In this document: in pieces, positions 1 to 44,335 of the stretch
How positions within the stretch are numbered: the stretch's first letter is position 1
How the letters are laid out: every line of letters starts with the position of its first letter
IMG/VR virus record: IMGVR_UViG_3300044822_000103
Coordinates: 1 to 44,335 of that record
Length of the DNA: 44,335 bases
Source of the DNA: a virus
Direction: 5' to 3' (one strand)
Made by a program: the position numbers and the translations under genes
Notes under the pieces: model-generated
What the model was told of the DNA's origin: nothing
The model's input: the letters and a program-made list of their open reading frames with translations, nothing else
The model's database searches: none

Positions 1-352
1 CGTTGCAGTGGTCCCACTTGAGTAATTCCGCTTTGGCGGCAATGAAGTTCCGCGCGTTCACATAGCCGCGTAACGCGCTCGAGCGGTAATTCCCAATCCC
101 GAGATTGAAAATGAAATCCGTGAGCGCGGCTTGTGCGCCCGGGGCGAGCCCGGGACTGTAAACATTGAGCAGCGCATCCGCGCAGTTAAGATCGTGCATC
201 AGCTCCTCCTCCGCTTGCTCCGCCGTCCAGACGACGCCCGCGTACACATCCTTTCCCGTGTGGCCGTAACCGATCGTCCAGACGCCGGCGGGGCACAAAT
301 AGGCCACGAGCTTGCAGCCTTCAAACCGCCGCGCGAGATCCTCAGCAGTCAC
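1..352 (-). CDS. GH24 endolysin (lysozyme), copy 1, cut by window start
   Basis: Phage muramidase that cleaves peptidoglycan at lysis. It starts with GTG at 352 and overlaps the stop of the preceding 32-aa gene. The visible 117 codons carry the T4-type motif RRFEGCKL, then AYLCPAGVWTIGYGHTG, which fits the E-8aa-D/C-5aa-T catalytic pattern with Cys in the Asp position. There is no signal peptide, so it would need a holin. The C-terminal ~20 residues lie off the window. Because bases 1-127 equal 40610-40736, the missing end is probably the sequence at 40551-40609. It is a diverged paralogue or allele of the lysozyme at 40551-40961. Confidence 0.9.
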   Translation of the reverse strand, partial: MTAEDLARRFEGCKLVAYLCPAGVWTIGYGHTGKDVYAGVVWTAEQAEEELMHDLNCADALLNVYSPGLAPGAQAALTDFIFNLGIGNYRSSALRGYVNARNFIAAKAELLKWDHCN

Positions 353-447
353 AGCCCACCGCTCTTTTCCCACTCGCGAATAGCCCAGTAGACCCAGCCG
401 AGTGCGAGGGCGAGCATGGCGAGTCCGCCCAAGATCCAGTAGTTCAT
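349..447 (-). CDS. 32-aa single-span membrane protein in lysis cassette, copy 1
   Basis: Tiny protein: one hydrophobic helix (MNYWILGGLAMLALALGW) followed by a charged tail (REWEKSGGL). It overlaps the previous gene by ATGA (444-447), and the lysozyme GTG starts inside its stop codon (349-352). Its fixed place directly before the endolysin and its conservation with 40958-41056 suggest a role in lysis, such as a small holin or holin regulator. This is inference from context; no family is recognised. Confidence 0.7.
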   Translation of the reverse strand: MNYWILGGLAMLALALGWVYWAIREWEKSGGL

Positions 448-692
448 TTCACGAGCGCGGTGTAATGACCGAGCACAATGCCGAACACGAGGAAGATGAA
501 CGCGGTCCCGATCAGCCAGCTTGTTGCCGCGCGGATGACGGGCAGCTCCTTCGCTTCCTCGCTCTTAAGCTCCTGGATGACGGCTTTGACATGCGCGAGG
601 GTGACGTGCTCGACGGTTTTGACATCCGTTTCGGCGTGGGCGAGGTCCGCAGTGGCGTCATTCTTGATAACTACTAATTCTGTTTCTGTCAT
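444..692 (-). CDS. Putative holin-like protein, C-terminal membrane anchor, copy 1
   Basis: 82 aa. The N-terminal half is charged and helical (ADLAHAETDVKTVEHVTLAH), probably a short coiled coil. A single membrane span near the C-terminus (SWLIGTAFIFLVFGIVLGHY) is followed by a short tail. It lies immediately upstream of the 32-aa membrane protein and lysozyme, so holin or antiholin is the likely role. A paralogue with the same ending lies at 41053-41310. The start is ATG at 692. The family is not firmly recognised. Confidence 0.75.
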   Translation of the reverse strand: MTETELVVIKNDATADLAHAETDVKTVEHVTLAHVKAVIQELKSEEAKELPVIRAATSWLIGTAFIFLVFGIVLGHYTALVK

Positions 693-717
693 GAGTGTTC
701 CTTTAGTTGATGGGAAA

Positions 718-1029
718 TCACGGCGCAAATTTCGGGTGCAAGGTCGCGAGCTCGACCGCCAGCGTGTAGCCCGTGTGCGTCGCATCGGCCACCACGTCGG
801 CAAGCGTTGCGGCGGCTTCGGCGTCTAAGGTCTCAGTCGCATCCAACAGGTGCGGCATCGCCTGCCAATCGACATCGGCAGGCACGGGGATCGACTCATC
901 GCAAAAGACGACGGCGAGCCAGCCGACCCCGGCATCCCCGTAGGAACTCAAATCGAGAAAGTGATGCTCGCCCATCTCCTGCTGCACGATGGGCAAGTCC
1001 GCCACGGGGACCAAGTAGTAGCGTTTCAT
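718..1029 (-). CDS. Hypothetical protein after tail-tip gene
   Basis: 103 aa, start ATG at 1029, overlapping the tail-tip stop by ATGA. Soluble and acidic, beginning MKRYYLVPVADLPIVQQEMG, with no membrane span or catalytic motif that I recognise. It sits between the host-specificity protein and the lysis cassette, a place often held by small tail or lysis-timing proteins. No counterpart accompanies the second lysis cassette on the right of the window. Confidence 0.75.
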   Translation of the reverse strand: MKRYYLVPVADLPIVQQEMGEHHFLDLSSYGDAGVGWLAVVFCDESIPVPADVDWQAMPHLLDATETLDAEAAATLADVVADATHTGYTLAVELATLHPKFAP

Positions 1030-4000
1030 GGTTTGGCGTTGTGCGAGAGCGGCCCCAGGCGCGTCAGGAGGTAGAGGTGCGGGGCGGGAAGCTCGAGCTG
1101 CACTGCATTCGCGGTATCGAACACGGCTTTCAAGCACACGACTTCCAGGTGATTGCCGGCGCTTGCGAGGATGTCCAACAGATGCAGATCGGCCGCCCGC
1201 ACTTCCCGGCGGTCCGCGCGGATGAAGCGGTGATCGGGCGATACGACCAGAGTCTCGCCGTTGTGCAATTCGACACTCACCCAGGCGCTTTGTGGGCGGT
1301 GCGCGAGGCGCAGGATCGGCGCGCTCGCGGTGGCGCTCGTGTAGAGATGGTCCCCGACCCGCAAATCCCCGGCCTTCACGAGCCCCTGAGGGGTTTCGAT
1401 GAGCAGGAGTTCATGCGGACAACTCAAGCCGCCACCCCCGCCGCCGCCGGATCCCGACGTCGTGGTGGCGACCTGGAAGCCGTTCAACGGGATATTTCCT
1501 TGCGCGTAGGCAATCGCCGCGGCGGAGGCCTTGCCCGCCGCCGGATAGCACATCGCCGGCGACCCTGACCCGCCGCTCGTCACCCACGCCACCGCGAGCG
1601 TCGATCCTTCCGCGGCATACGGATAGACCTTGTAGGTGGTCCCCGTGGAGAGGCCCGTGATCGCCTTGCTGCCCGATGCAATCGAGCTCACCGTGCCATC
1701 CGCACGGTAGAGATTCATGGCGGGCCAGGTGATCGTGATCGTGGTGGTGGTCGAGGTATAGGTGAAGGGCTGGTCGGGTACGCTCAGCGGGGTGGATCCT
1801 TTGGCTGCGACTTGACCGCCCGAGGGGTCCACCGCCTTTTGGCCGATTTGCGGATTGTCGATAATGGGAATCGTCGCCGAGGGTCCGAACTCCAAGGAAT
1901 TGCACCCCGCCCCCACGTCGTGCAGGAGAATGTCAGCGTAGAGCGTCAAGCCCGAAACGGCTACCGTGCGCAGCACCGTGCCACTCTTTAAGTAGGTGAG
2001 CGTCGCGCCGTCATAGGTAATGGCGAAGACATCGGTGCTGGAATAGCTCCCGTACGACGAGATAGCCGTGCCGCTCTCGTAAATGCCTACGGTTCCGCCG
2101 TTGCAATAGATCGCATAATTGAGCGCCATGTACCCAGGCGTTGCGGGAATGGCAGTCACCAACGACCCCATTAAGAGGTCCAAGTTGTTCGTCTTGAATA
2201 CCAAGTGACAGGTCGGGAACCCGGAGATGCTGTACACATCGGAATCCCACGCAGTTGCCCCGCCCGGTGGCTTGGTGGCGCTCGCGTTCGCCACCGTGGC
2301 CGTGCCGCGCGCGATATAGAGCACCGGCGTCGCCGTGCCGTAGGGGCCGAACTTCAGGTTATTGGCGGCGGCCTGGAACGTATTGAACGAGGAATCTAAA
2401 TACAGCGTCTGGTTCGCCGCCGCCGTCTGCTGATAGATCACCGTGCCGTTCTGCAGATAGCGCACGAAGGATCCGTCATAGGTGATCGCCAAATCATCGC
2501 CCGCGGCATAAGTGCCCAACGTCGCAATCAGGGTTCCATTGTTGTAGACCACAAGCCCCGTACCAGGCAGGCATTCGAGCGCGTAGTCGAGCGTCGTGTA
2601 ACTGCTCGAAGTGGCCGGGTCATGATTGAGCGACATCATGAAGGTGCTCGAGGTGTTATCCGCCGGCTGCCAGGAGACGAATGCGCCGTTGGTATAGGCT
2701 TGGAGCGAATTGACCGTGCTGTCCCAAGCGGTCGTGTTCGTGCTTTTGAAGACATTGTTGCCGACGACCGTCACACCCGATCCCACGAGCGATACGGGCG
2801 ATGGCATTAGCTGCCCGGCGTTGTTCGATGCGAGGACGTGCGAATAGGCGGTGCAGGCGGCGAGCGATTGATACGCTCCACCGTAGACATTGAAGCTCGC
2901 GAACTTGAAATACATCGTCTGGCCGATCATGCCGGGGTCGTAGGGCACCCGGAATATCCCCGCATCGATGCGCGCGAACTGCGCGCCCGAGAGATGTGCC
3001 GCGGGGCTCGAGCCATAGAGCCCGCGCCGCAGGGTCGTCAGGTTGTAGGTACCGGTGCCGGTGAGGGTCGCGGTCTGGTACGCCATGATCTCGCCATCGA
3101 CGTAGAGGAGCGTACGGAGGTTCGTGTAATCGGCGGTGGACCCTGAGACGAGCTGCAGCGAAGTGGTCGCGGCATTGGTGAGTGCCACTGACAAGGTATC
3201 GGTCGTATCAGGATCGGGATTGCTCGGAAGGTTCGCGGTCAACGTGCCGTAGCGAGAGGCTCCATGCACCGCGCCTGCATAGATGTAGGACACGTTATCG
3301 AGCGACATGTAGACATCGCCCCCGCCCCACGATCCTGCAGCGCCTTGATCGACCGCGACCCAGATCTCGTGTCCGCCGTTCGCGCTCACGAGCGCCGCGG
3401 GAGCCGCGAAGATCAACGGCGTGCCGACCGAGGGCGGAACCACCGCATAATTCGCTGCGTACCCCTGGCTCGCCTGCCAGTTGTATACCGGGGCTGAAGC
3501 CGTCCCGACCAGCATGTCCTCGGCGGTGATGGTCAGAAGATCGTTCTCATCGTCATCGACTTCGGTGATGCGCACGAGCTTATTCGTGAGCCCTAATACC
3601 GAATCGGTGATCGAGACTAAATCCATCGGTTCCAACAGGCAGTAATCCGCGCGGATGGAAAACGTGAACGTGTTCCGGATATAGAGCTGGCGCTGCAAGA
3701 TGAGCTGCGCGACTTGTCTCGCCACACTCCCGGTCGTGATCTGGTGAAAGGTCAAGGTCGCCCCGGTACGCACCCCGTTCAAGGCGATGTCTTGGTCGTC
3801 CTTCGCCTGGGCGATGTCGGTGTTGTACGCATTCGCGCGATTCAAATATTCCAGATGCACCGTGTTGAACGTGTCCGCCAACGCGGCTCGATCGACGATC
3901 ACCGGATCAGACCCCGCACTTGCGGTGCTCGAGAGCATGAAGTCATCGTCGGTGAAGGAATAAAGCGGAGTCAGGTTTGGCGTGTAGGTGCGGCCATTGC

Positions 4001-4787
4001 CGGTGACGCTCGCATCGGCGTAGGGGACGATGTTCAACGTTCCCGCGGAAACAAAGGCGTTGGAATTGGTGATCTGCAGCGTCTCTTTGATGAAATCGAC
4101 CGCCGCCCGCTGAGTCGATTCGTACGGGCTGATAAAAAAGCCCATCGCGATGCAGTAGCTTTGATAGGTGAGAACGCCCGTTCCCTGGATGACCCCAAGA
4201 CCTGAGAAGTTCGCGCCGTGATTCGCATCCGTGCAGTAATCGGTGAGCATCGCGGACGGTTCCGCATCGTTGATGGTGCCGACGGTGTAGGGCGCGAGGC
4301 CGGTCAATTCAAAGGTGTAGTTGGGCAGCGCCGCAGAGCTCCCGAGTGCATAGTTCGGCACCCCGATATAGGCGGTGTGATCGTAGGGAACGGCTTGGCT
4401 CGGGTAATTGCCGGAGAGGTAGCTCCAGGTCGCCTGTCCGCCCGCGCCGGTGAAGAGCGTGCCGCCGATCGAGGAGAGGGTCACGAGCGCCTTGTCCTTC
4501 CAGATCTGCCCCATCGGGCCGCCCAACTGTCCTTCGATCAAGAGCCACACCATCGAGGCGGTGTAGGTGTAAGTGGTATTGGAGGATCCCCCGCCCCCGC
4601 CCTTGCCGCCGCTCTGACTCACCGTGTGTGCGGTCGCGACGAAATTGCCGTACCAGCCGAGCGTCATGGGCACGCGGTTCTGGCCGTACAGAAGCCCGAT
4701 GCAGTTGCCGTAGCTCGATTGGTTGATGTTGATCGCGTTCAAGCGGACGTCGGTCGTCGACTGGGATTTGCCGCCGCCGAGACTCAT
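1026..4787 (-). CDS. Tail-tip host-specificity protein with C-terminal Hint domain
   Basis: About 1253 aa. ATG at 4787 is chosen because it forms an ATGA overlap with the NlpC/P60 stop; the open frame runs further upstream only as antisense-quality sequence. The N-terminal ~600 residues resemble the phage tail-tip/GTA ORFG15 family (LRLNAI-type start, a region matching phage-tail_3 around YCLLEPMDLVSITDSVLG). Two related ~125-residue modules follow (about 688-817 and 847-970; both have WDS...AITYDG...YL.(N/S)GTV...L.FGP), probably carbohydrate-binding beta-sandwiches. An FN3-like segment (about 1004-1070) and a glycine linker lead to a Hint domain (1123-1253). It likely forms the distal tail and contacts the receptor. 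It is the last of a DUF2460-DUF2163-NlpC/P60-tip set. Confidence 0.88.
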   Translation of the reverse strand: MSLGGGKSQSTTDVRLNAININQSSYGNCIGLLYGQNRVPMTLGWYGNFVATAHTVSQSGGKGGGGGSSNTTYTYTASMVWLLIEGQLGGPMGQIWKDKALVTLSSIGGTLFTGAGGQATWSYLSGNYPSQAVPYDHTAYIGVPNYALGSSAALPNYTFELTGLAPYTVGTINDAEPSAMLTDYCTDANHGANFSGLGVIQGTGVLTYQSYCIAMGFFISPYESTQRAAVDFIKETLQITNSNAFVSAGTLNIVPYADASVTGNGRTYTPNLTPLYSFTDDDFMLSSTASAGSDPVIVDRAALADTFNTVHLEYLNRANAYNTDIAQAKDDQDIALNGVRTGATLTFHQITTGSVARQVAQLILQRQLYIRNTFTFSIRADYCLLEPMDLVSITDSVLGLTNKLVRITEVDDDENDLLTITAEDMLVGTASAPVYNWQASQGYAANYAVVPPSVGTPLIFAAPAALVSANGGHEIWVAVDQGAAGSWGGGDVYMSLDNVSYIYAGAVHGASRYGTLTANLPSNPDPDTTDTLSVALTNAATTSLQLVSGSTADYTNLRTLLYVDGEIMAYQTATLTGTGTYNLTTLRRGLYGSSPAAHLSGAQFARIDAGIFRVPYDPGMIGQTMYFKFASFNVYGGAYQSLAACTAYSHVLASNNAGQLMPSPVSLVGSGVTVVGNNVFKSTNTTAWDSTVNSLQAYTNGAFVSWQPADNTSSTFMMSLNHDPATSSSYTTLDYALECLPGTGLVVYNNGTLIATLGTYAAGDDLAITYDGSFVRYLQNGTVIYQQTAAANQTLYLDSSFNTFQAAANNLKFGPYGTATPVLYIARGTATVANASATKPPGGATAWDSDVYSISGFPTCHLVFKTNNLDLLMGSLVTAIPATPGYMALNYAIYCNGGTVGIYESGTAISSYGSYSSTDVFAITYDGATLTYLKSGTVLRTVAVSGLTLYADILLHDVGAGCNSLEFGPSATIPIIDNPQIGQKAVDPSGGQVAAKGSTPLSVPDQPFTYTSTTTTITITWPAMNLYRADGTVSSIASGSKAITGLSTGTTYKVYPYAAEGSTLAVAWVTSGGSGSPAMCYPAAGKASAAAIAYAQGNIPLNGFQVATTTSGSGGGGGGGLSCPHELLLIETPQGLVKAGDLRVGDHLYTSATASAPILRLAHRPQSAWVSVELHNGETLVVSPDHRFIRADRREVRAADLHLLDILASAGNHLEVVCLKAVFDTANAVQLELPAPHLYLLTRLGPLSHNAKP
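1029..1421 (-). other. Hint (intein/BIL-like) domain at C-terminus of tail-tip protein
   Basis: 131 residues following a run of glycines. Residue 1 is Cys (SCPHELLLIET). Next comes a block-A-like KAGDLRVGDHLYT, a block-B-like VVSPDHRF with the conserved His, and a terminal LYLLTRLGPLSHNAKP in which His-Asn is followed by Ala. Known Hint domains use Cys1 for the N-S acyl shift and the last Asn for cyclisation; the residue after Asn must be Cys/Ser/Thr for ligation. Ala there predicts cleavage without splicing, as in B-type bacterial intein-like domains. That outcome is inference. Confidence 0.85.
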
Positions 4788-5242
4788 ACCGCGCTCCAGT
4801 ACGAGTGGAAGCGATCTTCGAGGCTCCGCAGCTCGATCAACTCCACATTGCGTGAGGGGCGGTGGGCGTGAATGCCCATGAGCTCCCCGTGTCCGTGTGC
4901 ATCGGGGACTTGGACGATGATCACGCCGTGCGAGACGCAGCGACCGAAGTTGTACACCGCCACATCGCCCAGTTCCGGAACCTCGACCTGACGCGCGTGC
5001 TTCAAGACGCCCTGCAGGTAGATTTCCTCCGACTGGTGGAAATACCATTCGGGGGCGTAGTTGCCGGGGTCGAAATCCTGTGCGACTTTGCCAACGGCTT
5101 GAAAAACGCAGACCAGCAGCCACACGCAGTCGGTCCCGACACCCTTCACGTGCGCGTGAGGGTGATACGGAGTTCCGAGCCAGGAGAACGCTTCTGCGAC
5201 GATCGCGTTACGCAGTGCAATTCGGTTCGAATCACGGGACAT
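4784..5242 (-). CDS. NlpC/P60 family tail peptidoglycan hydrolase
   Basis: 152 aa. The NlpC/P60 cysteine peptidase core is visible: GTDCVWLL with Cys39, VSHGVIIV with His105, and IHAHR supplying the third polar residue near 125-127. In siphophages and gene transfer agents this gene sits between DUF2163 and the tip protein and acts as a tail-borne cell-wall peptidase during entry. It overlaps DUF2163 by 11 bp and the tip gene by ATGA, so translation is probably coupled. Confidence 0.93.
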   Translation of the reverse strand: MSRDSNRIALRNAIVAEAFSWLGTPYHPHAHVKGVGTDCVWLLVCVFQAVGKVAQDFDPGNYAPEWYFHQSEEIYLQGVLKHARQVEVPELGDVAVYNFGRCVSHGVIIVQVPDAHGHGELMGIHAHRPSRNVELIELRSLEDRFHSYWSAV

Positions 5243-6251
5243 AGCTGCCCCTGCCGCGTGCGCCAGAGAAGCCCGATCCGGCCCCTTGCCCGCCCTGCCC
5301 GCCCAAATCGCGCGTGTTCCCCTTCGGCGTGCCGCCGTCGTAGAGCGTTTCCGGTTGCGGCACGAACGGCGCGCCGCGGTAACGTCCGCCGGTGGTCGTC
5401 AAATTGGCGAATGCGGGTCCTACCGCCGTCGAGGTGTTCGAACAAGCCGCTTGGGTTTTGGGGCATCCGGGGAGGATGGTGAAGCTATCGCCCACCGACG
5501 GCAGTGCCGCCCACGGCTGCACGGCAGTGACCACGCCTCCCGCGAAGCTCGAGATCGCGTATTGTGAGCCGGACAGCACCCCGGAGGTGAACGTGATCAC
5601 CCCCAACGCAAAATAGCTCGCGACTTGCGTCAAGGCCGTGGAGCCCACGGTCAACGCGGTGACGTAGCCCGTAATCGTGCCGCTTTTCTGAAAGGTTGCC
5701 TTCGATAACCCGCACCCCGAATCGAACAGGGTATGCACGCAGCCCGCCTGCAGGATGTTCCGGGGCATCATCACGTTCAGCACCTGCACGGTGTCGTTCA
5801 GCGTGAGATCGACGGAGAAACGCCCCGCCTGCATGTCATCGACGATCCCGGCGAACCAGGGGACGATGCCGGGTGAGGTGTTCAACTGCGTGCCGGATGC
5901 GGGAAAGTTGAAAAAGCCCTTGGAGATGGTGACGATCCCGCCGTCAAAAGAACCGGCCCGGCAGGCGCTCAAGAATCCGGCGCCGCCGATGGTCACGGGA
6001 CCTGCCGGGTTATCGGCTTGCGGCTCGATGGTGAGATCCACCGATTGCACTTCCAAGCCCACCTTCTGGGTGAACGCCGAACGGACAATGGTGAGACCGG
6101 TGAGATAGGTATTTCCGCCGACGGTGATCGAGGTATCGGCATTGGTGAAATAGAACGTGCCGACTTTGGGGAGCGCGAATTGGTAGAATTCGAATTTCAA
6201 ATACTGCCCGCTCGCCAAAATGGCGAGGGTCGCCGCACTAGCGATTTTCAC
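5232..6251 (-). CDS. DUF2163 / BR0599-family minor tail protein
   Basis: 339 aa, GTG start at 6251 overlapping the DUF2460 stop (TAGTG). It contains the family's N-terminal beta-rich region (FYFTNADTSITVGGNTYLTG), a central CVHTLFDSGCGL and the Cys-rich C-terminal signature GCPKTQAACSN...GGRYRGAPFVPQPE. It is a distal tail component that joins the tape-measure end to the tip, equivalent to GTA ORFG13. The last ~30 residues are glycine-rich. Confidence 0.92.
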   Translation of the reverse strand: MKIASAATLAILASGQYLKFEFYQFALPKVGTFYFTNADTSITVGGNTYLTGLTIVRSAFTQKVGLEVQSVDLTIEPQADNPAGPVTIGGAGFLSACRAGSFDGGIVTISKGFFNFPASGTQLNTSPGIVPWFAGIVDDMQAGRFSVDLTLNDTVQVLNVMMPRNILQAGCVHTLFDSGCGLSKATFQKSGTITGYVTALTVGSTALTQVASYFALGVITFTSGVLSGSQYAISSFAGGVVTAVQPWAALPSVGDSFTILPGCPKTQAACSNTSTAVGPAFANLTTTGGRYRGAPFVPQPETLYDGGTPKGNTRDLGGQGGQGAGSGFSGARGRGSYVP

Positions 6252-6874
6252 TAGAGCTTGACCTGACGCAGTGAGATTTTTTTCGCTTCCCAGAAGTTCG
6301 ACATGAACTGGGTCAAGGTCAGGGCATCGTCATCGAAGCGGCAGCGATAGTAGAAAGAGCCGGACCAGGTAATCGCTGCACCCGAAGCCGGGGTGTAGCC
6401 GGTGAAGGTGACCAAGCCGGTCCCGCTGATCGAGTAGTTGGAGGCCGACACGAGCGTCCCGGCGCTGTAGATCAACGGCACGCCGTTTAAATTCTGGATG
6501 ATCTCCGCCCCTCCAGGACCCCCGGAGTTCTGATACGTCGCGGACAACTGAAATACCGACGTCGCCAACACGCCCGTGCCGGTGGCGAACTGCATCCCCG
6601 ACACGGTGTTGAAGACGGGGTCGTTATAGAGAAACGTATCCCACTTGCCGTTGCACGCCATGAAGAGGCCGAACAAGGCCTTCGCGTCACTCGGCACGAC
6701 GTAGTCGCGCAGGAGCTCGTACGCGAGCTCGAAGGTGAACACGGGATAGAGCTGATAGGCGATGCGCGATTCTTTCGCGGACAAGGCCGGTTGCACGCCC
6801 GTATTGAAGGCGACACCGCGCGTCGAATTCCAGGTGAGTCCCGGCAGGTTCGCGGGGTAGATGAGGTTACCCAT
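6251..6874 (-). CDS. DUF2460 distal tail protein
   Basis: 207 aa. It begins MGNLIYPANLPGLTWNSTRG and has the DUF2460 pattern of small beta-rich tail hub proteins (GTA ORFG12; distal-tail-like). The segment KALFGLFMACNGKWDTFLYN corresponds to the conserved family core. It overlaps the tape-measure stop by 8 bp. The position after the tape measure supports a baseplate hub or distal tail role. Confidence 0.9.
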   Translation of the reverse strand: MGNLIYPANLPGLTWNSTRGVAFNTGVQPALSAKESRIAYQLYPVFTFELAYELLRDYVVPSDAKALFGLFMACNGKWDTFLYNDPVFNTVSGMQFATGTGVLATSVFQLSATYQNSGGPGGAEIIQNLNGVPLIYSAGTLVSASNYSISGTGLVTFTGYTPASGAAITWSGSFYYRCRFDDDALTLTQFMSNFWEAKKISLRQVKL

Positions 6875-9407
6875 TCATGAACCGTCCCTGTAATTTCCTC
6901 AAGGCTGCAGAGACCGCAGAGCCGTGGTTGTTGATGGCTTTGGCAAAGCTCTGTGCGTCGATCGCGTGCACGGTGAGCTGCAACCCGCCGCCACCCCCAC
7001 CCCCACGGGACGCCATGTCGCGCACGGCGTTCGAGAGGCCTTTCGGTAACACCATTTCCTCTTCATGCAGTTGGGTCACGGGATTGATGCCGGTCGGGAT
7101 GCTGTAGCCGCCCGCGGCCGAAGCAACTGCGGCGTAGGACATGGTGTCGGCGTAAGCTAGAGCGGCCGCTGCAGGGGCCAATTCGGGGCCGACATAGGGA
7201 ATTGCAGCCGTCGAGGCAAACGCCCCTGCAGCGGCTTGAGCCGCCAACGTGCCGATGATCGCAACGCCCGACGTTTTCGAGGAGACGATCTGCATCAGGG
7301 AGGTTTCGAGATACTGCGCGGCCATGTTCGAGATCATGGTGATGATCGAATTGCCGACGTCCTGAAAGAGACCCTTGACCAAACCGGCCACCGATGTCGT
7401 GCCTTTCAGAAAGCCTTGAATGGTCGATGAGAAGCCGGAGCGCATGTCGGAGAACAAGGTGTTCCAGGTCTTCAACTGATCGGTCTCTGATTTGTTGACG
7501 ATCTTCTGCACGTCGGCCGCGTGCTTTTGCTCGAGCAGCAATTCTTGGTCTTTGAGCTTTTGCTGCTGGGCGAGGTCCTGGCCGGCGAGCTTTAATTTAT
7601 CCTCGAGCGCCTGTCGCTCGATTTGATATTTCTGATTCTCGAGGGCGATCTCGCCGGCCAATTCTTGCTGCTGAGTGATCTTGTTCGTCGCGAGCTCTTG
7701 CTCGAGCGCGGTTTTCTTGGCTTCGATCTCGCCGAGCTGCAGCGCCTCGACGGTCTTTTCGTATTCTTGTTCCTCTTTGATGCCGTCGGCATTGCCTTTG
7801 TCTTGGATCTTCTGAAGCGCGAGCTGGTGGGTTTGCGCTAAGACCAATTCCTGATCGCGGATCTTCTGCTGACCCAGCACGTCGAACTGCATGAGCTTCA
7901 GCTTCTGCTCGAGCGCGCGTTCCTCGATCGCGTATTTCTGGTTCTCGAGCTCGGCTTCGCCCGCAAGTTCCTGGGCGTGGGAGATTTTCCCCGCGGCGGC
8001 GGCTTCCGTGAGGGCTTCGCGCTTCGCGTTCAGCTCCCCTTCCGCTAGAGTTTGGACGGTTTTCTGGTATTCCTCCTCGCCCTTGATGTATTGGTCGTGG
8101 GCTTTTTTGGCGTCGGCCAGGAGGATCTTCTCGATATCCTCGCGGAGCTTCTTGTCTGCGTCGGTCGCCCCCTGGGTCTGCGCGAGTTTGGCCTGCCAGA
8201 ACGCTTGATCGGCGGCTAAGTCCTTTTGGTCCCAGTCGCCGGCGGCTTGGGCTTGTTCCTGGCGCTCTTTCTTGTACTGCTCGAGGACGTCGCCGCCCTT
8301 GCCCGGTACGTTCTCGCCGACTTTGGGGGGTGGTAAAGGCGTTTGGCTGGCGAAGAGATTGGTGATCTTTTTGAGGCCATGTTCGGCGTCATCGCTCATC
8401 TGGTCCATGGACGTCGACCAATCGCGCGCAATCGTCGTGCCGATCGACTTCAAGCGCGCCGCGGCGGTCGACATGTGGCCCTGCATCGCCTCCCCGACCG
8501 CTTCGAACAGGAGTTCGACCGTGTCGGCGAACATGCGAAAGACCATGATCAGCGCATCGACGCCGATCTCTAAGTCCGCGACCACGATCCAAAACACCGC
8601 AACGAACCCGCCGAGTACTCCTTTCAACACGGTGATCGCGTAGGGGACGATCACGGCGAACATTTCCGCCAATTGCGAGAGCACCGGCAAGAGCGCATCG
8701 CCCACGGCTTTGCCCAAGCCGTGCAGTCCCGCCATGAGACCGCCCATGGCCTTGACGTTCTCTTTGTAGTCCTCGACGTTCTCCTCACCGACGATGAGCC
8801 CCAAGTTCTCCGCCGTCTCGCCGGCCTCCGCCATCCCTTCTTTGGTGAGCTTCAAGAACGAGGCATTCGCATCCGCGGCCCGACCGAAGGCGATCTGCGC
8901 CGCTTCGTTCCGGTCGAACCCTTCGGTATAGGTGTTCACCGTCTCGATCGCGTTCCACATGATCTGCTCGCCGTTGAGCAGATGACCATTGGCATCGCGG
9001 GTGACGATGCCTAAATCATTCATCCCTTTCTCGTTCGTCTTCAGCTGCCGCGTCAATCCTCGAGAAGCCGAGGCAAAGTCATCTGCAGACCCCCCGACAT
9101 CTTCGATGGCCACGCCATAGATCGAGGCCTGCGTTGCGGAAATGCCGAAACTCCGTCCGAGATTGATCGCTTCGCGCTCGACGTCCTTGGTGACCTCGAT
9201 GACCTTCTCGAAGGCCTCGACCGCCAAGAACACTTCCATCAATTCCGTGAAGTTGTCCTTCAAAAGCGTGAACGGCGCGAGGAGCGACTCGAGCGACTCG
9301 GTCATCTCGGCAACGCCTTCCGCCACCCCTGCAGCGGCGGCTTGCATGGCAGCTAAAGCACTGCCGGCCTCGCCCGTGATCAGGACTTTGGTTTCGGTGT
9401 CAGACAC
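6867..9407 (-). CDS. Tail tape measure protein
   Basis: 846 aa, GTG start at 9407 (MSDTETKVLITGEAGS). An Ala-rich N-terminus is followed by a hydrophobic segment at about 240-300 (FAVIVPYAITVLKGVLGGFV) and long charged helices. Two tandem ~95-residue coiled-coil repeats share ELAGE-(A/I)-(E/A)LENQKY-(A/Q)IE. A second hydrophobic region precedes the glycine-rich C-terminus. It sets tail length and is ejected with DNA. It lies directly after the frameshifting chaperone genes, the canonical siphophage order. Confidence 0.93.
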   Translation of the reverse strand: MSDTETKVLITGEAGSALAAMQAAAAGVAEGVAEMTESLESLLAPFTLLKDNFTELMEVFLAVEAFEKVIEVTKDVEREAINLGRSFGISATQASIYGVAIEDVGGSADDFASASRGLTRQLKTNEKGMNDLGIVTRDANGHLLNGEQIMWNAIETVNTYTEGFDRNEAAQIAFGRAADANASFLKLTKEGMAEAGETAENLGLIVGEENVEDYKENVKAMGGLMAGLHGLGKAVGDALLPVLSQLAEMFAVIVPYAITVLKGVLGGFVAVFWIVVADLEIGVDALIMVFRMFADTVELLFEAVGEAMQGHMSTAAARLKSIGTTIARDWSTSMDQMSDDAEHGLKKITNLFASQTPLPPPKVGENVPGKGGDVLEQYKKERQEQAQAAGDWDQKDLAADQAFWQAKLAQTQGATDADKKLREDIEKILLADAKKAHDQYIKGEEEYQKTVQTLAEGELNAKREALTEAAAAGKISHAQELAGEAELENQKYAIEERALEQKLKLMQFDVLGQQKIRDQELVLAQTHQLALQKIQDKGNADGIKEEQEYEKTVEALQLGEIEAKKTALEQELATNKITQQQELAGEIALENQKYQIERQALEDKLKLAGQDLAQQQKLKDQELLLEQKHAADVQKIVNKSETDQLKTWNTLFSDMRSGFSSTIQGFLKGTTSVAGLVKGLFQDVGNSIITMISNMAAQYLETSLMQIVSSKTSGVAIIGTLAAQAAAGAFASTAAIPYVGPELAPAAAALAYADTMSYAAVASAAGGYSIPTGINPVTQLHEEEMVLPKGLSNAVRDMASRGGGGGGGLQLTVHAIDAQSFAKAINNHGSAVSAALRKLQGRFMNG

Positions 9408-9408
9408 G

Positions 9409-9920
9409 TCAATCCTTAGGAGTCAAAAAGCCCGTGACCAATTGCTGGGCACTGATATGCACGGGTCGGTTTTTCGCTTGATAGCGGGTAATTGCGTAGA
9501 GGCGGGGCAAGGTCATGTGGGTATCGATGTACTCCCACGTCCAGCCTTGAAAGGAGGTCAGGAGATGGGCGTAGATGTCGTCCCAGTCGGTCTCGACATC
9601 CGCATCGCTTCCCCCGGTTGCACCAACCCGGAAGCGTTCATGATCGCGTTCATGATCGCCTTACAATTGGCAAGATCCAGATCGTTTTCGATCTCCTCGC
9701 GGGGCATGTTCGGGTAGTTCCTCTTCAACGCCGTATGCACGATGGTGACGAGCGCGTCGAACTGCTCCTCCGTGAATTCTTCACCGCCCGCATCTCGCAT
9801 CGACTTCAGGATCACCTGCTGCGGTTTCAGACGCTTCAACGCCTGGAAGGTCAGAGGCGGGGCAATGAGCTCCCGCCGCCCGAACTTGACTGCCACGCCG
9901 TCAATGAGATCCGACATCAT
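9409..9920 (-). CDS. Frameshifted tail chaperone fusion (gpGT-like), -1 frame
   Basis: Downstream of the zero-frame gene, the -1 frame encodes about 65 well-formed residues with no start codon: DADVETDWDDIYAHLL, TWEYIDTHMTLPRLYAITRY, and a terminal TGFLTPKD ending at TGA 9409-9411, next to the tape-measure GTG. The TWEYID..MTLPRL segment is typical of the T part of GT chaperones. The -1 frame is closed by TAA upstream, near 9660, and has no ATG/GTG/TTG before the homologous part, so a fusion of about 170 residues by frameshifting is the natural reading. Confidence 0.82.
9558..9920 (-). CDS. Tail assembly chaperone (lambda gpG-like)
   Basis: 120 aa in the zero frame, starting at ATG 9920 or 9917; ATGA overlap with the tail tube gene. 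It contains LTFQALKRLKPQQVIL and EEQFDALVTIVHTALKRNYP, typical of small helical chaperones that coat the tape measure before tube polymerisation. The last ~17 residues (GEAMRMSRPTGTTSTPIS) look non-native and are replaced in the -1 frame product. Confidence 0.88.
   Translation of the reverse strand: MMSDLIDGVAVKFGRRELIAPPLTFQALKRLKPQQVILKSMRDAGGEEFTEEQFDALVTIVHTALKRNYPNMPREEIENDLDLANCKAIMNAIMNASGLVQPGEAMRMSRPTGTTSTPIS
9609..9617 (-). other. Probable -1 frameshift site in tail chaperone gene
   Basis: On the coding strand the frame-0 codons CCG GGG GAA contain five consecutive G followed by AAG. A tRNA-Gly on GGG can re-pair one base back. The switch converts the GEAMRM reading to GSDADVETDW, joining the gpG-like and T-like parts. 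Frameshift type and direction are deduced from the frames; efficiency is unknown. Confidence 0.7.
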
Positions 9921-10690
9921 TCCGCCGTCGAGATGTCGTAGATGTTGCCGGCGCCGTCGTCCTGCAGCTCAAAATCCAATTCAGGCACCGCGAAGTCGGT
10001 GTTCTTGAACGGGAAGGTGATTTTCGTGCAAACACACGAGCGGGCATCGATGTGGAAGTTCTTGCCCTGGTAGATCACGGTCAAACGAGCTCGGAACGCG
10101 GGAGCTGCGCCCATCGCCAAATTTTTGACGGTCATCTTGTATCCCGCCGTCGCTGTCGAGACCGAGTACTGGTAGTTGATGTAGTAGAGATTGCCCACAT
10201 CGGCGGTCGCAAATGTATACGTGCCGGTCGCGGGGTTGACCGCGTACTGCAGGGTCAAGGGCGTGCCGGTAACGCATTTCAAGGGTGAGCCGGTGGCGGA
10301 ATTGATCACACCCAAATCGGCGGTATAGACGCCGGTCGAGGGCGGTGAAACGATGACCTGGAACGGGGTTGCCGGAACGACGGAACCGACCGAATCGTTA
10401 TAGCCGGTGAGTAACCCGGTGGTGAGGGTCTGACCGTAGTACATGGCGTTATAGACGTTCGCGAGCACGCGGGCGGCTTTGACCTTCAGGGTCGTGGTCG
10501 TCTCACCGCGGGCGATGGCGAAGGGCCGGGCATTTTGCCCAAAGAGCTTCTTGATGGCAGACGTATCGTCGATCGAGGCCTCTTGCATCACGAGCAAGGG
10601 ATACGGAGTCGGATTCGAGGGGACGTTGCCGTAAGCATCGATCAGCTGGGTGACAACCATGTTGCCGGCGCCGAAGAGGATTTGAGACAT
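9917..10690 (-). CDS. Major tail (tube) protein
   Basis: 257 aa, ATG at 10690 preceded by AAGGAA. Beta-rich, beginning MSQILFGAGNMVVTQLIDAY with the phrase FGQNARPFAIARGETTTTLK and a C-terminal ITFPFKNTDFAVPELDFEL. The position between the tail terminator and the gpG-like chaperone, and its length, fit the tail tube protein of a long non-contractile tail. Confidence 0.85.
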   Translation of the reverse strand: MSQILFGAGNMVVTQLIDAYGNVPSNPTPYPLLVMQEASIDDTSAIKKLFGQNARPFAIARGETTTTLKVKAARVLANVYNAMYYGQTLTTGLLTGYNDSVGSVVPATPFQVIVSPPSTGVYTADLGVINSATGSPLKCVTGTPLTLQYAVNPATGTYTFATADVGNLYYINYQYSVSTATAGYKMTVKNLAMGAAPAFRARLTVIYQGKNFHIDARSCVCTKITFPFKNTDFAVPELDFELQDDGAGNIYDISTAE

Positions 10691-10739
10691 AGTGAAAATT
10701 CCTTGAAAAGAAAACTAGGTGAAAGTGGGTTGAAGTGGG

Positions 10740-11168
10740 TTAGGTGGCTTTCATGACAATCGGAATGATGCAAACGGCCTGGTCGCCGAGGACTCCCTCA
10801 TCGGTCGCAAGCTTTCCTTCGACGACGGTCCATTCGACCAAGCCGCCCAACGTTTGCTTGTTGGTCACCGCATCAAACGAGACGGCCAGGAGTGCGGCGT
10901 CGATGAGGGGATTTAAAATGCTTGCGGGCGAGATGCTCTTGTCGCTGGTGTTCGCGTAGAGATAGACGTCGACGTTCATGAGCGAGACGCTGTTGAGGCC
11001 CGGAACCGTCTGTACCGTTTCCTCGCGCTGCGCCATGAAAAGTGCCGGTTGTTCCCCCGACGGCACATCGGTCCAATGCCTCAGGCGTCTCGAGTACGTC
11101 GTGAAACCGGGCACAGCCGCAAGCTTCGCGAAGAGAGCCGCGTAGATCGTCTCGCGCGGGTTGTACAT
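10740..11168 (-). CDS. Tail terminator / tail completion protein
   Basis: 142 aa (MYNPRETIYAALFAKLAAVP...). The pattern LR.WTDVPSGEQPALFMAQ followed by a beta-rich core and a C-terminal VEGKLATDEGVLGDQA is common among phage tail terminators that cap the tube at the head-proximal end. Its place between the gp10-like protein and the tube protein supports the call. The start is ATG at 11168, one base after the previous stop. Confidence 0.75.
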   Translation of the reverse strand: MYNPRETIYAALFAKLAAVPGFTTYSRRLRHWTDVPSGEQPALFMAQREETVQTVPGLNSVSLMNVDVYLYANTSDKSISPASILNPLIDAALLAVSFDAVTNKQTLGGLVEWTVVEGKLATDEGVLGDQAVCIIPIVMKAT

Positions 11169-11169
11169 T

Positions 11170-11625
11170 TCAGGCGATTGAGCGCTGCAGCGCGGCTTCG
11201 AATTCGGCTCGGATCGGTTCTGCCATCGCGGCCAGCGCCGAACGGAGAAATGACCGTTCGGGCATGTTCATTTTCATATCGTGCGAACGGACGGTGAATT
11301 TCTTGCCCTTGACCGACGTGCTAAGGTGCTCGCGCACACTCACCGTTCCCTGGAAACCATACTCATGCGCGTGGGCATAGACCACATTGGTCCCGACCGA
11401 GGCCTGCACCGTGTCACCGGTCGACTGGTCCTTCACATTGATCGAGCGGCGCAGGCGGCCGGTCTTGACGTGCAAGACGTCATCCGACAGCTTCTCTTTG
11501 GAGTTGCCCTGCACCAGCAGGGCAGCCCGGCCGATCCCGACTTTCAACTCGTCACGCAAGCGATTCGGAAAGGCGTCGAACCGTGCGACCGCGGCTTCCC
11601 CGCCAATGACGATGCCTGAGATCAC
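11170..11625 (-). CDS. HK97 gp10-like head-tail joining protein
   Basis: 151 aa. Core features of the HK97 gp10 family are visible: RFDAFPNRLRDELKVGIGRA, RLRRSINVK, then VGTNVVYAHAHEYGFQG with the characteristic YA..HEYG motif. It adapts the head connector to the tail. It overlaps the upstream connector gene by ATGA. Confidence 0.88.
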   Translation of the reverse strand: MISGIVIGGEAAVARFDAFPNRLRDELKVGIGRAALLVQGNSKEKLSDDVLHVKTGRLRRSINVKDQSTGDTVQASVGTNVVYAHAHEYGFQGTVSVREHLSTSVKGKKFTVRSHDMKMNMPERSFLRSALAAMAEPIRAEFEAALQRSIA

Positions 11626-12179
11626 AGCGGAGCCATCCGCTTGTAACTATCGAGGAGCGTCTGAGTGCTCGCCGGCATGTCCTTCAAGCTGAAGGTCACC
11701 GTCTCACCCGCCAGACTCTTGCTCACGTAGCCGATCCGGTCGCGCTCTTTGTAGCGCAGCCCCAGGACTTCGATCACGGCCTGCTCGAGGTCGAGCGGCG
11801 TTGTCGCAAAGCCGGCGGTGTAGTTCACGACCACATTGCCAAACCCGCGCGGGACGCACACCGATTGCAGCGCCCACTGGGTGGAAGACCACACATAGCC
11901 GTAGCTCGTGGTCGAATTTGCCGGCTGGATCGTTTGATCCTGGACGCTGATCGAGGCGACCGCCGTCACCGGGTAATTGGCGAATTGGCCTCGAGATTGG
12001 CCGATTCCGTCGATCACATCGGTATAGCTCGCACTCGCAATCGTGCGGTTGATGTACTTCTGCACGAAGCCCGAGAGCGCGCTCACCATCCGGGTGAGGA
12101 GCGCATCGTCATTCGTATTCGAATCCGGAATGTTGAGCCACTGCTTGACGTTCGCCAGCGTGGTCAAATCACCGGTCAT
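11622..12179 (-). CDS. Head-tail connector (gp6-like) protein
   Basis: 185 aa. The N-terminus TLANVKQWLNIPDSNTNDDA, followed by LLTRMVSALSGFVQKYINR, is the classic HK97 gp6 / SPP1 gp15-like connector signature. A late segment, LDLEQAVIEVLGLRYKERDR, matches the helical C-terminal part. It forms a ring below the portal. It overlaps the following small gene by 11 bp. Confidence 0.9.
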   Translation of the reverse strand: MTGDLTTLANVKQWLNIPDSNTNDDALLTRMVSALSGFVQKYINRTIASASYTDVIDGIGQSRGQFANYPVTAVASISVQDQTIQPANSTTSYGYVWSSTQWALQSVCVPRGFGNVVVNYTAGFATTPLDLEQAVIEVLGLRYKERDRIGYVSKSLAGETVTFSLKDMPASTQTLLDSYKRMAPL

Positions 12180-12417
12180 ACTTGCCCTTCTGGCGCTTCG
12201 CGTGGATCACTTCGCGATGTTTCTCATTGGCCTCGAGCTCTTGCTCGATGCGCTCATTCTCTTCGGTGACATCCGGGGCCAATTGGCCGCCGTGACTCAA
12301 GAGGGTCTCGGCCACATCGGCGCCGACGTTGACACAACCGTCTTCATCGGCCTCGAGCGATACGGGTTCGCCGTTCACGGACAAGCCGCCAAAATTTTTG
12401 GGTAACAGAATTCGCAT
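12169..12417 (-). CDS. Small hypothetical head-region protein
   Basis: 82 aa. ATG at 12417 is chosen because AAGGAAA precedes it at good spacing. It starts MRILLPKNFGGLSVNGEPVS and ends in a charged helix (ENERIEQELEANEKHREV). Such small proteins with a beta-rich start and helical tail are common between capsid and connector genes; function unknown. It is the first gene after a hairpin terminator following the capsid gene. Confidence 0.7.
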   Translation of the reverse strand: MRILLPKNFGGLSVNGEPVSLEADEDGCVNVGADVAETLLSHGGQLAPDVTEENERIEQELEANEKHREVIHAKRQKGKYDR

Positions 12418-12433
12418 GGATTTTCCTTGTGAT

Positions 12434-12456
12434 AAAGAAACGCCCCTTGCGGGGCG
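12434..12456 (-). terminator. Intrinsic terminator downstream of major capsid gene
   Basis: On the minus strand a perfect 6-bp stem, CGCCCC/GGGGCG, closed by a GCAA tetraloop, is followed by TTTCTTT. It lies between the capsid gene and the 82-aa gene, so it probably lowers expression of downstream connector and tail genes relative to the capsid. Confidence 0.75.
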
Positions 12457-12458
12457 CT

Positions 12459-12524
12459 CTATTCGGCTGCTTCGTCGTCCGCACCATCCGGGGGACCCCA
12501 TTCATCGGAGTCCCGCGGCGGCAT
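12459..12524 (-). CDS. Possible 21-aa acidic peptide
   Basis: A short frame from ATG 12524 to TAG 12459 encodes MPPRDSDEWGPPDGADDEAA plus Glu, strongly acidic. It fills the gap between the capsid stop and the terminator. No ribosome-binding site is clear. It may be chance; it is listed because its composition is unlike a random frame here. Confidence 0.22.
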   Translation of the reverse strand: MPPRDSDEWGPPDGADDEAAE

Positions 12525-12541
12525 GGAGAAGCTTGGGTTGA

Positions 12542-14044
12542 TCAACCCGGTGCAATGTTCGTGATCATGCCGATGCCGAACGGGGCATACACCGCGAGCA
12601 CTTCCTCGCAATACACACCGAACTCACGCGCCCGCGTTCGCAGCGGCCACTGCAGCTGGTAGTAGTCCTGGCGGAGTTTGACTTCCGCCGTGTTCGGCAC
12701 GTTGTTCGACTTGTACTGCGCGGGGAGATCTTCGCAATACGCGATGATCGTGCCTGCGGGAACATTCGGGTGAATCAGGATCGGAATCTTGATCCCACCG
12801 CCCATGGCGAACGGGTTGAAGTAGAACGCGACGTTCCCACCCGCCACCAGCTGGTAGGGGTTCATCTGCGGATCATCGCCGGTCACTTTGACCTGGAGGA
12901 GCGGTGCGCCCGACGTTCCGGTGAGCACGCGCGAGGTGATGTCCTTCAGCTGCTGGGCATTGACATAAATGACCGACGGGGAGACCTGGTACTGGTTCCA
13001 CATGTTCAAGAGCAGCGCGTCAATCTCATTGACCGTGCCCTTGCCCGAGGACGTCAGGACCGTGCCGGTTCCGGCAACGCCTGTCGCCAGACTCGTCACC
13101 GAGGCACCATATGCGCCCGCCTTGAAGGCGGTCGTGATCAGGCCGTCATAGGCCAGGGTGCTGTTCTGCGAGGCATCGATCGTGATGGCCGTGGCAGCTT
13201 GAGTGCCCGTCGCCAACGGAGTGGCAAACACCGCCGAGTTGATCCCGGTAATCGACTGCAGGATCTCGTTCCCAACCGTACCCACGAACCAGGCATAAGC
13301 CACTGCGCCGGTGACCAAAGCGGTCGATGCGGAGAGGACTTGTCCCAACGTGATCGCTTGGGTGGCATTCGCGCTCTTGTTCGACGATCCGCCATTCAGC
13401 ACGTACGTTTTACCGTCGTTGCCGGTGATGGTCTTCGAGGTCGCAACACCCGTCGAGACGGATGAGTTCTTGACGCCTTCCAAGGTCAATCCCACCACGA
13501 TGACCGAGTAGGTTGCCGCGGGGAGGGTGGCACCTGCACCGGAAGCGGACAGCGCCGGCGTTCCCGCCGTACCCAATGCCAAGGAGGCATTGCCGCCCAA
13601 AATCGCGAGTTCTTCCTTCAGCATCATCTTCTGCAACACGCGCATCGTCTCGGTCGCGAGGATGTCTTCGAACGTATCGGCGGCGTTGATCGCCTCGAAA
13701 GTCACCGAGTCCTCTTCACCCAAGGTGACGTATGACGCGGCTTTCGTCGCGGTCGTCAATTGGATGCTGGCGGTGCGTTGACCCTCAGCAACCCAGCCCA
13801 TGGCATCGAAGCCCGAACCCAAAATCGCCTGCACGACGCGCCAGTTGGTGGCGACGCCCTTGCCGCCGCCCTTGCGGGGCATCCGGTTACGGATCGGGGT
13901 GTTGACGGGATAGAGGTTCTTCGCCGGGGCTTGTAAGTCGAATGCGACGAGGCCGGTGGCGGTGCTGACTTGCTTGGCGATGGTGTCATCGCTCTTGACC
14001 AAGGCAGCTTTCATCAAATCGAGGGTCTTTTGAGTATCGCTCAT
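12542..14044 (-). CDS. Major capsid protein (HK97-fold)
   Basis: 500 aa. The N-terminus (MSDTQKTLDLMKAALVKSDD) is helical. The core carries AEGQRTASIQLTTATKAASY and LMLKEELAILGGN-like E-loop and spine features. The middle (about 165-310) is rich in Ala, Ser, Thr and Gly, an apparent inserted surface domain with VGLTLEGVKNSSVSTGVATS. The C-terminus returns to conserved sequence (PNTAEVKLRQDYYQLQWPLR). The position after a protease-scaffold gene supports the call. The start is ATG at 14044, with GGAG about 12 bases upstream. Terminators bracket it on both sides. Confidence 0.9.
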   Translation of the reverse strand: MSDTQKTLDLMKAALVKSDDTIAKQVSTATGLVAFDLQAPAKNLYPVNTPIRNRMPRKGGGKGVATNWRVVQAILGSGFDAMGWVAEGQRTASIQLTTATKAASYVTLGEEDSVTFEAINAADTFEDILATETMRVLQKMMLKEELAILGGNASLALGTAGTPALSASGAGATLPAATYSVIVVGLTLEGVKNSSVSTGVATSKTITGNDGKTYVLNGGSSNKSANATQAITLGQVLSASTALVTGAVAYAWFVGTVGNEILQSITGINSAVFATPLATGTQAATAITIDASQNSTLAYDGLITTAFKAGAYGASVTSLATGVAGTGTVLTSSGKGTVNEIDALLLNMWNQYQVSPSVIYVNAQQLKDITSRVLTGTSGAPLLQVKVTGDDPQMNPYQLVAGGNVAFYFNPFAMGGGIKIPILIHPNVPAGTIIAYCEDLPAQYKSNNVPNTAEVKLRQDYYQLQWPLRTRAREFGVYCEEVLAVYAPFGIGMITNIAPG

Positions 14045-14058
14045 TGAAATAATGCTCC

Positions 14059-14083
14059 AAAAAAAAGCCCGCTATTTGCGGGC
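14059..14083 (-). terminator. Intrinsic terminator-like hairpin upstream of capsid gene
   Basis: Minus-strand stem GCCCGC/GCGGGC with a 5-base loop, followed by eight T. It lies between the protease gene stop and the capsid start, in the direction of transcription. Read-through, antitermination or a capsid-proximal promoter would be needed; alternatively it stabilises a processed capsid mRNA. Confidence 0.75.
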
Positions 14084-14119
14084 CTTCGGGGTTAGAAAAC
14101 GGTTAGAGAGTTTTAGGGT

Positions 14120-15280
14120 TTAGCCGACGATTCGGCCGCCAGTTCGGAAAGCCTTTTTGATGCCATCGAGCGCACGCATTTCGGGCGTTGCGTCTTTGGG
14201 TAATTCTGAATCTTGAATCGGGGTCTCGACGTCATCGCCCTTGGCAATGGCTTTCAAGAGCGCTTTGCCGGGCATCGGCTGCGCCTCGAGGATCTCCAGG
14301 CGTGCAGAGAGTTTGGTGATCAGGTCGTCGCGCTTCGCGAGCTCGGCTTTGACCAAGTCCGCGGCGGCGACTTTCGCAAGCTCGGTTTTTGCGAGCTCGG
14401 CTTTATCCAACGCTTCCGCAGCGCTCGGTCCCATGGGGCACGGGCCAGGGCCTTGTACGCCTGCGATACCGGCAGGTCCGACTTTCGTCGCCTCGACCTT
14501 GGCTAGTTCCACCGCTGCAGCTTTCGCCGCATCGTCGGCCGGCGCGTCTGCCGGCTCATCCGCATCTTGATAATTGAGGGCGCTCATTTTGTCGCACACC
14601 GACTGGGCGGTGGCGTGGACGTCGGCGAGGGCCGCTTGGGTCTTCGCGGAGAACTGCTTGCCGGCTTTGGCGACGGCTTCCACTGCGGGAACCACTTCTG
14701 CGGCAGGCTCGACTTTGGGCTCAACCTTGACCAGCGAGTCCTTCGCGGCCTTCAAAATCTGCGAGGGCGTGATGGTCTTGCTGTTCAGCATCTCGGCAAT
14801 GTCGGCAATGGCGGATTTCTCGAGGTCTGCAACCTCGTCCGTGCTCTTTTCCGCCTTGAACATCGTGAACACCGCATCCGGGTTTGCCGGGCGGTCGACC
14901 AGGGACACCTCGACCAGCTTGAGGCCCGTGATGATGGTCTTGTTCACAGGATCCCGCGAGGTGGCCTTGCCGCCGATCGAGAAGCCCTTGTAGACGCCGT
15001 GCGAGATCTTCTTGACCGCAATCGGATCAATGATGTGCGCGCCGAACGTCGTCTTGCCCACTTCATCGACCGCAATCTCGATGGCCGTTCCTGCAGCGGA
15101 ACTTCCGTGCATTTCGCGGACCGCGCCGAACTTCATATAGTCCGGAATCGCGGCTTTCATCGCATCCGGGGTGATGGTCTCGCCGTCGGAGTCTTTGGCA
15201 TCCGATGAGGCAAAGCCCCACACTTTTAACGTGCCATCGTCCTGCGGTTCGGTCTTCGAGATATCGGCGTAAAGTTTCAT
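14120..15280 (-). CDS. Prohead serine protease fused to scaffold-like domain
   Basis: 386 aa. The N-terminal ~150 residues resemble the XkdF/prohead protease group: VWGFASSDAKDSDGETITPD, then AVREMHGSSAAGTA with a candidate catalytic His, YKGFSIGGKA with a candidate Ser, and LVEVSLVDRPANPDA. The remainder is a long Ala/Lys/Glu-rich helical region (KAELAKTELAKVAAADLVKA), like a capsid scaffold that the protease would digest. It lies directly before the capsid gene, so the fusion can assemble and mature procapsids. Catalytic assignments are by pattern. Confidence 0.85.
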   Translation of the reverse strand: MKLYADISKTEPQDDGTLKVWGFASSDAKDSDGETITPDAMKAAIPDYMKFGAVREMHGSSAAGTAIEIAVDEVGKTTFGAHIIDPIAVKKISHGVYKGFSIGGKATSRDPVNKTIITGLKLVEVSLVDRPANPDAVFTMFKAEKSTDEVADLEKSAIADIAEMLNSKTITPSQILKAAKDSLVKVEPKVEPAAEVVPAVEAVAKAGKQFSAKTQAALADVHATAQSVCDKMSALNYQDADEPADAPADDAAKAAAVELAKVEATKVGPAGIAGVQGPGPCPMGPSAAEALDKAELAKTELAKVAAADLVKAELAKRDDLITKLSARLEILEAQPMPGKALLKAIAKGDDVETPIQDSELPKDATPEMRALDGIKKAFRTGGRIVG

Positions 15281-15299
15281 AATCGAGTCCTTAAAGTTG

Positions 15300-16064
15300 T
15301 CAATCGTCGCCTGAGATGTCGCTCAGTACGGGTAATACATCGCACCGGCAATTCGGGTGCGCCGGCGGATCGCCGACATCGGGAAAATCATCATCCAAGT
15401 CGACTTCCATCCCATTGAGCGCCTCGCACTCATCGCAACATCCTTCACCGGTGATCCAACGCTTGGAAGCCACCTGGCCTGACACACGGTAGGCTTCAAG
15501 GTTGCCGCCAATATCGGCTTTAGCGGTTTCGGTTCGGGCGATCGTTTCTGCTCGAGCATCCGAGAACGCGTACATCTCGGAGAGGTTGTCGGCGAGCTCG
15601 TCATTGCTCATGCCGGTCTCGATCGCATCGGCAATATCGTCTTTCACCATGTCGCGCGTGGTATCACTGATGACCCACTCGGCGTTCGGATTCGGCACCC
15701 TCTCGCCGTCTTTCATCTTCATGCCGATCATTTCGGCGGCCCGGTCGTTCGCGTAATCGAGTGCGTACTGATTCAGCTGGTCGGTGATCGACTCATCGGC
15801 CACGAAGCCGATCTGAGCGAGAGCTTTTGCAGCGCCCTCGTTCGTGATGCGCTCGAGCAGCGCGCTCGACTCATCGGCCAGGAGCCCCAACTTGCCTTGA
15901 GCGATCTCGCCCAGGACCTCATCAATGATCGCCTGATCGTCCTTGCGCAGCGTCTTCAGGCGCTTGCCGATGGCGGTCTGCCAGCTCGAGAACTGCTTTT
16001 TCAGTAGCGATGCAAACTGGTCTCGGCTCTTGTCCGTGTAGCTGCGATCAAGGGCGCGGATCTG
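15300..16064 (-). CDS. MuF-like minor head protein, probably made as portal fusion
   Basis: The frame encodes about 254 aa from the slippery run at 16064-16072 to TGA at 15300. The C-terminal part has the MuF signature: ARTETAKADIGGNLEAYR, GEGCCDECEALNG, PPAHPNCRCDVLPV. The homologous-looking N-terminal part (RALDRSYTDKSRDQFASLL) has no ATG/GTG/TTG; the first candidate is a TTG at 15890 without a ribosome-binding site. The frame is -1 relative to the portal and joins it at AAAAAAAAC. MuF proteins sit inside the capsid near the portal, so a portal fusion would be structurally sensible. Confidence 0.85.
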   Translation of the reverse strand, partial: QIRALDRSYTDKSRDQFASLLKKQFSSWQTAIGKRLKTLRKDDQAIIDEVLGEIAQGKLGLLADESSALLERITNEGAAKALAQIGFVADESITDQLNQYALDYANDRAAEMIGMKMKDGERVPNPNAEWVISDTTRDMVKDDIADAIETGMSNDELADNLSEMYAFSDARAETIARTETAKADIGGNLEAYRVSGQVASKRWITGEGCCDECEALNGMEVDLDDDFPDVGDPPAHPNCRCDVLPVLSDISGDD

Positions 16065-17488
16065 TTTTTTTTAGTGACGGCGTTGCGCCCGCCGATGGGT
16101 GCCTTGCCGCTGCCCGCTTTTCCGGGCGGCGCATTGCCACTCGGCGCACCCTTCGGCGGCGGATTGCCCTGTGCATCCAACATCGGCGGCGGCGGCGGAT
16201 TCAGCAATTCTTGCTGTTCCGGCGTTAACGGTTCTCGACCCATGTCTTGCCGAACTTCATCCGGCGTCAACACTTTGCCGGCGAGATAGATTTGGGCCAC
16301 CTGGGCGGCAATGAGGGGATCGTTGTCCGCCTCTTTGACCCAGTCGAAACACAAATCGGGGGCTTGGAAATACCGCTGGATGACATCGGTCATCGTGTCC
16401 TTGACCCAAGCCATCAAGGGAACCAAGCCTTCGTCCTTCGCCGCATCGGCTGACGTATCAGAGGTCGCGCGATTCTGGGTCTTGATGAACGGGGTCGGGG
16501 CGATCGAGAAGGCGAAGCACACGATGCGCGCGAGCCATTCGTCGTACTCGTCCTTCAACTGCCCCGCTTTGGTCTCCAGGATCTTGCCGCCGCCGGGGAT
16601 GAACTTGGCTTTGCGTCTCTGCGCGGTGTTGCCCTCGAGCATCGCGTCGAACCAGTTCTGGATCTGCTTGATCTGATCGGGCTGCCAGGTTTCAGGCACC
16701 TGAATCAGCATGTCGGGGACGTTGCCTTCGGTGTACGCCTGCAGCTGAAAGGTCTGGCGTCTCAGAGCAATGTTCACCGTCATGATGATCTGCTCGACGG
16801 GTGAGTAGCCGAAGATCTTGTGCGTGCGCGGATTCTGCGGCGCGTAGATCAGCTCGTCCCTCGAATAATCGACCGCCGGCATACCCTTGATGATCTGCTG
16901 GTAAGCAGGATCCGGCGGGAGTGGCGTCCGTCCGCTCGAATCAATAACCCGCTTGATGGTGGATCCGTCGACCAGCTCCAAGCCATACAATCCCCCGCCG
17001 CGGTTCATGCGCGGGTACATGGTCGGGGCATCGATGACGAGTAAGTCCTCGAGCAGCATCCGGAGCCAGATGTTCCAGTTGTGTTCCTGGTCGGGCTTTT
17101 TCAAAAACTGTTGGATCGCGAGACAGCGCGCATCCGAGGTGCCCTTCGGGTCCACCGGCGTCACGGTCCAATCTTGGGCGCAGATCTGATCCTTGCGCGT
17201 CTGGATCACGAGTCTGAGGACGTCATACCCATCGGCCAACGCCCGCATCTGCGCAAAGCTCACCGCCTCCGTTGCACGGGGCGTGTACTGGATGTTGGTG
17301 TTGACGTCGAAATCAAATGCCCGACCGACCGCTTGGGTCTGCGCTTGCGGGGCCAATGGTTGACCTGGCCCGAACCAGTCGGAGGGCTGGACACCGGACA
17401 GCGTATAGCGCACGCCCTGCACCAGTCGGGCAATGACGCCCGGCTTGATCGCGGTTTGGGTCGCGTCGGATTTTAAGTTGCCGGCCAT
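16001..17488 (-). CDS. Portal protein
   Basis: 495 aa in the zero frame. Portal features: FAQMRALADGYDVLRLVIQT, then YGLELVDGSTIKRVID, DELIYAPQNPRTHKIFGYSP, and a C-terminal region with a proline-rich stretch (NPPPPPMLDAQGNPPP). It forms the dodecameric DNA gate that TerL docks on. The last 21 residues (from NRSAPLIAATRT) look out of character and lie beyond an A8 C run. At that run a -1 shift would continue into the MuF-like frame. ATG at 17488 overlaps the previous gene. Confidence 0.93.
   Translation of the reverse strand: MAGNLKSDATQTAIKPGVIARLVQGVRYTLSGVQPSDWFGPGQPLAPQAQTQAVGRAFDFDVNTNIQYTPRATEAVSFAQMRALADGYDVLRLVIQTRKDQICAQDWTVTPVDPKGTSDARCLAIQQFLKKPDQEHNWNIWLRMLLEDLLVIDAPTMYPRMNRGGGLYGLELVDGSTIKRVIDSSGRTPLPPDPAYQQIIKGMPAVDYSRDELIYAPQNPRTHKIFGYSPVEQIIMTVNIALRRQTFQLQAYTEGNVPDMLIQVPETWQPDQIKQIQNWFDAMLEGNTAQRRKAKFIPGGGKILETKAGQLKDEYDEWLARIVCFAFSIAPTPFIKTQNRATSDTSADAAKDEGLVPLMAWVKDTMTDVIQRYFQAPDLCFDWVKEADNDPLIAAQVAQIYLAGKVLTPDEVRQDMGREPLTPEQQELLNPPPPPMLDAQGNPPPKGAPSGNAPPGKAGSGKAPIGGRNAVTKKNRSAPLIAATRTRAETSLHRY
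16064..16072 (-). other. Slippery run A8C at portal/MuF junction
   Basis: The coding strand reads ACT AAA AAA AAC AGA in the portal frame. It contains the classic heptamer A-AAA-AAC. Slipping back one base gives AAA AAA CAG and enters the MuF frame, which is closed by TAA just upstream. A homopolymer sequencing error fusing two frames would look the same. Confidence 0.7.
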
Positions 17489-17685
17489 AGTCTCTCATCG
17501 ATGTAGGAATCGCCGATCCCGGCAAAGTCGGTCTGCACGAGGCGGAAGGTGTCGCGGTTCAAGTCGCTCTGACCGTCCCACTCGCACACCCCGATGACGC
17601 GGCCCTTCCGATCAACCATGGCGTAGCGTTCGGTGGAAGGTGAGCATGTGCTCACCTGTGGGTCCGAAAGCTGAGCCTGGTTCAT
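17473..17685 (-). CDS. Small hypothetical protein, paralogue of next upstream gene
   Basis: 70 aa. The core YAMVDRKGRVIGVCEWDGQS...RLVQTDFAGIGDSYID parallels YALIDSTGTVVNLPLWDGVT...VLVQSDTAQIGDVYD in 17682-17867, so the two are tandem paralogues. This small beta-rich module is often found at the end of phage fiber or accessory proteins. It overlaps the portal by 16 bp and its paralogue by ATGA. An 18-bp palindrome (GGTGAGCATGTGCTCACC, 17638-17655) lies inside it. Confidence 0.75.
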   Translation of the reverse strand: MNQAQLSDPQVSTCSPSTERYAMVDRKGRVIGVCEWDGQSDLNRDTFRLVQTDFAGIGDSYIDERLWPAT

Positions 17686-17867
17686 GGGTTTGGGCTGGTG
17701 AAATTCGTGCCGTCGTACACATCGCCGATCTGCGCGGTGTCGGATTGCACCAGGACGTAGGGCACCCCCGATTCATCGGTCGGTTGGTACTCGGTGACGC
17801 CATCCCAGAGCGGCAAGTTCACAACCGTTCCCGTCGAGTCGATCAGTGCGTAGGTTTTGATGGTCAT
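17682..17867 (-). CDS. Small hypothetical protein (WDG module)
   Basis: 61 aa, ATG at 17867 with GAGGAAA upstream. Pattern YALIDSTGTVVN, LPLWDGVTEY, QIGDVYDGTNF. A single short beta-rich module also seen fused to phage fiber proteins. It lies between the glycine-rich protein and its shorter paralogue. Function unknown; a fiber- or head-associated role is inferred from neighbours. Confidence 0.75.
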   Translation of the reverse strand: MTIKTYALIDSTGTVVNLPLWDGVTEYQPTDESGVPYVLVQSDTAQIGDVYDGTNFTSPNP

Positions 17868-17875
17868 GGGTTTCC

Positions 17876-18853
17876 TCAGAAGGTCGTGGTGACGATCATG
17901 TAAGCCGCACCGCCCCCACCGCCGATACCCGCCGCGCCCGTCGAGAGCGCGGAACCACCGCCGCCGCCACCACTGCCGCGTGCGCCCGCGCCGCCCGCGC
18001 CGCCCGTGAACGTCGAGATAGCCGAGCCACCGCCCGCGCCGCCGTAGGCAAAGCCGATGGCTGAGAGCGCGGCAGCACTTGCGCCCGCGCCACCATTGCC
18101 GCCAGATCCAGCAGCGCCGGCGGCGACTGCGGTAGCCACGGCGACATAGGACGCGCTACCGCCGCCCGCTGTCGTACTGGGCGTCGCCGTGACTCCACCG
18201 CCGCTCGCGCCGCCTTGCGGACCCGCACTGAGAATGCCCGCACCACCGCCAGCCCCGGCACCTCCGTTCACGCCGCCGCCTGACCCCGGCCCGATCAGGG
18301 CTAAGGACACGTTCACGCCCGATGCCCCTGATGCGCCCGTTGCCCCGAATGCGCTCCCGCCCGCGCCTCCCGCAGTCCCCGTCGCTTGACTGCCTGCGCT
18401 CCGGGTGCTCGCACCACCACCACCGCCCGACGCCGCATTGGACACACCCGGCGCTCCACCGCCGCCGCCATAGGCGGTCAGGAGACTGCCGAACGTCGCA
18501 CTGCCGCCATTGCTGCCCGCCGCGCCCGCAGCGCCACCCGCGCCCCCGCCTGGGATTGTCACTGTGACGGAAGACGGGACGTTGGCTGCGACAAAGGTTT
18601 GATCGACCAGGACCGCAGGACCGCCACCGCCACCGCCCGAACTCGACGTACCGGATGCAGTTGTGATGCCACCACCGCCACCGCCGCCCGAGCCGTTGCC
18701 CTGCACGCGGATCAACTGCGCGCCGGTCGGTTGCGTATAGGTTCCCGACGATGGGAACGCCTGGATGTTGACCTTGAGGCCATACACGCCCAAGTCCGTG
18801 AGGCGCACCGCGTCGTTCGGATTGACAGGGGTTACACCCGCTTGCTGTCTCAT
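17876..18853 (-). CDS. Glycine-rich fiber/adhesin-like protein
   Basis: 325 aa. A ~50-residue N-terminal domain (VNPNDAVRLTDLGVYGLKVN) is followed by long glycine tracts broken by short hydrophobic strands (AVLVDQTFVAANVPSSVTVT). The motif QLIRVQGNGSGGGGGGG resembles the start of polyglycine-rich domains in phage adhesins, which pack as polyglycine-II sandwiches. It likely forms or tips a fiber. It follows the collagen-like gene in the same transcript. AAGGTGAG precedes the ATG. Confidence 0.8.
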   Translation of the reverse strand: MRQQAGVTPVNPNDAVRLTDLGVYGLKVNIQAFPSSGTYTQPTGAQLIRVQGNGSGGGGGGGITTASGTSSSGGGGGGPAVLVDQTFVAANVPSSVTVTIPGGGAGGAAGAAGSNGGSATFGSLLTAYGGGGGAPGVSNAASGGGGGASTRSAGSQATGTAGGAGGSAFGATGASGASGVNVSLALIGPGSGGGVNGGAGAGGGAGILSAGPQGGASGGGVTATPSTTAGGGSASYVAVATAVAAGAAGSGGNGGAGASAAALSAIGFAYGGAGGGSAISTFTGGAGGAGARGSGGGGGGSALSTGAAGIGGGGGAAYMIVTTTF

Positions 18854-18884
18854 CGGATGCTCACCTTCATATCCCTGTGCTGTG

Positions 18885-20738
18885 TCATCCGATCACCACG
18901 CCGTTCATCTGATTCAAGGTGGGCGCCGTCTGAAAAATGACCGTCACCGCGTTCAACCCGTGGGTCACATCGCAATCGGGTTCGACTCCGGTTGCGGCGT
19001 ACCAAGCATCGAACGAGTAAAAGAGTGAATTGATGTTGTGGGTCAGCGTGAACGTCGTCGTCACCCCGTCCCCGAAGATGAAGGGATACTTCGCCGTGAG
19101 CGCCACGCCGTTCGCGTAGACCGCACCCGCGACGTTGACCGTGCCCGCGCCTTTATCCCCGCCCGTGGGCGAACCGACTTGCACGCCGGTGCCCGAGAAC
19201 TGCGCGCCACCCGCGCTGACCAGGAGCGCCATGCTGCCTGCGCCCGCGCTGTTGGCTGCCACGATGGCGGCATAGAGCGGGTTGGAACTGGTGTTGCTCG
19301 CTTTGAGCGCAATCCCGTTCGAGGTCGCGTCGATCGCGTCCCCGGCTGAATTGATCATGGAGAGCGACGTGCCGTTTATGACGGCGGGCAAATCCGCCGT
19401 GACCAGGGCGCGAAGGGCTGAGACGGCCGTACCGCCGCTGACGGCCGTCGCCAAAACTTGATTCGCGGCGCCTGAAGGTGCTGGACCGGCAGGGCCAGTG
19501 GCGCCTGTCGCACCCGCTGCACCGTTTGTCCCGGCTGCACCTGTGGCACCGGCCGCTCCCGTGGCGCCTGTTGCGCCCGTAGCGCCAGTCGGTATCCCAA
19601 AATTGAATGTCGCCGCCGAGCTGGTGCCTGAGTTGCCTACCGTGGGTGACGCCCCGGCGGCGAGAGGGGTTGCCGTGCCGGCGGCGATGGTGGCCGCGGC
19701 GCCCGCAGGCCCCGTTGCGCCTGTAGAGCCGGTGGCTCCCGCCGCACCATTTGTGCCGTTCGTGCCGGCCGCTCCCGTGGCGCCTGTTGCGCCCGTAGCG
19801 CCAGTCGGTATACCGAAATTGAAGACGGCCGCCGCGGACGTGCCCGAGTTGCCGACGGTCGGCGTGGATCCTGTCGGAAGTGCGCTGGCGGTACCGGCGG
19901 CGATGGTCGCTGCCGCTCCAGCTGCGCCCGTGGCTCCAGCCGCACCCGCGGTCCCGGTTGTCCCGGTCGGTCCTTGCGGACCTGTGGGACCGGTGAGGCC
20001 AATGGGTCCTTGAGGCCCTGTGGCGCCCGCAGCGCCGTTCGTACCCGCGGCGCCGGTGAGGCCGGTAGGTCCTGTCGGACCTGTCGCGCCTGTAGCACCT
20101 GTCGGACCTGCTGGCCCCGTCAATCCGATCGGGCCCTGAGGTCCTGTGGCTCCAGTAGCGCCCGTGGCGCCAGTCAAACCGATGGGCCCGGTGGCTCCAG
20201 CGGGTCCGGTTGCGCCGGTCAGGCCCGTTGGCCCTTGGGGTCCCGCAGCGCCCGTGAGTCCAATAGCACCTTGCGGGCCCGTCGCCCCGGTCAAGCCCGT
20301 GGGTCCCGTCGGTCCCGCCGAACCGGTGAGCCCCGTCGCACCGATCGGCCCCGCAGGTCCTATCGAGCCGGTGAGCCCCGTGGGTCCGGTAGGCCCTTGC
20401 GCGCCGGTCAATCCAATAGCGCCAGAAGTTCCCGTCGGACCGGTCGCACCCGTAGGACCTATCGGTCCCTGCGCCCCTTGCGCTCCGGTGTTGCCCGACA
20501 ATCCCGTGGGACCGATGGGCCCTTGAGGTCCGGTCGCACCCGTGGCACCTTGAGCGCCTGAAGGCCCTTGAGGACCGATCGCGCCCACCCCTGCCGGCCC
20601 TTGAAGTCCGGTCGGGCCTTCAGGACCTTGCGGCCCCTCGAGCCCCGATTGCACGGTGATGGCCACCGCGGGCGGTTGGGTCACAATGACGTTCACCGGC
20701 GGCGGTAGCGCCACCGTGACCGTCACCTCATCGATCAC
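18885..20738 (-). CDS. Collagen-like fiber protein
   Basis: 617 aa. The N-terminus ([19 protein letters not shown]) leads into well over one hundred Gly-X-Y triplets ([13 protein letters not shown] type), which form a collagen triple helix. The triplets are interrupted by repeated ~45-residue modules with TVGNSGTS(A/S)[10 protein letters not shown]. The C-terminal ~150 residues are non-collagenous ([20 protein letters not shown]) and probably the trimeric head. The protein is a virion fiber; whether on head or tail is open because it lies between TerL and portal. Confidence 0.9.
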
Positions 20739-21118
20739 GGCTTGGTGACTTCGCGAAACACCGAAATGACACCCTGGAGCGGGCTCCAGATGATGCCGGT
20801 CTGCGTGTTCTTGTCCTCCATATCCCAGATGTACTGGGAGAGCGGATCCAAGAGCGTGGGTCCGCAGGTCACCAGCGCGGTCAAACTCGCCGCCATGCTC
20901 ATCGCGGTGACACCGCTCGTGGGTACGCTCGAGGCAAAGCTGAAAACGCCCGCCGGCGAGATATCGCCGGGGAGCTTTCGCATCTGTGCCGAGAGCGCAC
21001 TGTATGTCAGGTCGTAGGGTGAGCCATCGGCATTCGTGAACGTCAACGACAAGAGCAGGTCCGCGCCCTGGCGCATGGCGAAGTCGAACTTCGCCCCGAC
21101 ATTCGAAATGCGCGTCAT
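20735..21118 (-). CDS. Hypothetical protein preceding collagen-like fiber
   Basis: 127 aa. Beta-rich, with [20 protein letters not shown] followed by [14 protein letters not shown], a layout seen in small phage proteins next to receptor-binding or head-fiber genes (reminiscent of BppU-type N-terminal domains). It overlaps the collagen-like gene by ATGA and TerL by ATGG-type coupling, so it is probably the fiber's attachment partner. Assignment by context only. Confidence 0.7.
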
Positions 21119-22383
21119 GGTGTCTCTTTGGCTTTCAACGCCGCAAGTTCATCCGTGGCGAAATCCACGAACCCGAAGCCTGAACGGCGAATCAGGGGCG
21201 CGAGTGCATAGCGCACCGCGTCCCAGATGTGATTGTGTTTATCGACGATGTCGGTCAGGACATCTCCGGTCAGCCGATCGGTTTTGAAGCTGTAGAGCTT
21301 CGCTTCCTCGATCGCATGGGCGCAGCGCGTGTGGATGACCACGCACTCAAACTGGCGGATGAACGCGATGCCATCCTCCACACTGCCCGGCCACTTCTCG
21401 GCTGCCGTTATGCGGGGATAGCCGTGGCGCTGCAGATAGCTGATCGTCTCCGGGCGGGAGTTGTCCCCACGGATCACATGGAGCTTTGCCCCGGCGATCT
21501 GGTCAAAGAGCTGCGGCACCGTATCGGTATCGCGGCCGATCGCCCACGCTTCCTGCTCAATGTATAGACAACGTCCATACACCCAGCACTTCACAAGCGT
21601 CGTGGGGTCCTGGCTGAAGCCCCAGTCCGCTCCAAAATAAGGTCCGTCCCAGTTACCCGGTACGAAATCCTCGATCCGGTACTTGCCCTTGAAGATCTGC
21701 GCCGCTGAGTTCGTGCGGAACTTGCCCTCCCAGACGTGCTGGTAGGCTTCCGGATCCACCCGGGCGAGATAGTCTTTCAGCCGGATCAATCGGTCCGAGA
21801 GCCACGGGTTATCGCGCCAGTTGGTCTCGATGATCCGGCTGTTCGGTACCGGATCGATCAGAAAGCGTTTTGACGTCGGGTCCGTGGCCAAGTCCGGGTT
21901 GAACCCGCACCAGATCTCCGACCCCGCCTTTCGAATCGTCGGTTCGACGATTTGCCAGCTGTTCTCGGTAACAGACTCGCCCTCCTCGATCCAGAGGATG
22001 TCGATGCCTTCGGTCGATTTGAACTTCCGCGGCTCGGTTTTGATGCCGGCGAAGAAGAATTCACTGCCGTTACTGGCAGTAATCGAGCGCTTGCCGATGT
22101 GAAAGTACGCATCGAGCCCCAGGCCCTCGATCTGGGCGCGCAAGGTCTGATGCACTGACTCATCGATTGAGGTCTGATACTCACGGGCACAGGCAATGCG
22201 CAGCTTTCGCTTGGCGGCCAGGAGTACTGCTGTTCGGGCAAAGCCCCAGGACTTCAGTCCGCCGCGGCCCCCGTGCATGACTTTGTAGTCAGACGGGATG
22301 TACTGACCTTGGGAATCAAAGAATAGATCACGAACCTTTGCTGCCAGAACTGGGGGTGCCAGAACCGGGTCCGCCATTGCCAA
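21115..22383 (-). CDS. terL: Terminase large subunit
   Basis: 422 aa. N-terminal ATPase: Walker A-like [10 protein letters not shown] (37-46), Walker [11 protein letters not shown] (127-136). C-terminal RNase H-like nuclease: [11 protein letters not shown] with its Asp, [10 protein letters not shown], and [13 protein letters not shown] carrying the last acidic residue. Matches the PBSX/XtmB-type large terminases. It packages DNA through the portal. It overlaps the TerS gene by 56 bp. Confidence 0.95.
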
Positions 22384-22615
22384 ATCCTATGTTGATATGG
22401 ACGGGCAATAGAGGCGCGCCGTCAGCCCCGGTCAGCTCTGTGACTTGCGGGGCGTTACCGATTGATTTATCTAACAGAATGCGAGCTGACTGTACCTGGG
22501 CCGATGAGAGCTCGACCTTGCCCTCGACATGGGCCGTCAGGCGGTTGATCAGGTACGACGTTCTGATCTTCTCGCGCACCAATTCCGTGTGGCGAGGATT
22601 CAGACGTTTGGCCAT
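22328..22615 (-). CDS. terS: Terminase small subunit
   Basis: 95 aa. Helical DNA-recognition part (LVREKIRTSYLINRLTAHVE, then GKVELSSAQVQSARILLDKS), followed by a Gly/Ser-rich tail. This pattern is typical of small terminases that pair with PBSX-type large subunits. The 3' end overlaps TerL in another frame. It is the first late gene after the 22636-22661 terminator. Confidence 0.88.
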   Translation of the reverse strand: MAKRLNPRHTELVREKIRTSYLINRLTAHVEGKVELSSAQVQSARILLDKSIGNAPQVTELTGADGAPLLPVHINIGFGNGGPGSGTPSSGSKGS

Positions 22616-22635
22616 AAAACTGCGGGGTCAGAAAC

Positions 22636-22661
22636 GCAAAAACCCGCTGTAAAAGCGGGTT
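22636..22661 (-). terminator. Intrinsic terminator between Q-like gene and terS
   Basis: Minus-strand stem AACCCGCT/AGCGGGTT with a 5-base loop, followed by a T-rich tract. It would stop early minus-strand transcripts before the late genes, which fits control by an antiterminator encoded just upstream. Confidence 0.8.
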
Positions 22662-22694
22662 CAGATTCGGGATGCTCCGTCGAGCGTACTTGGT

Positions 22695-23096
22695 TTATGC
22701 ACATCTTTGGCGCCAGCTGTCAATTCGGGGCCTCAAAAGTGTGTACAGCGTCCACAACGCCGACAGCTTCTCCTGCCGATAGCCGATACGTGTAAGCCCC
22801 AAACGCCGGCAGTTCCGATCGTCACTCCCATAGCTCTTGCAGTACTCGATTTGCACGATCGCGTAGAGCGGTGAGCCTTTGAGGATCGAGACCGATTGGT
22901 CGACCAGGGCGAACTCGTCATCGCTCAACGTCAAGATGTCCTCGAGCTCGTGTGGGGTGGTGATGCGCCAAAGATCCCCCGCGCAAGTGGGCTTGAGATT
23001 GATGGTCTGGCTGCGCGTCCAACGGCTCCAACCCACCAGCACGCGATCCATGAAATCGGTTTCGGTGAGATGGCTCTCGACGGTGGCTGACAGCAT
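22695..23096 (-). CDS. Putative late antiterminator (Q-like)
   Basis: 133 aa. It contains DRVLVGWSRWTRS near the N-terminus, SDDEFALVDQSVSILKGSPL, then a helical YCKSYGSDDRNCRRLGLTRI with a C-terminal KLSALWTLYTLL. The layout (W..W-type start, variable middle, HTH-like end) resembles phage antitermination Q proteins. Position directly before a terminator and terS supports this. Family assignment is tentative. Confidence 0.55.
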   Translation of the reverse strand: MLSATVESHLTETDFMDRVLVGWSRWTRSQTINLKPTCAGDLWRITTPHELEDILTLSDDEFALVDQSVSILKGSPLYAIVQIEYCKSYGSDDRNCRRLGLTRIGYRQEKLSALWTLYTLLRPRIDSWRQRCA

Positions 23097-23159
23097 CGAG
23101 GCCCAATCGGTGGCGGACGGGCTTGAGACGCTGCACTATCCGGATGAGTATTGCTGGTC

Positions 23160-23402
23160 CTACGTCAAGCTTTTCTGATTCTGCTTCTCAAATAGCTTGA
23201 AGCGCACGTACGTCATCGGGAAATCGTCGTGGTGGGCGACGCTCAAGATGGATACCTTCTGCAGAGCCACGCGGTTATTGTCGACGGCATCGGCGAGCTT
23301 GCGAAGCTCGGCGGCAAACTGAGCGGGGCCCACGCCAAAAGGATACTCACCAGCGTCCTCTTGAACGGTGCGCGGTTTCGCGACGTCGTAGGCGGTAAAC
23401 AT
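23160..23402 (-). CDS. Hypothetical early protein
   Basis: 80 aa from ATG 23402. It begins MFTAYDVAKPRTVQEDAGEY, contains GPAQFAAELRKLADAVDNNR (helical) and ends with VRFKLFEKQNQKSLT. No known domain. It lies between the Q-like gene and 23405-23608, on the same strand. A TTG six bases upstream is a weaker start choice. Confidence 0.7.
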   Translation of the reverse strand: MFTAYDVAKPRTVQEDAGEYPFGVGPAQFAAELRKLADAVDNNRVALQKVSILSVAHHDDFPMTYVRFKLFEKQNQKSLT

Positions 23403-23404
23403 CG

Positions 23405-23608
23405 TCAAACCTGACGCTCATTCCATGGGTTGACGCCGGGATTGGTGACGAGGCCGTTGTTGAAGATCTCCGCGTACGACCAGGGCTCGGCGCCCTTGAC
23501 CTTGAGCACGAAGTTGATTTCTCCGGCGGGCAGTTCGGGATGGAAGGTGCCGCGCAGTATTGCTTGAACGGCGCTGGCGATCTCGCGTTTTTGTTTGACG
23601 GAGAACAT
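23405..23608 (-). CDS. Hypothetical early protein
   Basis: 67 aa, MFSVKQKREIASAVQAILRG then PAGEINFVLKVKGAEPWSYA. Looks like a conserved small phage protein of unknown function. The start is directly downstream of three 10-bp repeats at 23609-23637. Confidence 0.7.
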   Translation of the reverse strand: MFSVKQKREIASAVQAILRGTFHPELPAGEINFVLKVKGAEPWSYAEIFNNGLVTNPGVNPWNERQV

Positions 23609-23637
23609 AGTCTTTCTCAGTCTTTATCAGTCTTTCG
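23609..23637 (-). repeat. Three 10-bp direct repeats before 23608 gene
   Basis: Coding-strand units AAAGACTGAT, AAAGACTGAG, AAAGACTATG occur back to back. The last contains the start codon of the downstream gene. They could be an operator or translational leader; chance slippage is possible. Confidence 0.5.
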
Positions 23638-23699
23638 CTGGAGCGGTTTCATGAAAGCTTCCGGCGGACCATCACCGCCGCCGGTCGGTCTCAATTGCT

Positions 23700-24197
23700 T
23701 TACGCCGCGGCGGTTTGGGTGTCGCCGTTCGCTTTGCGGGCGCGGGTCATCGGAGTTTTGCGCCGGGTGTAGGTGCGCTTTTGCATGGCGCTCGCTCGCA
23801 ACTCCCCGTTCGCCGGTTTCGCGAAGTCGAGCCACGGTGAATTGCCCTCGATCTCGCACGGCACGCCTAGCGTGAACAACGCGGCAATCTTCGGATCCTT
23901 GATCACCGCCGTCCCGGCGACCTTGCCGTCCTCACGAGCTCGGAGTTCGACGTCCTCGAGCTCGCTCTTCGCGGTGATCTTCCGGCCGTTCGCGAACTGT
24001 CGAAGTTGTGCGTTCGACAACTCCCCATCCAGATGCAGCGCCCCATTGGTCGAACGTGGGGTTCCGTTCGGGTGAAAGAGCATGTCGTACGCTCCTTTTG
24101 CAAAGCTCGACAAGTCCTCCTTGCTCGCGATGAATCGCGTGATGATCTCCCCGTCCCGGTAGCCGGGAGTCAGCGTGGCCTGAGTCAAATTGAACAT
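23700..24197 (-). CDS. Hypothetical early protein (possible ssDNA-related)
   Basis: 165 aa from ATG 24197, preceded by GAGGAGAC at good spacing. It starts MFNLTQATLTPGYRDGEIIT, has a beta-rich central part (GTAVIKDPKIAALFTLGVPC) and a basic C-terminus (RTYTRRKTPMTRARKANGD). A basic tail suggests nucleic-acid contact. I do not recognise the family. It sits between the VRR-NUC nuclease and small early genes. Confidence 0.72.
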   Translation of the reverse strand: MFNLTQATLTPGYRDGEIITRFIASKEDLSSFAKGAYDMLFHPNGTPRSTNGALHLDGELSNAQLRQFANGRKITAKSELEDVELRAREDGKVAGTAVIKDPKIAALFTLGVPCEIEGNSPWLDFAKPANGELRASAMQKRTYTRRKTPMTRARKANGDTQTAAA

Positions 24198-24249
24198 CGG
24201 TCGTCTCCTCAATTGGGTTAGTCCGGCGCGAAGTATGCTGCGGAATTCC

Positions 24250-24654
24250 CTACAGCTGCAAATACGCTTTGATGGCAAGCATCGCGGCGTGCCAGCCTTT
24301 GCAGATCGCGGTGGCGTAATCCTCCTGCACCAGCAAGAGGAATGTCTTTTGCTCCGCACTCACGACGCCTGCTTGGGTGCGCTTGAGTTCTAACCACAAT
24401 CCGCCCTTGCCGCCCTTCGGGATCGCGAGGAAGTAATCGAACACCCCGGGTTTGAATCCCGCTCGTTTCATCCGTGCCATCTGGATCGCGCGGTGTTTGT
24501 AGTCGCCGGCGAGCACCGCACCGTTCGCATTCATGATCAGCTTTTCGGCAAGCGGCTTGCCTTCCCACCGCTGCGCCCTCGCCCAGTCGATGAGCCATTC
24601 CGCCTCGTCTTTCTCGAGGGGCGGCGGGGGGGATTTGAGTTTGAAGACGGTCAT
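24250..24654 (-). CDS. VRR-NUC domain nuclease
   Basis: 134 aa. The PD-(D/E)XK-type VRR-NUC core is visible: GFKPGVFDYFLAIPKGGKGG, LWLELKRTQAGVVSAEQKTF, and GWHAAMLAIKAY. Active-site candidates are the Asp of VFDY and the ELK motif. Phage VRR-NUC proteins are structure-specific or accessory nucleases in replication and recombination. It lies directly after the RepA-like ATPase and its repeats. Confidence 0.9.
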   Translation of the reverse strand: MTVFKLKSPPPPLEKDEAEWLIDWARAQRWEGKPLAEKLIMNANGAVLAGDYKHRAIQMARMKRAGFKPGVFDYFLAIPKGGKGGLWLELKRTQAGVVSAEQKTFLLLVQEDYATAICKGWHAAMLAIKAYLQL

Positions 24655-24677
24655 CCGAGAGGGTCAGCGAGAGGGTT

Positions 24678-24798
24678 TGCACAAAGTGAAACGAGCGCAC
24701 AGTGTCTGTGCACACAGCCTCTCCTCCTTCGGAGAGAGAGAGGCTGTGCGCAGCACTTTGTGCACTTTGAGCGTCACTTTGTGCAGTCACTTTGTGCA
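24678..24798. repeat. Iteron-like repeats (TGCACAAAGTG) near replication gene
   Basis: CACTTTGTGCA occurs at 24754-24764, 24775-24785 and 24788-24798 in direct orientation. One copy is inverted at 24678-24688, and a half-copy sits at 24763-24769. The last two overlap the 3' end of the RepA-like gene. Such clusters next to a replication initiator or helicase are typical of phage or plasmid origins; they could also be regulator sites. Confidence 0.65.
24713..24748. repeat. Inverted repeat inside iteron-like region
   Basis: An 11-bp perfect inverted repeat (CACAGCCTCTC at 24713-24723, GAGAGGCTGTG at 24738-24748) with a further ctcc/ggag pair inside. A second hairpin, GCACAG-tgt-CTGTGC, lies at 24697-24711. 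No T run follows on the minus strand, so a cruciform or origin element is more likely than a terminator. Confidence 0.7.
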
Positions 24799-25910
24799 AA
24801 CACCACCCCGTACTTCTTGGCCCGGTTGGAGTAGTGGCCGACCACACCCCGCACGAGCTTGCCCTCGCCCATCAGGCGGTTGAGGGCGTCCGAGAGCTCG
24901 CGTTTGGTGTGATCCTGGTGCCAGCGCTTCGCGACGATCTGAGCGGGCAAGTAGTCGGGGCTGTTCTTGCGGTCGCTCGCTTGGATGCCGATGCCGTTGA
25001 GTTTCGAGAGCGCCGAGAGGATCACCGTCTCAGCACCTTCTTTGCGGATCGCTTCACCGATCCGACCGCTGATTCCTTGCGGCTCATCGGGCACCAGCAG
25101 ACCATCTTGGAAGCGCAACTTGCGCCAGTCCTTGCTGGAATAATTCGCCTTGCGTTTGGCGAGATAGAGTACTTCTGGTTCTTGTTCGTCCTCCTCTTCC
25201 TTCGGTTTCTGATCGGGGAGCGTGGGACCTAAATACCAACGCATCCGCATGGCATTCTCCCAAGCGCTCGAGCCTGAGAACTCACTCGCTTGGCCACGTG
25301 CAGGGTGCCCCATAAAAACGCACGCAAACGGCCGCTCAGTGATGAGACCACCGATACCGTTCGCGAACAGGGTTACTTGATGGCGGTCGTTTTCGTTGCC
25401 GCCGAACACTTGCGCGATGTTGTCCAAGACCAGGACGTCGGTGTGCAAATCCTCGACCTGCTCTTTCAACTCCTCGTGTAAGGTGGTGAAGAGCGGGGAT
25501 CCGTACGCGGTTCCCAAGAGCGTGTTATCAAACCCCATGCGCGGCACGATCGACAGCTGCTCGAGGTCAACGTACTCCAACCCAAAATACCGGTTGATGG
25601 CATGTTGTCGACGCCACACCTCGTGCTTGTCGTCCTCACAGAGCCACATGAGCACGTTCAAGGGGCGCACCTGAGGACCCAAAAAAGGCTTACCCGTCGC
25701 CAAGGCCGTGGCAATCGTCTGCCAGAGTGTCGTCTTACCGGAACCGCCGGCGCCGGCAATGAGGGTGGGCCACGGACCCAGCCAATCCTGAATCCACCAG
25801 GATCTTGGCGGTGGATCTCCCTGACACTCGCTCCAGCGGAGCGGCGGCGCGGCCTTGGTATCCAGGGGCGCGTCGATATGGGCGGCATGACCATTGGATT
25901 TAGCTAGCAC
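24774..25910 (-). CDS. RepA-like AAA ATPase / replicative helicase-type protein
   Basis: 378 aa. RecA-fold ATPase of the AAA_25/RepA type: Walker A AGAGGSGKTT (about 52-61), VLMWLCEDDKHEVWRR, Walker B TDVLVLDNIAQVFGG, and VFMGHPARG as a sensor-like segment. The C-terminal ~100 residues look like a winged-helix (LSDALNRLMGEGKLVRGVVG). It likely unwinds DNA at the phage origin or loads the host machinery. Iteron-like repeats lie at and after its 3' end. The start is ATG at 25910, overlapping the upstream gene by 11 bp. Confidence 0.88.
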   Translation of the reverse strand: MLAKSNGHAAHIDAPLDTKAAPPLRWSECQGDPPPRSWWIQDWLGPWPTLIAGAGGSGKTTLWQTIATALATGKPFLGPQVRPLNVLMWLCEDDKHEVWRRQHAINRYFGLEYVDLEQLSIVPRMGFDNTLLGTAYGSPLFTTLHEELKEQVEDLHTDVLVLDNIAQVFGGNENDRHQVTLFANGIGGLITERPFACVFMGHPARGQASEFSGSSAWENAMRMRWYLGPTLPDQKPKEEEDEQEPEVLYLAKRKANYSSKDWRKLRFQDGLLVPDEPQGISGRIGEAIRKEGAETVILSALSKLNGIGIQASDRKNSPDYLPAQIVAKRWHQDHTKRELSDALNRLMGEGKLVRGVVGHYSNRAKKYGVVFAQSDCTK

Positions 25911-26259
25911 GCTCGAGCCACTCGATCATGGCCGGGTAGTTATCGCAGTCATAGGTCACGGCCTGGACCATGCAGGCACATCGGCAAAAACAACGCGCAC
26001 GAGAGAATCTGACCCCGCGCTCACGCGCCGCCGCGTAAGCATTCCCCGCCTCCAAGCAGGTGTTAAACCAAAAGACGACATCGAGATCGGCGAGAAGATG
26101 GGAAGGCATCGGCGCTTTCCCCGGATGCTCGATGGTCAAGGCGCCGGTCCCGCGCAACGGCATCTGCGGATCATCGGTGACGATCACCAGGCGCGGGAAA
26201 CGTCCGCGGGTGCGCAGTTCTTCGAGTGCTTCCCAGGGCGATGAGCGCCGGGCGGACAT
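25900..26259 (-). CDS. Hypothetical protein before RepA-like gene
   Basis: 119 aa, ATG 26259 with AAGGGA upstream. It has a strand-helix start (RFPRLVIVTDDPQMPL), DVVFWFNTCLEAGNAYAAAR and a Cys-rich stretch (RARCFCRCACMVQ). No recognised family; a Rossmann-like small fold is possible. Co-transcribed with the replication ATPase. Confidence 0.68.
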   Translation of the reverse strand: MSARRSSPWEALEELRTRGRFPRLVIVTDDPQMPLRGTGALTIEHPGKAPMPSHLLADLDVVFWFNTCLEAGNAYAAARERGVRFSRARCFCRCACMVQAVTYDCDNYPAMIEWLERAS

Positions 26260-26285
26260 GGCGGATCCCTTGCCGGGTGAAGATG

Positions 26286-26507
26286 TTAAGTCGACGTCGA
26301 CGGAGACGGGTCTTGCGTTAACTTATGCGGGTGCGGATTAAGAAAAAAACCCTCCTCAAGCCCCAACGACTCACGCAAAGCTCGCTCCTCTCTGACCCAC
26401 TCAGGATCACTCTCCCGGACGAGCTCGGACCGAAACAAATTCTTCTCACGGGGCATGTCGGTGCGAAACCAATTCTTCTTGCGGGGGATGAGCGATTCGC
26501 GGGGCAT
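26286..26507 (-). CDS. Hypothetical early protein, charged
   Basis: 73 aa. Strong GAGGAG site 10 bases before ATG 26507. The N-terminus contains an internal near-repeat: MPRESLIPRKKNWFR and MPREKNLFRSELVR. The rest is acidic, then a Pro/Ser/Thr tail. Function unknown. It may be the first gene of the replication operon because the upstream sequence has a terminator-like hairpin. Confidence 0.65.
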   Translation of the reverse strand: MPRESLIPRKKNWFRTDMPREKNLFRSELVRESDPEWVREERALRESLGLEEGFFLNPHPHKLTQDPSPSTST

Positions 26508-26582
26508 GATCGATTCTCCTCAAAGGATTACAAAGTTCTGCGCAGCGCAAAGACCCCGCGCGTGGTGACGGTCATCAGGCGA

Positions 26583-26606
26583 AAATAAAAGGCCCGTCCG
26601 GCCCCG
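26583..26606 (-). terminator. Weak terminator-like hairpin after 26639 gene
   Basis: On the minus strand GGCC-GGACG-GGCC is followed by TTTTATTTT. The stem is only 4 bp of GC, so activity is uncertain. It lies between two minus-strand genes and close to the start of the plus-strand membrane gene. Confidence 0.4.
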
Positions 26607-26638
26607 TGTAAAATTCGAATTGCCTATTAATCCCAACC

Positions 26639-27187
26639 TCACACGGAGCGGACGGACGCATGCAATTGAAATCCGGGCTTCAGGTAAAACACTGGTGGCA
26701 CGCCCTGACCCTCTTTGGTTCGGCGGCGAGCATCGCGTTGATAGCGGCGCCAATCGATAAATTCTTCAAGGTCCCCGCACTCCTTGCGGGCCTGGGCCTC
26801 TTCCTGGTCGGAATCGGGGAGTGGATCAACCATCCCCTGCAGACGGGCTTGATGCGACCGAATGCAACGCTCCAGGGCGGCGGCGTAGTGGAGAGCTATC
26901 CACGTAACAGCTCGCCGGTAGGTTGGATCTTTACGATCGCGGGGTTGCTCTTGCTCCTGGTCGGTTTGGGCAAACTCGCCTGGCGCGCGTGAGACGAGCG
27001 GGACGAATTTCATGGTCCGTAAGAGCGGCGGGAGCGCGTCCAAATCCGGCGGCGCATAGGTCAGGGTGATCTGCACGAACTCACCGCGCGTCATGGTCAA
27101 GATGACCTGATGCGTGGCCGCGGGTAACCCCAACGCCTCGATGATCGCTTGTGCCTTCGGGCCGTCGAAATAGAACGCGCTCGTCAT
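26639..27187 (-). CDS. Hypothetical phage protein, 3' half antisense to membrane gene
   Basis: 182 aa from ATG 27187, preceded by GGAGGGAG. The first ~66 residues look like a real conserved phage protein (MTSAFYFDGPKAQAIIEALG, VILTMTRGEFVQITLTY). The charged remainder (from about residue 70) is encoded opposite the plus-strand membrane gene at 26660-26992. The frame stays open, but the biased composition there suggests the tail may be a by-product of the opposite gene. Confidence 0.55.
   Translation of the reverse strand: MTSAFYFDGPKAQAIIEALGLPAATHQVILTMTRGEFVQITLTYAPPDLDALPPLLRTMKFVPLVSRAPGEFAQTDQEQEQPRDRKDPTYRRAVTWIALHYAAALERCIRSHQARLQGMVDPLPDSDQEEAQARKECGDLEEFIDWRRYQRDARRRTKEGQGVPPVFYLKPGFQLHASVRSV
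26660..26992 (+). CDS. Small integral membrane protein (GEWINHP family-like)
   Basis: 110 aa. Two hydrophobic regions: GSAASIALIAAPIDKFFKVP into ALLAGLGLFLVGIGEWINHP, and VGWIFTIAGLLLLLVGLGKL. The GEWINHP phrase followed by a Pro/Asn-rich loop and a second span matches a group of small membrane proteins widespread in proteobacteria and their prophages. Function unknown. It is oriented away from the replication operon and antisense to 26639-27187, possibly a lysogenic-conversion gene. Confidence 0.72.
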   Translation: MQLKSGLQVKHWWHALTLFGSAASIALIAAPIDKFFKVPALLAGLGLFLVGIGEWINHPLQTGLMRPNATLQGGGVVESYPRNSSPVGWIFTIAGLLLLLVGLGKLAWRA

Positions 27188-27240
27188 GCCGCGCTCCCTC
27201 CGCAGGGCGAAATCCGGTTGGACCAAACTCGGTCTGGCGG

Positions 27241-27258
27241 TCCCGAATACGGTATAAT
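27241..27258 (+). promoter_or_regulatory. Operator-like site overlapping TATAAT
   Basis: TCCCGAATACGGTA (27241-27254) matches 11 of 14 bases of the palindrome TCCCGTATACGGGA and overlaps a consensus -10, TATAAT (27253-27258). The -10 is 7 bases from the ATG at 27266, so the transcript could be leaderless. No good -35 is visible. Confidence 0.6.
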
Positions 27259-27265
27259 TTTACCC

Positions 27266-27532
27266 ATGGCCGCCGACCTCGAAGACCCCAAACCGCGCCT
27301 GACCGTCGACTTGACGCAGGTCCTGGCCGATGTGCCGCAGCGGATCGCGCGCATCGAATCCGACGTCGAGCACATCAAGGGCGATATCGCCGAACTGAAA
27401 GGCGACGTGAAGGAGCTGCGCGGCGAGATCAGGGAAATTCGCGCCGATATGCGCTCGGACTTTCGCTGGCTCCTCGCGCTGCTGATTCCGTGCTTGGGCG
27501 CACTCCTCGCCAGGGCGTTCCACTGGCTCTGA
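27266..27532 (+). CDS. Coiled-coil protein with C-terminal membrane anchor
   Basis: 88 aa from ATG 27266. The middle is a heptad-rich helix (RIARIESDVEHIKGDIAEL, KGDVKELRGEIREIRADM) and the end is one span (WLLALLIPCLGALLARAFHW). It resembles XhlA/DUF1640-like small prophage proteins. It lies in the immunity region behind an operator-overlapped -10. It may be expressed in lysogens or at early induction. Function not established. Confidence 0.7.
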   Translation: MAADLEDPKPRLTVDLTQVLADVPQRIARIESDVEHIKGDIAELKGDVKELRGEIREIRADMRSDFRWLLALLIPCLGALLARAFHWL

Positions 27533-27603
27533 CCGAGCGTTGGCGCGAGCTGCTTGTGTGCGCTGCGATTGAGCCCGGCGCGTGAACATGTGCGCCCGCC
27601 CTT

Positions 27604-27617
27604 GCCCGTATTCGGGA
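27604..27617. promoter_or_regulatory. Operator-like palindrome
   Basis: GCCCGTATTCGGGA matches 12 of 14 bases of TCCCGTATACGGGA. It overlaps a possible plus-strand promoter (TTGCCC at 27602-27607, 17 bp, TAACAT at 27625-27630) and lies beyond the 3' end of the small HTH gene. Confidence 0.55.
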
Positions 27618-27663
27618 CAGTGGCTAACATCCGAATATGTTCAGCGCAGCACTCCATGGGCTC

Positions 27664-27894
27664 TCACGCGATTTCAATTTCGTCGTCGAGAAACTTGGTG
27701 AGTGCGGTACAAGTGGAAATTCGCGGATCGACCGTCTCGCCGTTGGCGATTTTCTTGATCGTGCCAAACGGAATCCCGTCGGGCTCGTCTTCCGTAACCG
27801 TTCCCTGCACGATGTACTGCCACCAGGACTTTTGGGTAAAGCCTTGGGGAATCGTGTTCAACCGCTCGCGCAGGGTCTCGAGGTCGATCTCCAT
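27664..27894 (-). CDS. Cro/CI-like small HTH regulator
   Basis: 76 aa from ATG 27894 (a longer in-frame start upstream would run over the operator). It has an HTH-like helix pair in GIPFGTIKKIANGETVDPRI, then STCTALTKFLDDEIEIA. Size fits a Cro-type DNA-binding protein. It is transcribed leftward from a promoter whose 17-bp spacer is the perfect operator palindrome, divergent from the second regulator at 27969. Confidence 0.72.
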   Translation of the reverse strand: MEIDLETLRERLNTIPQGFTQKSWWQYIVQGTVTEDEPDGIPFGTIKKIANGETVDPRISTCTALTKFLDDEIEIA

Positions 27895-27900
27895 AGGCGG

Positions 27901-27929
27901 AAGATAGTCCCGTATACGGGAATCTGCAA
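27901..27929 (-). promoter_or_regulatory. Leftward promoter with perfect operator in spacer
   Basis: On the minus strand: TTGCAG (-35), exactly 17 bp, TATCTT (-10). The spacer holds the perfect 14-bp palindrome TCCCGTATACGGGA (27908-27921). Binding there would block RNA polymerase, so it likely autoregulates the 76-aa regulator. Confidence 0.8.
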
Positions 27930-27968
27930 GCCCGTTGCCGAGATTATGTTTCCCCGAGTGGGCGGTTG

Positions 27969-28370
27969 ATGGCAAAGAAGTGGGCGCCGCCCGACCCGCG
28001 CTGGTGGAACATGCGGCAGGCCCTATCGACGAATCTCAAAAACGCGATGGACCATCACTATGAGGCCTACGGCAATCGGCCCGCTAAGCTAAATGAAGAC
28101 TCCGGCGTGAGTGATACCGTGATCCGGCGGCTCATTCACGATCCTCACGGGCTCAAGGAAAAATACTACTACCCGACCATCGAAACGCTCGCCAAATTGG
28201 CCGACGCGCTGCACGTAACCGTCGAATCTTTGCTGCACGATCCGAACGCCAAAACCCCTCCCGCGCAACCGAGTGGAGGCGGGAGCGGCGTGGAACCTGT
28301 ACACACCACGACCGCCGAAACCGAGGCTTCGCAAACTCCGAAGTCCCCGCTCATTCACGAGCCCGCCTAG
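27969..28370 (+). CDS. HTH (XRE-type) transcriptional regulator
   Basis: 133 aa from ATG 27969. An HTH core is visible: NRPAKLNEDSGVSDTVIRRL followed by TIETLAKLADALHVTVESLL, the XRE C-terminal helix pattern. The last ~45 residues are a Pro/Thr/Ser/Glu-rich tail without a LexA-type peptidase motif, so SOS cleavage is not obvious. Divergent from the small HTH gene across the operator. One of the pair is presumably the lysogeny repressor. Confidence 0.78.
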   Translation: MAKKWAPPDPRWWNMRQALSTNLKNAMDHHYEAYGNRPAKLNEDSGVSDTVIRRLIHDPHGLKEKYYYPTIETLAKLADALHVTVESLLHDPNAKTPPAQPSGGGSGVEPVHTTTAETEASQTPKSPLIHEPA

Positions 28371-28393
28371 GAAAAACCCTGATTTTTGCCTTC

Positions 28394-28409
28394 TGTCCGC
28401 TATCGGACA
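28394..28409. repeat. Inverted repeat TGTCCG-CTAT-CGGACA
   Basis: Perfect 6-bp arms around CTAT, between the XRE regulator and the rightward promoter. A second short palindrome, CCGCTAGCGG, lies at 28488-28497 and GCACA-AC-TGTGC near 28520-28531. Possible sites for another regulator or short hairpins. Confidence 0.5.
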
Positions 28410-28544
28410 TTGCGTTTGCCTTGCGTTCGGATTTATAACCCTCGGTCCGCGGCAAGGGATACCCGCTTTTCTTAGAGCGCTTGTCTCCCGCTAGCGGAGC
28501 AGCGCATTCCTTAATGGGCTGCACAACTGTGCGTTTCTTCACGG

Positions 28545-28587
28545 TCCCGTAAACGGGCTTGACTGGTCCCGCATACGGGACTATAGT
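28545..28587 (+). promoter_or_regulatory. Rightward early promoter with two operators
   Basis: TTGACT (28559-28564), 17 bp, TATAGT (28582-28587): near-consensus sigma70 promoter. The spacer contains TCCCGCATACGGGA (28567-28580), and a second operator, TCCCGTAAACGGG (28545-28557), sits upstream of the -35, centres 22 bp apart. It drives the rightward gene run starting at 28614. Confidence 0.85.
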
Positions 28588-28613
28588 GGCTCCACATTCA
28601 CTGCGGAGCCGCC

Positions 28614-28793
28614 ATGCCCCCCATCGATCATCTCGCCGCCTTCGCCGCCCAGCTCGCGCGGGCAAACGCTGAGGACCAGGCCCGTCTCGCCGACGCAGCC
28701 TTCGAGCACGAACCGAAACTCGACGTGTTCGCCGGTTCCCCGAAAGCCTACACGCTCGAGCAGGTCATTCCCGGCTATGGAATTGATCCGTGA
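28614..28793 (+). CDS. Small hypothetical early protein
   Basis: 59 aa, MPPIDHLAAFAAQLARANAE..., with GGAG nine bases upstream, and the first gene after the rightward promoter. Acidic helical N-terminus, then FAGSPKAYTLEQVIPGYGID. Its stop overlaps the GTG of the next gene. Cro-like timing but no HTH visible; function unknown. Confidence 0.7.
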   Translation: MPPIDHLAAFAAQLARANAEDQARLADAAFEHEPKLDVFAGSPKAYTLEQVIPGYGIDP

Positions 28794-29041
28794 GCCGTTC
28801 CAAACCCAAAGGCGCCGCTCTCGTTTTCGTGAGCCGCTCGCACAAGTTGTTGGGGGCCGGATTGCACGAAGCCTATATGGCGGGCTTGTTCAAAGCCGAG
28901 CGCGAGCAGTACCTGCTCGAGGCGCGGCGTGAGCGGGAACAGTCCGTGCGCTGCTACATCGTGCGCTGTGCGCGCGCGGCGCATCGGCAGTATCGCAAGC
29001 AGCTGGCCGAGGCGTTCAAGGCCAATTCTCTTCGTCACTAA
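28790..29041 (+). CDS. Small basic early protein
   Basis: 83 aa, GTG start overlapping the upstream stop (GTGA). Highly basic and helical: LLGAGLHEAYMAGLFKAERE, RREREQSVRCYIVRCARAAH. Possibly DNA- or RNA-binding. Lies just before the recombination genes. No family recognised. Confidence 0.7.
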   Translation: MSRSKPKGAALVFVSRSHKLLGAGLHEAYMAGLFKAEREQYLLEARREREQSVRCYIVRCARAAHRQYRKQLAEAFKANSLRH

Positions 29042-29051
29042 CTGAGGATCT

Positions 29052-29870
29052 ATGAGTACAGAAATCATTCCGGCCGACAGCCAGGTCGTCGTCCGTTCCG
29101 CCTCACCCTTCGATGGCAATGTCGCCGAATTCAAAGGCGCATTGGCCCGCCGCGGCGAGAACAGGAAATCCCTGATCGACTGGATTCGCGGGGCGCTCGT
29201 TGATGGCACCGACTTCGGCAAGATCCACACCAAGAAGAAATCCGAGTGCCCGCACCGCGGCCCGCCGACCTGCACGCCCGAGCTTGAGCCCTATCACTGG
29301 AGCAAGCCCACCCTGCGCAAAGCGGGCGCGGAGAAGATCTGCGGCATGTTGGGCGTGATACCGACCTTCCCGACCATCAAGGACTACGAGCAGGCGGCAC
29401 TCAACGGGGTTCCGGTCAACACGATCATTCTGCGCTGTCATCTCATGAGCGCGGATGGCACGGTGGTCGCCGATGGGATCGGCGCGCGCAGTGCCGAGCA
29501 AGACTACGGCGATTTGAACAAAGCCTTGAAGATGGCGTGCAAATCCGCCCACATCGACGCGACCTTGCGCATGGCGGGGCTCTCCGAGATCTTCACCCAG
29601 GACTTAGAGGATATGCCGCCCGAGAACGTGGGCGGTGAGTCTCAACCGGAACGTCGCCCCGCCGGCAAACCCGTCACCCAAGCCCCGCGATCCACCGGCG
29701 GCCGCGGCTTTGCGACCGAGAAACAGGTCTACCTCATCGAACGCCGGTTGAACGACGCCGGGGTGGAAGCACGCGATCTCTGCGAGCACTTCGACGTCGA
29801 ATCCTTGGTCAAGATTCCGTTTGCGAAGGTCAATGATGTGCTCGCTTGGATCGCTGAGGCGCACGCGTGA
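29052..29870 (+). CDS. Putative ssDNA annealing / recombination protein
   Basis: 272 aa. The central block KPTLRKAGAEKICGMLGVIP, then NKALKMACKSAHIDATLRMA and GLSEIFTQDLEDM, is the pattern of a phage family that regularly accompanies exonucleases and is thought to be Rad52-like. The C-terminus (FATEKQVYLIERRLNDAGVE) is a small helical domain. It likely works with the PD-(D/E)XK exonuclease encoded next, as an annealing partner in phage recombination. Assignment rests on context and pattern. Confidence 0.6.
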   Translation: MSTEIIPADSQVVVRSASPFDGNVAEFKGALARRGENRKSLIDWIRGALVDGTDFGKIHTKKKSECPHRGPPTCTPELEPYHWSKPTLRKAGAEKICGMLGVIPTFPTIKDYEQAALNGVPVNTIILRCHLMSADGTVVADGIGARSAEQDYGDLNKALKMACKSAHIDATLRMAGLSEIFTQDLEDMPPENVGGESQPERRPAGKPVTQAPRSTGGRGFATEKQVYLIERRLNDAGVEARDLCEHFDVESLVKIPFAKVNDVLAWIAEAHA

Positions 29871-30439
29871 TCTCAACCGCGCAATTGACCTTCGATGCGG
29901 CGAAACACGAGTATCGCTATGGCGGGCGCGTGGTCCCGAGCGTGACTCAGATCTTGGGGATGCTGAACGATTTCTCGAGCGTGCCGCCCGAAAAACTCGC
30001 GCGTGCCGCCGACTTCGGCCGCAACGTCCATGCGGCAATCGACTTGGATAACCAAGGCGCGCTCGATGAGGAGGCGCTCGACCCCGCGCTCCTGCCGTAC
30101 CTGAATCAGTGGCGCCGGTTTCTCGATGAGACCGGCTTCGTCGTGACCTCGAGCGAGCAGCGCATCTATCACAAGCGTCTGCACTACGCCGGAACCTTGG
30201 ACGTCGCCGGCGAGTGGCAGAACACCAGCTGGCTCCTTGATGTGAAAACGGGCTGGGTGCCGAAATCCGTGGGGCCGCAGCTGGCCGCCTATCAGCAAGC
30301 CTTGCCCACTCCCCCCAAAAGGCGGTTGTGCGTGCAGCTGACCGCTGACCGTTACAACTTGCACGAGTGCAAGGGGCCGACCGACTTCTCGATATTCCAA
30401 AGCTGTCTTAACGTTTTTAACTTCAAAGCGAGGAACTGA
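29867..30439 (+). CDS. PD-(D/E)XK exonuclease (RecB/Cas4-like)
   Basis: 190 aa. Nuclease motifs in order: GRNVHAAID (His55), HYAGTLDVAG (Asp112), WLLDVKTG (Asp125, Lys127) and GPQLAAYQQAL (Gln138). This is the PDDEXK_1 arrangement of phage exonucleases that resect DNA for annealing-type recombination. GTG start overlaps the previous gene by ATGA-like coupling; the stop overlaps the next ATG (TGATG). Confidence 0.9.
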   Translation: MISTAQLTFDAAKHEYRYGGRVVPSVTQILGMLNDFSSVPPEKLARAADFGRNVHAAIDLDNQGALDEEALDPALLPYLNQWRRFLDETGFVVTSSEQRIYHKRLHYAGTLDVAGEWQNTSWLLDVKTGWVPKSVGPQLAAYQQALPTPPKRRLCVQLTADRYNLHECKGPTDFSIFQSCLNVFNFKARN

Positions 30440-31218
30440 TGAATCTCGTGGAACTCAATATCCCGAAGCCCGATGATTCGGCGCGCACCGAAGCGATGAC
30501 GATGGTGGCGTATGCCAAAGACTTCACCATCGCGAGCTCGTCCGACTCAGTGAAGGCCCAAGAAGCCCGCGCCCGCATCGTCACCCGCGCAAAGGCGTTG
30601 AACGATGCGCGCATGACTCTCACGCGCCCGATCGATGCGGCGAAGAAAGTCATTATGGATTTCTTCGCGCCCACCATCGGGCAATTGGACGATGCCAAGG
30701 TGATTTTCGATCGCAAGATCATCGCCTGGGATACCGAACAGAACCGCATTCGCCAAGAAGCGCAGCGCAAAGAGGAGGAGAAAGCTGCAGCGGAACGAAG
30801 ACGCCTGCAGGCGATCGCGGATGCCGCCGCGCAGAAAGCCGCCGCCGAAGCCGCCGCCAAGCGTGAGGCTGCGGAGAAAGCCGCTGCAGAGGGACGCGCC
30901 GCCGAAGCCGCAAAGCTTCACGCCCAAGCCGCAAGCGTGGAGGAGCGCGGTTTGGCGAAGGTGGAGCAATTCGAGAGCCGTGCCGCAACCGTAGTCGCAC
31001 CCATCGTGCAAGCCGATACCGCGAAAGCCGCCGGTGTATCCATGCGCGATAACTGGTGCTTCGAGATCATCGACCCTTCCAAAGTCTCGGACAAATTCAA
31101 GATGCCCGATGAGAAGAAAATCGGTGCGCTGGTGAAATCCATGAAGGGCGATGCGGCAGCGATTGTCGGCGGGATCCGCGTCTATGCCGAGAAGATCCTC
31201 GCATCGAGGCGCGCATGA
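30439..31218 (+). CDS. Coiled-coil recombination-associated phage protein
   Basis: 259 aa. N-terminal globular part (TIASSSDSVKAQEARARIVT), a long Ala/Glu/Arg coiled coil (about 100-180, RRLQAIADAAAQKAAAEAAA) and a conserved C-terminal domain (VSMRDNWCFEIIDPSKVSDK, VGGIRVYAEK). This three-part protein is common next to phage exonucleases. Precise role unknown; it may hold recombination proteins together or bind DNA ends. Confidence 0.8.
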   Translation: MNLVELNIPKPDDSARTEAMTMVAYAKDFTIASSSDSVKAQEARARIVTRAKALNDARMTLTRPIDAAKKVIMDFFAPTIGQLDDAKVIFDRKIIAWDTEQNRIRQEAQRKEEEKAAAERRRLQAIADAAAQKAAAEAAAKREAAEKAAAEGRAAEAAKLHAQAASVEERGLAKVEQFESRAATVVAPIVQADTAKAAGVSMRDNWCFEIIDPSKVSDKFKMPDEKKIGALVKSMKGDAAAIVGGIRVYAEKILASRRA

Positions 31219-31442
31219 TCCGCGAACCCGTGACCTCGAGCCTCATCAAGTCCGTGGGCTATGCGGATGGGGAAATGCACGTCGAATTCAACAACGGCAA
31301 GGTGTTTGCGTACACCGGCCCGAAAGTCCCCGAGCACTACCAGGCGATGATGGCGGCGGAATCGATCGGCAAGTACTTTGGGGCAAATGTGCGGAAGTGT
31401 CCGCAAACCACCTGCAGGCCGCTCGAGCCCGCCGCCGCGTAG
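31215..31442 (+). CDS. KTSC domain protein
   Basis: 75 aa. Matches the KTSC pattern: TSSLIKSVGYADGEMHVEFN, KVFAYTGPKVPEHYQAM, AESIGKYFGANVRK. KTSC domains are short beta-rich modules related to the C-terminal part of lysyl-tRNA synthetases and are common in phage recombination loci. Function unknown. ATGA overlap with the coiled-coil gene. Confidence 0.88.
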   Translation: MIREPVTSSLIKSVGYADGEMHVEFNNGKVFAYTGPKVPEHYQAMMAAESIGKYFGANVRKCPQTTCRPLEPAAA

Positions 31443-31447
31443 AACCC

Positions 31448-31888
31448 ATGGCCCGTCTCTACCTCACCAAGACCCTGACCGGCTTTTCCCCCGCGGATGA
31501 GCCGAGTCAGGAGGTGTGGCGGAAATTCAAACTAGGGGAAGCGTACCGGGCGGATGTGGTGAAGCCGCGTTCGTATCAGCACCACAAAATGGCGTTTGCG
31601 CTGCTGAACCTGACGTTTATGAACCAGGATCAGTACGAGCACTTCGAGCCGTTCAGGAAAGCCGTCGCCCTTGCCGCGGGCCACACGGAGGAGCTCGTCA
31701 CGGTCGAGGGGGAAATTCTGCTCCTGCCGAAATCCTTGAGTTACGACGCCCTCGATGAGATCGAATTCACGCGCGTGTTCGCTTCCATGATGACGGTGTG
31801 TGCGCGCTTACTCCATGGGATGGGGCTCGAGGAGCTCGAGGCGGAAGTCTCGAAGTATTGCGATGAGCATTATGGGGTGGCGGCGTGA
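31448..31888 (+). CDS. DUF1367 family protein
   Basis: 146 aa from ATG 31448. Begins MARLYLTKTLTGFSPADEPS and has RSYQHHKMAFALLNLTFMNQ, typical of DUF1367 phage proteins near NinB/NinG-type genes. They are thought to take part in recombination or replication, but no activity is established. GTGA overlap with the following small gene. Confidence 0.82.
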   Translation: MARLYLTKTLTGFSPADEPSQEVWRKFKLGEAYRADVVKPRSYQHHKMAFALLNLTFMNQDQYEHFEPFRKAVALAAGHTEELVTVEGEILLLPKSLSYDALDEIEFTRVFASMMTVCARLLHGMGLEELEAEVSKYCDEHYGVAA

Positions 31889-32058
31889 CCCCCGAAAAAG
31901 CCGTGCTCTACGAGGTCCGGGAGGCGATCGACAATCTCCCCGAAGATGACCGCATCAAGGTGCAGGCGATTGCGATGACCTTACGGAACATCTTGCGGGA
32001 CAACTGGCATGCGGAGATGGCCTATGCCCTGGTGGGTGCGGAGGAGGCGGCGAAGTGA
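31885..32058 (+). CDS. Small helical hypothetical protein
   Basis: 57 aa, GTG start, both ends overlapping neighbours (GTGA). It reads MTPEKAVLYEVREAIDNLPE with a helical remainder (IKVQAIAMTLRNILRDN). It lies between DUF1367 and the Ref-like nuclease, so probably part of the recombination operon. No recognised family. Confidence 0.75.
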   Translation: MTPEKAVLYEVREAIDNLPEDDRIKVQAIAMTLRNILRDNWHAEMAYALVGAEEAAK

Positions 32059-32405
32059 GCAGCAAAGCCGACAAACTGCGCTTTGAGAAATTGCGCGAAT
32101 TGGGCTGCATCGCCTGCCGCATCGCGTTGAAGCCGTCCCCTTGCGGACACACGGAAATTCACCATTTGGTCGACAAGGGCAACCGCAAGTCATCCGGCGG
32201 ACACGCAGCAACTATCCCCTTAGGCCGATGGCATCACCAGGGGATACCGTTCATTGACCGGACGGCGGGTTACATGCGCGCGAATTTCGGGCCATCGATG
32301 CGGTTGCAAAAGAGGGAGTTTACGCAAACGTATGGCACGCAGAGAGAGTTGCTTGCGAGGGTGAATGTGGCGATTGGGCTACCAACGAGAGGACTAGGAT
32401 TATGA
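32055..32405 (+). CDS. Ref-like HNH nuclease
   Basis: 116 aa. Features of the RecA-dependent nuclease Ref / DUF968-type HNH group: ELGCIACR, a Cys/His set in PCGHTEIHHLVDKG, then AATIPLGRWHHQGIPF with the HH pair. Ref of phage P1 cuts DNA at RecA-bound D-loops. Family call is by the metal-binding pattern; substrate here is inferred. Overlaps the next gene by ATGA. Confidence 0.82.
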   Translation: MSSKADKLRFEKLRELGCIACRIALKPSPCGHTEIHHLVDKGNRKSSGGHAATIPLGRWHHQGIPFIDRTAGYMRANFGPSMRLQKREFTQTYGTQRELLARVNVAIGLPTRGLGL

Positions 32406-33265
32406 GTCAAGTGAGCGACGCTGGCCTTAGAGGCGTAGATAAGATTGCCCTATATGGTTGGACGACCAAGAACGAACCGGGGACGCTCGTATTCGTCCAC
32501 AAGGGAAGTCTAGCCGTTGATCAGACCTATCAACGTAAAATGAATGACAGCAAGCGGCTCCGAATAGCATCAGCGTTCAACTGGGCTGCGTTCGGCGTCC
32601 TCATAGTGGCGCGCCGGCCAGATGGCTCGTTGTGGGTTATCGACGGCCAGCACCGGCTAGCCGCTGCTCAATCAAGAAGCGATATCGAGATGGTCCCGGT
32701 AATCATTTTCGACTTTAAGGGTGAAGTCGCCGACGAAGCGACGGACTTCCTGATCGCTAACCGTGACCGACGTCCGCTCGATGGCATTGAGTCTTTCCGC
32801 GCGCTGCTCGTATCCGGCGATCCTATTGCGGTACAGGTAAACGAAATGCTGGAGCGAAGTGGGAAGGTGATCGCCAAGAACGCTCATACCGCCAACTCGA
32901 TCAGGTGTGTAAGGGCGCTCACCTATTGCATGACAAAGGACGCTCGGACCATGCGTGCTATATGGCCGCTGATCGTTGAACTTGCGGGGGAGGCTGTCAT
33001 TGACATGCGACTTGTGTTTGGCATGTTTGAGCTGGAGCGCCGTCTCATCGATGCCCAGGACAATCCACGCTCTCTCACAGAGAAGGACCACCAGAGCAAG
33101 CTCATTGTTAGGGGCCACGCGGCCGTCACGGAAGCGATTGGCAAGGCGGCGGCGTATTACAACAAGGGAGGTCAGGTGGTGTACGCGAAGGGCATCTTGA
33201 ACTTACTGAACCACGGTAAGAAAAACAAGCTGCGGATTCGAGGAGACGCCGAGCCCGTCGAATGA
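32402..33265 (+). CDS. DGQHR / ParB-like domain protein
   Basis: 287 aa. The signature VIDGQHRLAAAQ followed by VPVIIFDFKG is the ParB-Srx/DGQHR fold core; later FLIANRDRRPLDGIESF. DGQHR domains occur in DndB-type regulators and several phage proteins. The rest is helical. Codon choice differs from neighbours (more ATA, AGG, CTA/TTA and a lower GC feel), which suggests recent acquisition. Role in this phage unknown; could be DNA binding, partition-like or defence/counter-defence. Confidence 0.7.
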   Translation: MSQVSDAGLRGVDKIALYGWTTKNEPGTLVFVHKGSLAVDQTYQRKMNDSKRLRIASAFNWAAFGVLIVARRPDGSLWVIDGQHRLAAAQSRSDIEMVPVIIFDFKGEVADEATDFLIANRDRRPLDGIESFRALLVSGDPIAVQVNEMLERSGKVIAKNAHTANSIRCVRALTYCMTKDARTMRAIWPLIVELAGEAVIDMRLVFGMFELERRLIDAQDNPRSLTEKDHQSKLIVRGHAAVTEAIGKAAAYYNKGGQVVYAKGILNLLNHGKKNKLRIRGDAEPVE

Positions 33266-33281
33266 TCGAGACGATCGAACA

Positions 33282-33533
33282 ATGAAATGCTCCACCGTGA
33301 AAGTCGCTGGCTTAACCGCAATCGTCTGCGGCAGAGATCGCATCTATCACTGCGTCGTGTGTGGGAGTCCTGCAGGGAAACTTTGCGACTGGAAGCTAGG
33401 CCCGAAACGCACCTGTGACCGCCCGATCTGTGATGTGCACGCAACCTCGCCCGCGCCGGGGAAGGATCTGTGCCTCTCGCACGCGACGATGTGGGCCGCG
33501 CATCCCAAGAATCCTGGGAGAGCCCGTGGCTGA
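33282..33533 (+). CDS. Cys-rich hypothetical protein, probable zinc-binding
   Basis: 83 aa. Contains YHCVVCGSPAGKLCDWK and KRTCDRPICDVHATS, a C-x2-C plus C-x4-C-x2-H arrangement likely to bind one or two zinc ions. Short distance after the DGQHR gene. Function unknown. Confidence 0.68.
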   Translation: MKCSTVKVAGLTAIVCGRDRIYHCVVCGSPAGKLCDWKLGPKRTCDRPICDVHATSPAPGKDLCLSHATMWAAHPKNPGRARG

Positions 33534-33557
33534 GATCAGGTCGCCGGGGGGGGTAGC

Positions 33558-33740
33558 GTGTCCGTCGAGGAAGGACATTACGTGCCCACGGCCCAAAAAC
33601 ACTACGTGTATCCGCGCTGGGTGCTCGCCGTGAGCGAAACGCACGTCTATTACTCGCAGCACGGCGAGGCGCACTTTTTCTGCCGCATCGAGACGTTTCG
33701 CGAGTGGGTGAAACGAGCGAAGGCGAGGAAGCTGCCGTGA
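33558..33740 (+). CDS. Small hypothetical protein
   Basis: 60 aa from GTG 33558, preceded by a G-run. Sequence such as HYVYPRWVLAVSETHVYYSQ then FFCRIETFREWVKRAKA, a small alpha/beta protein. Overlaps the following gene by GTGA. No family recognised. Confidence 0.65.
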   Translation: MSVEEGHYVPTAQKHYVYPRWVLAVSETHVYYSQHGEAHFFCRIETFREWVKRAKARKLP

Positions 33741-34153
33741 CCTACGCCGCCGACTCCAAAGTCCCCGTCTCGCGCAGTCGCGAACACATCGAGCGCATCT
33801 TGAAACGCTATGGGGCCACGGGCTTTGCCTTTGCGATGGAACCGGAGCGGGCGATGATCGGCTTTCAAACGGATGAACGGCGTATCCGCTTCGTCCTGCC
33901 GATTCCGCGCGGGCAACTCTCGCAAAAAGACTTCGAGCAGAAAGAGCGAAGCCGCTGGCGGGCATTGCTCTTGTCGATCACCGCGAAACTGGAGGCGGTC
34001 GAATCGGGCATCGAGACGTTCGACTCCGCGTTCATGTCGCACATCGTCATGCCGAACGGCCAGACCATGGCGGAGCATTCGCTGCCCTACATCAAGCAAG
34101 CCTATGCCACCGGCAAGATGCCGCCCTTGCTCAATTTCGACGGTGGAGCATGA
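33737..34153 (+). CDS. Conserved hypothetical phage protein
   Basis: 138 aa from GTG 33737 (overlap with upstream stop favours this start). It has YGATGFAFAMEPERAMIGFQ, IRFVLPIPRG and a C-terminal TMAEHSLPYIKQAYATG. This looks like a family found in phage early regions whose role is unknown. The core is alpha/beta. Confidence 0.75.
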   Translation: MTYAADSKVPVSRSREHIERILKRYGATGFAFAMEPERAMIGFQTDERRIRFVLPIPRGQLSQKDFEQKERSRWRALLLSITAKLEAVESGIETFDSAFMSHIVMPNGQTMAEHSLPYIKQAYATGKMPPLLNFDGGA

Positions 34154-34154
34154 G

Positions 34155-34343
34155 ATGCGCTGGCCCTGGACCAAAAAGCCAAAGCCCCTGGCCATCCCGC
34201 CCTACGCCCCGCCCGTGCAACCACAGCAGAAGCGTTGCGACAGTGGCATCGAGGTCCAGGAGCACGACACCTCCCAGATGACCCAGACCGGTATTCACCG
34301 GGCGTGGCGAAAGATGACCGGCAAGGACGACAAAGGAGATTGA
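34155..34343 (+). CDS. Small proline/lysine-rich hypothetical protein
   Basis: 62 aa from ATG 34155. Starts MRWPWTKKPKPLAIPPYAPP, ends with GIHRAWRKMTGKDDKGD. Probably unstructured at the start. Ends just before a strong AAAGGAG site for the next gene. Function unknown. Confidence 0.65.
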   Translation: MRWPWTKKPKPLAIPPYAPPVQPQQKRCDSGIEVQEHDTSQMTQTGIHRAWRKMTGKDDKGD

Positions 34344-34345
34344 CC

Positions 34346-34507
34346 ATGCACATTACCTACACATCCCCGCACGGGATTTTGCTGATCTTGGCGTTCATCT
34401 TCGCCCTTCTCGCGATCATCCCCTGGAGATCCCCGGCTCCCGCGGTCCCCTGGGCTGGCCTCTCCTGGCTGTTCTTTGTGGCGGCGTTTATTTTCTTTGG
34501 GGCGTGA
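34346..34507 (+). CDS. 53-aa membrane protein, two spans
   Basis: Two hydrophobic segments: GILLILAFIFALLAIIPW and WAGLSWLFFVAAFIFFGA. AAAGGAG nine bases upstream of the ATG. Small hairpin membrane protein in the early region, possibly exclusion or envelope-directed; not recognised. Confidence 0.72.
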   Translation: MHITYTSPHGILLILAFIFALLAIIPWRSPAPAVPWAGLSWLFFVAAFIFFGA

Positions 34508-34698
34508 GCGTGACGGAAGCGCAGCGCCGCGAGGCGAACGCCCGCAAGCAAGTGGATGCGCGACTTGAGGCGGCCTATCGGCGGTTGCATGAGGCTAACC
34601 AGGAACTGTGCGACGCGGAGCGCGAGTACCGATTGGCGCGCGAGGCGTTCGCCCGGGAGCGCGATACTTTTGGACCGGGAGAAGGTGAGCATCAATAA
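34504..34698 (+). CDS. Small coiled-coil protein
   Basis: 64 aa, GTG overlap with the previous stop. Nearly all helix: AQRREANARKQVDARLEAAY, EANQELCDAEREYRLARE. Ends in FGPGEGEHQ, one of several related C-termini produced by a repeated gene-junction motif in this array. Function unknown. Confidence 0.65.
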   Translation: MSVTEAQRREANARKQVDARLEAAYRRLHEANQELCDAEREYRLAREAFARERDTFGPGEGEHQ

Positions 34699-34724
34699 CC
34701 ACGGGACGATCCCGTAAGGAGACG

Positions 34725-34895
34725 ATGATGGAAGATTCTAAGGAACGACTCGCCATGTCGGTGGAAGAACTGCAGCGGATGAACGCAATGGATAACGCCG
34801 TCCGGCACCGGCTCAAAGAGGAGAGCCCCGAGCAGGTAGTCCAAGCCGCGCAGAAGTACCTTGATTTTCTGCAAGGCAAAAGATCGGGAGGCTGA
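34725..34895 (+). CDS. Small helical protein
   Basis: 56 aa from ATG 34725 (or 34728), with TAAGGAG upstream. It reads MMEDSKERLAMSVEELQRMN, then VVQAAQKYLDFLQGK. Not recognised. The stop lies in a GGAGGCTGAGCATG junction that also starts the next gene. Confidence 0.65.
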   Translation: MMEDSKERLAMSVEELQRMNAMDNAVRHRLKEESPEQVVQAAQKYLDFLQGKRSGG

Positions 34896-34897
34896 GC

Positions 34898-35146
34898 ATG
34901 GCTGAATACACGACGACCGACGACTACGCGCGCTCGTATTCGGACAGCGATGACTATGTGCGCCGGTATCTGGCGCTCGATGTGCTCAAGGCGCGCGCCC
35001 GCATCCGCGAGCTTGAGGCGGCGCTGGCTAAAGAGAAAGGTGGATGGGATGCGTTCTACAAACTGCGCAAGTCTGTGGGCGAGAACCGGTATCCCGGCAT
35101 GACTGCCGAAGTGACAACCCAGGACCGGGGAGCAGAGCATGAGTAG
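34898..35146 (+). CDS. Small helical protein with RIRELEAALA motif
   Basis: 82 aa. Acidic Tyr-rich N-terminus (DDYARSYSDSDDYVRRY), then helix RARIRELEAALAKEKG. A 29-bp segment (35000-35028) coding RIRELEAAL is identical in 35608-35943. Ends TTQDRGAEHE, again from the shared junction motif. Function unknown. Confidence 0.68.
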   Translation: MAEYTTTDDYARSYSDSDDYVRRYLALDVLKARARIRELEAALAKEKGGWDAFYKLRKSVGENRYPGMTAEVTTQDRGAEHE

Positions 35147-35333
35147 GCCAGTAAGCAGCCGCAAAGGCGGCCACAATCGCGAGCCGTCGCAAGTAGTAAA
35201 ACGGCCAGACCCGCCAGCGGCAATGCGACGAAGGTGCCGACACGAGCGCACATCACCCGGCGCGGGCTACAACCGATGGTGTGACGACTGCGGCGGCATG
35301 TTGCCCACGGACCGGGGAGATGAGCATGTGTAG
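35139..35333 (+). CDS. Small Cys/Arg-rich hypothetical protein
   Basis: 64 aa, overlapping the upstream gene. Basic start (SRPVSSRKGGHNREPSQVVK), then CRHERTSP and WCDDCGGMLPTD, a possible zinc-knuckle-type C/H set. Ends TDRGDEHV. Function unknown. Confidence 0.6.
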   Translation: MSRPVSSRKGGHNREPSQVVKRPDPPAAMRRRCRHERTSPGAGYNRWCDDCGGMLPTDRGDEHV

Positions 35334-35433
35334 CGGATGGGAATGGTGGCATGCCGTGTTCCTTGGCTTGTTGGTCGGCTTGGCATGGTCATGGCTCTGT
35401 AGGAAGGCGTTTCCGGCGGACCCGGGAAGGTGA
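35326..35433 (+). CDS. 35-aa membrane peptide
   Basis: MCSGWEWWHAVFLGLLVGLA then WSWLCRKAFPADPGR: one Trp-rich span. It starts in the GGGGAGATGAGCATG junction and stops at the next GGTGAGCATG. The coding potential is modest because of size, but the frame and junction pattern support it. Confidence 0.5.
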   Translation: MCSGWEWWHAVFLGLLVGLAWSWLCRKAFPADPGR

Positions 35434-35435
35434 GC

Positions 35436-35615
35436 ATGAATAAGACGTACACGGTGAAAGACGGCGACACGCTCTGGGCCATCGCCAAGCGCGAATTAGG
35501 CAGTCCGTTCGCGTGGCCGGACCTCTGGGGTGTCAACCGGGAGCAGATTCGCAACCCGGATTTGATCTATCCCGATCAGGTGCTCCGCCTGCCGACGAAG
35601 GAAAGGCATGGGTAG
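35436..35615 (+). CDS. Stand-alone LysM domain protein
   Basis: 59 aa, ATG after GGGAAGGTGAGC. Essentially one LysM motif: TYTVKDGDTLWAIAKRELGS, then WPDLWGVNREQIRNPDLIYP and QVLRLP. LysM binds peptidoglycan or chitin; here there is no enzyme domain, signal peptide or membrane anchor. In the cytoplasm it would need release or another role. Confidence 0.85.
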   Translation: MNKTYTVKDGDTLWAIAKRELGSPFAWPDLWGVNREQIRNPDLIYPDQVLRLPTKERHG

Positions 35616-35943
35616 CTCTGAAGTGCGCCGGTTTGAGCTATCGGCCTGGAATGCCATCGTAGGGTTAGGCACTGGTGAGCGATTCGTCCGAGCATCCGAC
35701 TACGACGCCCTTGCCGCCGAGCTTGCCAGTCAAGTCGCATGGAAGGAGCGCTACATGCGCGAGGTCTTGGAGGCGGCCGAACGCATCCGCGAGCTTGAGG
35801 CGGCGCTGGCGAGAGCCAAGGAACTTGTCTACAGGCCGTTCCCAATGCCCTTGGTAATAGACACCTACACGACGTTTTACGTCGAGTGGTGCACCGACCG
35901 CGAACGTATTTTCGCAACTGTGGACCGGACAGGTGAGCCATGA
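35608..35943 (+). CDS. Hypothetical protein with DYDAL and RIRELEAALA motifs
   Basis: 111 aa. Pattern RFVRASDYDALAAELASQ then helix RIRELEAALARAKELV. The ASDYDAL motif recurs as ASAYDAL in the next gene, and the helix is shared with 34898-35146 at DNA level. Ends VDRTGEP. Function unknown. Confidence 0.68.
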   Translation: MGSSEVRRFELSAWNAIVGLGTGERFVRASDYDALAAELASQVAWKERYMREVLEAAERIRELEAALARAKELVYRPFPMPLVIDTYTTFYVEWCTDRERIFATVDRTGEP

Positions 35944-36362
35944 ACGTTCAGCGGTGGAAGATTCAGACCGGCGGCAAAGAGTTTATTCCTGACGGCGAAT
36001 ACGTTGAAGCCTCGGCCTACGATGCCTTGTTGGACGACGTGCGCTGCCCCAGGGCAGCCGAGTGGAAGTATCTGGACGATGGCGTGACGCTGATGAGAGC
36101 GGCGCTGGCAGCGATCCCCGAACGGTATCGCGACGGTGATCCGAACCAGTTGCACTACGCGATCAAGGAATGGCTGGAGCGGCCCGCTCGCGCCGCGCTA
36201 CCGTGCTTTTGCGAGGTGTCCGAAGTGTCAGCCGACTGCCCGCTTCATGGCTCACCTTCACGCCCCGAAATTCCGCAGGTACAGCTTTTTGCCGAGGGCC
36301 GCTGCCCGAACATGATGCACAAGCGGTACGCGATGCTGAACTGCACCGAATGCTCGCCGTGA
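35940..36362 (+). CDS. Hypothetical protein with Cys/His C-terminus
   Basis: 140 aa. N-terminus EYVEASAYDALLDDVRCP resembles the preceding gene; C-terminal CFCEVSEVSADCPLHG and RCPNMMHKRYAMLNCTECSP hold many Cys/His residues, likely zinc-binding. ATGA overlap on both sides. Function unknown. Confidence 0.65.
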   Translation: MNVQRWKIQTGGKEFIPDGEYVEASAYDALLDDVRCPRAAEWKYLDDGVTLMRAALAAIPERYRDGDPNQLHYAIKEWLERPARAALPCFCEVSEVSADCPLHGSPSRPEIPQVQLFAEGRCPNMMHKRYAMLNCTECSP

Positions 36363-36622
36363 TGCGCAAGAGCGAAATAGCCTGCTACGTGCTCGCGTCC
36401 GAGATCGAGGTATTGCACGCGCGAGACTTGGCTCGCAGGCAAGGTCGGGGCCGCTCCCGGCAGTCGTGGCAAGACCTGTACGACCCGCACGCCGCGACCG
36501 AATTGGGGAGCCTGATTTACAACCGCCTATGCTCACCTTCACGCGATAAAAACCTGAGCACCGGCCCCGCTTTGAGTGACACAGCTGTTCCCATGCTCAG
36601 CTCCAAGACCGATTTCAAATAA
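36362..36622 (+). CDS. Hypothetical small protein
   Basis: 86 aa from ATG 36362 (TGATG with the upstream stop). It begins MRKSEIACYVLASEIEVLHA, then QSWQDLYDPHAATELGSLIY. The C-terminal third is low-complexity. An inverse copy of the GCGTGAAGGTGAGC motif lies inside (36531-36544). Not recognised. Confidence 0.55.
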   Translation: MRKSEIACYVLASEIEVLHARDLARRQGRGRSRQSWQDLYDPHAATELGSLIYNRLCSPSRDKNLSTGPALSDTAVPMLSSKTDFK

Positions 36623-36634
36623 GGGGAAATACCG

Positions 36635-36784
36635 ATGGGCCTGATTCTCTTGATTGTCCTGATCGTATTTCTGTTCGGCGGCGGGCAGTTCTACGGCGGG
36701 GGTCAATACCGCACCTGGGGCTTTAGCGGCGGCGGGCTCTTGATCTTGATCTTGCTCATTTTGCTCTTGACGGGGCAGCTCTGA
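36635..36784 (+). CDS. DUF3309-like small membrane protein
   Basis: 49 aa. LILLIVLIVFLFGGGQFYGG, RTWGFSGGGLLILILLILL: two hydrophobic stretches flanking a Gly-rich segment. This is the layout of DUF3309 proteins, widespread in proteobacteria and phages, with no known activity. AAGGGGAAAT upstream. Confidence 0.75.
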   Translation: MGLILLIVLIVFLFGGGQFYGGGQYRTWGFSGGGLLILILLILLLTGQL

Positions 36785-36786
36785 GC

Positions 36787-37005
36787 ATGGGCAATAACCG
36801 CCACTCGACCGCCCTTTTCCAATGTGTGCGCTGTGGCCGGCGCTATCAAGCGGTGACGCGCACGGCGGTCTATAAATGCCGCTGCGGCGGCTCACCGATG
36901 GCCATTCAAACCCCGCAGGGTGAAGCGGCGTTAACCCATGGGTTGCCGTGTACGAGGGCGGATGGACGCGAAAGCCCTGCACCTATCTCGAACCGGGAGG
37001 GATGA
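36787..37005 (+). CDS. Zinc-ribbon-like small protein
   Basis: 72 aa. FQCVRCGRRYQAVTRTAVYK then CRCGG forms a C-x2-C...C-x1-C zinc ribbon. The C-terminus is Pro/Arg/Ser-rich. Short spacing (2 bases) after the DUF3309-like gene. Function unknown. Confidence 0.7.
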   Translation: MGNNRHSTALFQCVRCGRRYQAVTRTAVYKCRCGGSPMAIQTPQGEAALTHGLPCTRADGRESPAPISNREG

Positions 37006-37008
37006 GGT

Positions 37009-37212
37009 ATGGCGTTCGGACCTGGCAAGTACGATCCAGAATGCACCGAAATACGGGCGCGGCTGAAAGCGCACGGCGTGCTGCTTATGGTGTTCAGTGG
37101 CGATCGCGGCAGCGGCTTCGCGGCGCAGCTCACGCCCGAGATGACCATGAATCTACCCAAAATCTTGCGCGGCATTGCCGATGAAATCGAGCGCAGCGGA
37201 ATCGACGCGTGA
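37009..37212 (+). CDS. Small conserved hypothetical phage protein
   Basis: 67 aa with GGGAGGGATGAGGT before the ATG. Pattern FGPGKYDPECTEIRARLKAH, then MVFSGDRGSGFAAQLTPEMT and LPKILRGIADEIE. This GKYD...G..GSGF family is frequent in phage early regions; role unknown. Confidence 0.78.
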   Translation: MAFGPGKYDPECTEIRARLKAHGVLLMVFSGDRGSGFAAQLTPEMTMNLPKILRGIADEIERSGIDA

Positions 37213-37355
37213 AACTCCTCTGCCTCTTCTTCCACCGCTGGCAGTGCGTTGCCTCCCGCAGCTTAGGGGGCGGGATGGAGCACCGGACCTATCGCTGTGC
37301 GCGCTGTGGCCGGTCGAGCTTTCGGCGGGTGAAGCTCGAGGGGGTGCGGCTGTGA
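37209..37355 (+). CDS. Small zinc-binding protein (DUF1660-like)
   Basis: 48 aa, GTG overlapping the upstream stop. Reads MKLLCLFFHRWQCVASRSLG, then YRCARCGRSSF; the LLC..FHRW...C..CG pattern is like DUF1660 prophage proteins. Probably binds one zinc. Function unknown. Confidence 0.65.
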   Translation: MKLLCLFFHRWQCVASRSLGGGMEHRTYRCARCGRSSFRRVKLEGVRL

Positions 37356-37594
37356 ATTCGGACCTTGATGCCCTCATGACGAGCGATCTCGCGGCCCGCA
37401 TGGGCACTGTTCTCGAGGGCAAACCGTCAGAAGTCCAGGGCGCGGTCTTGGCTCAACTCCTAGGCGCATATGTCGCGGCGCACTCCCAATTCGGCGACGA
37501 GGCGGTTGAGCAGCTGCTTGGGAGGTTCATCGAGCTCGTGCGCGCGCTCGTGCCGGTGTACGCGGAGCGGTTCAAGTCGAGGGTCGGGCATTGA
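37352..37594 (+). CDS. Helical hypothetical protein
   Basis: 80 aa from GTG 37352 (GTGA overlap). Helical throughout: SEVQGAVLAQLLGAYVAAHS, then QLLGRFIELVRALVPVY. Small phage proteins of this kind are common near immunity and small-gene arrays. Function unknown. Confidence 0.65.
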   Translation: MNSDLDALMTSDLAARMGTVLEGKPSEVQGAVLAQLLGAYVAAHSQFGDEAVEQLLGRFIELVRALVPVYAERFKSRVGH

Positions 37595-37824
37595 TCCGCC
37601 TGATCGCCATGGCCCTTTTGGTCGGCTCCATCTCGAGTGCGCTCGTGAGCCTTGCGTGCTGGCTGGGGGATGTGCCGCCGGTGGGGCATGAGGTCATGGG
37701 CGCGCTCTGCGGCTGTCAAGCCGGGCGGGTGGCGTTTGCGTGGTGGGTGAGGCGGGAGAGGCGGCAAAGGAATGCCCTGAAGCGGCAAAGGAATGCTCTC
37801 AAGCGGTATCGGAGGGAGCGGTGA
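37591..37824 (+). CDS. Small membrane protein with basic repeat tail
   Basis: 77 aa from TTG 37591 (TTGA overlap). One span (LIAMALLVGSISSALVSLAC), then basic tail with a near-perfect 21-bp tandem repeat (37759-37800) coding RQRNALK twice. Repeat number may vary between strains. Not recognised. Confidence 0.55.
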   Translation: MIRLIAMALLVGSISSALVSLACWLGDVPPVGHEVMGALCGCQAGRVAFAWWVRRERRQRNALKRQRNALKRYRRER

Positions 37825-37892
37825 GGCGAGAGTGTGCCTTGGCAAGGCCGATTCTGGCGAGCGGTGGGCGCGTTCCAGCCGAGATCGATGGT

Positions 37893-37904
37893 ACCCCTTG
37901 GGGT
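37893..37904. repeat. Palindrome ACCCCTTGGGGT before xis
   Basis: 12-bp perfect palindrome in the 145-bp gap between the small-gene array and the excisionase. It could be a terminator element or a regulator site for xis/int. No other gene is convincing in 37825-37969. Confidence 0.45.
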
Positions 37905-37969
37905 GGGGAAGGCCCCCCGGGCTTATCCTCGCGCGGCATGGGGGCGGATGCGCCCTATGGGGTTTGCCG

Positions 37970-38260
37970 ATGAAATGGGTGACGATCAAGAAGGCCGCGG
38001 AGCTCTCCGGGTATACCGAGAAGGCGATCGAGGCGAAACGGGCGGACGGGGTGTGGCTCGAGGGCATTGTCTGGATCAAAGCCCCCGATGGCCGTATTCT
38101 CATTTCAACAGAGGGGATAGACCAATGGGCCGAGGGACGGGTGTGCGCGCCGCAAGCGCCTCATCGATTGCAATCAGCTTCGAGTACAAGGGCGTCCGCT
38201 GCCGCGAAAAGCTCAAGCTCCCGCCAAACCCCGCCAACCTCCGGTACGCCGCCGGATTGA
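37970..38260 (+). CDS. Excisionase (AlpA/Xis-like)
   Basis: 96 aa from ATG 37970. The first ~55 residues match phage excisionase/HTH_17-type DNA-binding: VTIKKAAELSGYTEKAIEAK, then GVWLEGIVWIKAPDGRILIS. It directs excision together with Int. The last ~44 residues overlap the integrase start in another frame and look non-conserved. Confidence 0.82.
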   Translation: MKWVTIKKAAELSGYTEKAIEAKRADGVWLEGIVWIKAPDGRILISTEGIDQWAEGRVCAPQAPHRLQSASSTRASAAAKSSSSRQTPPTSGTPPD

Positions 38261-39321
38261 AAGCGACCATCGAGCACGAGATCGCGGTGGGCAGCTTCGA
38301 CTACGCCAAGCATTTCCCGAAGAGCCGGCGCGCGAAAGTGCTCGCGAAAGTCCCGGCAACCGTCATCACGGTGGGCGAGCTGCTGACTGATTGGCTGCGC
38401 GACACCCGCGCAGAATTGGAGCCTGAGACTTACGCGGACTACGCCGAGTACGTTGAGAACACCTGGCGCCCGCTATTGGGCAAGCGCTTGCTTTCGGATC
38501 TGACCGCGGCCTGGGTCTACGAGTGGATCGGCAAGCAGAAGAGGAGCAAGAAGCGGATCTTGAATCTTCTGACCCCGCTTCGCCAAGCGGCCAAGTACGC
38601 GGTTAAGCCGCGCAAGTTCTTGACCGAGGATCCGATCGGGAAGCTCACGGTGAAGCGGCCGGCGGGTATTGACGAGAGCGACGTGCTGATCGATCCGTTC
38701 ACGGCGGAGGAGATCGAGGCGATTCTGCCGCACTTGGAGCCCGAGCTCGCCGCCATGTGTCAGTTCTGGGTGTGGACCGGACTTCGGGTGGGGGAGCTGA
38801 TCGCGCTCAAGTGGTCGGACATCGATTTCGAGCGCAACATCGCGCGCATCACCAAAGCCGCCCGCGGCAACCGGCGCAAGGCTCCGAAAACGAAAGCCGG
38901 GGTGCGCGAAGTGAAACTCCTCCCGCCCGCATTAGAAGCGCTCCAACGGGCGAAGCCCTTCACCCGCCTCCTGCATGCGGAGATCTTCCAAGATCCCGGC
39001 ACGCGCCCGATGGGGAACAACCATGCGCCAAAACGGGCGATTGCTCCGTGGGCGAACGATAAGCAGATTCGCGTGCGCTGGCAGGCGGCGTTGAAAGCCG
39101 CCGGCGTGCGCTACCGCTTCCCGCGCCAGCTGCGTCACACCTATGCGTCGTGGATGCTGAAGTTCCGCGAAGACCCCGCGTGGATCTCCGCGCAGATGGG
39201 ACACAGGAACGTCTCGGTCACGCTGACGACGTACGCCAAGTACATCCCGGCGATGAACCCGAACGCGGGGATGGGCGCGTACGCGGCGATCATGGCGGCG
39301 AAGAACAAGGGACACGATTAG
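38125..39321 (+). CDS. int: Tyrosine site-specific integrase
   Basis: 398 aa. N-terminal DUF3596/arm-binding region (SIAISFEYKGVRCREKLKLP, FDYAKHFPKS), a core-binding SAM-like domain, and the catalytic domain: TGLRVGELIALKW (first Arg about 219), RQLRHTYASWML (second Arg, with His of the usual HxxR replaced by Arg), GHRNVSVTLTTYAKY (His and nucleophile Tyr near 369). It overlaps xis and reads directly into the tmRNA-like attP, so this is the integrase for that site. Confidence 0.94.
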   Translation: MGRGTGVRAASASSIAISFEYKGVRCREKLKLPPNPANLRYAAGLKATIEHEIAVGSFDYAKHFPKSRRAKVLAKVPATVITVGELLTDWLRDTRAELEPETYADYAEYVENTWRPLLGKRLLSDLTAAWVYEWIGKQKRSKKRILNLLTPLRQAAKYAVKPRKFLTEDPIGKLTVKRPAGIDESDVLIDPFTAEEIEAILPHLEPELAAMCQFWVWTGLRVGELIALKWSDIDFERNIARITKAARGNRRKAPKTKAGVREVKLLPPALEALQRAKPFTRLLHAEIFQDPGTRPMGNNHAPKRAIAPWANDKQIRVRWQAALKAAGVRYRFPRQLRHTYASWMLKFREDPAWISAQMGHRNVSVTLTTYAKYIPAMNPNAGMGAYAAIMAAKNKGHD

Positions 39322-39480
39322 GACACGGTCGGTTGCAAGCTGTTGTTTCACGTGGCGTGGACGGGGGTTCGATTCCCCCCGGCTCCACCATTTGGGCGGC
39401 TGAAATCGCGATTTTGGGGGCCCGGTACCCGCCTAAGTCCCCCCGAATCCCCCCGGCTGGGACACGATTGGGACACGATT
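39310..39480 (+). other. attP region: tmRNA 3' end core and paired arm-type repeats
   Basis: The core at 39355-39390 reads as the T-arm and acceptor end of a tmRNA (GGGGGTTCGATTCCCCC then CGGCTCCACCA). GGACACGATT repeats occur in two 11-bp-spaced pairs flanking it: 39310-39319 and 39321-39330 (GGACACGGTC), then 39460-39469 and 39471-39480. These are candidate integrase arm sites. The core rebuilds the host gene end after integration. A tRNA is possible, but GGAC before a GGGGG T-stem and ending GGCTCCACCA favours ssrA. Confidence 0.83.
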
Positions 39481-39494
39481 TTGGAGGGGATTCA

Positions 39495-39758
39495 ATGGCC
39501 GGCAAGCGACCTACGAAGGACGAAATTATCGCCCATCTCGAAGCGCGGCTCGCCGCACTGGAGGAGGCTTTCAGCCGGATGGAAGACTGGGTGATCGACA
39601 CCCAGGACAACGTTCTGCCCTATGTCCTCATCAGTGAAAGCCGCGTGCGGGAGCTCAATTTCCAGCGCATAGAGGCACTGGCCAAAGCGAGGGCCGCTAC
39701 GGCCGCGGCCACTCCGAATCCAACCGCCGGCAATCCGCCAGCACCGTCTCGTACTTGA
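39495..39758 (+). CDS. Small coiled-coil protein right of attP
   Basis: 87 aa, GGAGGGG before the ATG. KDEIIAHLEARLAALEEAFS, then SESRVRELNFQRIEALAKAR: helical, Ala-rich C-terminus. Faces the lysis genes and overlaps the Rz 3' end by 62 bp. No family recognised; function unknown. Confidence 0.68.
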   Translation: MAGKRPTKDEIIAHLEARLAALEEAFSRMEDWVIDTQDNVLPYVLISESRVRELNFQRIEALAKARAATAAATPNPTAGNPPAPSRT

Positions 39759-40170
39759 CCTTCAGGGCTTCGATGAGGGGTCGAATATCGCGTCCAGGTC
39801 CTTCGATAGCTCCCCCGCCGGCGGAATCGCTGCCGCTGGCTTCGGGTAGACGGGGCACGGTACCGGCACATATCTGACCGTCGTGCAGCCAGATTGGAGT
39901 AGAGACAATCCGCAAAGGGATAGCAGCCAGATCTTTCGCATGTTGGGCCTCGGCGGGTTTTGCAATCAGGGTTTGGTATTTGGCTTCTTGTGCAGCGGCG
40001 GCGGTTTCGGCTTGAAGTTTCGTGATCGTCAACCGGGCCTCACAGGTGTGTTCCCCAATGGCCTGTTCGGCGTGGTCATGGTGGATCCAGGCGAGATACA
40101 TCCCGACGATCAGCACCAGGGCGCCCAGGGCTTCCGCCAAAGTGCGGTTCGAGAGGAGCAGCGCGATCAT
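39697..40170 (-). CDS. Rz: Inner-membrane spanin (Rz-like)
   Basis: 157 aa. N-terminal anchor (ALGALVLIVGMYLAWIHH) followed by a periplasmic coiled coil (EARLTITKLQAETAAAAQEA) is the i-spanin layout. A lipoprotein gene is nested in another frame inside it (39762-39941), the classic Rz/Rz1 arrangement. Together they fuse inner and outer membranes after endolysin action. Start ATG overlaps the upstream stop (ATGA). Confidence 0.88.
   Translation of the reverse strand: MIALLLSNRTLAEALGALVLIVGMYLAWIHHDHAEQAIGEHTCEARLTITKLQAETAAAAQEAKYQTLIAKPAEAQHAKDLAAIPLRIVSTPIWLHDGQICAGTVPRLPEASGSDSAGGGAIEGPGRDIRPLIEALKVKYETVLADCRRLDSEWPRP
39762..39941 (-). CDS. Rz1: Outer-membrane spanin lipoprotein (Rz1-like)
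   Basis: 59 aa from ATG 39941, fully inside Rz in another frame. Signal MRKIWLLSLCGLSLLQSGC has a lipobox LQSGC; the mature part is short and proline-rich (VRYVPVPCPVYPKPAAAIPP). It would be lipidated at Cys and reach the outer membrane to bind the Rz periplasmic domain. Confidence 0.88.
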   Translation of the reverse strand: MRKIWLLSLCGLSLLQSGCTTVRYVPVPCPVYPKPAAAIPPAGELSKDLDAIFDPSSKP

Positions 40171-40310
40171 CGAGGCTTGACGTCCGCCGCAGCTCTTTCG
40201 CGCAACCGCTCCACCTTAATCTCGTAGAGGATGACGTCGCAGAACGCCGAGAGCTGCTGGCGCACGCCTTCGATCTTTTGCAGCACGAGCTGCAGCTGCG
40301 CTTCGGTCAT
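40167..40310 (-). CDS. Small helical protein in lysis cassette
   Basis: 47 aa, MTEAQLQLVLQKIEGVRQQL then SAFCDVILYEIKVERLRERA. ATGA overlaps both with the upstream membrane gene and with Rz. Helical, no membrane span. Function unknown; position suggests a lysis accessory. Confidence 0.65.
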   Translation of the reverse strand: MTEAQLQLVLQKIEGVRQQLSAFCDVILYEIKVERLRERAAADVKPR

Positions 40311-40519
40311 GGGTCCCGCTTCGGCGCGATGGATTGGGTCATGACGCTCGTCAGTGAGAACATATCGCTTTTCACATCGTTCATGTCATTCTGCATCGCG
40401 ACTCGGTGTTCTCGTGCACGTCCTGCCGTCACGATGCCGATCCACACCCCGCCGATCGCGGTCACGAGCGTCGCGAGCGCGCAGACGAGCGTCGCAATCG
40501 CGGTGATGTTGGCGCTCAT
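40307..40519 (-). CDS. Putative holin-like membrane protein
   Basis: 70 aa. One hydrophobic segment at the N-terminus (ITAIATLVCALATLVTAIGG, then VWIGIVTAG) followed by a charged helix (REHRVAMQNDMNDVKSDM). Small size and place between endolysin and Rz suggest a holin or antiholin. Could equally be a general small membrane protein. Confidence 0.6.
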   Translation of the reverse strand: MSANITAIATLVCALATLVTAIGGVWIGIVTAGRAREHRVAMQNDMNDVKSDMFSLTSVMTQSIAPKRDP

Positions 40520-40550
40520 GGCGTTAAGACTCCATATCGACTGGTTCGTT

Positions 40551-40961
40551 TCATCCGATCAGCTCGGCTTCCGCTTCGCGCCGCTCGAGTAACCCCTCGA
40601 GGACCTGGCCGTTGCAGTGGTCCCACTTGAGTAATTCCGCTTTGGCGGCAATGAAGTTCCGCGCGTTCACATAGCCGCGTAACGCGCTCGAGCGGTAATT
40701 CCCAATCCCGAGATTGAAAATGAAATCCGTGAGCGCCGCTTGCGCGCCCGGGGCGAGCCCGGGGCTGTAGACATTCAAGAGCGTATCGGCACAATTCAAG
40801 TCATGCATCAGTTCCTCTTCCGCTTGTTCCGCAGTCCAGACGAGTCCCTGATAGACGTCCTTTCCGGTGTGGCCGTAACCAATCGTCCAGACGAGCGCGG
40901 GACATAGGTATGCCATGAGTTTGCACCCCTCGAACCGCCGCGCGAGGTCCTCCGCCGTCAC
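40551..40961 (-). CDS. GH24 endolysin (lysozyme), copy 2
   Basis: 136 aa from GTG 40961. Motif RRFEGCKLMAYLCPALVWTIGYGHTG gives the E-8aa-C-5aa-T catalytic pattern. C-terminal half: YVNARNFIAAKAELLKWDHC. The last ~60 residues' DNA is identical to copy 1 over 127 bp, the first part diverges (about 80% identity by eye). No signal peptide. The 32-aa membrane gene lies upstream as in copy 1. Confidence 0.92.
   Translation of the reverse strand: MTAEDLARRFEGCKLMAYLCPALVWTIGYGHTGKDVYQGLVWTAEQAEEELMHDLNCADTLLNVYSPGLAPGAQAALTDFIFNLGIGNYRSSALRGYVNARNFIAAKAELLKWDHCNGQVLEGLLERREAEAELIG
40610..40736. repeat. 127-bp exact repeat of window start
   Basis: Bases 1-127 equal 40610-40736 without mismatch, and 128 versus 40737 is the first difference. 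After it the copies diverge. The length equals a common assembly k-mer, so the start and this internal node may be an assembly-graph junction of a circular genome. Confidence 0.9.
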
Positions 40962-41056
40962 AGCCCACCGTTCCGTTCCCACTCCCGAATCGCCCAGTAG
41001 ACCCAGCCGAGTGCGATCGCGAGCATGGCCAACCCGCCCAAGATCCAATAGTTCAT
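40958..41056 (-). CDS. 32-aa single-span membrane protein in lysis cassette, copy 2
   Basis: MNYWILGGLAMLAIALGWVY then WAIREWERNGGL: close paralogue of 349-447. Overlaps the upstream gene (ATGA 41053-41056) and the lysozyme GTG. Likely lysis-related; function unproven. Confidence 0.7.
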   Translation of the reverse strand: MNYWILGGLAMLAIALGWVYWAIREWERNGGL

Positions 41057-41310
41057 TTGGCAAGTGCCGTGTAATGGCCCAAGACAATGCCGAACACTAA
41101 GAAGGTAAACGCGGTGGCGATCAGCCAACCCTTCGCCGCTTTGATCACGGGCAGAATCTCTTTCGCTTCGAGCACTTCGGCGCGCAGTTCCGCAATTACG
41201 GATTTGACGTGCGCGAGATCGGCGTGCGCGACTTGGGCAACGTCGGTCTCGACGTGTGCGAGATCGGCCGCCGCGTCATTCTTCACTGCTACTAATTCTG
41301 TTTCTGTCAT
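41053..41310 (-). CDS. Putative holin-like protein, copy 2
   Basis: 85 aa. Helical start (AADLAHVETDVAQVAHADLA), C-terminal span (GWLIATAFTFLVFGIVLGHY). Paralogue of 444-692 with a nearly identical C-terminal span and more diverged helix. Position before endolysin suggests holin/antiholin. Confidence 0.75.
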   Translation of the reverse strand: MTETELVAVKNDAAADLAHVETDVAQVAHADLAHVKSVIAELRAEVLEAKEILPVIKAAKGWLIATAFTFLVFGIVLGHYTALAK

Positions 41311-41348
41311 AGGTGTTCCTTACTTGAGGTAGAGATATCGGAGCCCCG

Positions 41349-42110
41349 TCATGCCGTTGTCGCGAACCAATCGCAGAGCCCGCCATTGCCGTTCTGGTAC
41401 GAAAATCCAGTCGTGGTGATGCTGCCCGGCACGACCCAGCCCGTATCGGGCGAGCCATAATTCCATTGCACGAATACGCGCGGCACACTCGCGAACGTGT
41501 AGCCGAACGGAACAGGGACCGTGCCCGCGGCGCACGTGAACGTGCCGCTCTGTACCAGCGCTGCGAGCGCCCGGGCGATGAACGCCGTGTTCGCAATCGA
41601 TGTATCGTTATCCCCGAGTGTGGGCGTCGGCGTCGTCGGGTTGCCGGTCAAGGCGGGCGAGGCTTTGGGCGCCAACAGCGCGATCGCGTTATCTAACGCG
41701 AGCACATCGGCGGTCACTGCCGCACTCGTCGCTAACGGCGCGACCGCACTCGAGAGCTGCGCGGGGGTCACATACGGGAGCAGCGCCCATTTCGTCGGGG
41801 AAGTGGCGGGCGTGTTGCCGATGTTCCCGGCAACGAGCGATGCGTAGAGGATATTGTCAGGTCCGCGCGTCACGTCATTGACGACGTAGGTTTCCGCCGC
41901 ATCGTAATCGGCAATGCCGCGGCGGCAGAAATAACGCACCGCATTCATGCAGTAATTCAAGAGCCAGTTAAAGCGCTGGCGCGACGGAGGCGTGGTCGAG
42001 AGCGGCCAGCCCGTCGACACCGCACTATTCCCCGGATCGACCATATCGGCCGACGTCATGGCGTCATCGCCCCAGGCATCCCGAACGGCGGGTTTTACAA
42101 TCGTACCCAT
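41349..42110 (-). CDS. Tail fiber-like protein
   Basis: 253 aa from ATG 42110 with GGAGGC upstream. N-terminal part (VSTGWPLSTTPPSRQRFNWL) and TSIANTAFIARALAALV, then a beta-rich C-terminus (VPRVFVQWNYGSPDTGWVVP, SYQNGNGGLCDWFATTA) resembling tail fiber ends. This gene and those upstream have no counterpart on the left side. Confidence 0.8.
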   Translation of the reverse strand: MGTIVKPAVRDAWGDDAMTSADMVDPGNSAVSTGWPLSTTPPSRQRFNWLLNYCMNAVRYFCRRGIADYDAAETYVVNDVTRGPDNILYASLVAGNIGNTPATSPTKWALLPYVTPAQLSSAVAPLATSAAVTADVLALDNAIALLAPKASPALTGNPTTPTPTLGDNDTSIANTAFIARALAALVQSGTFTCAAGTVPVPFGYTFASVPRVFVQWNYGSPDTGWVVPGSITTTGFSYQNGNGGLCDWFATTA

Positions 42111-42120
42111 CAAAGCCTCC

Positions 42121-43029
42121 TCAAGGCGTGTAAGTGATACTGCCGATCGCAACCCCGGCGGGGCGCGGCAGAATGTCCAAGGCGGTGAGCAAGGCCTGAT
42201 CGGTCGGGCTGATCGGCACGGGAATGGTGATCGCGAGGGAGAGCGTGCCGTTGTCGGCAACGCTGCACGGCACCCCGAAGATGTCCTGGAGGGCGAGTTC
42301 GATCGCCGGACGCGTCCCGGAGGATTGGTTCCGCACGATGGCCGCTTTCAAGATGGTGAGATACGCCGCATCGTTCAAAGTGGTGGAACCGGCTGCGGTC
42401 GCCCCTTCCTCGTAGAACACCCCGCCGATCGAGGGGTTTGTTTCCTCACCGAAGCTCAACGCCGCGACGTCATCCGCGAAGCCGAAGAAGCCCTGCACCA
42501 GAACCGTCTCGATCACGCGGGGTTGCCCGACCCAGAGGCCGATGATGTCCAACTGGTTGCCGACGGCTAAGTCTAAATCGAACGCCGGTTGAATGGCTTG
42601 GGTTGCCTGCACGATGTCCGCGATGCTGTTCGTGAGAAGTCCGACCAAGGCCATGAAGTTCGGTTTCTGGTTGTGCTCGCTGGTGATGAGATTTGCGTAC
42701 GCCGCACCGCTCGGGAGCACGCTCGGCGCGGGCCCAGAGGAGACGACAAAGTCGACCGCGGTTCCGGCTGCGATGGTCCCGGTGAGTGACTGACTGATCA
42801 CCAAACCCGCGGCGCTCGCGCTCGCGATGATGCTCAGCGACCCGACGTTCAGGTCCGCGGCAATGAGGGCTGCTGACGCCTCCGCCTGCGTGTCCCCGAT
42901 GAGATTCGGGACCGTGACTTCGGCCGCAAACGGATTCCCGGTTTCGGGCGCCCGAATCGGGGATTGCAGCGCTTGCGGCCGCAAAGCCGAGAGCGGCAGC
43001 CGCTGGACGAGCGGAACGACCGTCGTCAT
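42121..43029 (-). CDS. DUF2612 baseplate-type protein with PASTA domain
   Basis: 302 aa. The N-terminus VVPLVQRLPLSALRPQ is short, then a PASTA-like segment (EVTVPNLIGDTQAEASAALI to IAAGTAVDFVVSSGP). The rest is DUF2612: ITSEHNQKPNFMALVGLLTN, AVGNQLDIIGLWVGQPR. DUF2612 proteins are baseplate components usually of contractile or complex tails. The same N-terminal phrase occurs in the 41-aa gene upstream. Context differs from the left GTA-like tail tip. Confidence 0.82.
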   Translation of the reverse strand: MTTVVPLVQRLPLSALRPQALQSPIRAPETGNPFAAEVTVPNLIGDTQAEASAALIAADLNVGSLSIIASASAAGLVISQSLTGTIAAGTAVDFVVSSGPAPSVLPSGAAYANLITSEHNQKPNFMALVGLLTNSIADIVQATQAIQPAFDLDLAVGNQLDIIGLWVGQPRVIETVLVQGFFGFADDVAALSFGEETNPSIGGVFYEEGATAAGSTTLNDAAYLTILKAAIVRNQSSGTRPAIELALQDIFGVPCSVADNGTLSLAITIPVPISPTDQALLTALDILPRPAGVAIGSITYTP

Positions 43030-43155
43030 TTAGCTATGCCGGGGCGTCGCGGGCGGGGGGTTGCCGGTCTGCCAGGCTTTGACCGGCGTGTTCGGGGACT
43101 GCGGGCGCAAATTAGTCAAGGGGAGCCGCTGCACCACGGGGATCACTTGCGCCAT
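43030..43155 (-). CDS. 41-aa paralogue of DUF2612 N-terminus
   Basis: MAQVIPVVQRLPLTNLRPQS then TPVKAWQTGNPPPATPRHS. It aligns with the first ~35 residues of the next gene (VVPLVQRLPLSALRPQ...TGNP). Start overlaps the upstream stop (TGATG). It may be a truncated copy or a small partner using the same docking peptide. Confidence 0.65.
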   Translation of the reverse strand: MAQVIPVVQRLPLTNLRPQSPNTPVKAWQTGNPPPATPRHS

Positions 43156-44060
43156 CAGCTCTCCCAGAGCATGCAGGTGCCCCAATTCGGCGAGTTCTGA
43201 TTGCCCACAAGCAGCCCCAAGCAGCCGCCCGTCTGGATAAAGGTGCGCGGGGTGCTCCCCACCACCGCCAGGCTAAACGAGGTGCCTAACGGAACCTCAG
43301 AGAGGAGCGCCACGCAGCGCTTGGCATCGACTTGGATCGCCGGGGCGAGTGCGAAGACCGGTTGTGCTTGGATGTTCCCACCCGCGTAGGAACTGGTGAG
43401 CCCATACGGCCACATTGCCAATGGCGGGTTGAGCATGAAATTGCCGCTCGTCGGAAATTTCAGATTGGCGGGCGCGGCAATCGTGTACCCGAAGGTCTCC
43501 TGACGCCAGTCCGAGTACGCACCCAACTGCACGTTGAACGCATCCCCGGTGACCGCGCCCGTCGTGTCGTTGGTGCGGCTGATGCAAAAGCCGAGCCCAT
43601 TACCGGGATTGCCCTGCATACCGGCCTTGAGTGCTACGCCTAAAAATCCATCCGCCGCGCGATAGCACATGTACGAGGGATAGGCGTTCGAGAGGGTGGT
43701 GGCGCATTGGAGGAGCTGCGCGTTCGATTTCAATGTGCCGGTGATGTTGCCCGCGCCATCCGACCCCTGCCCGACCGTCAGTTGCAGTTCGGGATGGTTC
43801 GCCCCGAAAGCCCCGTACTCCAACTTGAAGAAAATCGGGTTCCCGGCCTGGTTCGCGTCATTGAACGCCCAAATCTCATAGCCCACGATGCCGGTTCCGC
43901 CATAGCTCCCCACCGAAGCGCTCGCCCAATTGATCTGCCCGGTGTCGGCGGTTTTGGTCAAGCCGATCGCCGCCAACTGCGCGCTGATCTGCCCGCCCCA
44001 GGCTTGAAAGTTCGCATCCGTGTCGCAGTCGATGGGGCTTACGAATTGAGAAGTCGGCAT
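43155..44060 (-). CDS. Tail-associated hypothetical protein
   Basis: 301 aa from ATG 44060 (MPTSQFVSPIDCDTDANFQA). Beta-rich, with WGGQISAQLAAIGLTKTADTG, YEIWAFNDANQAGNPIFFKL and NGLGFCISRTNDTTGAVTG. Looks like a conserved virion/fiber protein in phages that carry DUF2612. Longer upstream starts are not supported. Function in receptor recognition is inferred from place. Confidence 0.75.
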   Translation of the reverse strand: MPTSQFVSPIDCDTDANFQAWGGQISAQLAAIGLTKTADTGQINWASASVGSYGGTGIVGYEIWAFNDANQAGNPIFFKLEYGAFGANHPELQLTVGQGSDGAGNITGTLKSNAQLLQCATTLSNAYPSYMCYRAADGFLGVALKAGMQGNPGNGLGFCISRTNDTTGAVTGDAFNVQLGAYSDWRQETFGYTIAAPANLKFPTSGNFMLNPPLAMWPYGLTSSYAGGNIQAQPVFALAPAIQVDAKRCVALLSEVPLGTSFSLAVVGSTPRTFIQTGGCLGLLVGNQNSPNWGTCMLWES

Positions 44061-44070
44061 GGTGTACTCG

Positions 44071-44335
44071 TTAGGTGACGGTGAAGGTGACGTTCGCGTT
44101 GGCCGCGACCGCCGCTTCGTTGTAGGCAAGCTGGATATCCGCGCTCACGGGAGTCGCGGTGTTTTTCTGCAAAGTCATGGCAGTGATGTTGAACGTCCCC
44201 GCATAGGCAGTTCCCAACAGAGACGCGGGTACGATCAGGCCGAAGTAGCTCACATCCGCCCCGATCGGCAGCGCCTCCAGGAACGTCACCAGAGCGGCGG
44301 CAATCAGGGGTTCGGTCGAGGCCGACCAGCCGGAC
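44071..44335 (-). CDS. Partial tail-region protein, 5' end off window
   Basis: The frame is open to the window edge: SASTEPLIAAALVTFLEALP, GLIVPASLLGTAYAGTFNIT, ending NANVTFTVT. TAA at 44071-44073. At least 87 aa seen. Beta-rich, probably a small tail or fiber component of the right-hand module. The start lies beyond the window. Confidence 0.6.
   Translation of the reverse strand, partial: SGWSASTEPLIAAALVTFLEALPIGADVSYFGLIVPASLLGTAYAGTFNITAMTLQKNTATPVSADIQLAYNEAAVAANANVTFTVT

Follow-up and report, generated by a model that had tools for sequence, protein, structure and literature searches.

A 127-base repeat in an IMG/VR record points to an assembly fork between a probably complete circular siphovirus and a fragment of a second phage

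Main

The record analysed here is an IMG/VR metagenome contig, classed as 'linear', and the window covers all of its 44,335 bases. Its first 127 bases recur exactly at an internal position. This repeat is almost certainly an assembly artefact, not a biological feature, and we consider it likely that it is a fork in a k = 127 de Bruijn graph, which joined one phage (A) to a different phage (B) during short-read metagenome assembly. The consequence is mainly one of quality: the record is best split into a probably complete circular phage of 40.6 kb (1–40609) and a piece of 3.6 kb that belongs to another phage. The 'linear' label would thus hide a complete genome, and the record should be reclassed. 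A simple test of whether the first k bases of a contig recur inside it would reveal other such IMG/VR records. Beyond quality, the identical lysozyme stretch in the two phages suggests that, within one sample, a siphovirus and a contractile-tail phage have recently exchanged lysis genes.

The usual largest k of metaSPAdes is 127. JGI assembles 2x151 reads with metaSPAdes (PMC10734482); a literature search for the k values of the JGI assembly found no printed list. Benchmarks have shown that co-existing viruses with common regions yield chimeric contigs, amounting to <5% of contigs of at least 10 kb (PMC5610896).

Results

Bases 1–127 are identical to 40610–40736, and an exact-match scan of the window finds this word twice, at 1 and at 40610, and nowhere else. 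Exactly as the preliminary description had reported, the first mismatch between the copies is at 128/40737; the 128-base word occurs only once. No other exact direct repeat in the window is as long, the next ones measuring 47, 29 and 25 bases. Its left edge is not comparable between the copies, given that nothing in the contig precedes copy 1. A direct terminal repeat was considered and rejected: copy 2 ends 3599 bases before the contig end, and the end sequence is unique. Among 80-odd fetched loci, mostly partial contigs, no other exact direct repeat of at least 50 bases with one copy at the contig start was found.

To the right of the repeat the two copies stay homologous up to 703/41321, with 82% identity over the whole blastn match. 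The diverged stretches (128–703 in copy A, 40737–41321 in copy B) cover the rest of the lysozyme gene and the next gene, and past them the two have nothing in common. In blocks of 60 bases, the identity is 60/60 and 60/60, followed by 45–53/60 through most of the remainder. At 82% identity, 127 consecutive matches have a probability of ~1e-11, and so abrupt a change in identity requires a cause, which we infer to be a recombinant stretch common to both phages and cut at k by the assembler. Lysozyme copy A (2–373, minus strand; phrog_7 endolysin, E=2e-34) is cut by the contig start, and copy B (40551–41087, minus strand; PF00959) is complete. Mismatches in the lysozyme frame number 8, 3 and 36 at codon positions 1, 2 and 3 (36 of 47 at third positions), a bias which indicates that both are real, selected genes and not sequencing errors.

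Joining 40609 to 1 adds 59 bases (40551–40609) to the cut lysozyme A and gives an in-frame protein of 143 aa, which ends at copy B's own stop. A gene that stays intact across this join is what an assembly overlap of k = 127 leaves behind, as is a repeat of 127 bases with one copy at a contig end, base 1 included. The closure also leaves 2.3 kb between the 3' end of the central tail protein gene J and the integrase, which lies beyond J on the opposite strand. The gene set of 1–40609 comprises J (1026–5123, minus strand; Phage-tail_3 PF13550, Rcc01698_C PF23666), tail assembly, DUF2460, tape measure (6867–9407, minus strand; phrog_2854), neck, protease, portal (16001–17488, minus strand; phrog_2662, PF04860), terminase (large subunit 21115–22383, minus strand; PF04466, PF17288), primase and tyrosine integrase (37834–39321, plus strand; phrog_1, PF00589). 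Hence, a J-type tail tip, tape measure, terminase, portal and integrase lie on one replicon, as in a temperate siphovirus. From the repeat, the gene set, the in-frame closure and the topology of relatives, 1–40609 is probably the complete circular (or circularly permuted) genome of a temperate siphovirus, phage A, in agreement with the earlier proposal of a circle of about 40.6 kb that completes the lysozyme.

The topology of J and integrase after closure recurs in six related phages, in four of them within one contig and in two only if the contigs are read as circles. One of the four (L003, contig 3300005529_000582) has a lysozyme after J and, 7 kb further along, a serine integrase encoded on the opposite strand; in the other three (G022, G027 and G029), the opposite strand encodes a tyrosine integrase 4.0–8.9 kb after J. 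In the remaining two (G013 and G019) the integrase is at the far contig end, which is 9.2 and 5.3 kb after J if the contigs are circles. Temperate siphoviruses with an Rcc01698-like tail tip of the gene-transfer-agent type (for example the IMG/VR contigs behind L003, L004, L047 and L060) share with phage A the order tape measure, DUF2460, tail assembly, J, the integrase beyond on the opposite strand and, in some, a lysozyme after J. In contrast to phage A, most carry lysis genes of another kind, and the proteins are ~30–70% identical.

Beyond 41321 the contig encodes, all on the minus strand, a tail fibre (41349–42260; many tail-fibre PHROGs), a DUF2612 baseplate-region protein with an N-terminal PASTA domain (42121–43029; PF11041/phrog_587), an unassigned protein of the tail region (43155–44129; 34% match in L084) and a baseplate-J-like fragment cut by the contig end (44071–44334; phrog_6, E=0.006). 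The last of these is 45–57% identical to the last part of the baseplate-J genes in L005, L006 and L008–L010. DUF2612 relatives are encoded at 14 IMG/VR loci, and the six closest have baseplate J, DUF2612 and fibre in this order. The evidence for phage B spans 3.0 kb, over which baseplate-J fragment, DUF2612 protein and fibre match contigs of the same order, and 40737–44335 would be an arm of a different, myovirus-like contractile-tail phage. In the myovirus-type contig L006 this order continues with a 144-aa lysozyme, which shares 60% identity with copy B, and with a spanin-like gene. The latter adjoins the L006 lysozyme, weakly matches an Rz-like spanin family and is 33% identical to a putative spanin of the window at 39697–40170 (minus strand). 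The lysozymes of the siphovirus relatives are distant.

The two tail types were not found together outside this record. PF11041 (DUF2612) was detected in 10/10 tested relatives of the second phage and 0/15 siphovirus relatives, and PF13550 (J) in 9/9 tested siphovirus relatives and 0/10 relatives of the second phage. Both families are found in this record, and the positive controls worked. In 25 relatives PF13550 and PF11041 are therefore mutually exclusive, and the record combines parts of genomes not seen together elsewhere, as a chimera does. That a tail type never accompanying this J lies past 41321 supports the view, put forward in the preliminary description, that the sequence after 40736 is an alternative path. 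Composition does not separate the two parts: the tetranucleotide distance of the right arm is ordinary (rank 105/151).

Under a graph fork, phages A and B would have had an identical stretch of lysozyme DNA in the sample, ending at 40736, and two edges would leave the vertex at the 127-mer, one returning to base 1, where A itself starts, and the other entering B from 40737 onwards. The assembler would have opened the contig on A's edge at this vertex (copy 1, 1–127), circled A and met the vertex again at the presumed fork point (copy 2, 40610–40736), from where the path would have run into B until its end at 44335. An exact recurrence of k bases from base 1 is expected under such a fork and a coincidence under any biological reading. 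The suggestion of a k-mer junction is strengthened by the recurrence of exactly 127 bases from base 1, with the qualification that an identity of exactly k sets only the right edge of the common stretch, whose left start may precede 40610 widely. This left limit may lie far to the left because the lysozyme and spanin genes of A and B may stem from one exchange.

Two known kinds of assembly product resemble what is seen here. Circular contigs from SPAdes or metaSPAdes carry a k-mer end overlap, likewise a sequence of k bases that is repeated exactly and stands once at the first base, and joining it closes a plausible phage genome, but here the second copy lies 3.6 kb inside the contig and not at its other end. 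The cause would be that the path continued into a second genome, and tests for end repeats consequently assign the record to the linear class. Chimeric virome contigs also join two phages at a common stretch (PMC5610896), although in the present record the completeness of the first phage, whose sequence comes back to where it began, makes the seam visible.

A variant of the fork, which we consider unlikely, has the stretch common to both phages, or owned by B, start well before 40610, for instance ahead of the spanin-like gene at 39697. In that case, the switch between A and B would lie upstream, part of 37.8–40.6 kb would perhaps not be A's, and the 40.6-kb circle may be partly wrong. The adjoining lysozyme (60%) and spanin-like gene (33%) of L006, the nearest fetched relatives of lysozyme B and of the gene at 39697, come from a myovirus-type contig and speak for this variant, as do the distant lysozymes of the siphovirus relatives. 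However, 40551–40609 is the sole incoming sequence in the record for the vertex at base 1 and completes A's lysozyme in frame, and relatives as a rule have an opposite-strand integrase near the 3' end of J.

The contig could also depict a real arrangement. Homologous prophages side by side do occur, and a siphovirus and a myovirus prophage with similar lysozymes, adjacent in one bacterial chromosome and broken by the assembler at the first copy, would fit the integrase of the siphovirus and the like composition of both parts. We regard this as very unlikely, given that it needs exactly 127 identical bases between lysozymes that are otherwise ~80% alike and a left flank of copy 1 that differs and has been dropped, and that one phage gives way to the other along the contig, the annotated parts of which contain no recognised host genes. 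That one real phage genome holds two lysis cassettes and two tail types, through duplication or as a hybrid, is hardly credible: the two tail types never occur together in 25 relatives with working positive controls, the contig end truncates the baseplate gene, and a duplication leaves unexplained why the contig starts exactly at the first base of the repeat. In its favour, each of the two lysozymes has an intact reading frame and shows selection. A hybrid phage of natural origin, or a pair of tandem prophages, in which one molecule bears two lysis cassettes and two tail types, is given very little weight beside the graph fork.

Neither phage was found intact elsewhere in IMG/VR, GenBank phages or bacterial and archaeal genomes. 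Exact scans with the 127-base core and the right end of the contig, from which records close to this one may have been withheld, hit no other IMG/VR contig, and phage B was not seen alone; a DNA search of GenBank phages with 1–24000 as the query gave no match, and no prophage relatives were confirmed in bacterial or archaeal genomes by lysozyme B or by J alignment.

Other features of the two phages

In phage A, the tail-tip genes at 1026–5123, 5232–6251 and 6251–6874 (minus strand) match gene-transfer-agent-like families (Rcc01698_C, DUF2460 and phiJL001 Gp84/BR0599), hinting at a tail of alphaproteobacterial type. These genes have ~35 relatives in IMG/VR and no confirmed match in bacterial or archaeal genomes. 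Between portal and terminase, 17876–20738 (minus strand) encodes a collagen-like tail fibre and a second fibre or assembly gene, and within the window this region has the highest G+C (0.69) and deviates most in tetranucleotide usage; it also contains an internal repeat of 47 bp (19549–19595 = 19765–19811). A 29-bp exact direct repeat (35000–35028 and 35782–35810) lies in a region of small genes and is possibly a regulatory site or a short gene duplication.

In phage B, the PASTA domain of the 42121–43029 protein (PF03793, E=2e-8) covers residues 38–98. The DUF2612 homologue of L006 (209 aa) is without a PASTA domain by Pfam, and the frame in L005 (223 aa) is too short for a counterpart. A similar segment is encoded just upstream of the DUF2612 gene, in the C-terminal region of the 43155–44129 protein on the same strand, and at the start of the DUF2612 gene itself, in the N-terminus of the 42121–43029 protein. 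The paired segments read VVQRLPLTNLRPQ...TGNPP upstream of the DUF2612 gene and LVQRLPLSALRPQ...TGNPF at its start, and may represent a small duplication or a docking segment common to adjacent tail genes.

Follow-up and report, generated by a model that had tools for sequence, protein, structure and literature searches.

The final 131 residues of a phage tail-tip protein form a Hint (Hedgehog/intein) domain that reaches the stop codon, and the reading that we narrowly favour is that this domain acts as an autoprocessing module resembling a type A BIL, fixed at the C-terminus of the tail tip and releasing itself from it. The protein is encoded in the window, by which we mean the entire 44,335-nucleotide stretch of viral DNA analysed here, where it lies at the end of a run of tail genes:

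1026..4787, reverse strand: tail-tip protein gene, 1253 aa, ending in the Hint domain; Phage-tail_3, Rcc01698_C; GTA-megatron/lambda-J-like
718..1028, reverse strand: next gene, 103 aa, function unknown; its ATG overlaps the tail-tip stop codon
4784..9407, reverse strand: block of distal tail genes upstream of the tail-tip gene
4784-5242, reverse strand: minor tail/NlpC-P60-like gene
5232-6251, reverse strand: gp84/BR0599 hub gene
6251-6874, reverse strand: DUF2460 gene
6867-9407, reverse strand: tape measure gene

The identity of the 1253-residue product as a tail tip, which an earlier note made from the sequence had proposed, follows from its profile matches (Phage-tail_3, 3e-32; Rcc01698_C, 6e-16; the tail protein family phrog_1101, 8e-89; and a partial, below-cut-off match to the GTA megatron, 2e-36), together with its place in the gene order, after the tape measure and further distal tail genes. 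Elsewhere in the window, an integrase family gene (37834-39321; phrog_1, 1e-52) suggests that the phage is probably temperate. A collagen-like tail fibre gene (18885-20738) and a tail fibre-type gene (17876-18853) sit between the terminase (21115-22383) and portal (16001-17488) genes, an unusual location for tail fibre genes.

Within the tail-tip protein, the Hint domain comprises residues 1123-1253 of 1253, with the last proline at 1029..1031 and the stop codon at 1026-1028. Re-reading of the sequence returned exactly the span (1029-1421), glycine linker, Cys1, SPDHRF and terminal SHNAKP that the earlier note had described. Block positions and roles were assigned after PMC4031507:

1029..1421, reverse strand: Hint domain, 131 aa, reaching the stop codon (profile, structure and sequence matches)
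1458..1784, reverse strand: beta-rich segment preceding the linker; ends TTTSGSGGGG, compare PTSGSGSGGGG in other phages
1422..1457, reverse strand: Gly-rich linker SGSGGGGGGGLS, directly before Cys1
1419..1421, reverse strand: Cys1 (Cys1123), predicted nucleophile of the N-S acyl shift; invariant in the related set
1230..1241, reverse strand: block B Ser-Pro-Asp-His, with Ser1183 at B:7 and His1186 at B:10 (alignment to gp41-1)
1077..1079, reverse strand: block F:13-like His1237 (PHLYLL), placed by alignment to a PT-HINT domain
1038..1043, reverse strand: block G (G:6-G:7) His1249-Asn1250, predicted site of Asn cyclisation
1029..1037, reverse strand: Ala-Lys-Pro after Asn, the C-terminal end (+1 = Ala1251); (x)KP recurs in the related set

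The motifs run in the order CPHELLLIETPQG...SPDHRF...PHLYLL...SHNAKP-stop and supply the catalytic set (Cys1, the B:7 Ser, the B:10 His, the F:13 His and the terminal His-Asn); F:4 carries no Asp.

Profile, sequence and structure searches agree, above chance, that this region is an intein-like Hint domain. Two Pfam families match the domain without reaching their curated cut-offs, Intein_splicing at E=2.9e-6 and Hint_2 at E=6.3e-5, and a phmmer search aligns SPDHRF with block B (SEEHLF) of the gp41-1 intein (E=0.027), the best match by sequence to a solved structure. The pretoxin HINT domain of a Methylocystis RHS protein is 29% identical to the window domain over 93% of the query (E=5e-4). 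With the alignment available, AlphaFold gave a low-confidence model (pLDDT 56) of the window domain; when this model was used in Foldseek, the best 39 PDB matches were all inteins, BILs or Hedgehog autoprocessing domains (top match E=4e-5, prob 1.00), the third being the BIL 2lwy (E=8e-5, prob 1.00).

Phage tail proteins that end in a Hint domain recur; the window protein is no one-off. The same arrangement occurs in Stenotrophomonas phage DLP_6 and in Xanthomonas phages PhiXhv-15, LucasX and XacN1, and further scans yielded many more carriers, some of them at loci in genomes of Stenotrophomonas and Vulcaniibacterium. First relatives were fished with composite phage-Hint queries that served as bait only, each match then being read from its own DNA. 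The carriers comprise J-like tips, a second, apparently podovirus-type class of tail protein (L095, L111, L115) and jumbo-phage proteins encoded near tail fibre genes. Across these distal tail proteins of sipho-, podo- and jumbo-type phages and prophages, the shared end consists of a Gly-rich linker, Cys1, the Hint domain, HN, 3-11 residues and a stop. Six module matches in a single bacterial genome (G418; L137, L139-L143) lie on different contigs, possibly representing several related prophages, and most end in HN(QR/GA)HKP. Phage terminase matches at E=0.07 proved to be ordinary inteins and were set aside. No Pfam, PHROGs or NCBIfam model was found for the members of the set that were tested, and a literature search, with most subscription papers outside its reach, returned no description of a C-terminal Hint domain in tail proteins.

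Presence of the domain is patchy. L002, the nearest homologue that the tail protein has, is 75% identical over the first 654 residues, has no Hint domain and ends ...REYKR, and two (L067, L093) of 66 sampled tail-tip homologues, some of them truncated, carry one. A scan with the adaptor domain that often precedes the linker in other phages, whose query was taken from Hint-bearing proteins and did not itself include the Hint, returned 46 loci, of which 35 carry the Hint at the C-terminus, two are truncated, and nine are complete but Hint-less and stop after a Gly-rich tail often ending in Pro (L155, L167, L182, L184-L189; for example, GGQIP or GMPVP). Because the Hint-less proteins finish at this same Gly-rich stretch, tail proteins of the kind can do without a Hint domain. 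The adaptor query had no matches among INPHARED phages; the corresponding segment of the window protein (1458..1784) resembles the adaptor weakly (hhalign prob 15). Patchiness of this kind, together with the intein-like sequence, might be expected of a degraded selfish mini-intein that inserted by chance near the 3' ends of tail genes. We hold this to be very improbable, given that the domain has neither an endonuclease domain nor a +1 nucleophile, that it occupies a constant, extreme C-terminal place, usually after a Gly-rich linker, in different and unrelated host proteins, and that it is under purifying selection with no single conserved insertion site.

One pair of loci bears on how the domain spreads. 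The DNA of L118 and L123 is near-identical, with two substitutions, over the stretch that begins at the Gly linker and ends at the stop codon, and is unrelated upstream, where one encodes a 939-aa tail fibre and the other a lipoprotein-like ORF; the linker can therefore serve as a swap point. The breakpoint at the linker is clean (L123 5794-6441 against L118 3625-6441), and the short ORF carries a lipoprotein-like signal (MKRIFLLALAAGLVGCAQS...). It is scarcely probable that the architecture is, at root, a mosaic cassette in which recombination at the Gly-coding stretch exchanges tail proteins ahead of a fixed Hint end: this pair is the single clear case, and exchange accounts for the spread of the domain but not for its invariant catalytic residues, while being compatible with self-removal.

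The tail-terminal set comprises about 49 non-redundant copies, one duplicate and two mis-set starts having been allowed for. Every one of them has Cys1 and His-Asn, at pairwise identities that are often only 20-40%. The copies were partly gathered by their HN ending, such that the invariance of HN among adaptor-derived copies is partly due to selection of the sample, but HN is also invariant in copies found via other conserved stretches. The +1 residue is Leu, Ala, Ile, Asn, Pro or another, with Ser or Thr in five copies and Cys in none. Given two invariant motifs, Cys1 and HN, and a +1 position that Cys never occupies, the chemistries of both junctions appear, from sequence, to be under selection. 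Comparison of 11 informative close pairs of relatives gave dN/dS values of about 0.08-0.35, which shows purifying selection in the relatives; close relatives of the window copy itself were looked for without success. None was found in INPHARED (E<0.01), viral contigs or genome contigs, nor in 398 genomes of one phylum in a search run without a positive control, and a search of viral contigs at the DNA level for AGDxRVGDHL gave one match already in the set and otherwise unrelated or truncated frames.

The structure of the set is predicted with greater confidence than that of the window domain. AlphaFold (AF2) returned a model with a pLDDT of 94.4, for which the 50 PDB matches listed consist entirely of inteins, a BIL and Hedgehog domains, with TM values reaching 0.76 (BIL 2lwy, E=6e-6). 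An HMM of the set matched 6rpq (8e-4), then the gp41-1 and DnaB inteins, along with a few unrelated repeat proteins.

A Gly-rich linker precedes Cys1 in most members of the set, and the 3-11 residues after Asn include Lys-Pro in about 35 of the 49 copies. Overlap with the next gene was rejected as the source of this dipeptide, as most members do not overlap and codons vary; Lys-Pro is conserved as protein. The idea that readthrough or a frameshift adds the product of the next gene as a hidden C-extein was likewise rejected, there being no consistent arrangement among relatives. Conservation of Lys-Pro is hard to explain if the peptide after Asn is discarded, and would make sense if the tail were attached by ligation, had to be there before cleavage, or gave protection. 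By comparison, every copy of the set has Thr or Ala in place of the block-B His, which only the window copy keeps. Both observations lend some weight to the view that the domain is a non-catalytic Hint fold retained as a structural or adhesin tip, its catalytic residues being relics, as does the situation in PhiXhv-15, where a degenerate copy adjoins an intact-looking one: the gene right after the Hint-bearing gene (L004 5384-5803) encodes a stand-alone Hint-like protein that has neither Cys1 nor His-Asn. We regard this view as unlikely, because structure alone needs neither a nucleophile nor a cyclising Asn, and Cys1 and His-Asn are nonetheless invariant at such low identities. Several inteins that lack the block-B His still splice (PMC7664689); the relatives may activate the N-terminal junction only weakly or compensate for the lost His, and their behaviour is hence not simply transferable to the window copy.

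Where the window domain falls among known classes can be read from its motifs. It has the features of the Hint superfamily, namely the fold, a block A nucleophile (Cys1123) and the block B Thr/Ser-x-x-His (Ser1183..His1186). As a class 1 intein it would be expected to have Cys, Ser or Thr at +1 and a conserved site with exteins on both sides; it instead has Ala1251 followed by nothing beyond the AKP tail, and L002 is Hint-less with a different C-terminus. Class 3 inteins have no Cys1 or Ser1 and use a block-F Cys (WCT), and were excluded by the presence of Cys1. Type B BILs and the Hedgehog Hog domain, which have no block G His-Asn, were excluded by the His-Asn of the window, and pretoxin HINT domains, in which a toxin domain follows the Hint, by the stop after AKP (Pfam PT-HINT, E=0.19). 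A terminal His-Asn with no +1 nucleophile, which defines type A BILs (PMC4031507), is found in the window as SHN-Ala, and the link to known members of that group is a match in fold, to 2lwy (E=8e-5). The window domain also shares the architecture of the tail-terminal set (C-terminal position, Gly-rich TSGSGGGG linker, Cys1, HN and a short KP tail in the form HN-x-KP), although it retains His1186. Its sequence similarity to the set is remote: the family HMM does not detect it, HMMER comparison is not significant, and hhalign aligns 116 columns, including HN..KP, with prob 63 and E=7e-5. For this reason, we describe it as a divergent Hint domain at the same position and not as a proven family member.

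Invariant Cys1 and His-Asn, a missing +1 nucleophile, a Gly-rich linker, purifying selection in the relatives and the existence of Hint-less counterparts together argue for self-removal by type-A-BIL-like chemistry; for catalysis, the order of steps and the biological role we infer the following scheme. After folding, Cys1123, aided by Ser1183 and His1186, would attack the Ser1122-Cys1123 bond, leaving the Gly-rich linker with a thioester at its end. Asn1250, aided by His1249, would cyclise and release Ala-Lys-Pro. Most of the thioester would then be hydrolysed, although some might react with the Ala amine just released, so that AKP became joined to the Gly linker; the mature tail tip would be left without the 14-kDa domain, ending in a flexible linker. 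A likely use would be maturation, with the domain capping the receptor-facing end or helping it to assemble before being removed. The earlier note had taken the Ala after Asn to predict cleavage without ligation. In line with this, a +1 nucleophile is absent, but type A BILs that lack such a nucleophile, though they mostly cleave, can also join their flanks via the freed alpha-amine (PMC4031507), so that cleavage without ligation is likely, by analogy, rather than certain. The three-residue C-flank of the window would leave ligation nearly undetectable.

The same thioester could have another fate. In a Hedgehog- or type-B-like scheme, the Cys1 thioester alone matters and is taken by an external nucleophile, either on another virion protein or on the host surface (a lipid, a sugar or an amine), so that the tail tip becomes covalently attached through its Gly end. 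Cys1 is invariant and in most members follows a Gly-rich linker, no +1 nucleophile is there to capture the thioester, and the domain lies at the receptor-facing end. All of this speaks for such a scheme; we nevertheless consider it distinctly unlikely, since Hedgehog and type B BIL domains have no terminal His-Asn, which here is invariant, and no substrate-recognition region follows the Hint. Transfer of a reactive acyl thioester at the Gly linker to an amine or hydroxyl of a virion protein or the host surface is, as a specific proposal, very unlikely; if true, the phage would form a covalent bond through its tail tip while assembling or adsorbing, a Hedgehog-like chemistry in a phage tail.

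Returning to self-removal, the shared ending of tail proteins in many unrelated phages suggests an overlooked self-processing step in tail maturation. If the domain is active, such proteins are predicted to be shorter in virions than their genes encode, and the domains would constitute natural C-terminal self-cleaving or ligating tags. A parallel is provided by the C-terminal intramolecular chaperones of tail fibres and tailspikes, such as the K1F tailspike, which are removed autoproteolytically from the receptor-binding protein (PMC10579305). These too are C-terminal domains that autoproteolysis removes, but they have another fold, cleave after Ser and bear no relation to Hint; a Hint-based counterpart would bring protein-splicing chemistry to tail maturation. 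Among Hint domains, type A BILs (Clostridium thermocellum BIL, PDB 2lwy) share with the window domain the fold, Cys1, a terminal His-Asn with no +1 nucleophile and a location at the variable end of a non-conserved protein; the window Hint differs in its extreme C-terminal position (three-residue flank), its Gly-rich linker and its phage tail protein host, the BILs described in the literature consulted being from bacterial proteins. Class 1 mini-inteins (gp41-1, DnaB) have blocks A, B (Ser..His), F and G in common with it, gp41-1 being the best PDB match by sequence, whereas the window copy has Ala in place of Cys/Ser/Thr at +1, no conserved insertion site and practically no C-extein. The pretoxin HINT of polymorphic toxins is likewise intein-like, lies close to the C-terminus of a large protein and ends in HN, but, unlike the window domain, is followed by a toxin domain. 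The Hedgehog Hog domain, finally, is also a C-terminal fold that autoprocesses through a Cys thioester, yet it lacks His-Asn and has a sterol-recognition region, and the window domain is the reverse in both respects.

Follow-up and report, generated by a model that had tools for sequence, protein, structure and literature searches.

The portal gene of the window, by which we mean the whole 44,335-bp stretch of this IMG/VR virus record, a single metagenomic contig, is very probably decoded in two ways, yielding a 495-aa portal and, via a -1 slip at an A8C run, a 729-aa portal–MuF protein. The preliminary description had proposed that portal and MuF are joined by a -1 shift, and this is supported by related portals, which carry MuF either fused or in the -1 frame, by A7–A10 runs at their junctions, and by a (P)IDRxR segment encoded in the -1 frame.

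An A8C run inside the overlap of the portal and MuF frames

On the minus strand, the genes follow the order terminase, collagen-like and glycine-rich tail-fibre-like genes, portal, MuF, protease-like gene and probable major capsid gene. The features are as follows.

21115–22383, minus strand: large terminase (PF04466, E 1.4e-36)
16001–17488, minus strand: portal ORF, 495 aa, ATG start, TGA stop (PF04860, E 1.1e-17; phrog_2662, E 6e-82)
16071–16073, minus strand: TAA closing the -1 frame just upstream of the run
16065–16072, minus strand: A8 run, putative shift site, followed by C (from the sequence)
16064–16070, minus strand: heptamer A_AAA_AAC in the portal frame (from the sequence)
16004–16066, minus strand: last 21 residues of the unshifted portal, in the overlap with the MuF frame
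15300–16070, minus strand: open MuF frame (-1), ending in TGA (15300–15302)
16044–16055, minus strand: ALDR, counterpart of the conserved (P)IDRxR, in the -1 frame
15888–15890, minus strand: TTG, the earliest potential start of the MuF frame
15336–15650, minus strand: Phage_Mu_F domain (PF04233, E 1e-18; residues 138–242 of P0001)
14120–15280, minus strand: next gene after MuF, prohead-protease-like (Peptidase_S78; PF04586, E 1.4e-4)
12542–14044, minus strand: probable major capsid protein, from position only (phrog_13692, function unknown)

The junction reads ...GTC ACT AAA AAA AAC AGA TCC... on the minus strand, and the two frames overlap in the -1 register with the slippery run inside the overlap. 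Because the TAA at 16071–16073 closes the -1 frame, the MuF frame, open from 16070 to 15300, can be entered only at or after the run. Counting from the run, codon 59 of this frame (the TTG at 15890) is the first ATG, GTG or TTG, and codon 88 is the first ATG or GTG. A -1 shift at A8 would give a portal–MuF fusion computed at exactly 729 aa, and without a shift the portal has 21 further residues, counted from the Asn encoded at the shift site. These values bear out the preliminary description, which had given an A8C run read as AAA AAA AAC in the portal frame, a -1 MuF frame with TAA just upstream and no start over about 58 codons, a fused product of about 729 residues and a 21-residue tail on the unfused portal; its identification of the two proteins as portal and MuF-like likewise agrees with the profile matches listed above.

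Both halves of the window's locus match phrog_2662, a single profile of natural portal–MuF fusions with 717 positions, and they do so in order, the portal half at positions 24–455 and the MuF half at 491–710. In the -1 frame, the run is followed at once by the segment QIRALDRSYTDK. On the coding strand of this 44-kb record, which has 61% GC, the junction A8 is the single run of at least eight A. Elsewhere in the window, an A8 run lies on the plus strand (T8 on the coding strand) at 14059–14066, between the protease-like and probable capsid genes, and a 617-aa collagen-like repeat protein that matches tail-fibre PHROGs is encoded at 18885–20738, between terminase and portal.

MuF is fused or lies in the -1 frame in related portals

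Portal searches gave 80 viral and 80 genomic loci, which were added to the first sets, and MuF was sought in the three plus frames with a profile built from the portal–MuF family. By this profile search, a MuF domain lies downstream in 104 of 175 related portals. Natural fusion and separate genes, the two arrangements that the preliminary description had set side by side, both occur: MuF is fused in frame at 69 loci, lies in -1 at 27, and is otherwise separate at 8 (+1 at 6, separate in the same frame at 2). Downstream MuF was undetected at the other 71 loci, 11 of them near a contig end, which leaves 60.

The -1 examples come from metagenomic contigs and metagenome-assembled genomes. Five of them (L021, L058, L059, L069 and L112) lack a run and have start codons at or near the portal stop, which makes them ordinary separate genes. 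In L031, an A_AAA_AAG heptamer lies close to a GGAG, and the remaining -1 loci carry A7–A10 runs, chiefly GAA AAA AAA AAG or CAA AAA AAA AAG. When portals are clustered at 80% identity, a grouping whose counts still contain relatedness, 17 clusters have MuF in -1 with an A7–A10 run in the overlap, and none is clearly +1. Runs of at least eight A are found in 12 clusters with fused junctions and 16 with -1 junctions, and the single +1 entry is L063. In this locus, tabulated as +1, an ADP-ribosyltransferase domain is open in -1 directly after an A9 run (L063:4853–5620; PF03496, E 1.8e-16) and the MuF gene comes next in another frame; the slip site may attach cargo other than MuF. Heptamers of the searched types are absent from 20 of the 52 fused clusters, so dual output is not universal.

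Several other loci differ in what follows the portal. At L080:1784–2557, the portal continues at its C-terminus into a lysozyme domain of Pesticin type (PF16754, E 1.6e-38). In L129, L169 and L173, MuF was undetected by the profile, yet A8–A10 runs lie near the end of the portal domain and long in-frame extensions follow. In L109, the -1 frame after an A10 run stays open for just 89 codons, and MuF is reached only past another stop; this locus is possibly broken or has a second shift.

The run and the segment that follows it are conserved

Immediately past the run, the -1 frame codes for the (P)IDRxR segment, and almost all possible starts lie beyond it. Among the relatives, the post-run -1 segments include AIKPIDSDRAS and SLQPIDRSRAA, and the same segment stands in frame in many fused relatives. 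In L102, L049, L103, L068 and L083, the first possible start lies 33–56 codons past the run, well beyond the segment; L071 is an exception in which a TTG precedes it. A MuF model built from 36 sequences (mean pLDDT 82) places helices at P0001 residues 7–37 and 40–54, before the TTG. Sequence comparison found no PDB relatives of MuF, and a fold search found none with E at or below 0.001. Codon-position substitutions before the first start were saturated, which makes them a weak test, and lent no added support.

Long A runs are concentrated at the junctions. Across 95 loci, the coding strand has 27 runs of at least nine A in 23.6 kb of junctions versus 0 in 708 kb elsewhere, and 28 versus 6 runs of at least eight A in the same two partitions. 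At the junction runs of at least nine A, MuF is in frame or in -1. Additionally, Lys-Lys pairs are coded AAA-AAA in 49% of cases at junctions versus 17% elsewhere (p 6e-11). The pattern A9G-N0-24-IDR[DE]R, searched in 2.9 million viral contigs, gave 36 matches, all adjoining a portal and/or MuF domain: 22 are fused, 8 are in -1, and 6 have one domain detected, most of these near a contig end. Since this pattern contains the family's own peptide motif, the matches report an association of run and motif rather than an unbiased count. The pattern is absent from the genomes of L104, L118, L120 and L127, whose sites have A7 or another following segment. L118 and L120 belong to prophages of Limnobacter litoralis (A9) and Trinickia mobilis (A10), and L107 to one of Herbaspirillum (A7). 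A separate search of 369 genomes of the class of L104's genome yielded L104's own copy and no other. Taken together, a putative -1 recoding site is conserved across the relatives beyond chance.

Two candidate kinds of slip site

Junctions with at least eight A were compared with junctions at other sites, namely A7, A6G, GGGAAAA, GGGAAAG and CCCTTTC. Under this split, which was made at A8 after seeing the data and was not preplanned, a Shine–Dalgarno (SD)-like sequence lies 9–23 nt upstream in 2 of 28 clusters with at least eight A versus 16 of 21 other-site clusters (p 7e-7), and the fold of the 60 nt downstream has a mean z of -0.26 versus -1.80 (p 4e-4). We regard the division into long runs and short heptamers as a hypothesis strongly supported by these comparisons. 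Pooled over all sites, downstream structure was not above controls (p 0.12; p 0.14), and when controls were restricted to other heptamers of the same ORFs the signals were weaker (SD, p 0.065; SD plus structure, p 0.010). Specifically, AGGAGG lies 13 nt before A7 in L036, L041 and L104, with a hairpin as well in L041, and in L030, L043 and L086 GGAGG precedes GGGAAAA, with hairpins of z -3 to -4.5. At these sites the unshifted frame runs through into MuF, and a -1 shift would meet a stop some 5–51 codons on and leave a portal without MuF. Where a short heptamer, an SD-like sequence and a hairpin occur together, the sequence features favour ribosomal -1 shifting.

The window site has neither element of a dnaX-type cassette, an SD-like sequence upstream or a stable downstream hairpin; no SD-like sequence precedes it and downstream structure has a z of 0.00 over 100 nt. 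By these features it belongs with the A8–A10 group that has neither. The portals nearest to that of the window, L101 (A10) and L102 (A9), have the same kind of site and both carry MuF in -1; in the portal tree these two group with the window at modest support (86–88). Over a tree of 100 portals, the kind of site changes 35 times versus 58.9 with shuffled labels, indicating that site kinds are clustered on the tree yet change often.

Since the window site has none of the stimulators found at the short-heptamer sites, transcriptional slippage is at least as likely there as a ribosomal -1 shift. From these site features we modestly favour RNA polymerase slippage at the A8–A10 sites, including that of the window. 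The same two products could instead come from a ribosomal shift at A_AAA_AAC, a rival on the step and not on the outcome, to which we give a little less than an even chance: a canonical heptamer stands in frame, and A_AAA_AAC is the predicted site at the phiCbK tail chaperone genes (PMC3556154), whereas the SD-like sequence and downstream structure are lacking and the closest kin carry A9–A10. A recoding review (PMC5009743) documents efficient polymerase slippage at 9 A or T, including the Thermus thermophilus dnaX gene with its run of 9, describes the Escherichia coli dnaX site as A_AAA_AAG with an SD-like stimulator and a hairpin, and reports that E. coli ribosomes are less prone to shift on A_AAA_AAC than on A_AAA_AAG. 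The window's A8 thus falls short of a homopolymer of at least 9 A or T, the length used here to recognise transcriptional slippage and reached by its kin L101 and L102. Because A8 is shorter than the documented A9 and A_AAA_AAC is the less shift-prone heptamer in E. coli, the rate could be low.

Run length and the remaining alternatives

Run length varies between related lineages. Within a related lineage with the same upstream flank, GCTGGCGCGGTTC-A10 places MuF in frame (the L184 type) versus GCTGGCGCGGTTC-A9, which places it in -1 (L189 and L211). More widely, loci with the same pre-run flank have A9 with the segment in -1 (L189, L199, L211 and L215) or A10 with MuF in frame (L183–L185, L188 and L195), and the A9 of the former four is shared in separate samples. 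As relatives carry A9 or A10 with MuF either fused or in -1, a correction of the run by one base would switch the default form but need not abolish dual output. On this comparison, accurate reads with A7 or A9, which the preliminary description had named as evidence against recoding, are a weaker refuter than assumed.

This bears on the possibility that the true run is A9, the record holding an assembly or sequencing error and the gene being a plain in-frame portal–MuF fusion. The contig is a single metagenomic one, no second copy of its junction was found, and the family has many in-frame fusions (69 loci). We nevertheless consider such an error improbable, as many unrelated contigs and assemblies show the -1 arrangement, about 16 clusters with at least eight A are in -1 with no clear +1, where random indels should give both, and four loci share their A9 across separate samples; moreover, an A9 fusion would still hold a slippery run.

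Long homopolymers are mutable, and the A9 and A10 forms in related lineages with one upstream flank would also suit a contingency tract, in which replication slippage heritably switches the fused MuF on or off (phase variation) with no ratio set within a cell. We judge this unlikely: the SD-like sequences and hairpins of the short-heptamer relatives fit translation and not replication slippage, and no length variants turned up when further exact copies of the window junction, allowing 5–13 bases where the run stands, were sought.

Least probable is translation of MuF alone, starting at the TTG (15890) or reinitiating once the portal stop is passed, with the overlap incidental, for although that TTG exists and its product would retain the Mu_F domain, and although MuF is a separate gene starting at or near the portal stop in L058, L065, L069, L076, L094 and L096, all of these relatives are without an A run, and a start at the TTG would lose the conserved segment and the two predicted helices that fused relatives carry.

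Relation to known systems

Within the searchable literature, predicted slippage at a MuF-family gene was found in one paper. In 2014, slippage was predicted at gp4/gp5 of the Brevibacillus (Paenibacillus larvae) phage Emery (KC595516), with products of 58.9 and 82.5 kDa, and the pair was treated as a head-morphogenesis gene, not recognised as portal–MuF (PMC4168068). The record, our L217, names no portal in the gp4/gp5 stretch. The 520-aa ORF has distant similarity to portals (phrog_213, E 0.0045) and, by tblastn, 28% to a phage gene whose annotation reads 'portal protein assembly'; U_UUU_UUA stands just before its stop, and the -1 extension contains a Mu_F domain (E 3e-12). The gp4/gp5 join is probably a portal and a portal–MuF. 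Emery differs from the window in host group and heptamer, and it is a single case of predicted slippage. No description of the portal junction as a family-wide recoding site was found in the searchable literature, and the word portal is absent from the GeneTack survey (PMC3711429) and from the initial 300,000 characters of the review on recoding (PMC5009743).

The same two domains are joined in phrog_2662, in the in-frame portal–MuF fusions of Microbacterium phages (PMC7302621) and in Arthrobacter phage Sonali, with no recoding described. The MuF protein of SPP1, gp7, is bound to the portal and present at 1–2 copies per capsid (PMC5576092), and virions without gp7 are about 25% infectious (PMC5576092, PMC6316719); SPP1 gp6/gp7 resembles the window in placing a MuF protein on the portal, but through separate genes and non-covalently. 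dnaX offers the same two-product logic, and both of its designs appear at the portal–MuF junction: the short-heptamer relatives resemble E. coli dnaX, and the A8–A10 sites, lacking SD-like sequence and hairpin, resemble Thermus dnaX. Unlike dnaX, the portal–MuF product is a virion protein, and its long form may be either the default or the shifted one. The tail assembly chaperones gpG/gpGT reportedly represent a conserved phage -1 shift, according to Xu, Hendrix and Duda in 2004. There too, a -1 shift appends a domain and sets a ratio, but the products are tail chaperones and not part of the portal.

A model for mixed portal subunits

The frames, the run, the conserved segment and their recurrence are read directly from the DNA, and from them we infer slipping, its rate, co-assembly and function. 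Normal decoding would give the 495-aa portal, and a fraction of mRNAs or ribosomes would enter the -1 register at A8C, continue into the MuF frame and give the 729-aa protein. Short and long forms would then co-assemble in the portal ring, and the slip frequency would set the number of MuF domains on the portal, presumably inside the head. That slip frequency sets the ratio of the two portal forms, as the preliminary description had suggested, is plausible; by arithmetic, a shift of about 8–17% in a 12-mer would give one or two MuF domains, and the 1–2 gp7 copies of SPP1 would correspond to a shift of roughly 10%.

We consider it on balance probable that the portal C-terminus is a family-wide device for mixing subunits with and without a cargo domain (MuF, or ADP-ribosyltransferase in L063), in which polymerase slippage and ribosomal shifting have replaced each other repeatedly and either form can be the default frame. 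The usual view of the portal ring is one of 12 identical subunits, and separate genes alone leave one or two MuF copies per head unexplained; slipping within the portal gene would fix the MuF count covalently. A single junction at which transcriptional slippage and ribosomal shifting apparently interchange would allow the two to be compared across hosts. Because gene callers split or mis-start these genes, the annotation of portal and MuF in the family would change.

What the first reader, a model, noticed from the sequence alone, without database searches (positions are those of the whole stretch)
40551..41310. Two diverged lysis cassettes joined to different tail modules
The order holin-like, 32-aa membrane protein, GH24 lysozyme occurs at 692-1 and 41310-40551 with related but distinct sequences. 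One is preceded by a GTA-like tail tip, the other by DUF2612/fiber genes. Two phage types sharing the spanin-attP side would explain it, as would tandem prophages in ssrA or a true duplication.
Basis: partly seen in the sequence, partly recalled or inferred. Interest (0 to 1): 0.7.

Follow-up and report, generated by a model that had tools for sequence, protein, structure and literature searches.

The report
Two phages merged in one contig
The two sets of cell-bursting genes most likely belong to two different bacterial viruses whose DNA the assembly software joined where they share an identical stretch, so this is probably not one virus with a duplicated cassette.

Summary
The two lysis cassettes are real (1-703 against 40610-41321, 82% identity), but they probably do not sit in one genome. 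The first 127 bases of the contig are identical to 40610-40736, and base 128 is the first mismatch. 127 is the largest k-mer of the JGI metaSPAdes recipe, and a related closed IMG/VR contig has a terminal overlap of exactly 127. The window looks like a closed 40,609-base temperate siphovirus-like phage A (GTA-like tail, one lysis cassette, spanin, attP in ssrA, integrase) with a 3.6-kb arm of a second phage B running into it inside the lysozyme gene. Arm B (baseplate-wedge end, DUF2612, fibre) is a contractile-tail module in its relatives; A already has a non-contractile set. On other contigs the two tail types occur apart, each with its own endolysin and spanin. Tandem prophages cannot be excluded without reads. 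A true duplication is unlikely. What remains is ordinary mosaicism: two phages of different tail type share at least 127 identical bases of lysozyme beside 81%-identical sequence, implying recent exchange. Interest is low.

The parts
1..127 (.). Junction k-mer V, copy at the contig start (lysozyme 3' part)
   Evidence: Exactly 127 nt identical to 40610-40736, mismatch at 128
40610..40736 (.). Junction k-mer V, internal copy
   Evidence: in a k=127 graph the window breaks into unitigs 1-40736 and 40610-44335
2..373 (-). GH24 lysozyme A, truncated by the contig end; completed in frame if base 1 is joined to base 40609
   Evidence: Pfam Phage_lysozyme E 1.2e-26; in-frame join
349..447 (-). 32-aa membrane protein A
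444..692 (-). holin-like protein A, 82 aa, one C-terminal hydrophobic segment
   Evidence: no family hit
1026..5123 (-). GTA-like tail tip of phage A with a weak C-terminal Hint/intein-like match
   Evidence: Phage-tail_3 E 3.9e-32, Rcc01698_C E 7.4e-16; phrog_1101
5232..22383 (-). Structural genes of phage A: DUF2163/gp84-like, DUF2460, tape measure, connectors, portal, terminase large subunit
37834..39321 (+). Tyrosine integrase
   Evidence: Pfam Phage_integrase E 1.3e-17
39309..39390 (+). attP core: tmRNA (ssrA) 3' end only; the tRNA-like 3' end lies at about 39359-39390
   Evidence: Rfam tmRNA E 2.6e-12, 35.3 bits, under the gathering score of 47; no whole tmRNA gene
39697..40170 (-). Rz-like spanin with a nested Rz1-like ORF at 39762-39965
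   Evidence: phrog_3198 Rz-like E 9e-4 for the nested ORF; relatives in L007, L008, L075
40551..40982 (-). GH24 lysozyme B; its 3' part (40551-40736) is on the side shared with A
   Evidence: Pfam Phage_lysozyme E 3.7e-32 on the longer ORF 40551-41087
40958..41056 (-). 32-aa membrane protein B
41053..41310 (-). holin-like protein B, 85 aa
41349..42260 (-). tail fibre of arm B
   Evidence: phrog_2631 E 2.5e-13
42121..43029 (-). DUF2612 baseplate-type protein with an N-terminal PASTA domain
   Evidence: PF11041 E 8e-35, PASTA E 1.8e-8
44071..44334 (-). C-terminal end of a baseplate-wedge (J-like) protein, cut by the contig end
   Evidence: phrog_6 E 0.006; 57% identical to the 394-aa wedge protein of L074
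1..40609 (.). Proposed closed genome of phage A
   Evidence: Self-overlap of exactly k=127; siphovirus-like gene set
40737..44335 (.). Proposed arm of a second phage, B

Best explanation
The window is a composite metagenome contig. Bases 1-40609 are one closed temperate phage, A: a siphovirus-like virion with a GTA-like tail, one holin / 32-aa / lysozyme cassette, Rz-like spanin, attP in ssrA and an integrase. Bases 40737-44335 are the late arm of a different phage, B, with a contractile-tail (baseplate, DUF2612, fibre) module and its own holin / 32-aa / lysozyme start. The two share an identical stretch inside the lysozyme gene (V, at least 127 nt). In a k=127 de Bruijn graph both arms run into V, so the assembler printed arm B, then the whole A circle once, and stopped on meeting V again. 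Shown: the k-length overlap flush with the contig end, the tail types, and the separate occurrence of the two arrangements in relatives. Inferred: closure of A, which strain arm B comes from, and how far B follows A beyond V. In each phage the cassette would work in the usual way: the holin opens the inner membrane, GH24 lysozyme cuts the wall, the spanin finishes lysis (established knowledge, not tested here).
For: (1) The contig's first 127 bases, and no more, recur at 40610. (2) 127 is the top k of the metaSPAdes recipe in a paper that calls metaSPAdes the standard JGI metagenome assembler (PMC10434106, passages seen), and a related IMG/VR record, G006, closes on itself with exactly 127. 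(3) A toy k=127 graph of circle A plus arm B gives exactly two unitigs, 1-40736 and 40610-44335, whose merge is the window. (4) Joining base 1 to 40609 completes lysozyme A in frame. (5) Phage A has terminase, portal, tape measure, DUF2460, DUF2163/gp84-like and Phage-tail_3 tip, while arm B's relatives are baseplate-wedge phages: L074 has tape measure, baseplate hub, wedge, DUF2612, fibre; a circular Myoviridae record has wedge, DUF2612, then a gene matching the B fibre. (6) In one other metagenome (3300050821) the two arrangements sit on different contigs: L075 wedge-DUF2612-fibre-GH24-Rz, L007 tail tip-endolysin-Rz. (7) Closed G006 has tail tip, then Rz, then a convergent integrase, the order predicted for circle A.
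Against: No reads, coverage or assembly graph were available, and closure of A rests on the overlap alone. The in-frame join is weak evidence, since any homologous lysozyme would give it. If B is a real phage it must leave A's path somewhere after V, and that branch should itself have broken the contig unless its coverage was low or paired reads resolved it (scenario 2 breaks at the exit). No other held viral contig contains V or the contig's last 80 bases, so no neighbouring contig of the same graph was seen. The 127 calibration is one closed record among the 10 whose ends were read; one other had an overlap of 69.
Confidence: 0.74

Rival explanations
1. Tandem prophages in one host chromosome: prophage A, then at the shared att core prophage B, both inserted in ssrA. 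The contig runs from inside lysis cassette A through A, the core, the spanin and lysis cassette B.
For: Order int A - ssrA 3' end - spanin - lysis B is exactly what a tandem pair gives, and the core carries only the tmRNA 3' end. The overlap at V would arise here too, because spanin and lysozyme 3' ends collapse (scenario 3).
Against: The host-side copy should make a second branch at the att core (unitigs break at 39341-39467), yet the contig runs through it. No host sequence is visible in the window. It also needs A and B to share the lysozyme-spanin stretch, so it adds an assumption to the best explanation without removing one.
Confidence: 0.14
2. True duplication: one phage carries both cassettes, and A's lysozyme continues past V into a part of the genome missing from the contig.
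For: The two cassettes have the same three-gene order and are clearly homologous.
Against: A contig end flush with a k-length repeat is the mark of a graph junction, not of a gene. The genome would need two tail-end systems of different virion type. In the 7 fetched relatives where the lysozyme matched (L003, L004, L005, L006, L075, L085, L086) there is one lysozyme place each in the stretch held.
Confidence: 0.05
3. Template-switch or library chimera: arm B was joined to A by chimeric reads in the conserved lysozyme gene, and B's true 3' end is not identical to A.
For: The junction falls inside homologous sequence, where template switching is favoured (general knowledge, not from a call).
Against: A chimera must outcompete B's own genuine continuation in coverage; the identity break sits in sequence only about 81% identical.
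Confidence: 0.07

Closest known systems
k-mer overlap at graph junctions / circular contigs of de Bruijn assemblers
   Same: Overlap exactly k, flush with a contig end; G006 closes with 127
   Different: The repeat is internal at one side, so an end-repeat test misses it although most of the contig may be a closed genome
Mosaic exchange of lysis/att modules among temperate phages (recalled as a general pattern)
   Same: Related cassettes joined to different tail modules; junction in a conserved gene
   Different: The partner is known only as a 3.6-kb arm; extent of sharing unknown
Closed IMG/VR phage G006 (L008)
   Same: Tail tip, Rz, convergent integrase; terminal overlap 127
   Different: Rz 46% identical; no lysozyme match
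Myophage late modules (L074, L075, MW202455.1)
   Same: Wedge protein, DUF2612, fibre in the order of arm B; in L075 followed by GH24 lysozyme and Rz
   Different: No N-terminal PASTA segment matched in these relatives

Membership tests
Assembly-graph composite (k-mer junction) | Exact repeat of length k, flush with a contig end, mismatch at k+1 | tested here: met
   127 nt, mismatch at 128
Assembly-graph composite (k-mer junction) | k equals the assembler's setting | tested here: inconclusive
   The window's own assembler is unknown; JGI recipe has k up to 127 (PMC10434106); G006 overlap 127
Assembly-graph composite (k-mer junction) | Coverage step between the parts, read pairs linking 1 to 40609 | not testable with these tools
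   No reads held
Closed temperate siphovirus-like genome (A) | Packaging, head, tail, lysis and integration genes present once each | tested here: met
   the major capsid protein is not named by the libraries (12542-14044 hits only phrog_13692, unknown)
Contractile-tail late module (B) | Baseplate wedge gene, DUF2612, then fibre | tested here: met
   Wedge C-terminus phrog_6 E 0.006 and 57% identity to L074; in arm B a 324-aa unknown ORF lies between wedge and DUF2612
Contractile-tail late module (B) | Sheath and tube genes | not testable with these tools
   Upstream of the contig end
ssrA-integrating phage | tmRNA 3' end next to the integrase gene | tested here: met
   39309-39390
Tandem prophages | Host ssrA or host flank next to one prophage | tested here: inconclusive
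   No tRNA/tmRNA gene found in the window, but the expected flank lies outside it

The most novel reading that the evidence does not exclude
A siphovirus-type and a contractile-tail temperate phage living in the same host recently exchanged the distal lysis / spanin / attP (perhaps integrase) arm, with the crossover inside the endolysin gene, so that 'end of lysozyme - spanin - att' travels as a portable exit-and-integrate unit between virions of different tail type.
Probability: 0.4. Interest if true: 0.35.

Novelty: not a real feature. Interest (0 to 1): 0.13.

Why it matters
It warns that a viral contig without end repeats can hold one complete circle plus a stray arm of another virus, and that an exact repeat of length k at only one contig end is the sign to look for. 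'Two lysis cassettes' read from such a contig is misleading. For phage biology it is one more case of lysis-module sharing across tail types.

Tried and rejected
Scans that led nowhere: exact 127-mer V and the last 80 bases against viral contigs (0 matches each; near records may be left out by the tool); megablast of 1-24000 against phages (no match); lysozyme and tail-tip protein searches in 5 genomes or records (0 of 5 each); DUF2612 in 16 records and in the L056 genome (0 of 16 and 0 of 1; the tool says such empty answers prove little). PF13550 rang in 1 of 16.

Considered and rejected: a recombinant of A that rejoins the A genome, because the contig's far end (44335) has no second copy in the window, so arm B does not return into circle A at k length. 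Natural terminal repeat of a linear phage, because the second copy is internal, 3.6 kb from the other end.

Results against neatness: G013 shows a terminal overlap of 69, not a k of the recipe, unexplained. L005 ends in a 77-nt exact match inside L006 of the same metagenome, suggestive of k=77, but that pair is highly similar anyway, so chance is not excluded. Of the four loci that are whole contigs (L005, L006, L011, L017) none shows its own end repeated inside (0 of 4).

Full report
OBSERVATION. The two cassettes exist as described. Blastn aligns 1-703 with 40610-41321 at 82%. The three products pair up one to one: holin-like 82 and 85 aa, 32-aa proteins that differ at 3 positions, and GH24 lysozymes. 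In the lysozyme overlap 41 of 124 codons differ, 35 of them synonymously, so both copies look functional and long diverged.

THE KEY DETAIL. The match is not evenly 82%. Bases 1-127 equal 40610-40736 exactly, base 128 differs, and from 128 to 540 identity is 334 of 413 with a longest run of 25. A run of 127 at that identity has probability about 2e-12. It is flush with the first base of the record. The window is a whole virus record of 44,335 bases. A paper that calls metaSPAdes the standard JGI metagenome assembler ran it with k = 33,55,77,99,127 (PMC10434106, passages seen). I read the ends of 10 of the 16 related records then in hand: G006 overlaps itself by exactly 127, G013 by 69, the other 8 by 0-2. 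A toy graph at k=127 cuts the window into 1-40736 and 40610-44335. That is a loop plus an arm.

WHAT THE PARTS ARE. Loop A: terminase, portal, head morphogenesis, connectors, tape measure, DUF2460, DUF2163/gp84-like, Phage-tail_3 tip, then lysis cassette A, Rz-like spanin, the 3' end of tmRNA at 39309-39390 and a convergent integrase. Joined at 40609/1 the lysozyme reads through in frame, which is necessary but not sufficient for closure. Arm B: C-terminus of a baseplate wedge protein, a 324-aa unknown, PASTA-DUF2612, fibre, lysis cassette B. DUF2612 matches 437 phage records; 6 of the 20 rows listed have a baseplate J protein annotated under the match. The nearest relative, L074 (74% in DUF2612), has tape measure, hub, wedge, DUF2612, fibre.

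RELATIVES. Of 14 DUF2612 loci, 10 also match the wedge C-terminus and 6 the fibre at E <= 0.01; 3 carry a lysozyme match in the stretch held, and 1 (L075) carries wedge, DUF2612, fibre, GH24 lysozyme and Rz in that order. Of the 2 loci related to the A tip, both have DUF2460 and DUF2163 before it and neither matches DUF2612; in L088 a lysozyme-like ORF follows the tip (my reading of the translation, no family search). L007, from the same metagenome as L075, has tip, an endolysin and Rz. G006 is a closed genome with tip, Rz and convergent integrase. L009, with an integrase 64% identical, has yet another late module beyond its att side. So the same end of the genome is seen with several tail types, each in its own phage.

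MECHANISM. The simplest account is a loop-and-arm graph: both lysozyme arms enter V; the A loop returns to V; the assembler prints arm plus loop. The identity jump also means that A and B share this stretch by recent exchange, unless the join is a chimera. How far B follows A after V is unknown, because the graph merges them. The toy graph also shows that any exit of B from A's path, or a host branch at att in the tandem case, should have broken the contig (scenarios 2 and 3). One unseen branch is thus needed in either account; reads would decide.

VERDICT. The double cassette is most likely not a feature of any one genome. Host: unknown; the closest integrase (81% aa) lies in a Rhodospirillales MAG contig, L056, whose DNA match runs to 39485, past the tmRNA 3' end.

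Noticed in passing
window 1026-1430 (C-terminus of 1026-5123, minus strand): The GTA-like tail tip ends in a Hint/intein-like domain (Pfam Intein_splicing E 0.0013, residues 1276-1321, below cut-off) finishing in HN plus three residues; the relative in L088 ends without it.
   Followed up: partly
window 27908-27921, 28545-28558, 28567-28580: Three palindromic sites of type TCCCGTANACGGGA (5 strand matches, 0.03 expected) around a possible early control region; likely repressor operators.
   Followed up: partly
window 42121-43029: PASTA domain fused in front of DUF2612; relatives match only the DUF2612 part. A short motif (VVQRLPL..LRPQ-like) recurs in the 51-aa ORF at 43030-43185.
   Followed up: no
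window 19549-19980: Two tandem 216-nt units (71% identical) inside a collagen-like tail-fibre gene of phage A.
   Followed up: no
G013 (L046/L047): IMG/VR record with an exact 69-nt terminal overlap, not a k of the usual recipe.
   Followed up: no
L056 1-3296: Rhodospirillales MAG contig with an 81% identical integrase; its match to the window (84% DNA) extends about 95 bases past the tmRNA 3' end, so this contig too may cross an attP or a prophage-prophage joint.
   Followed up: partly
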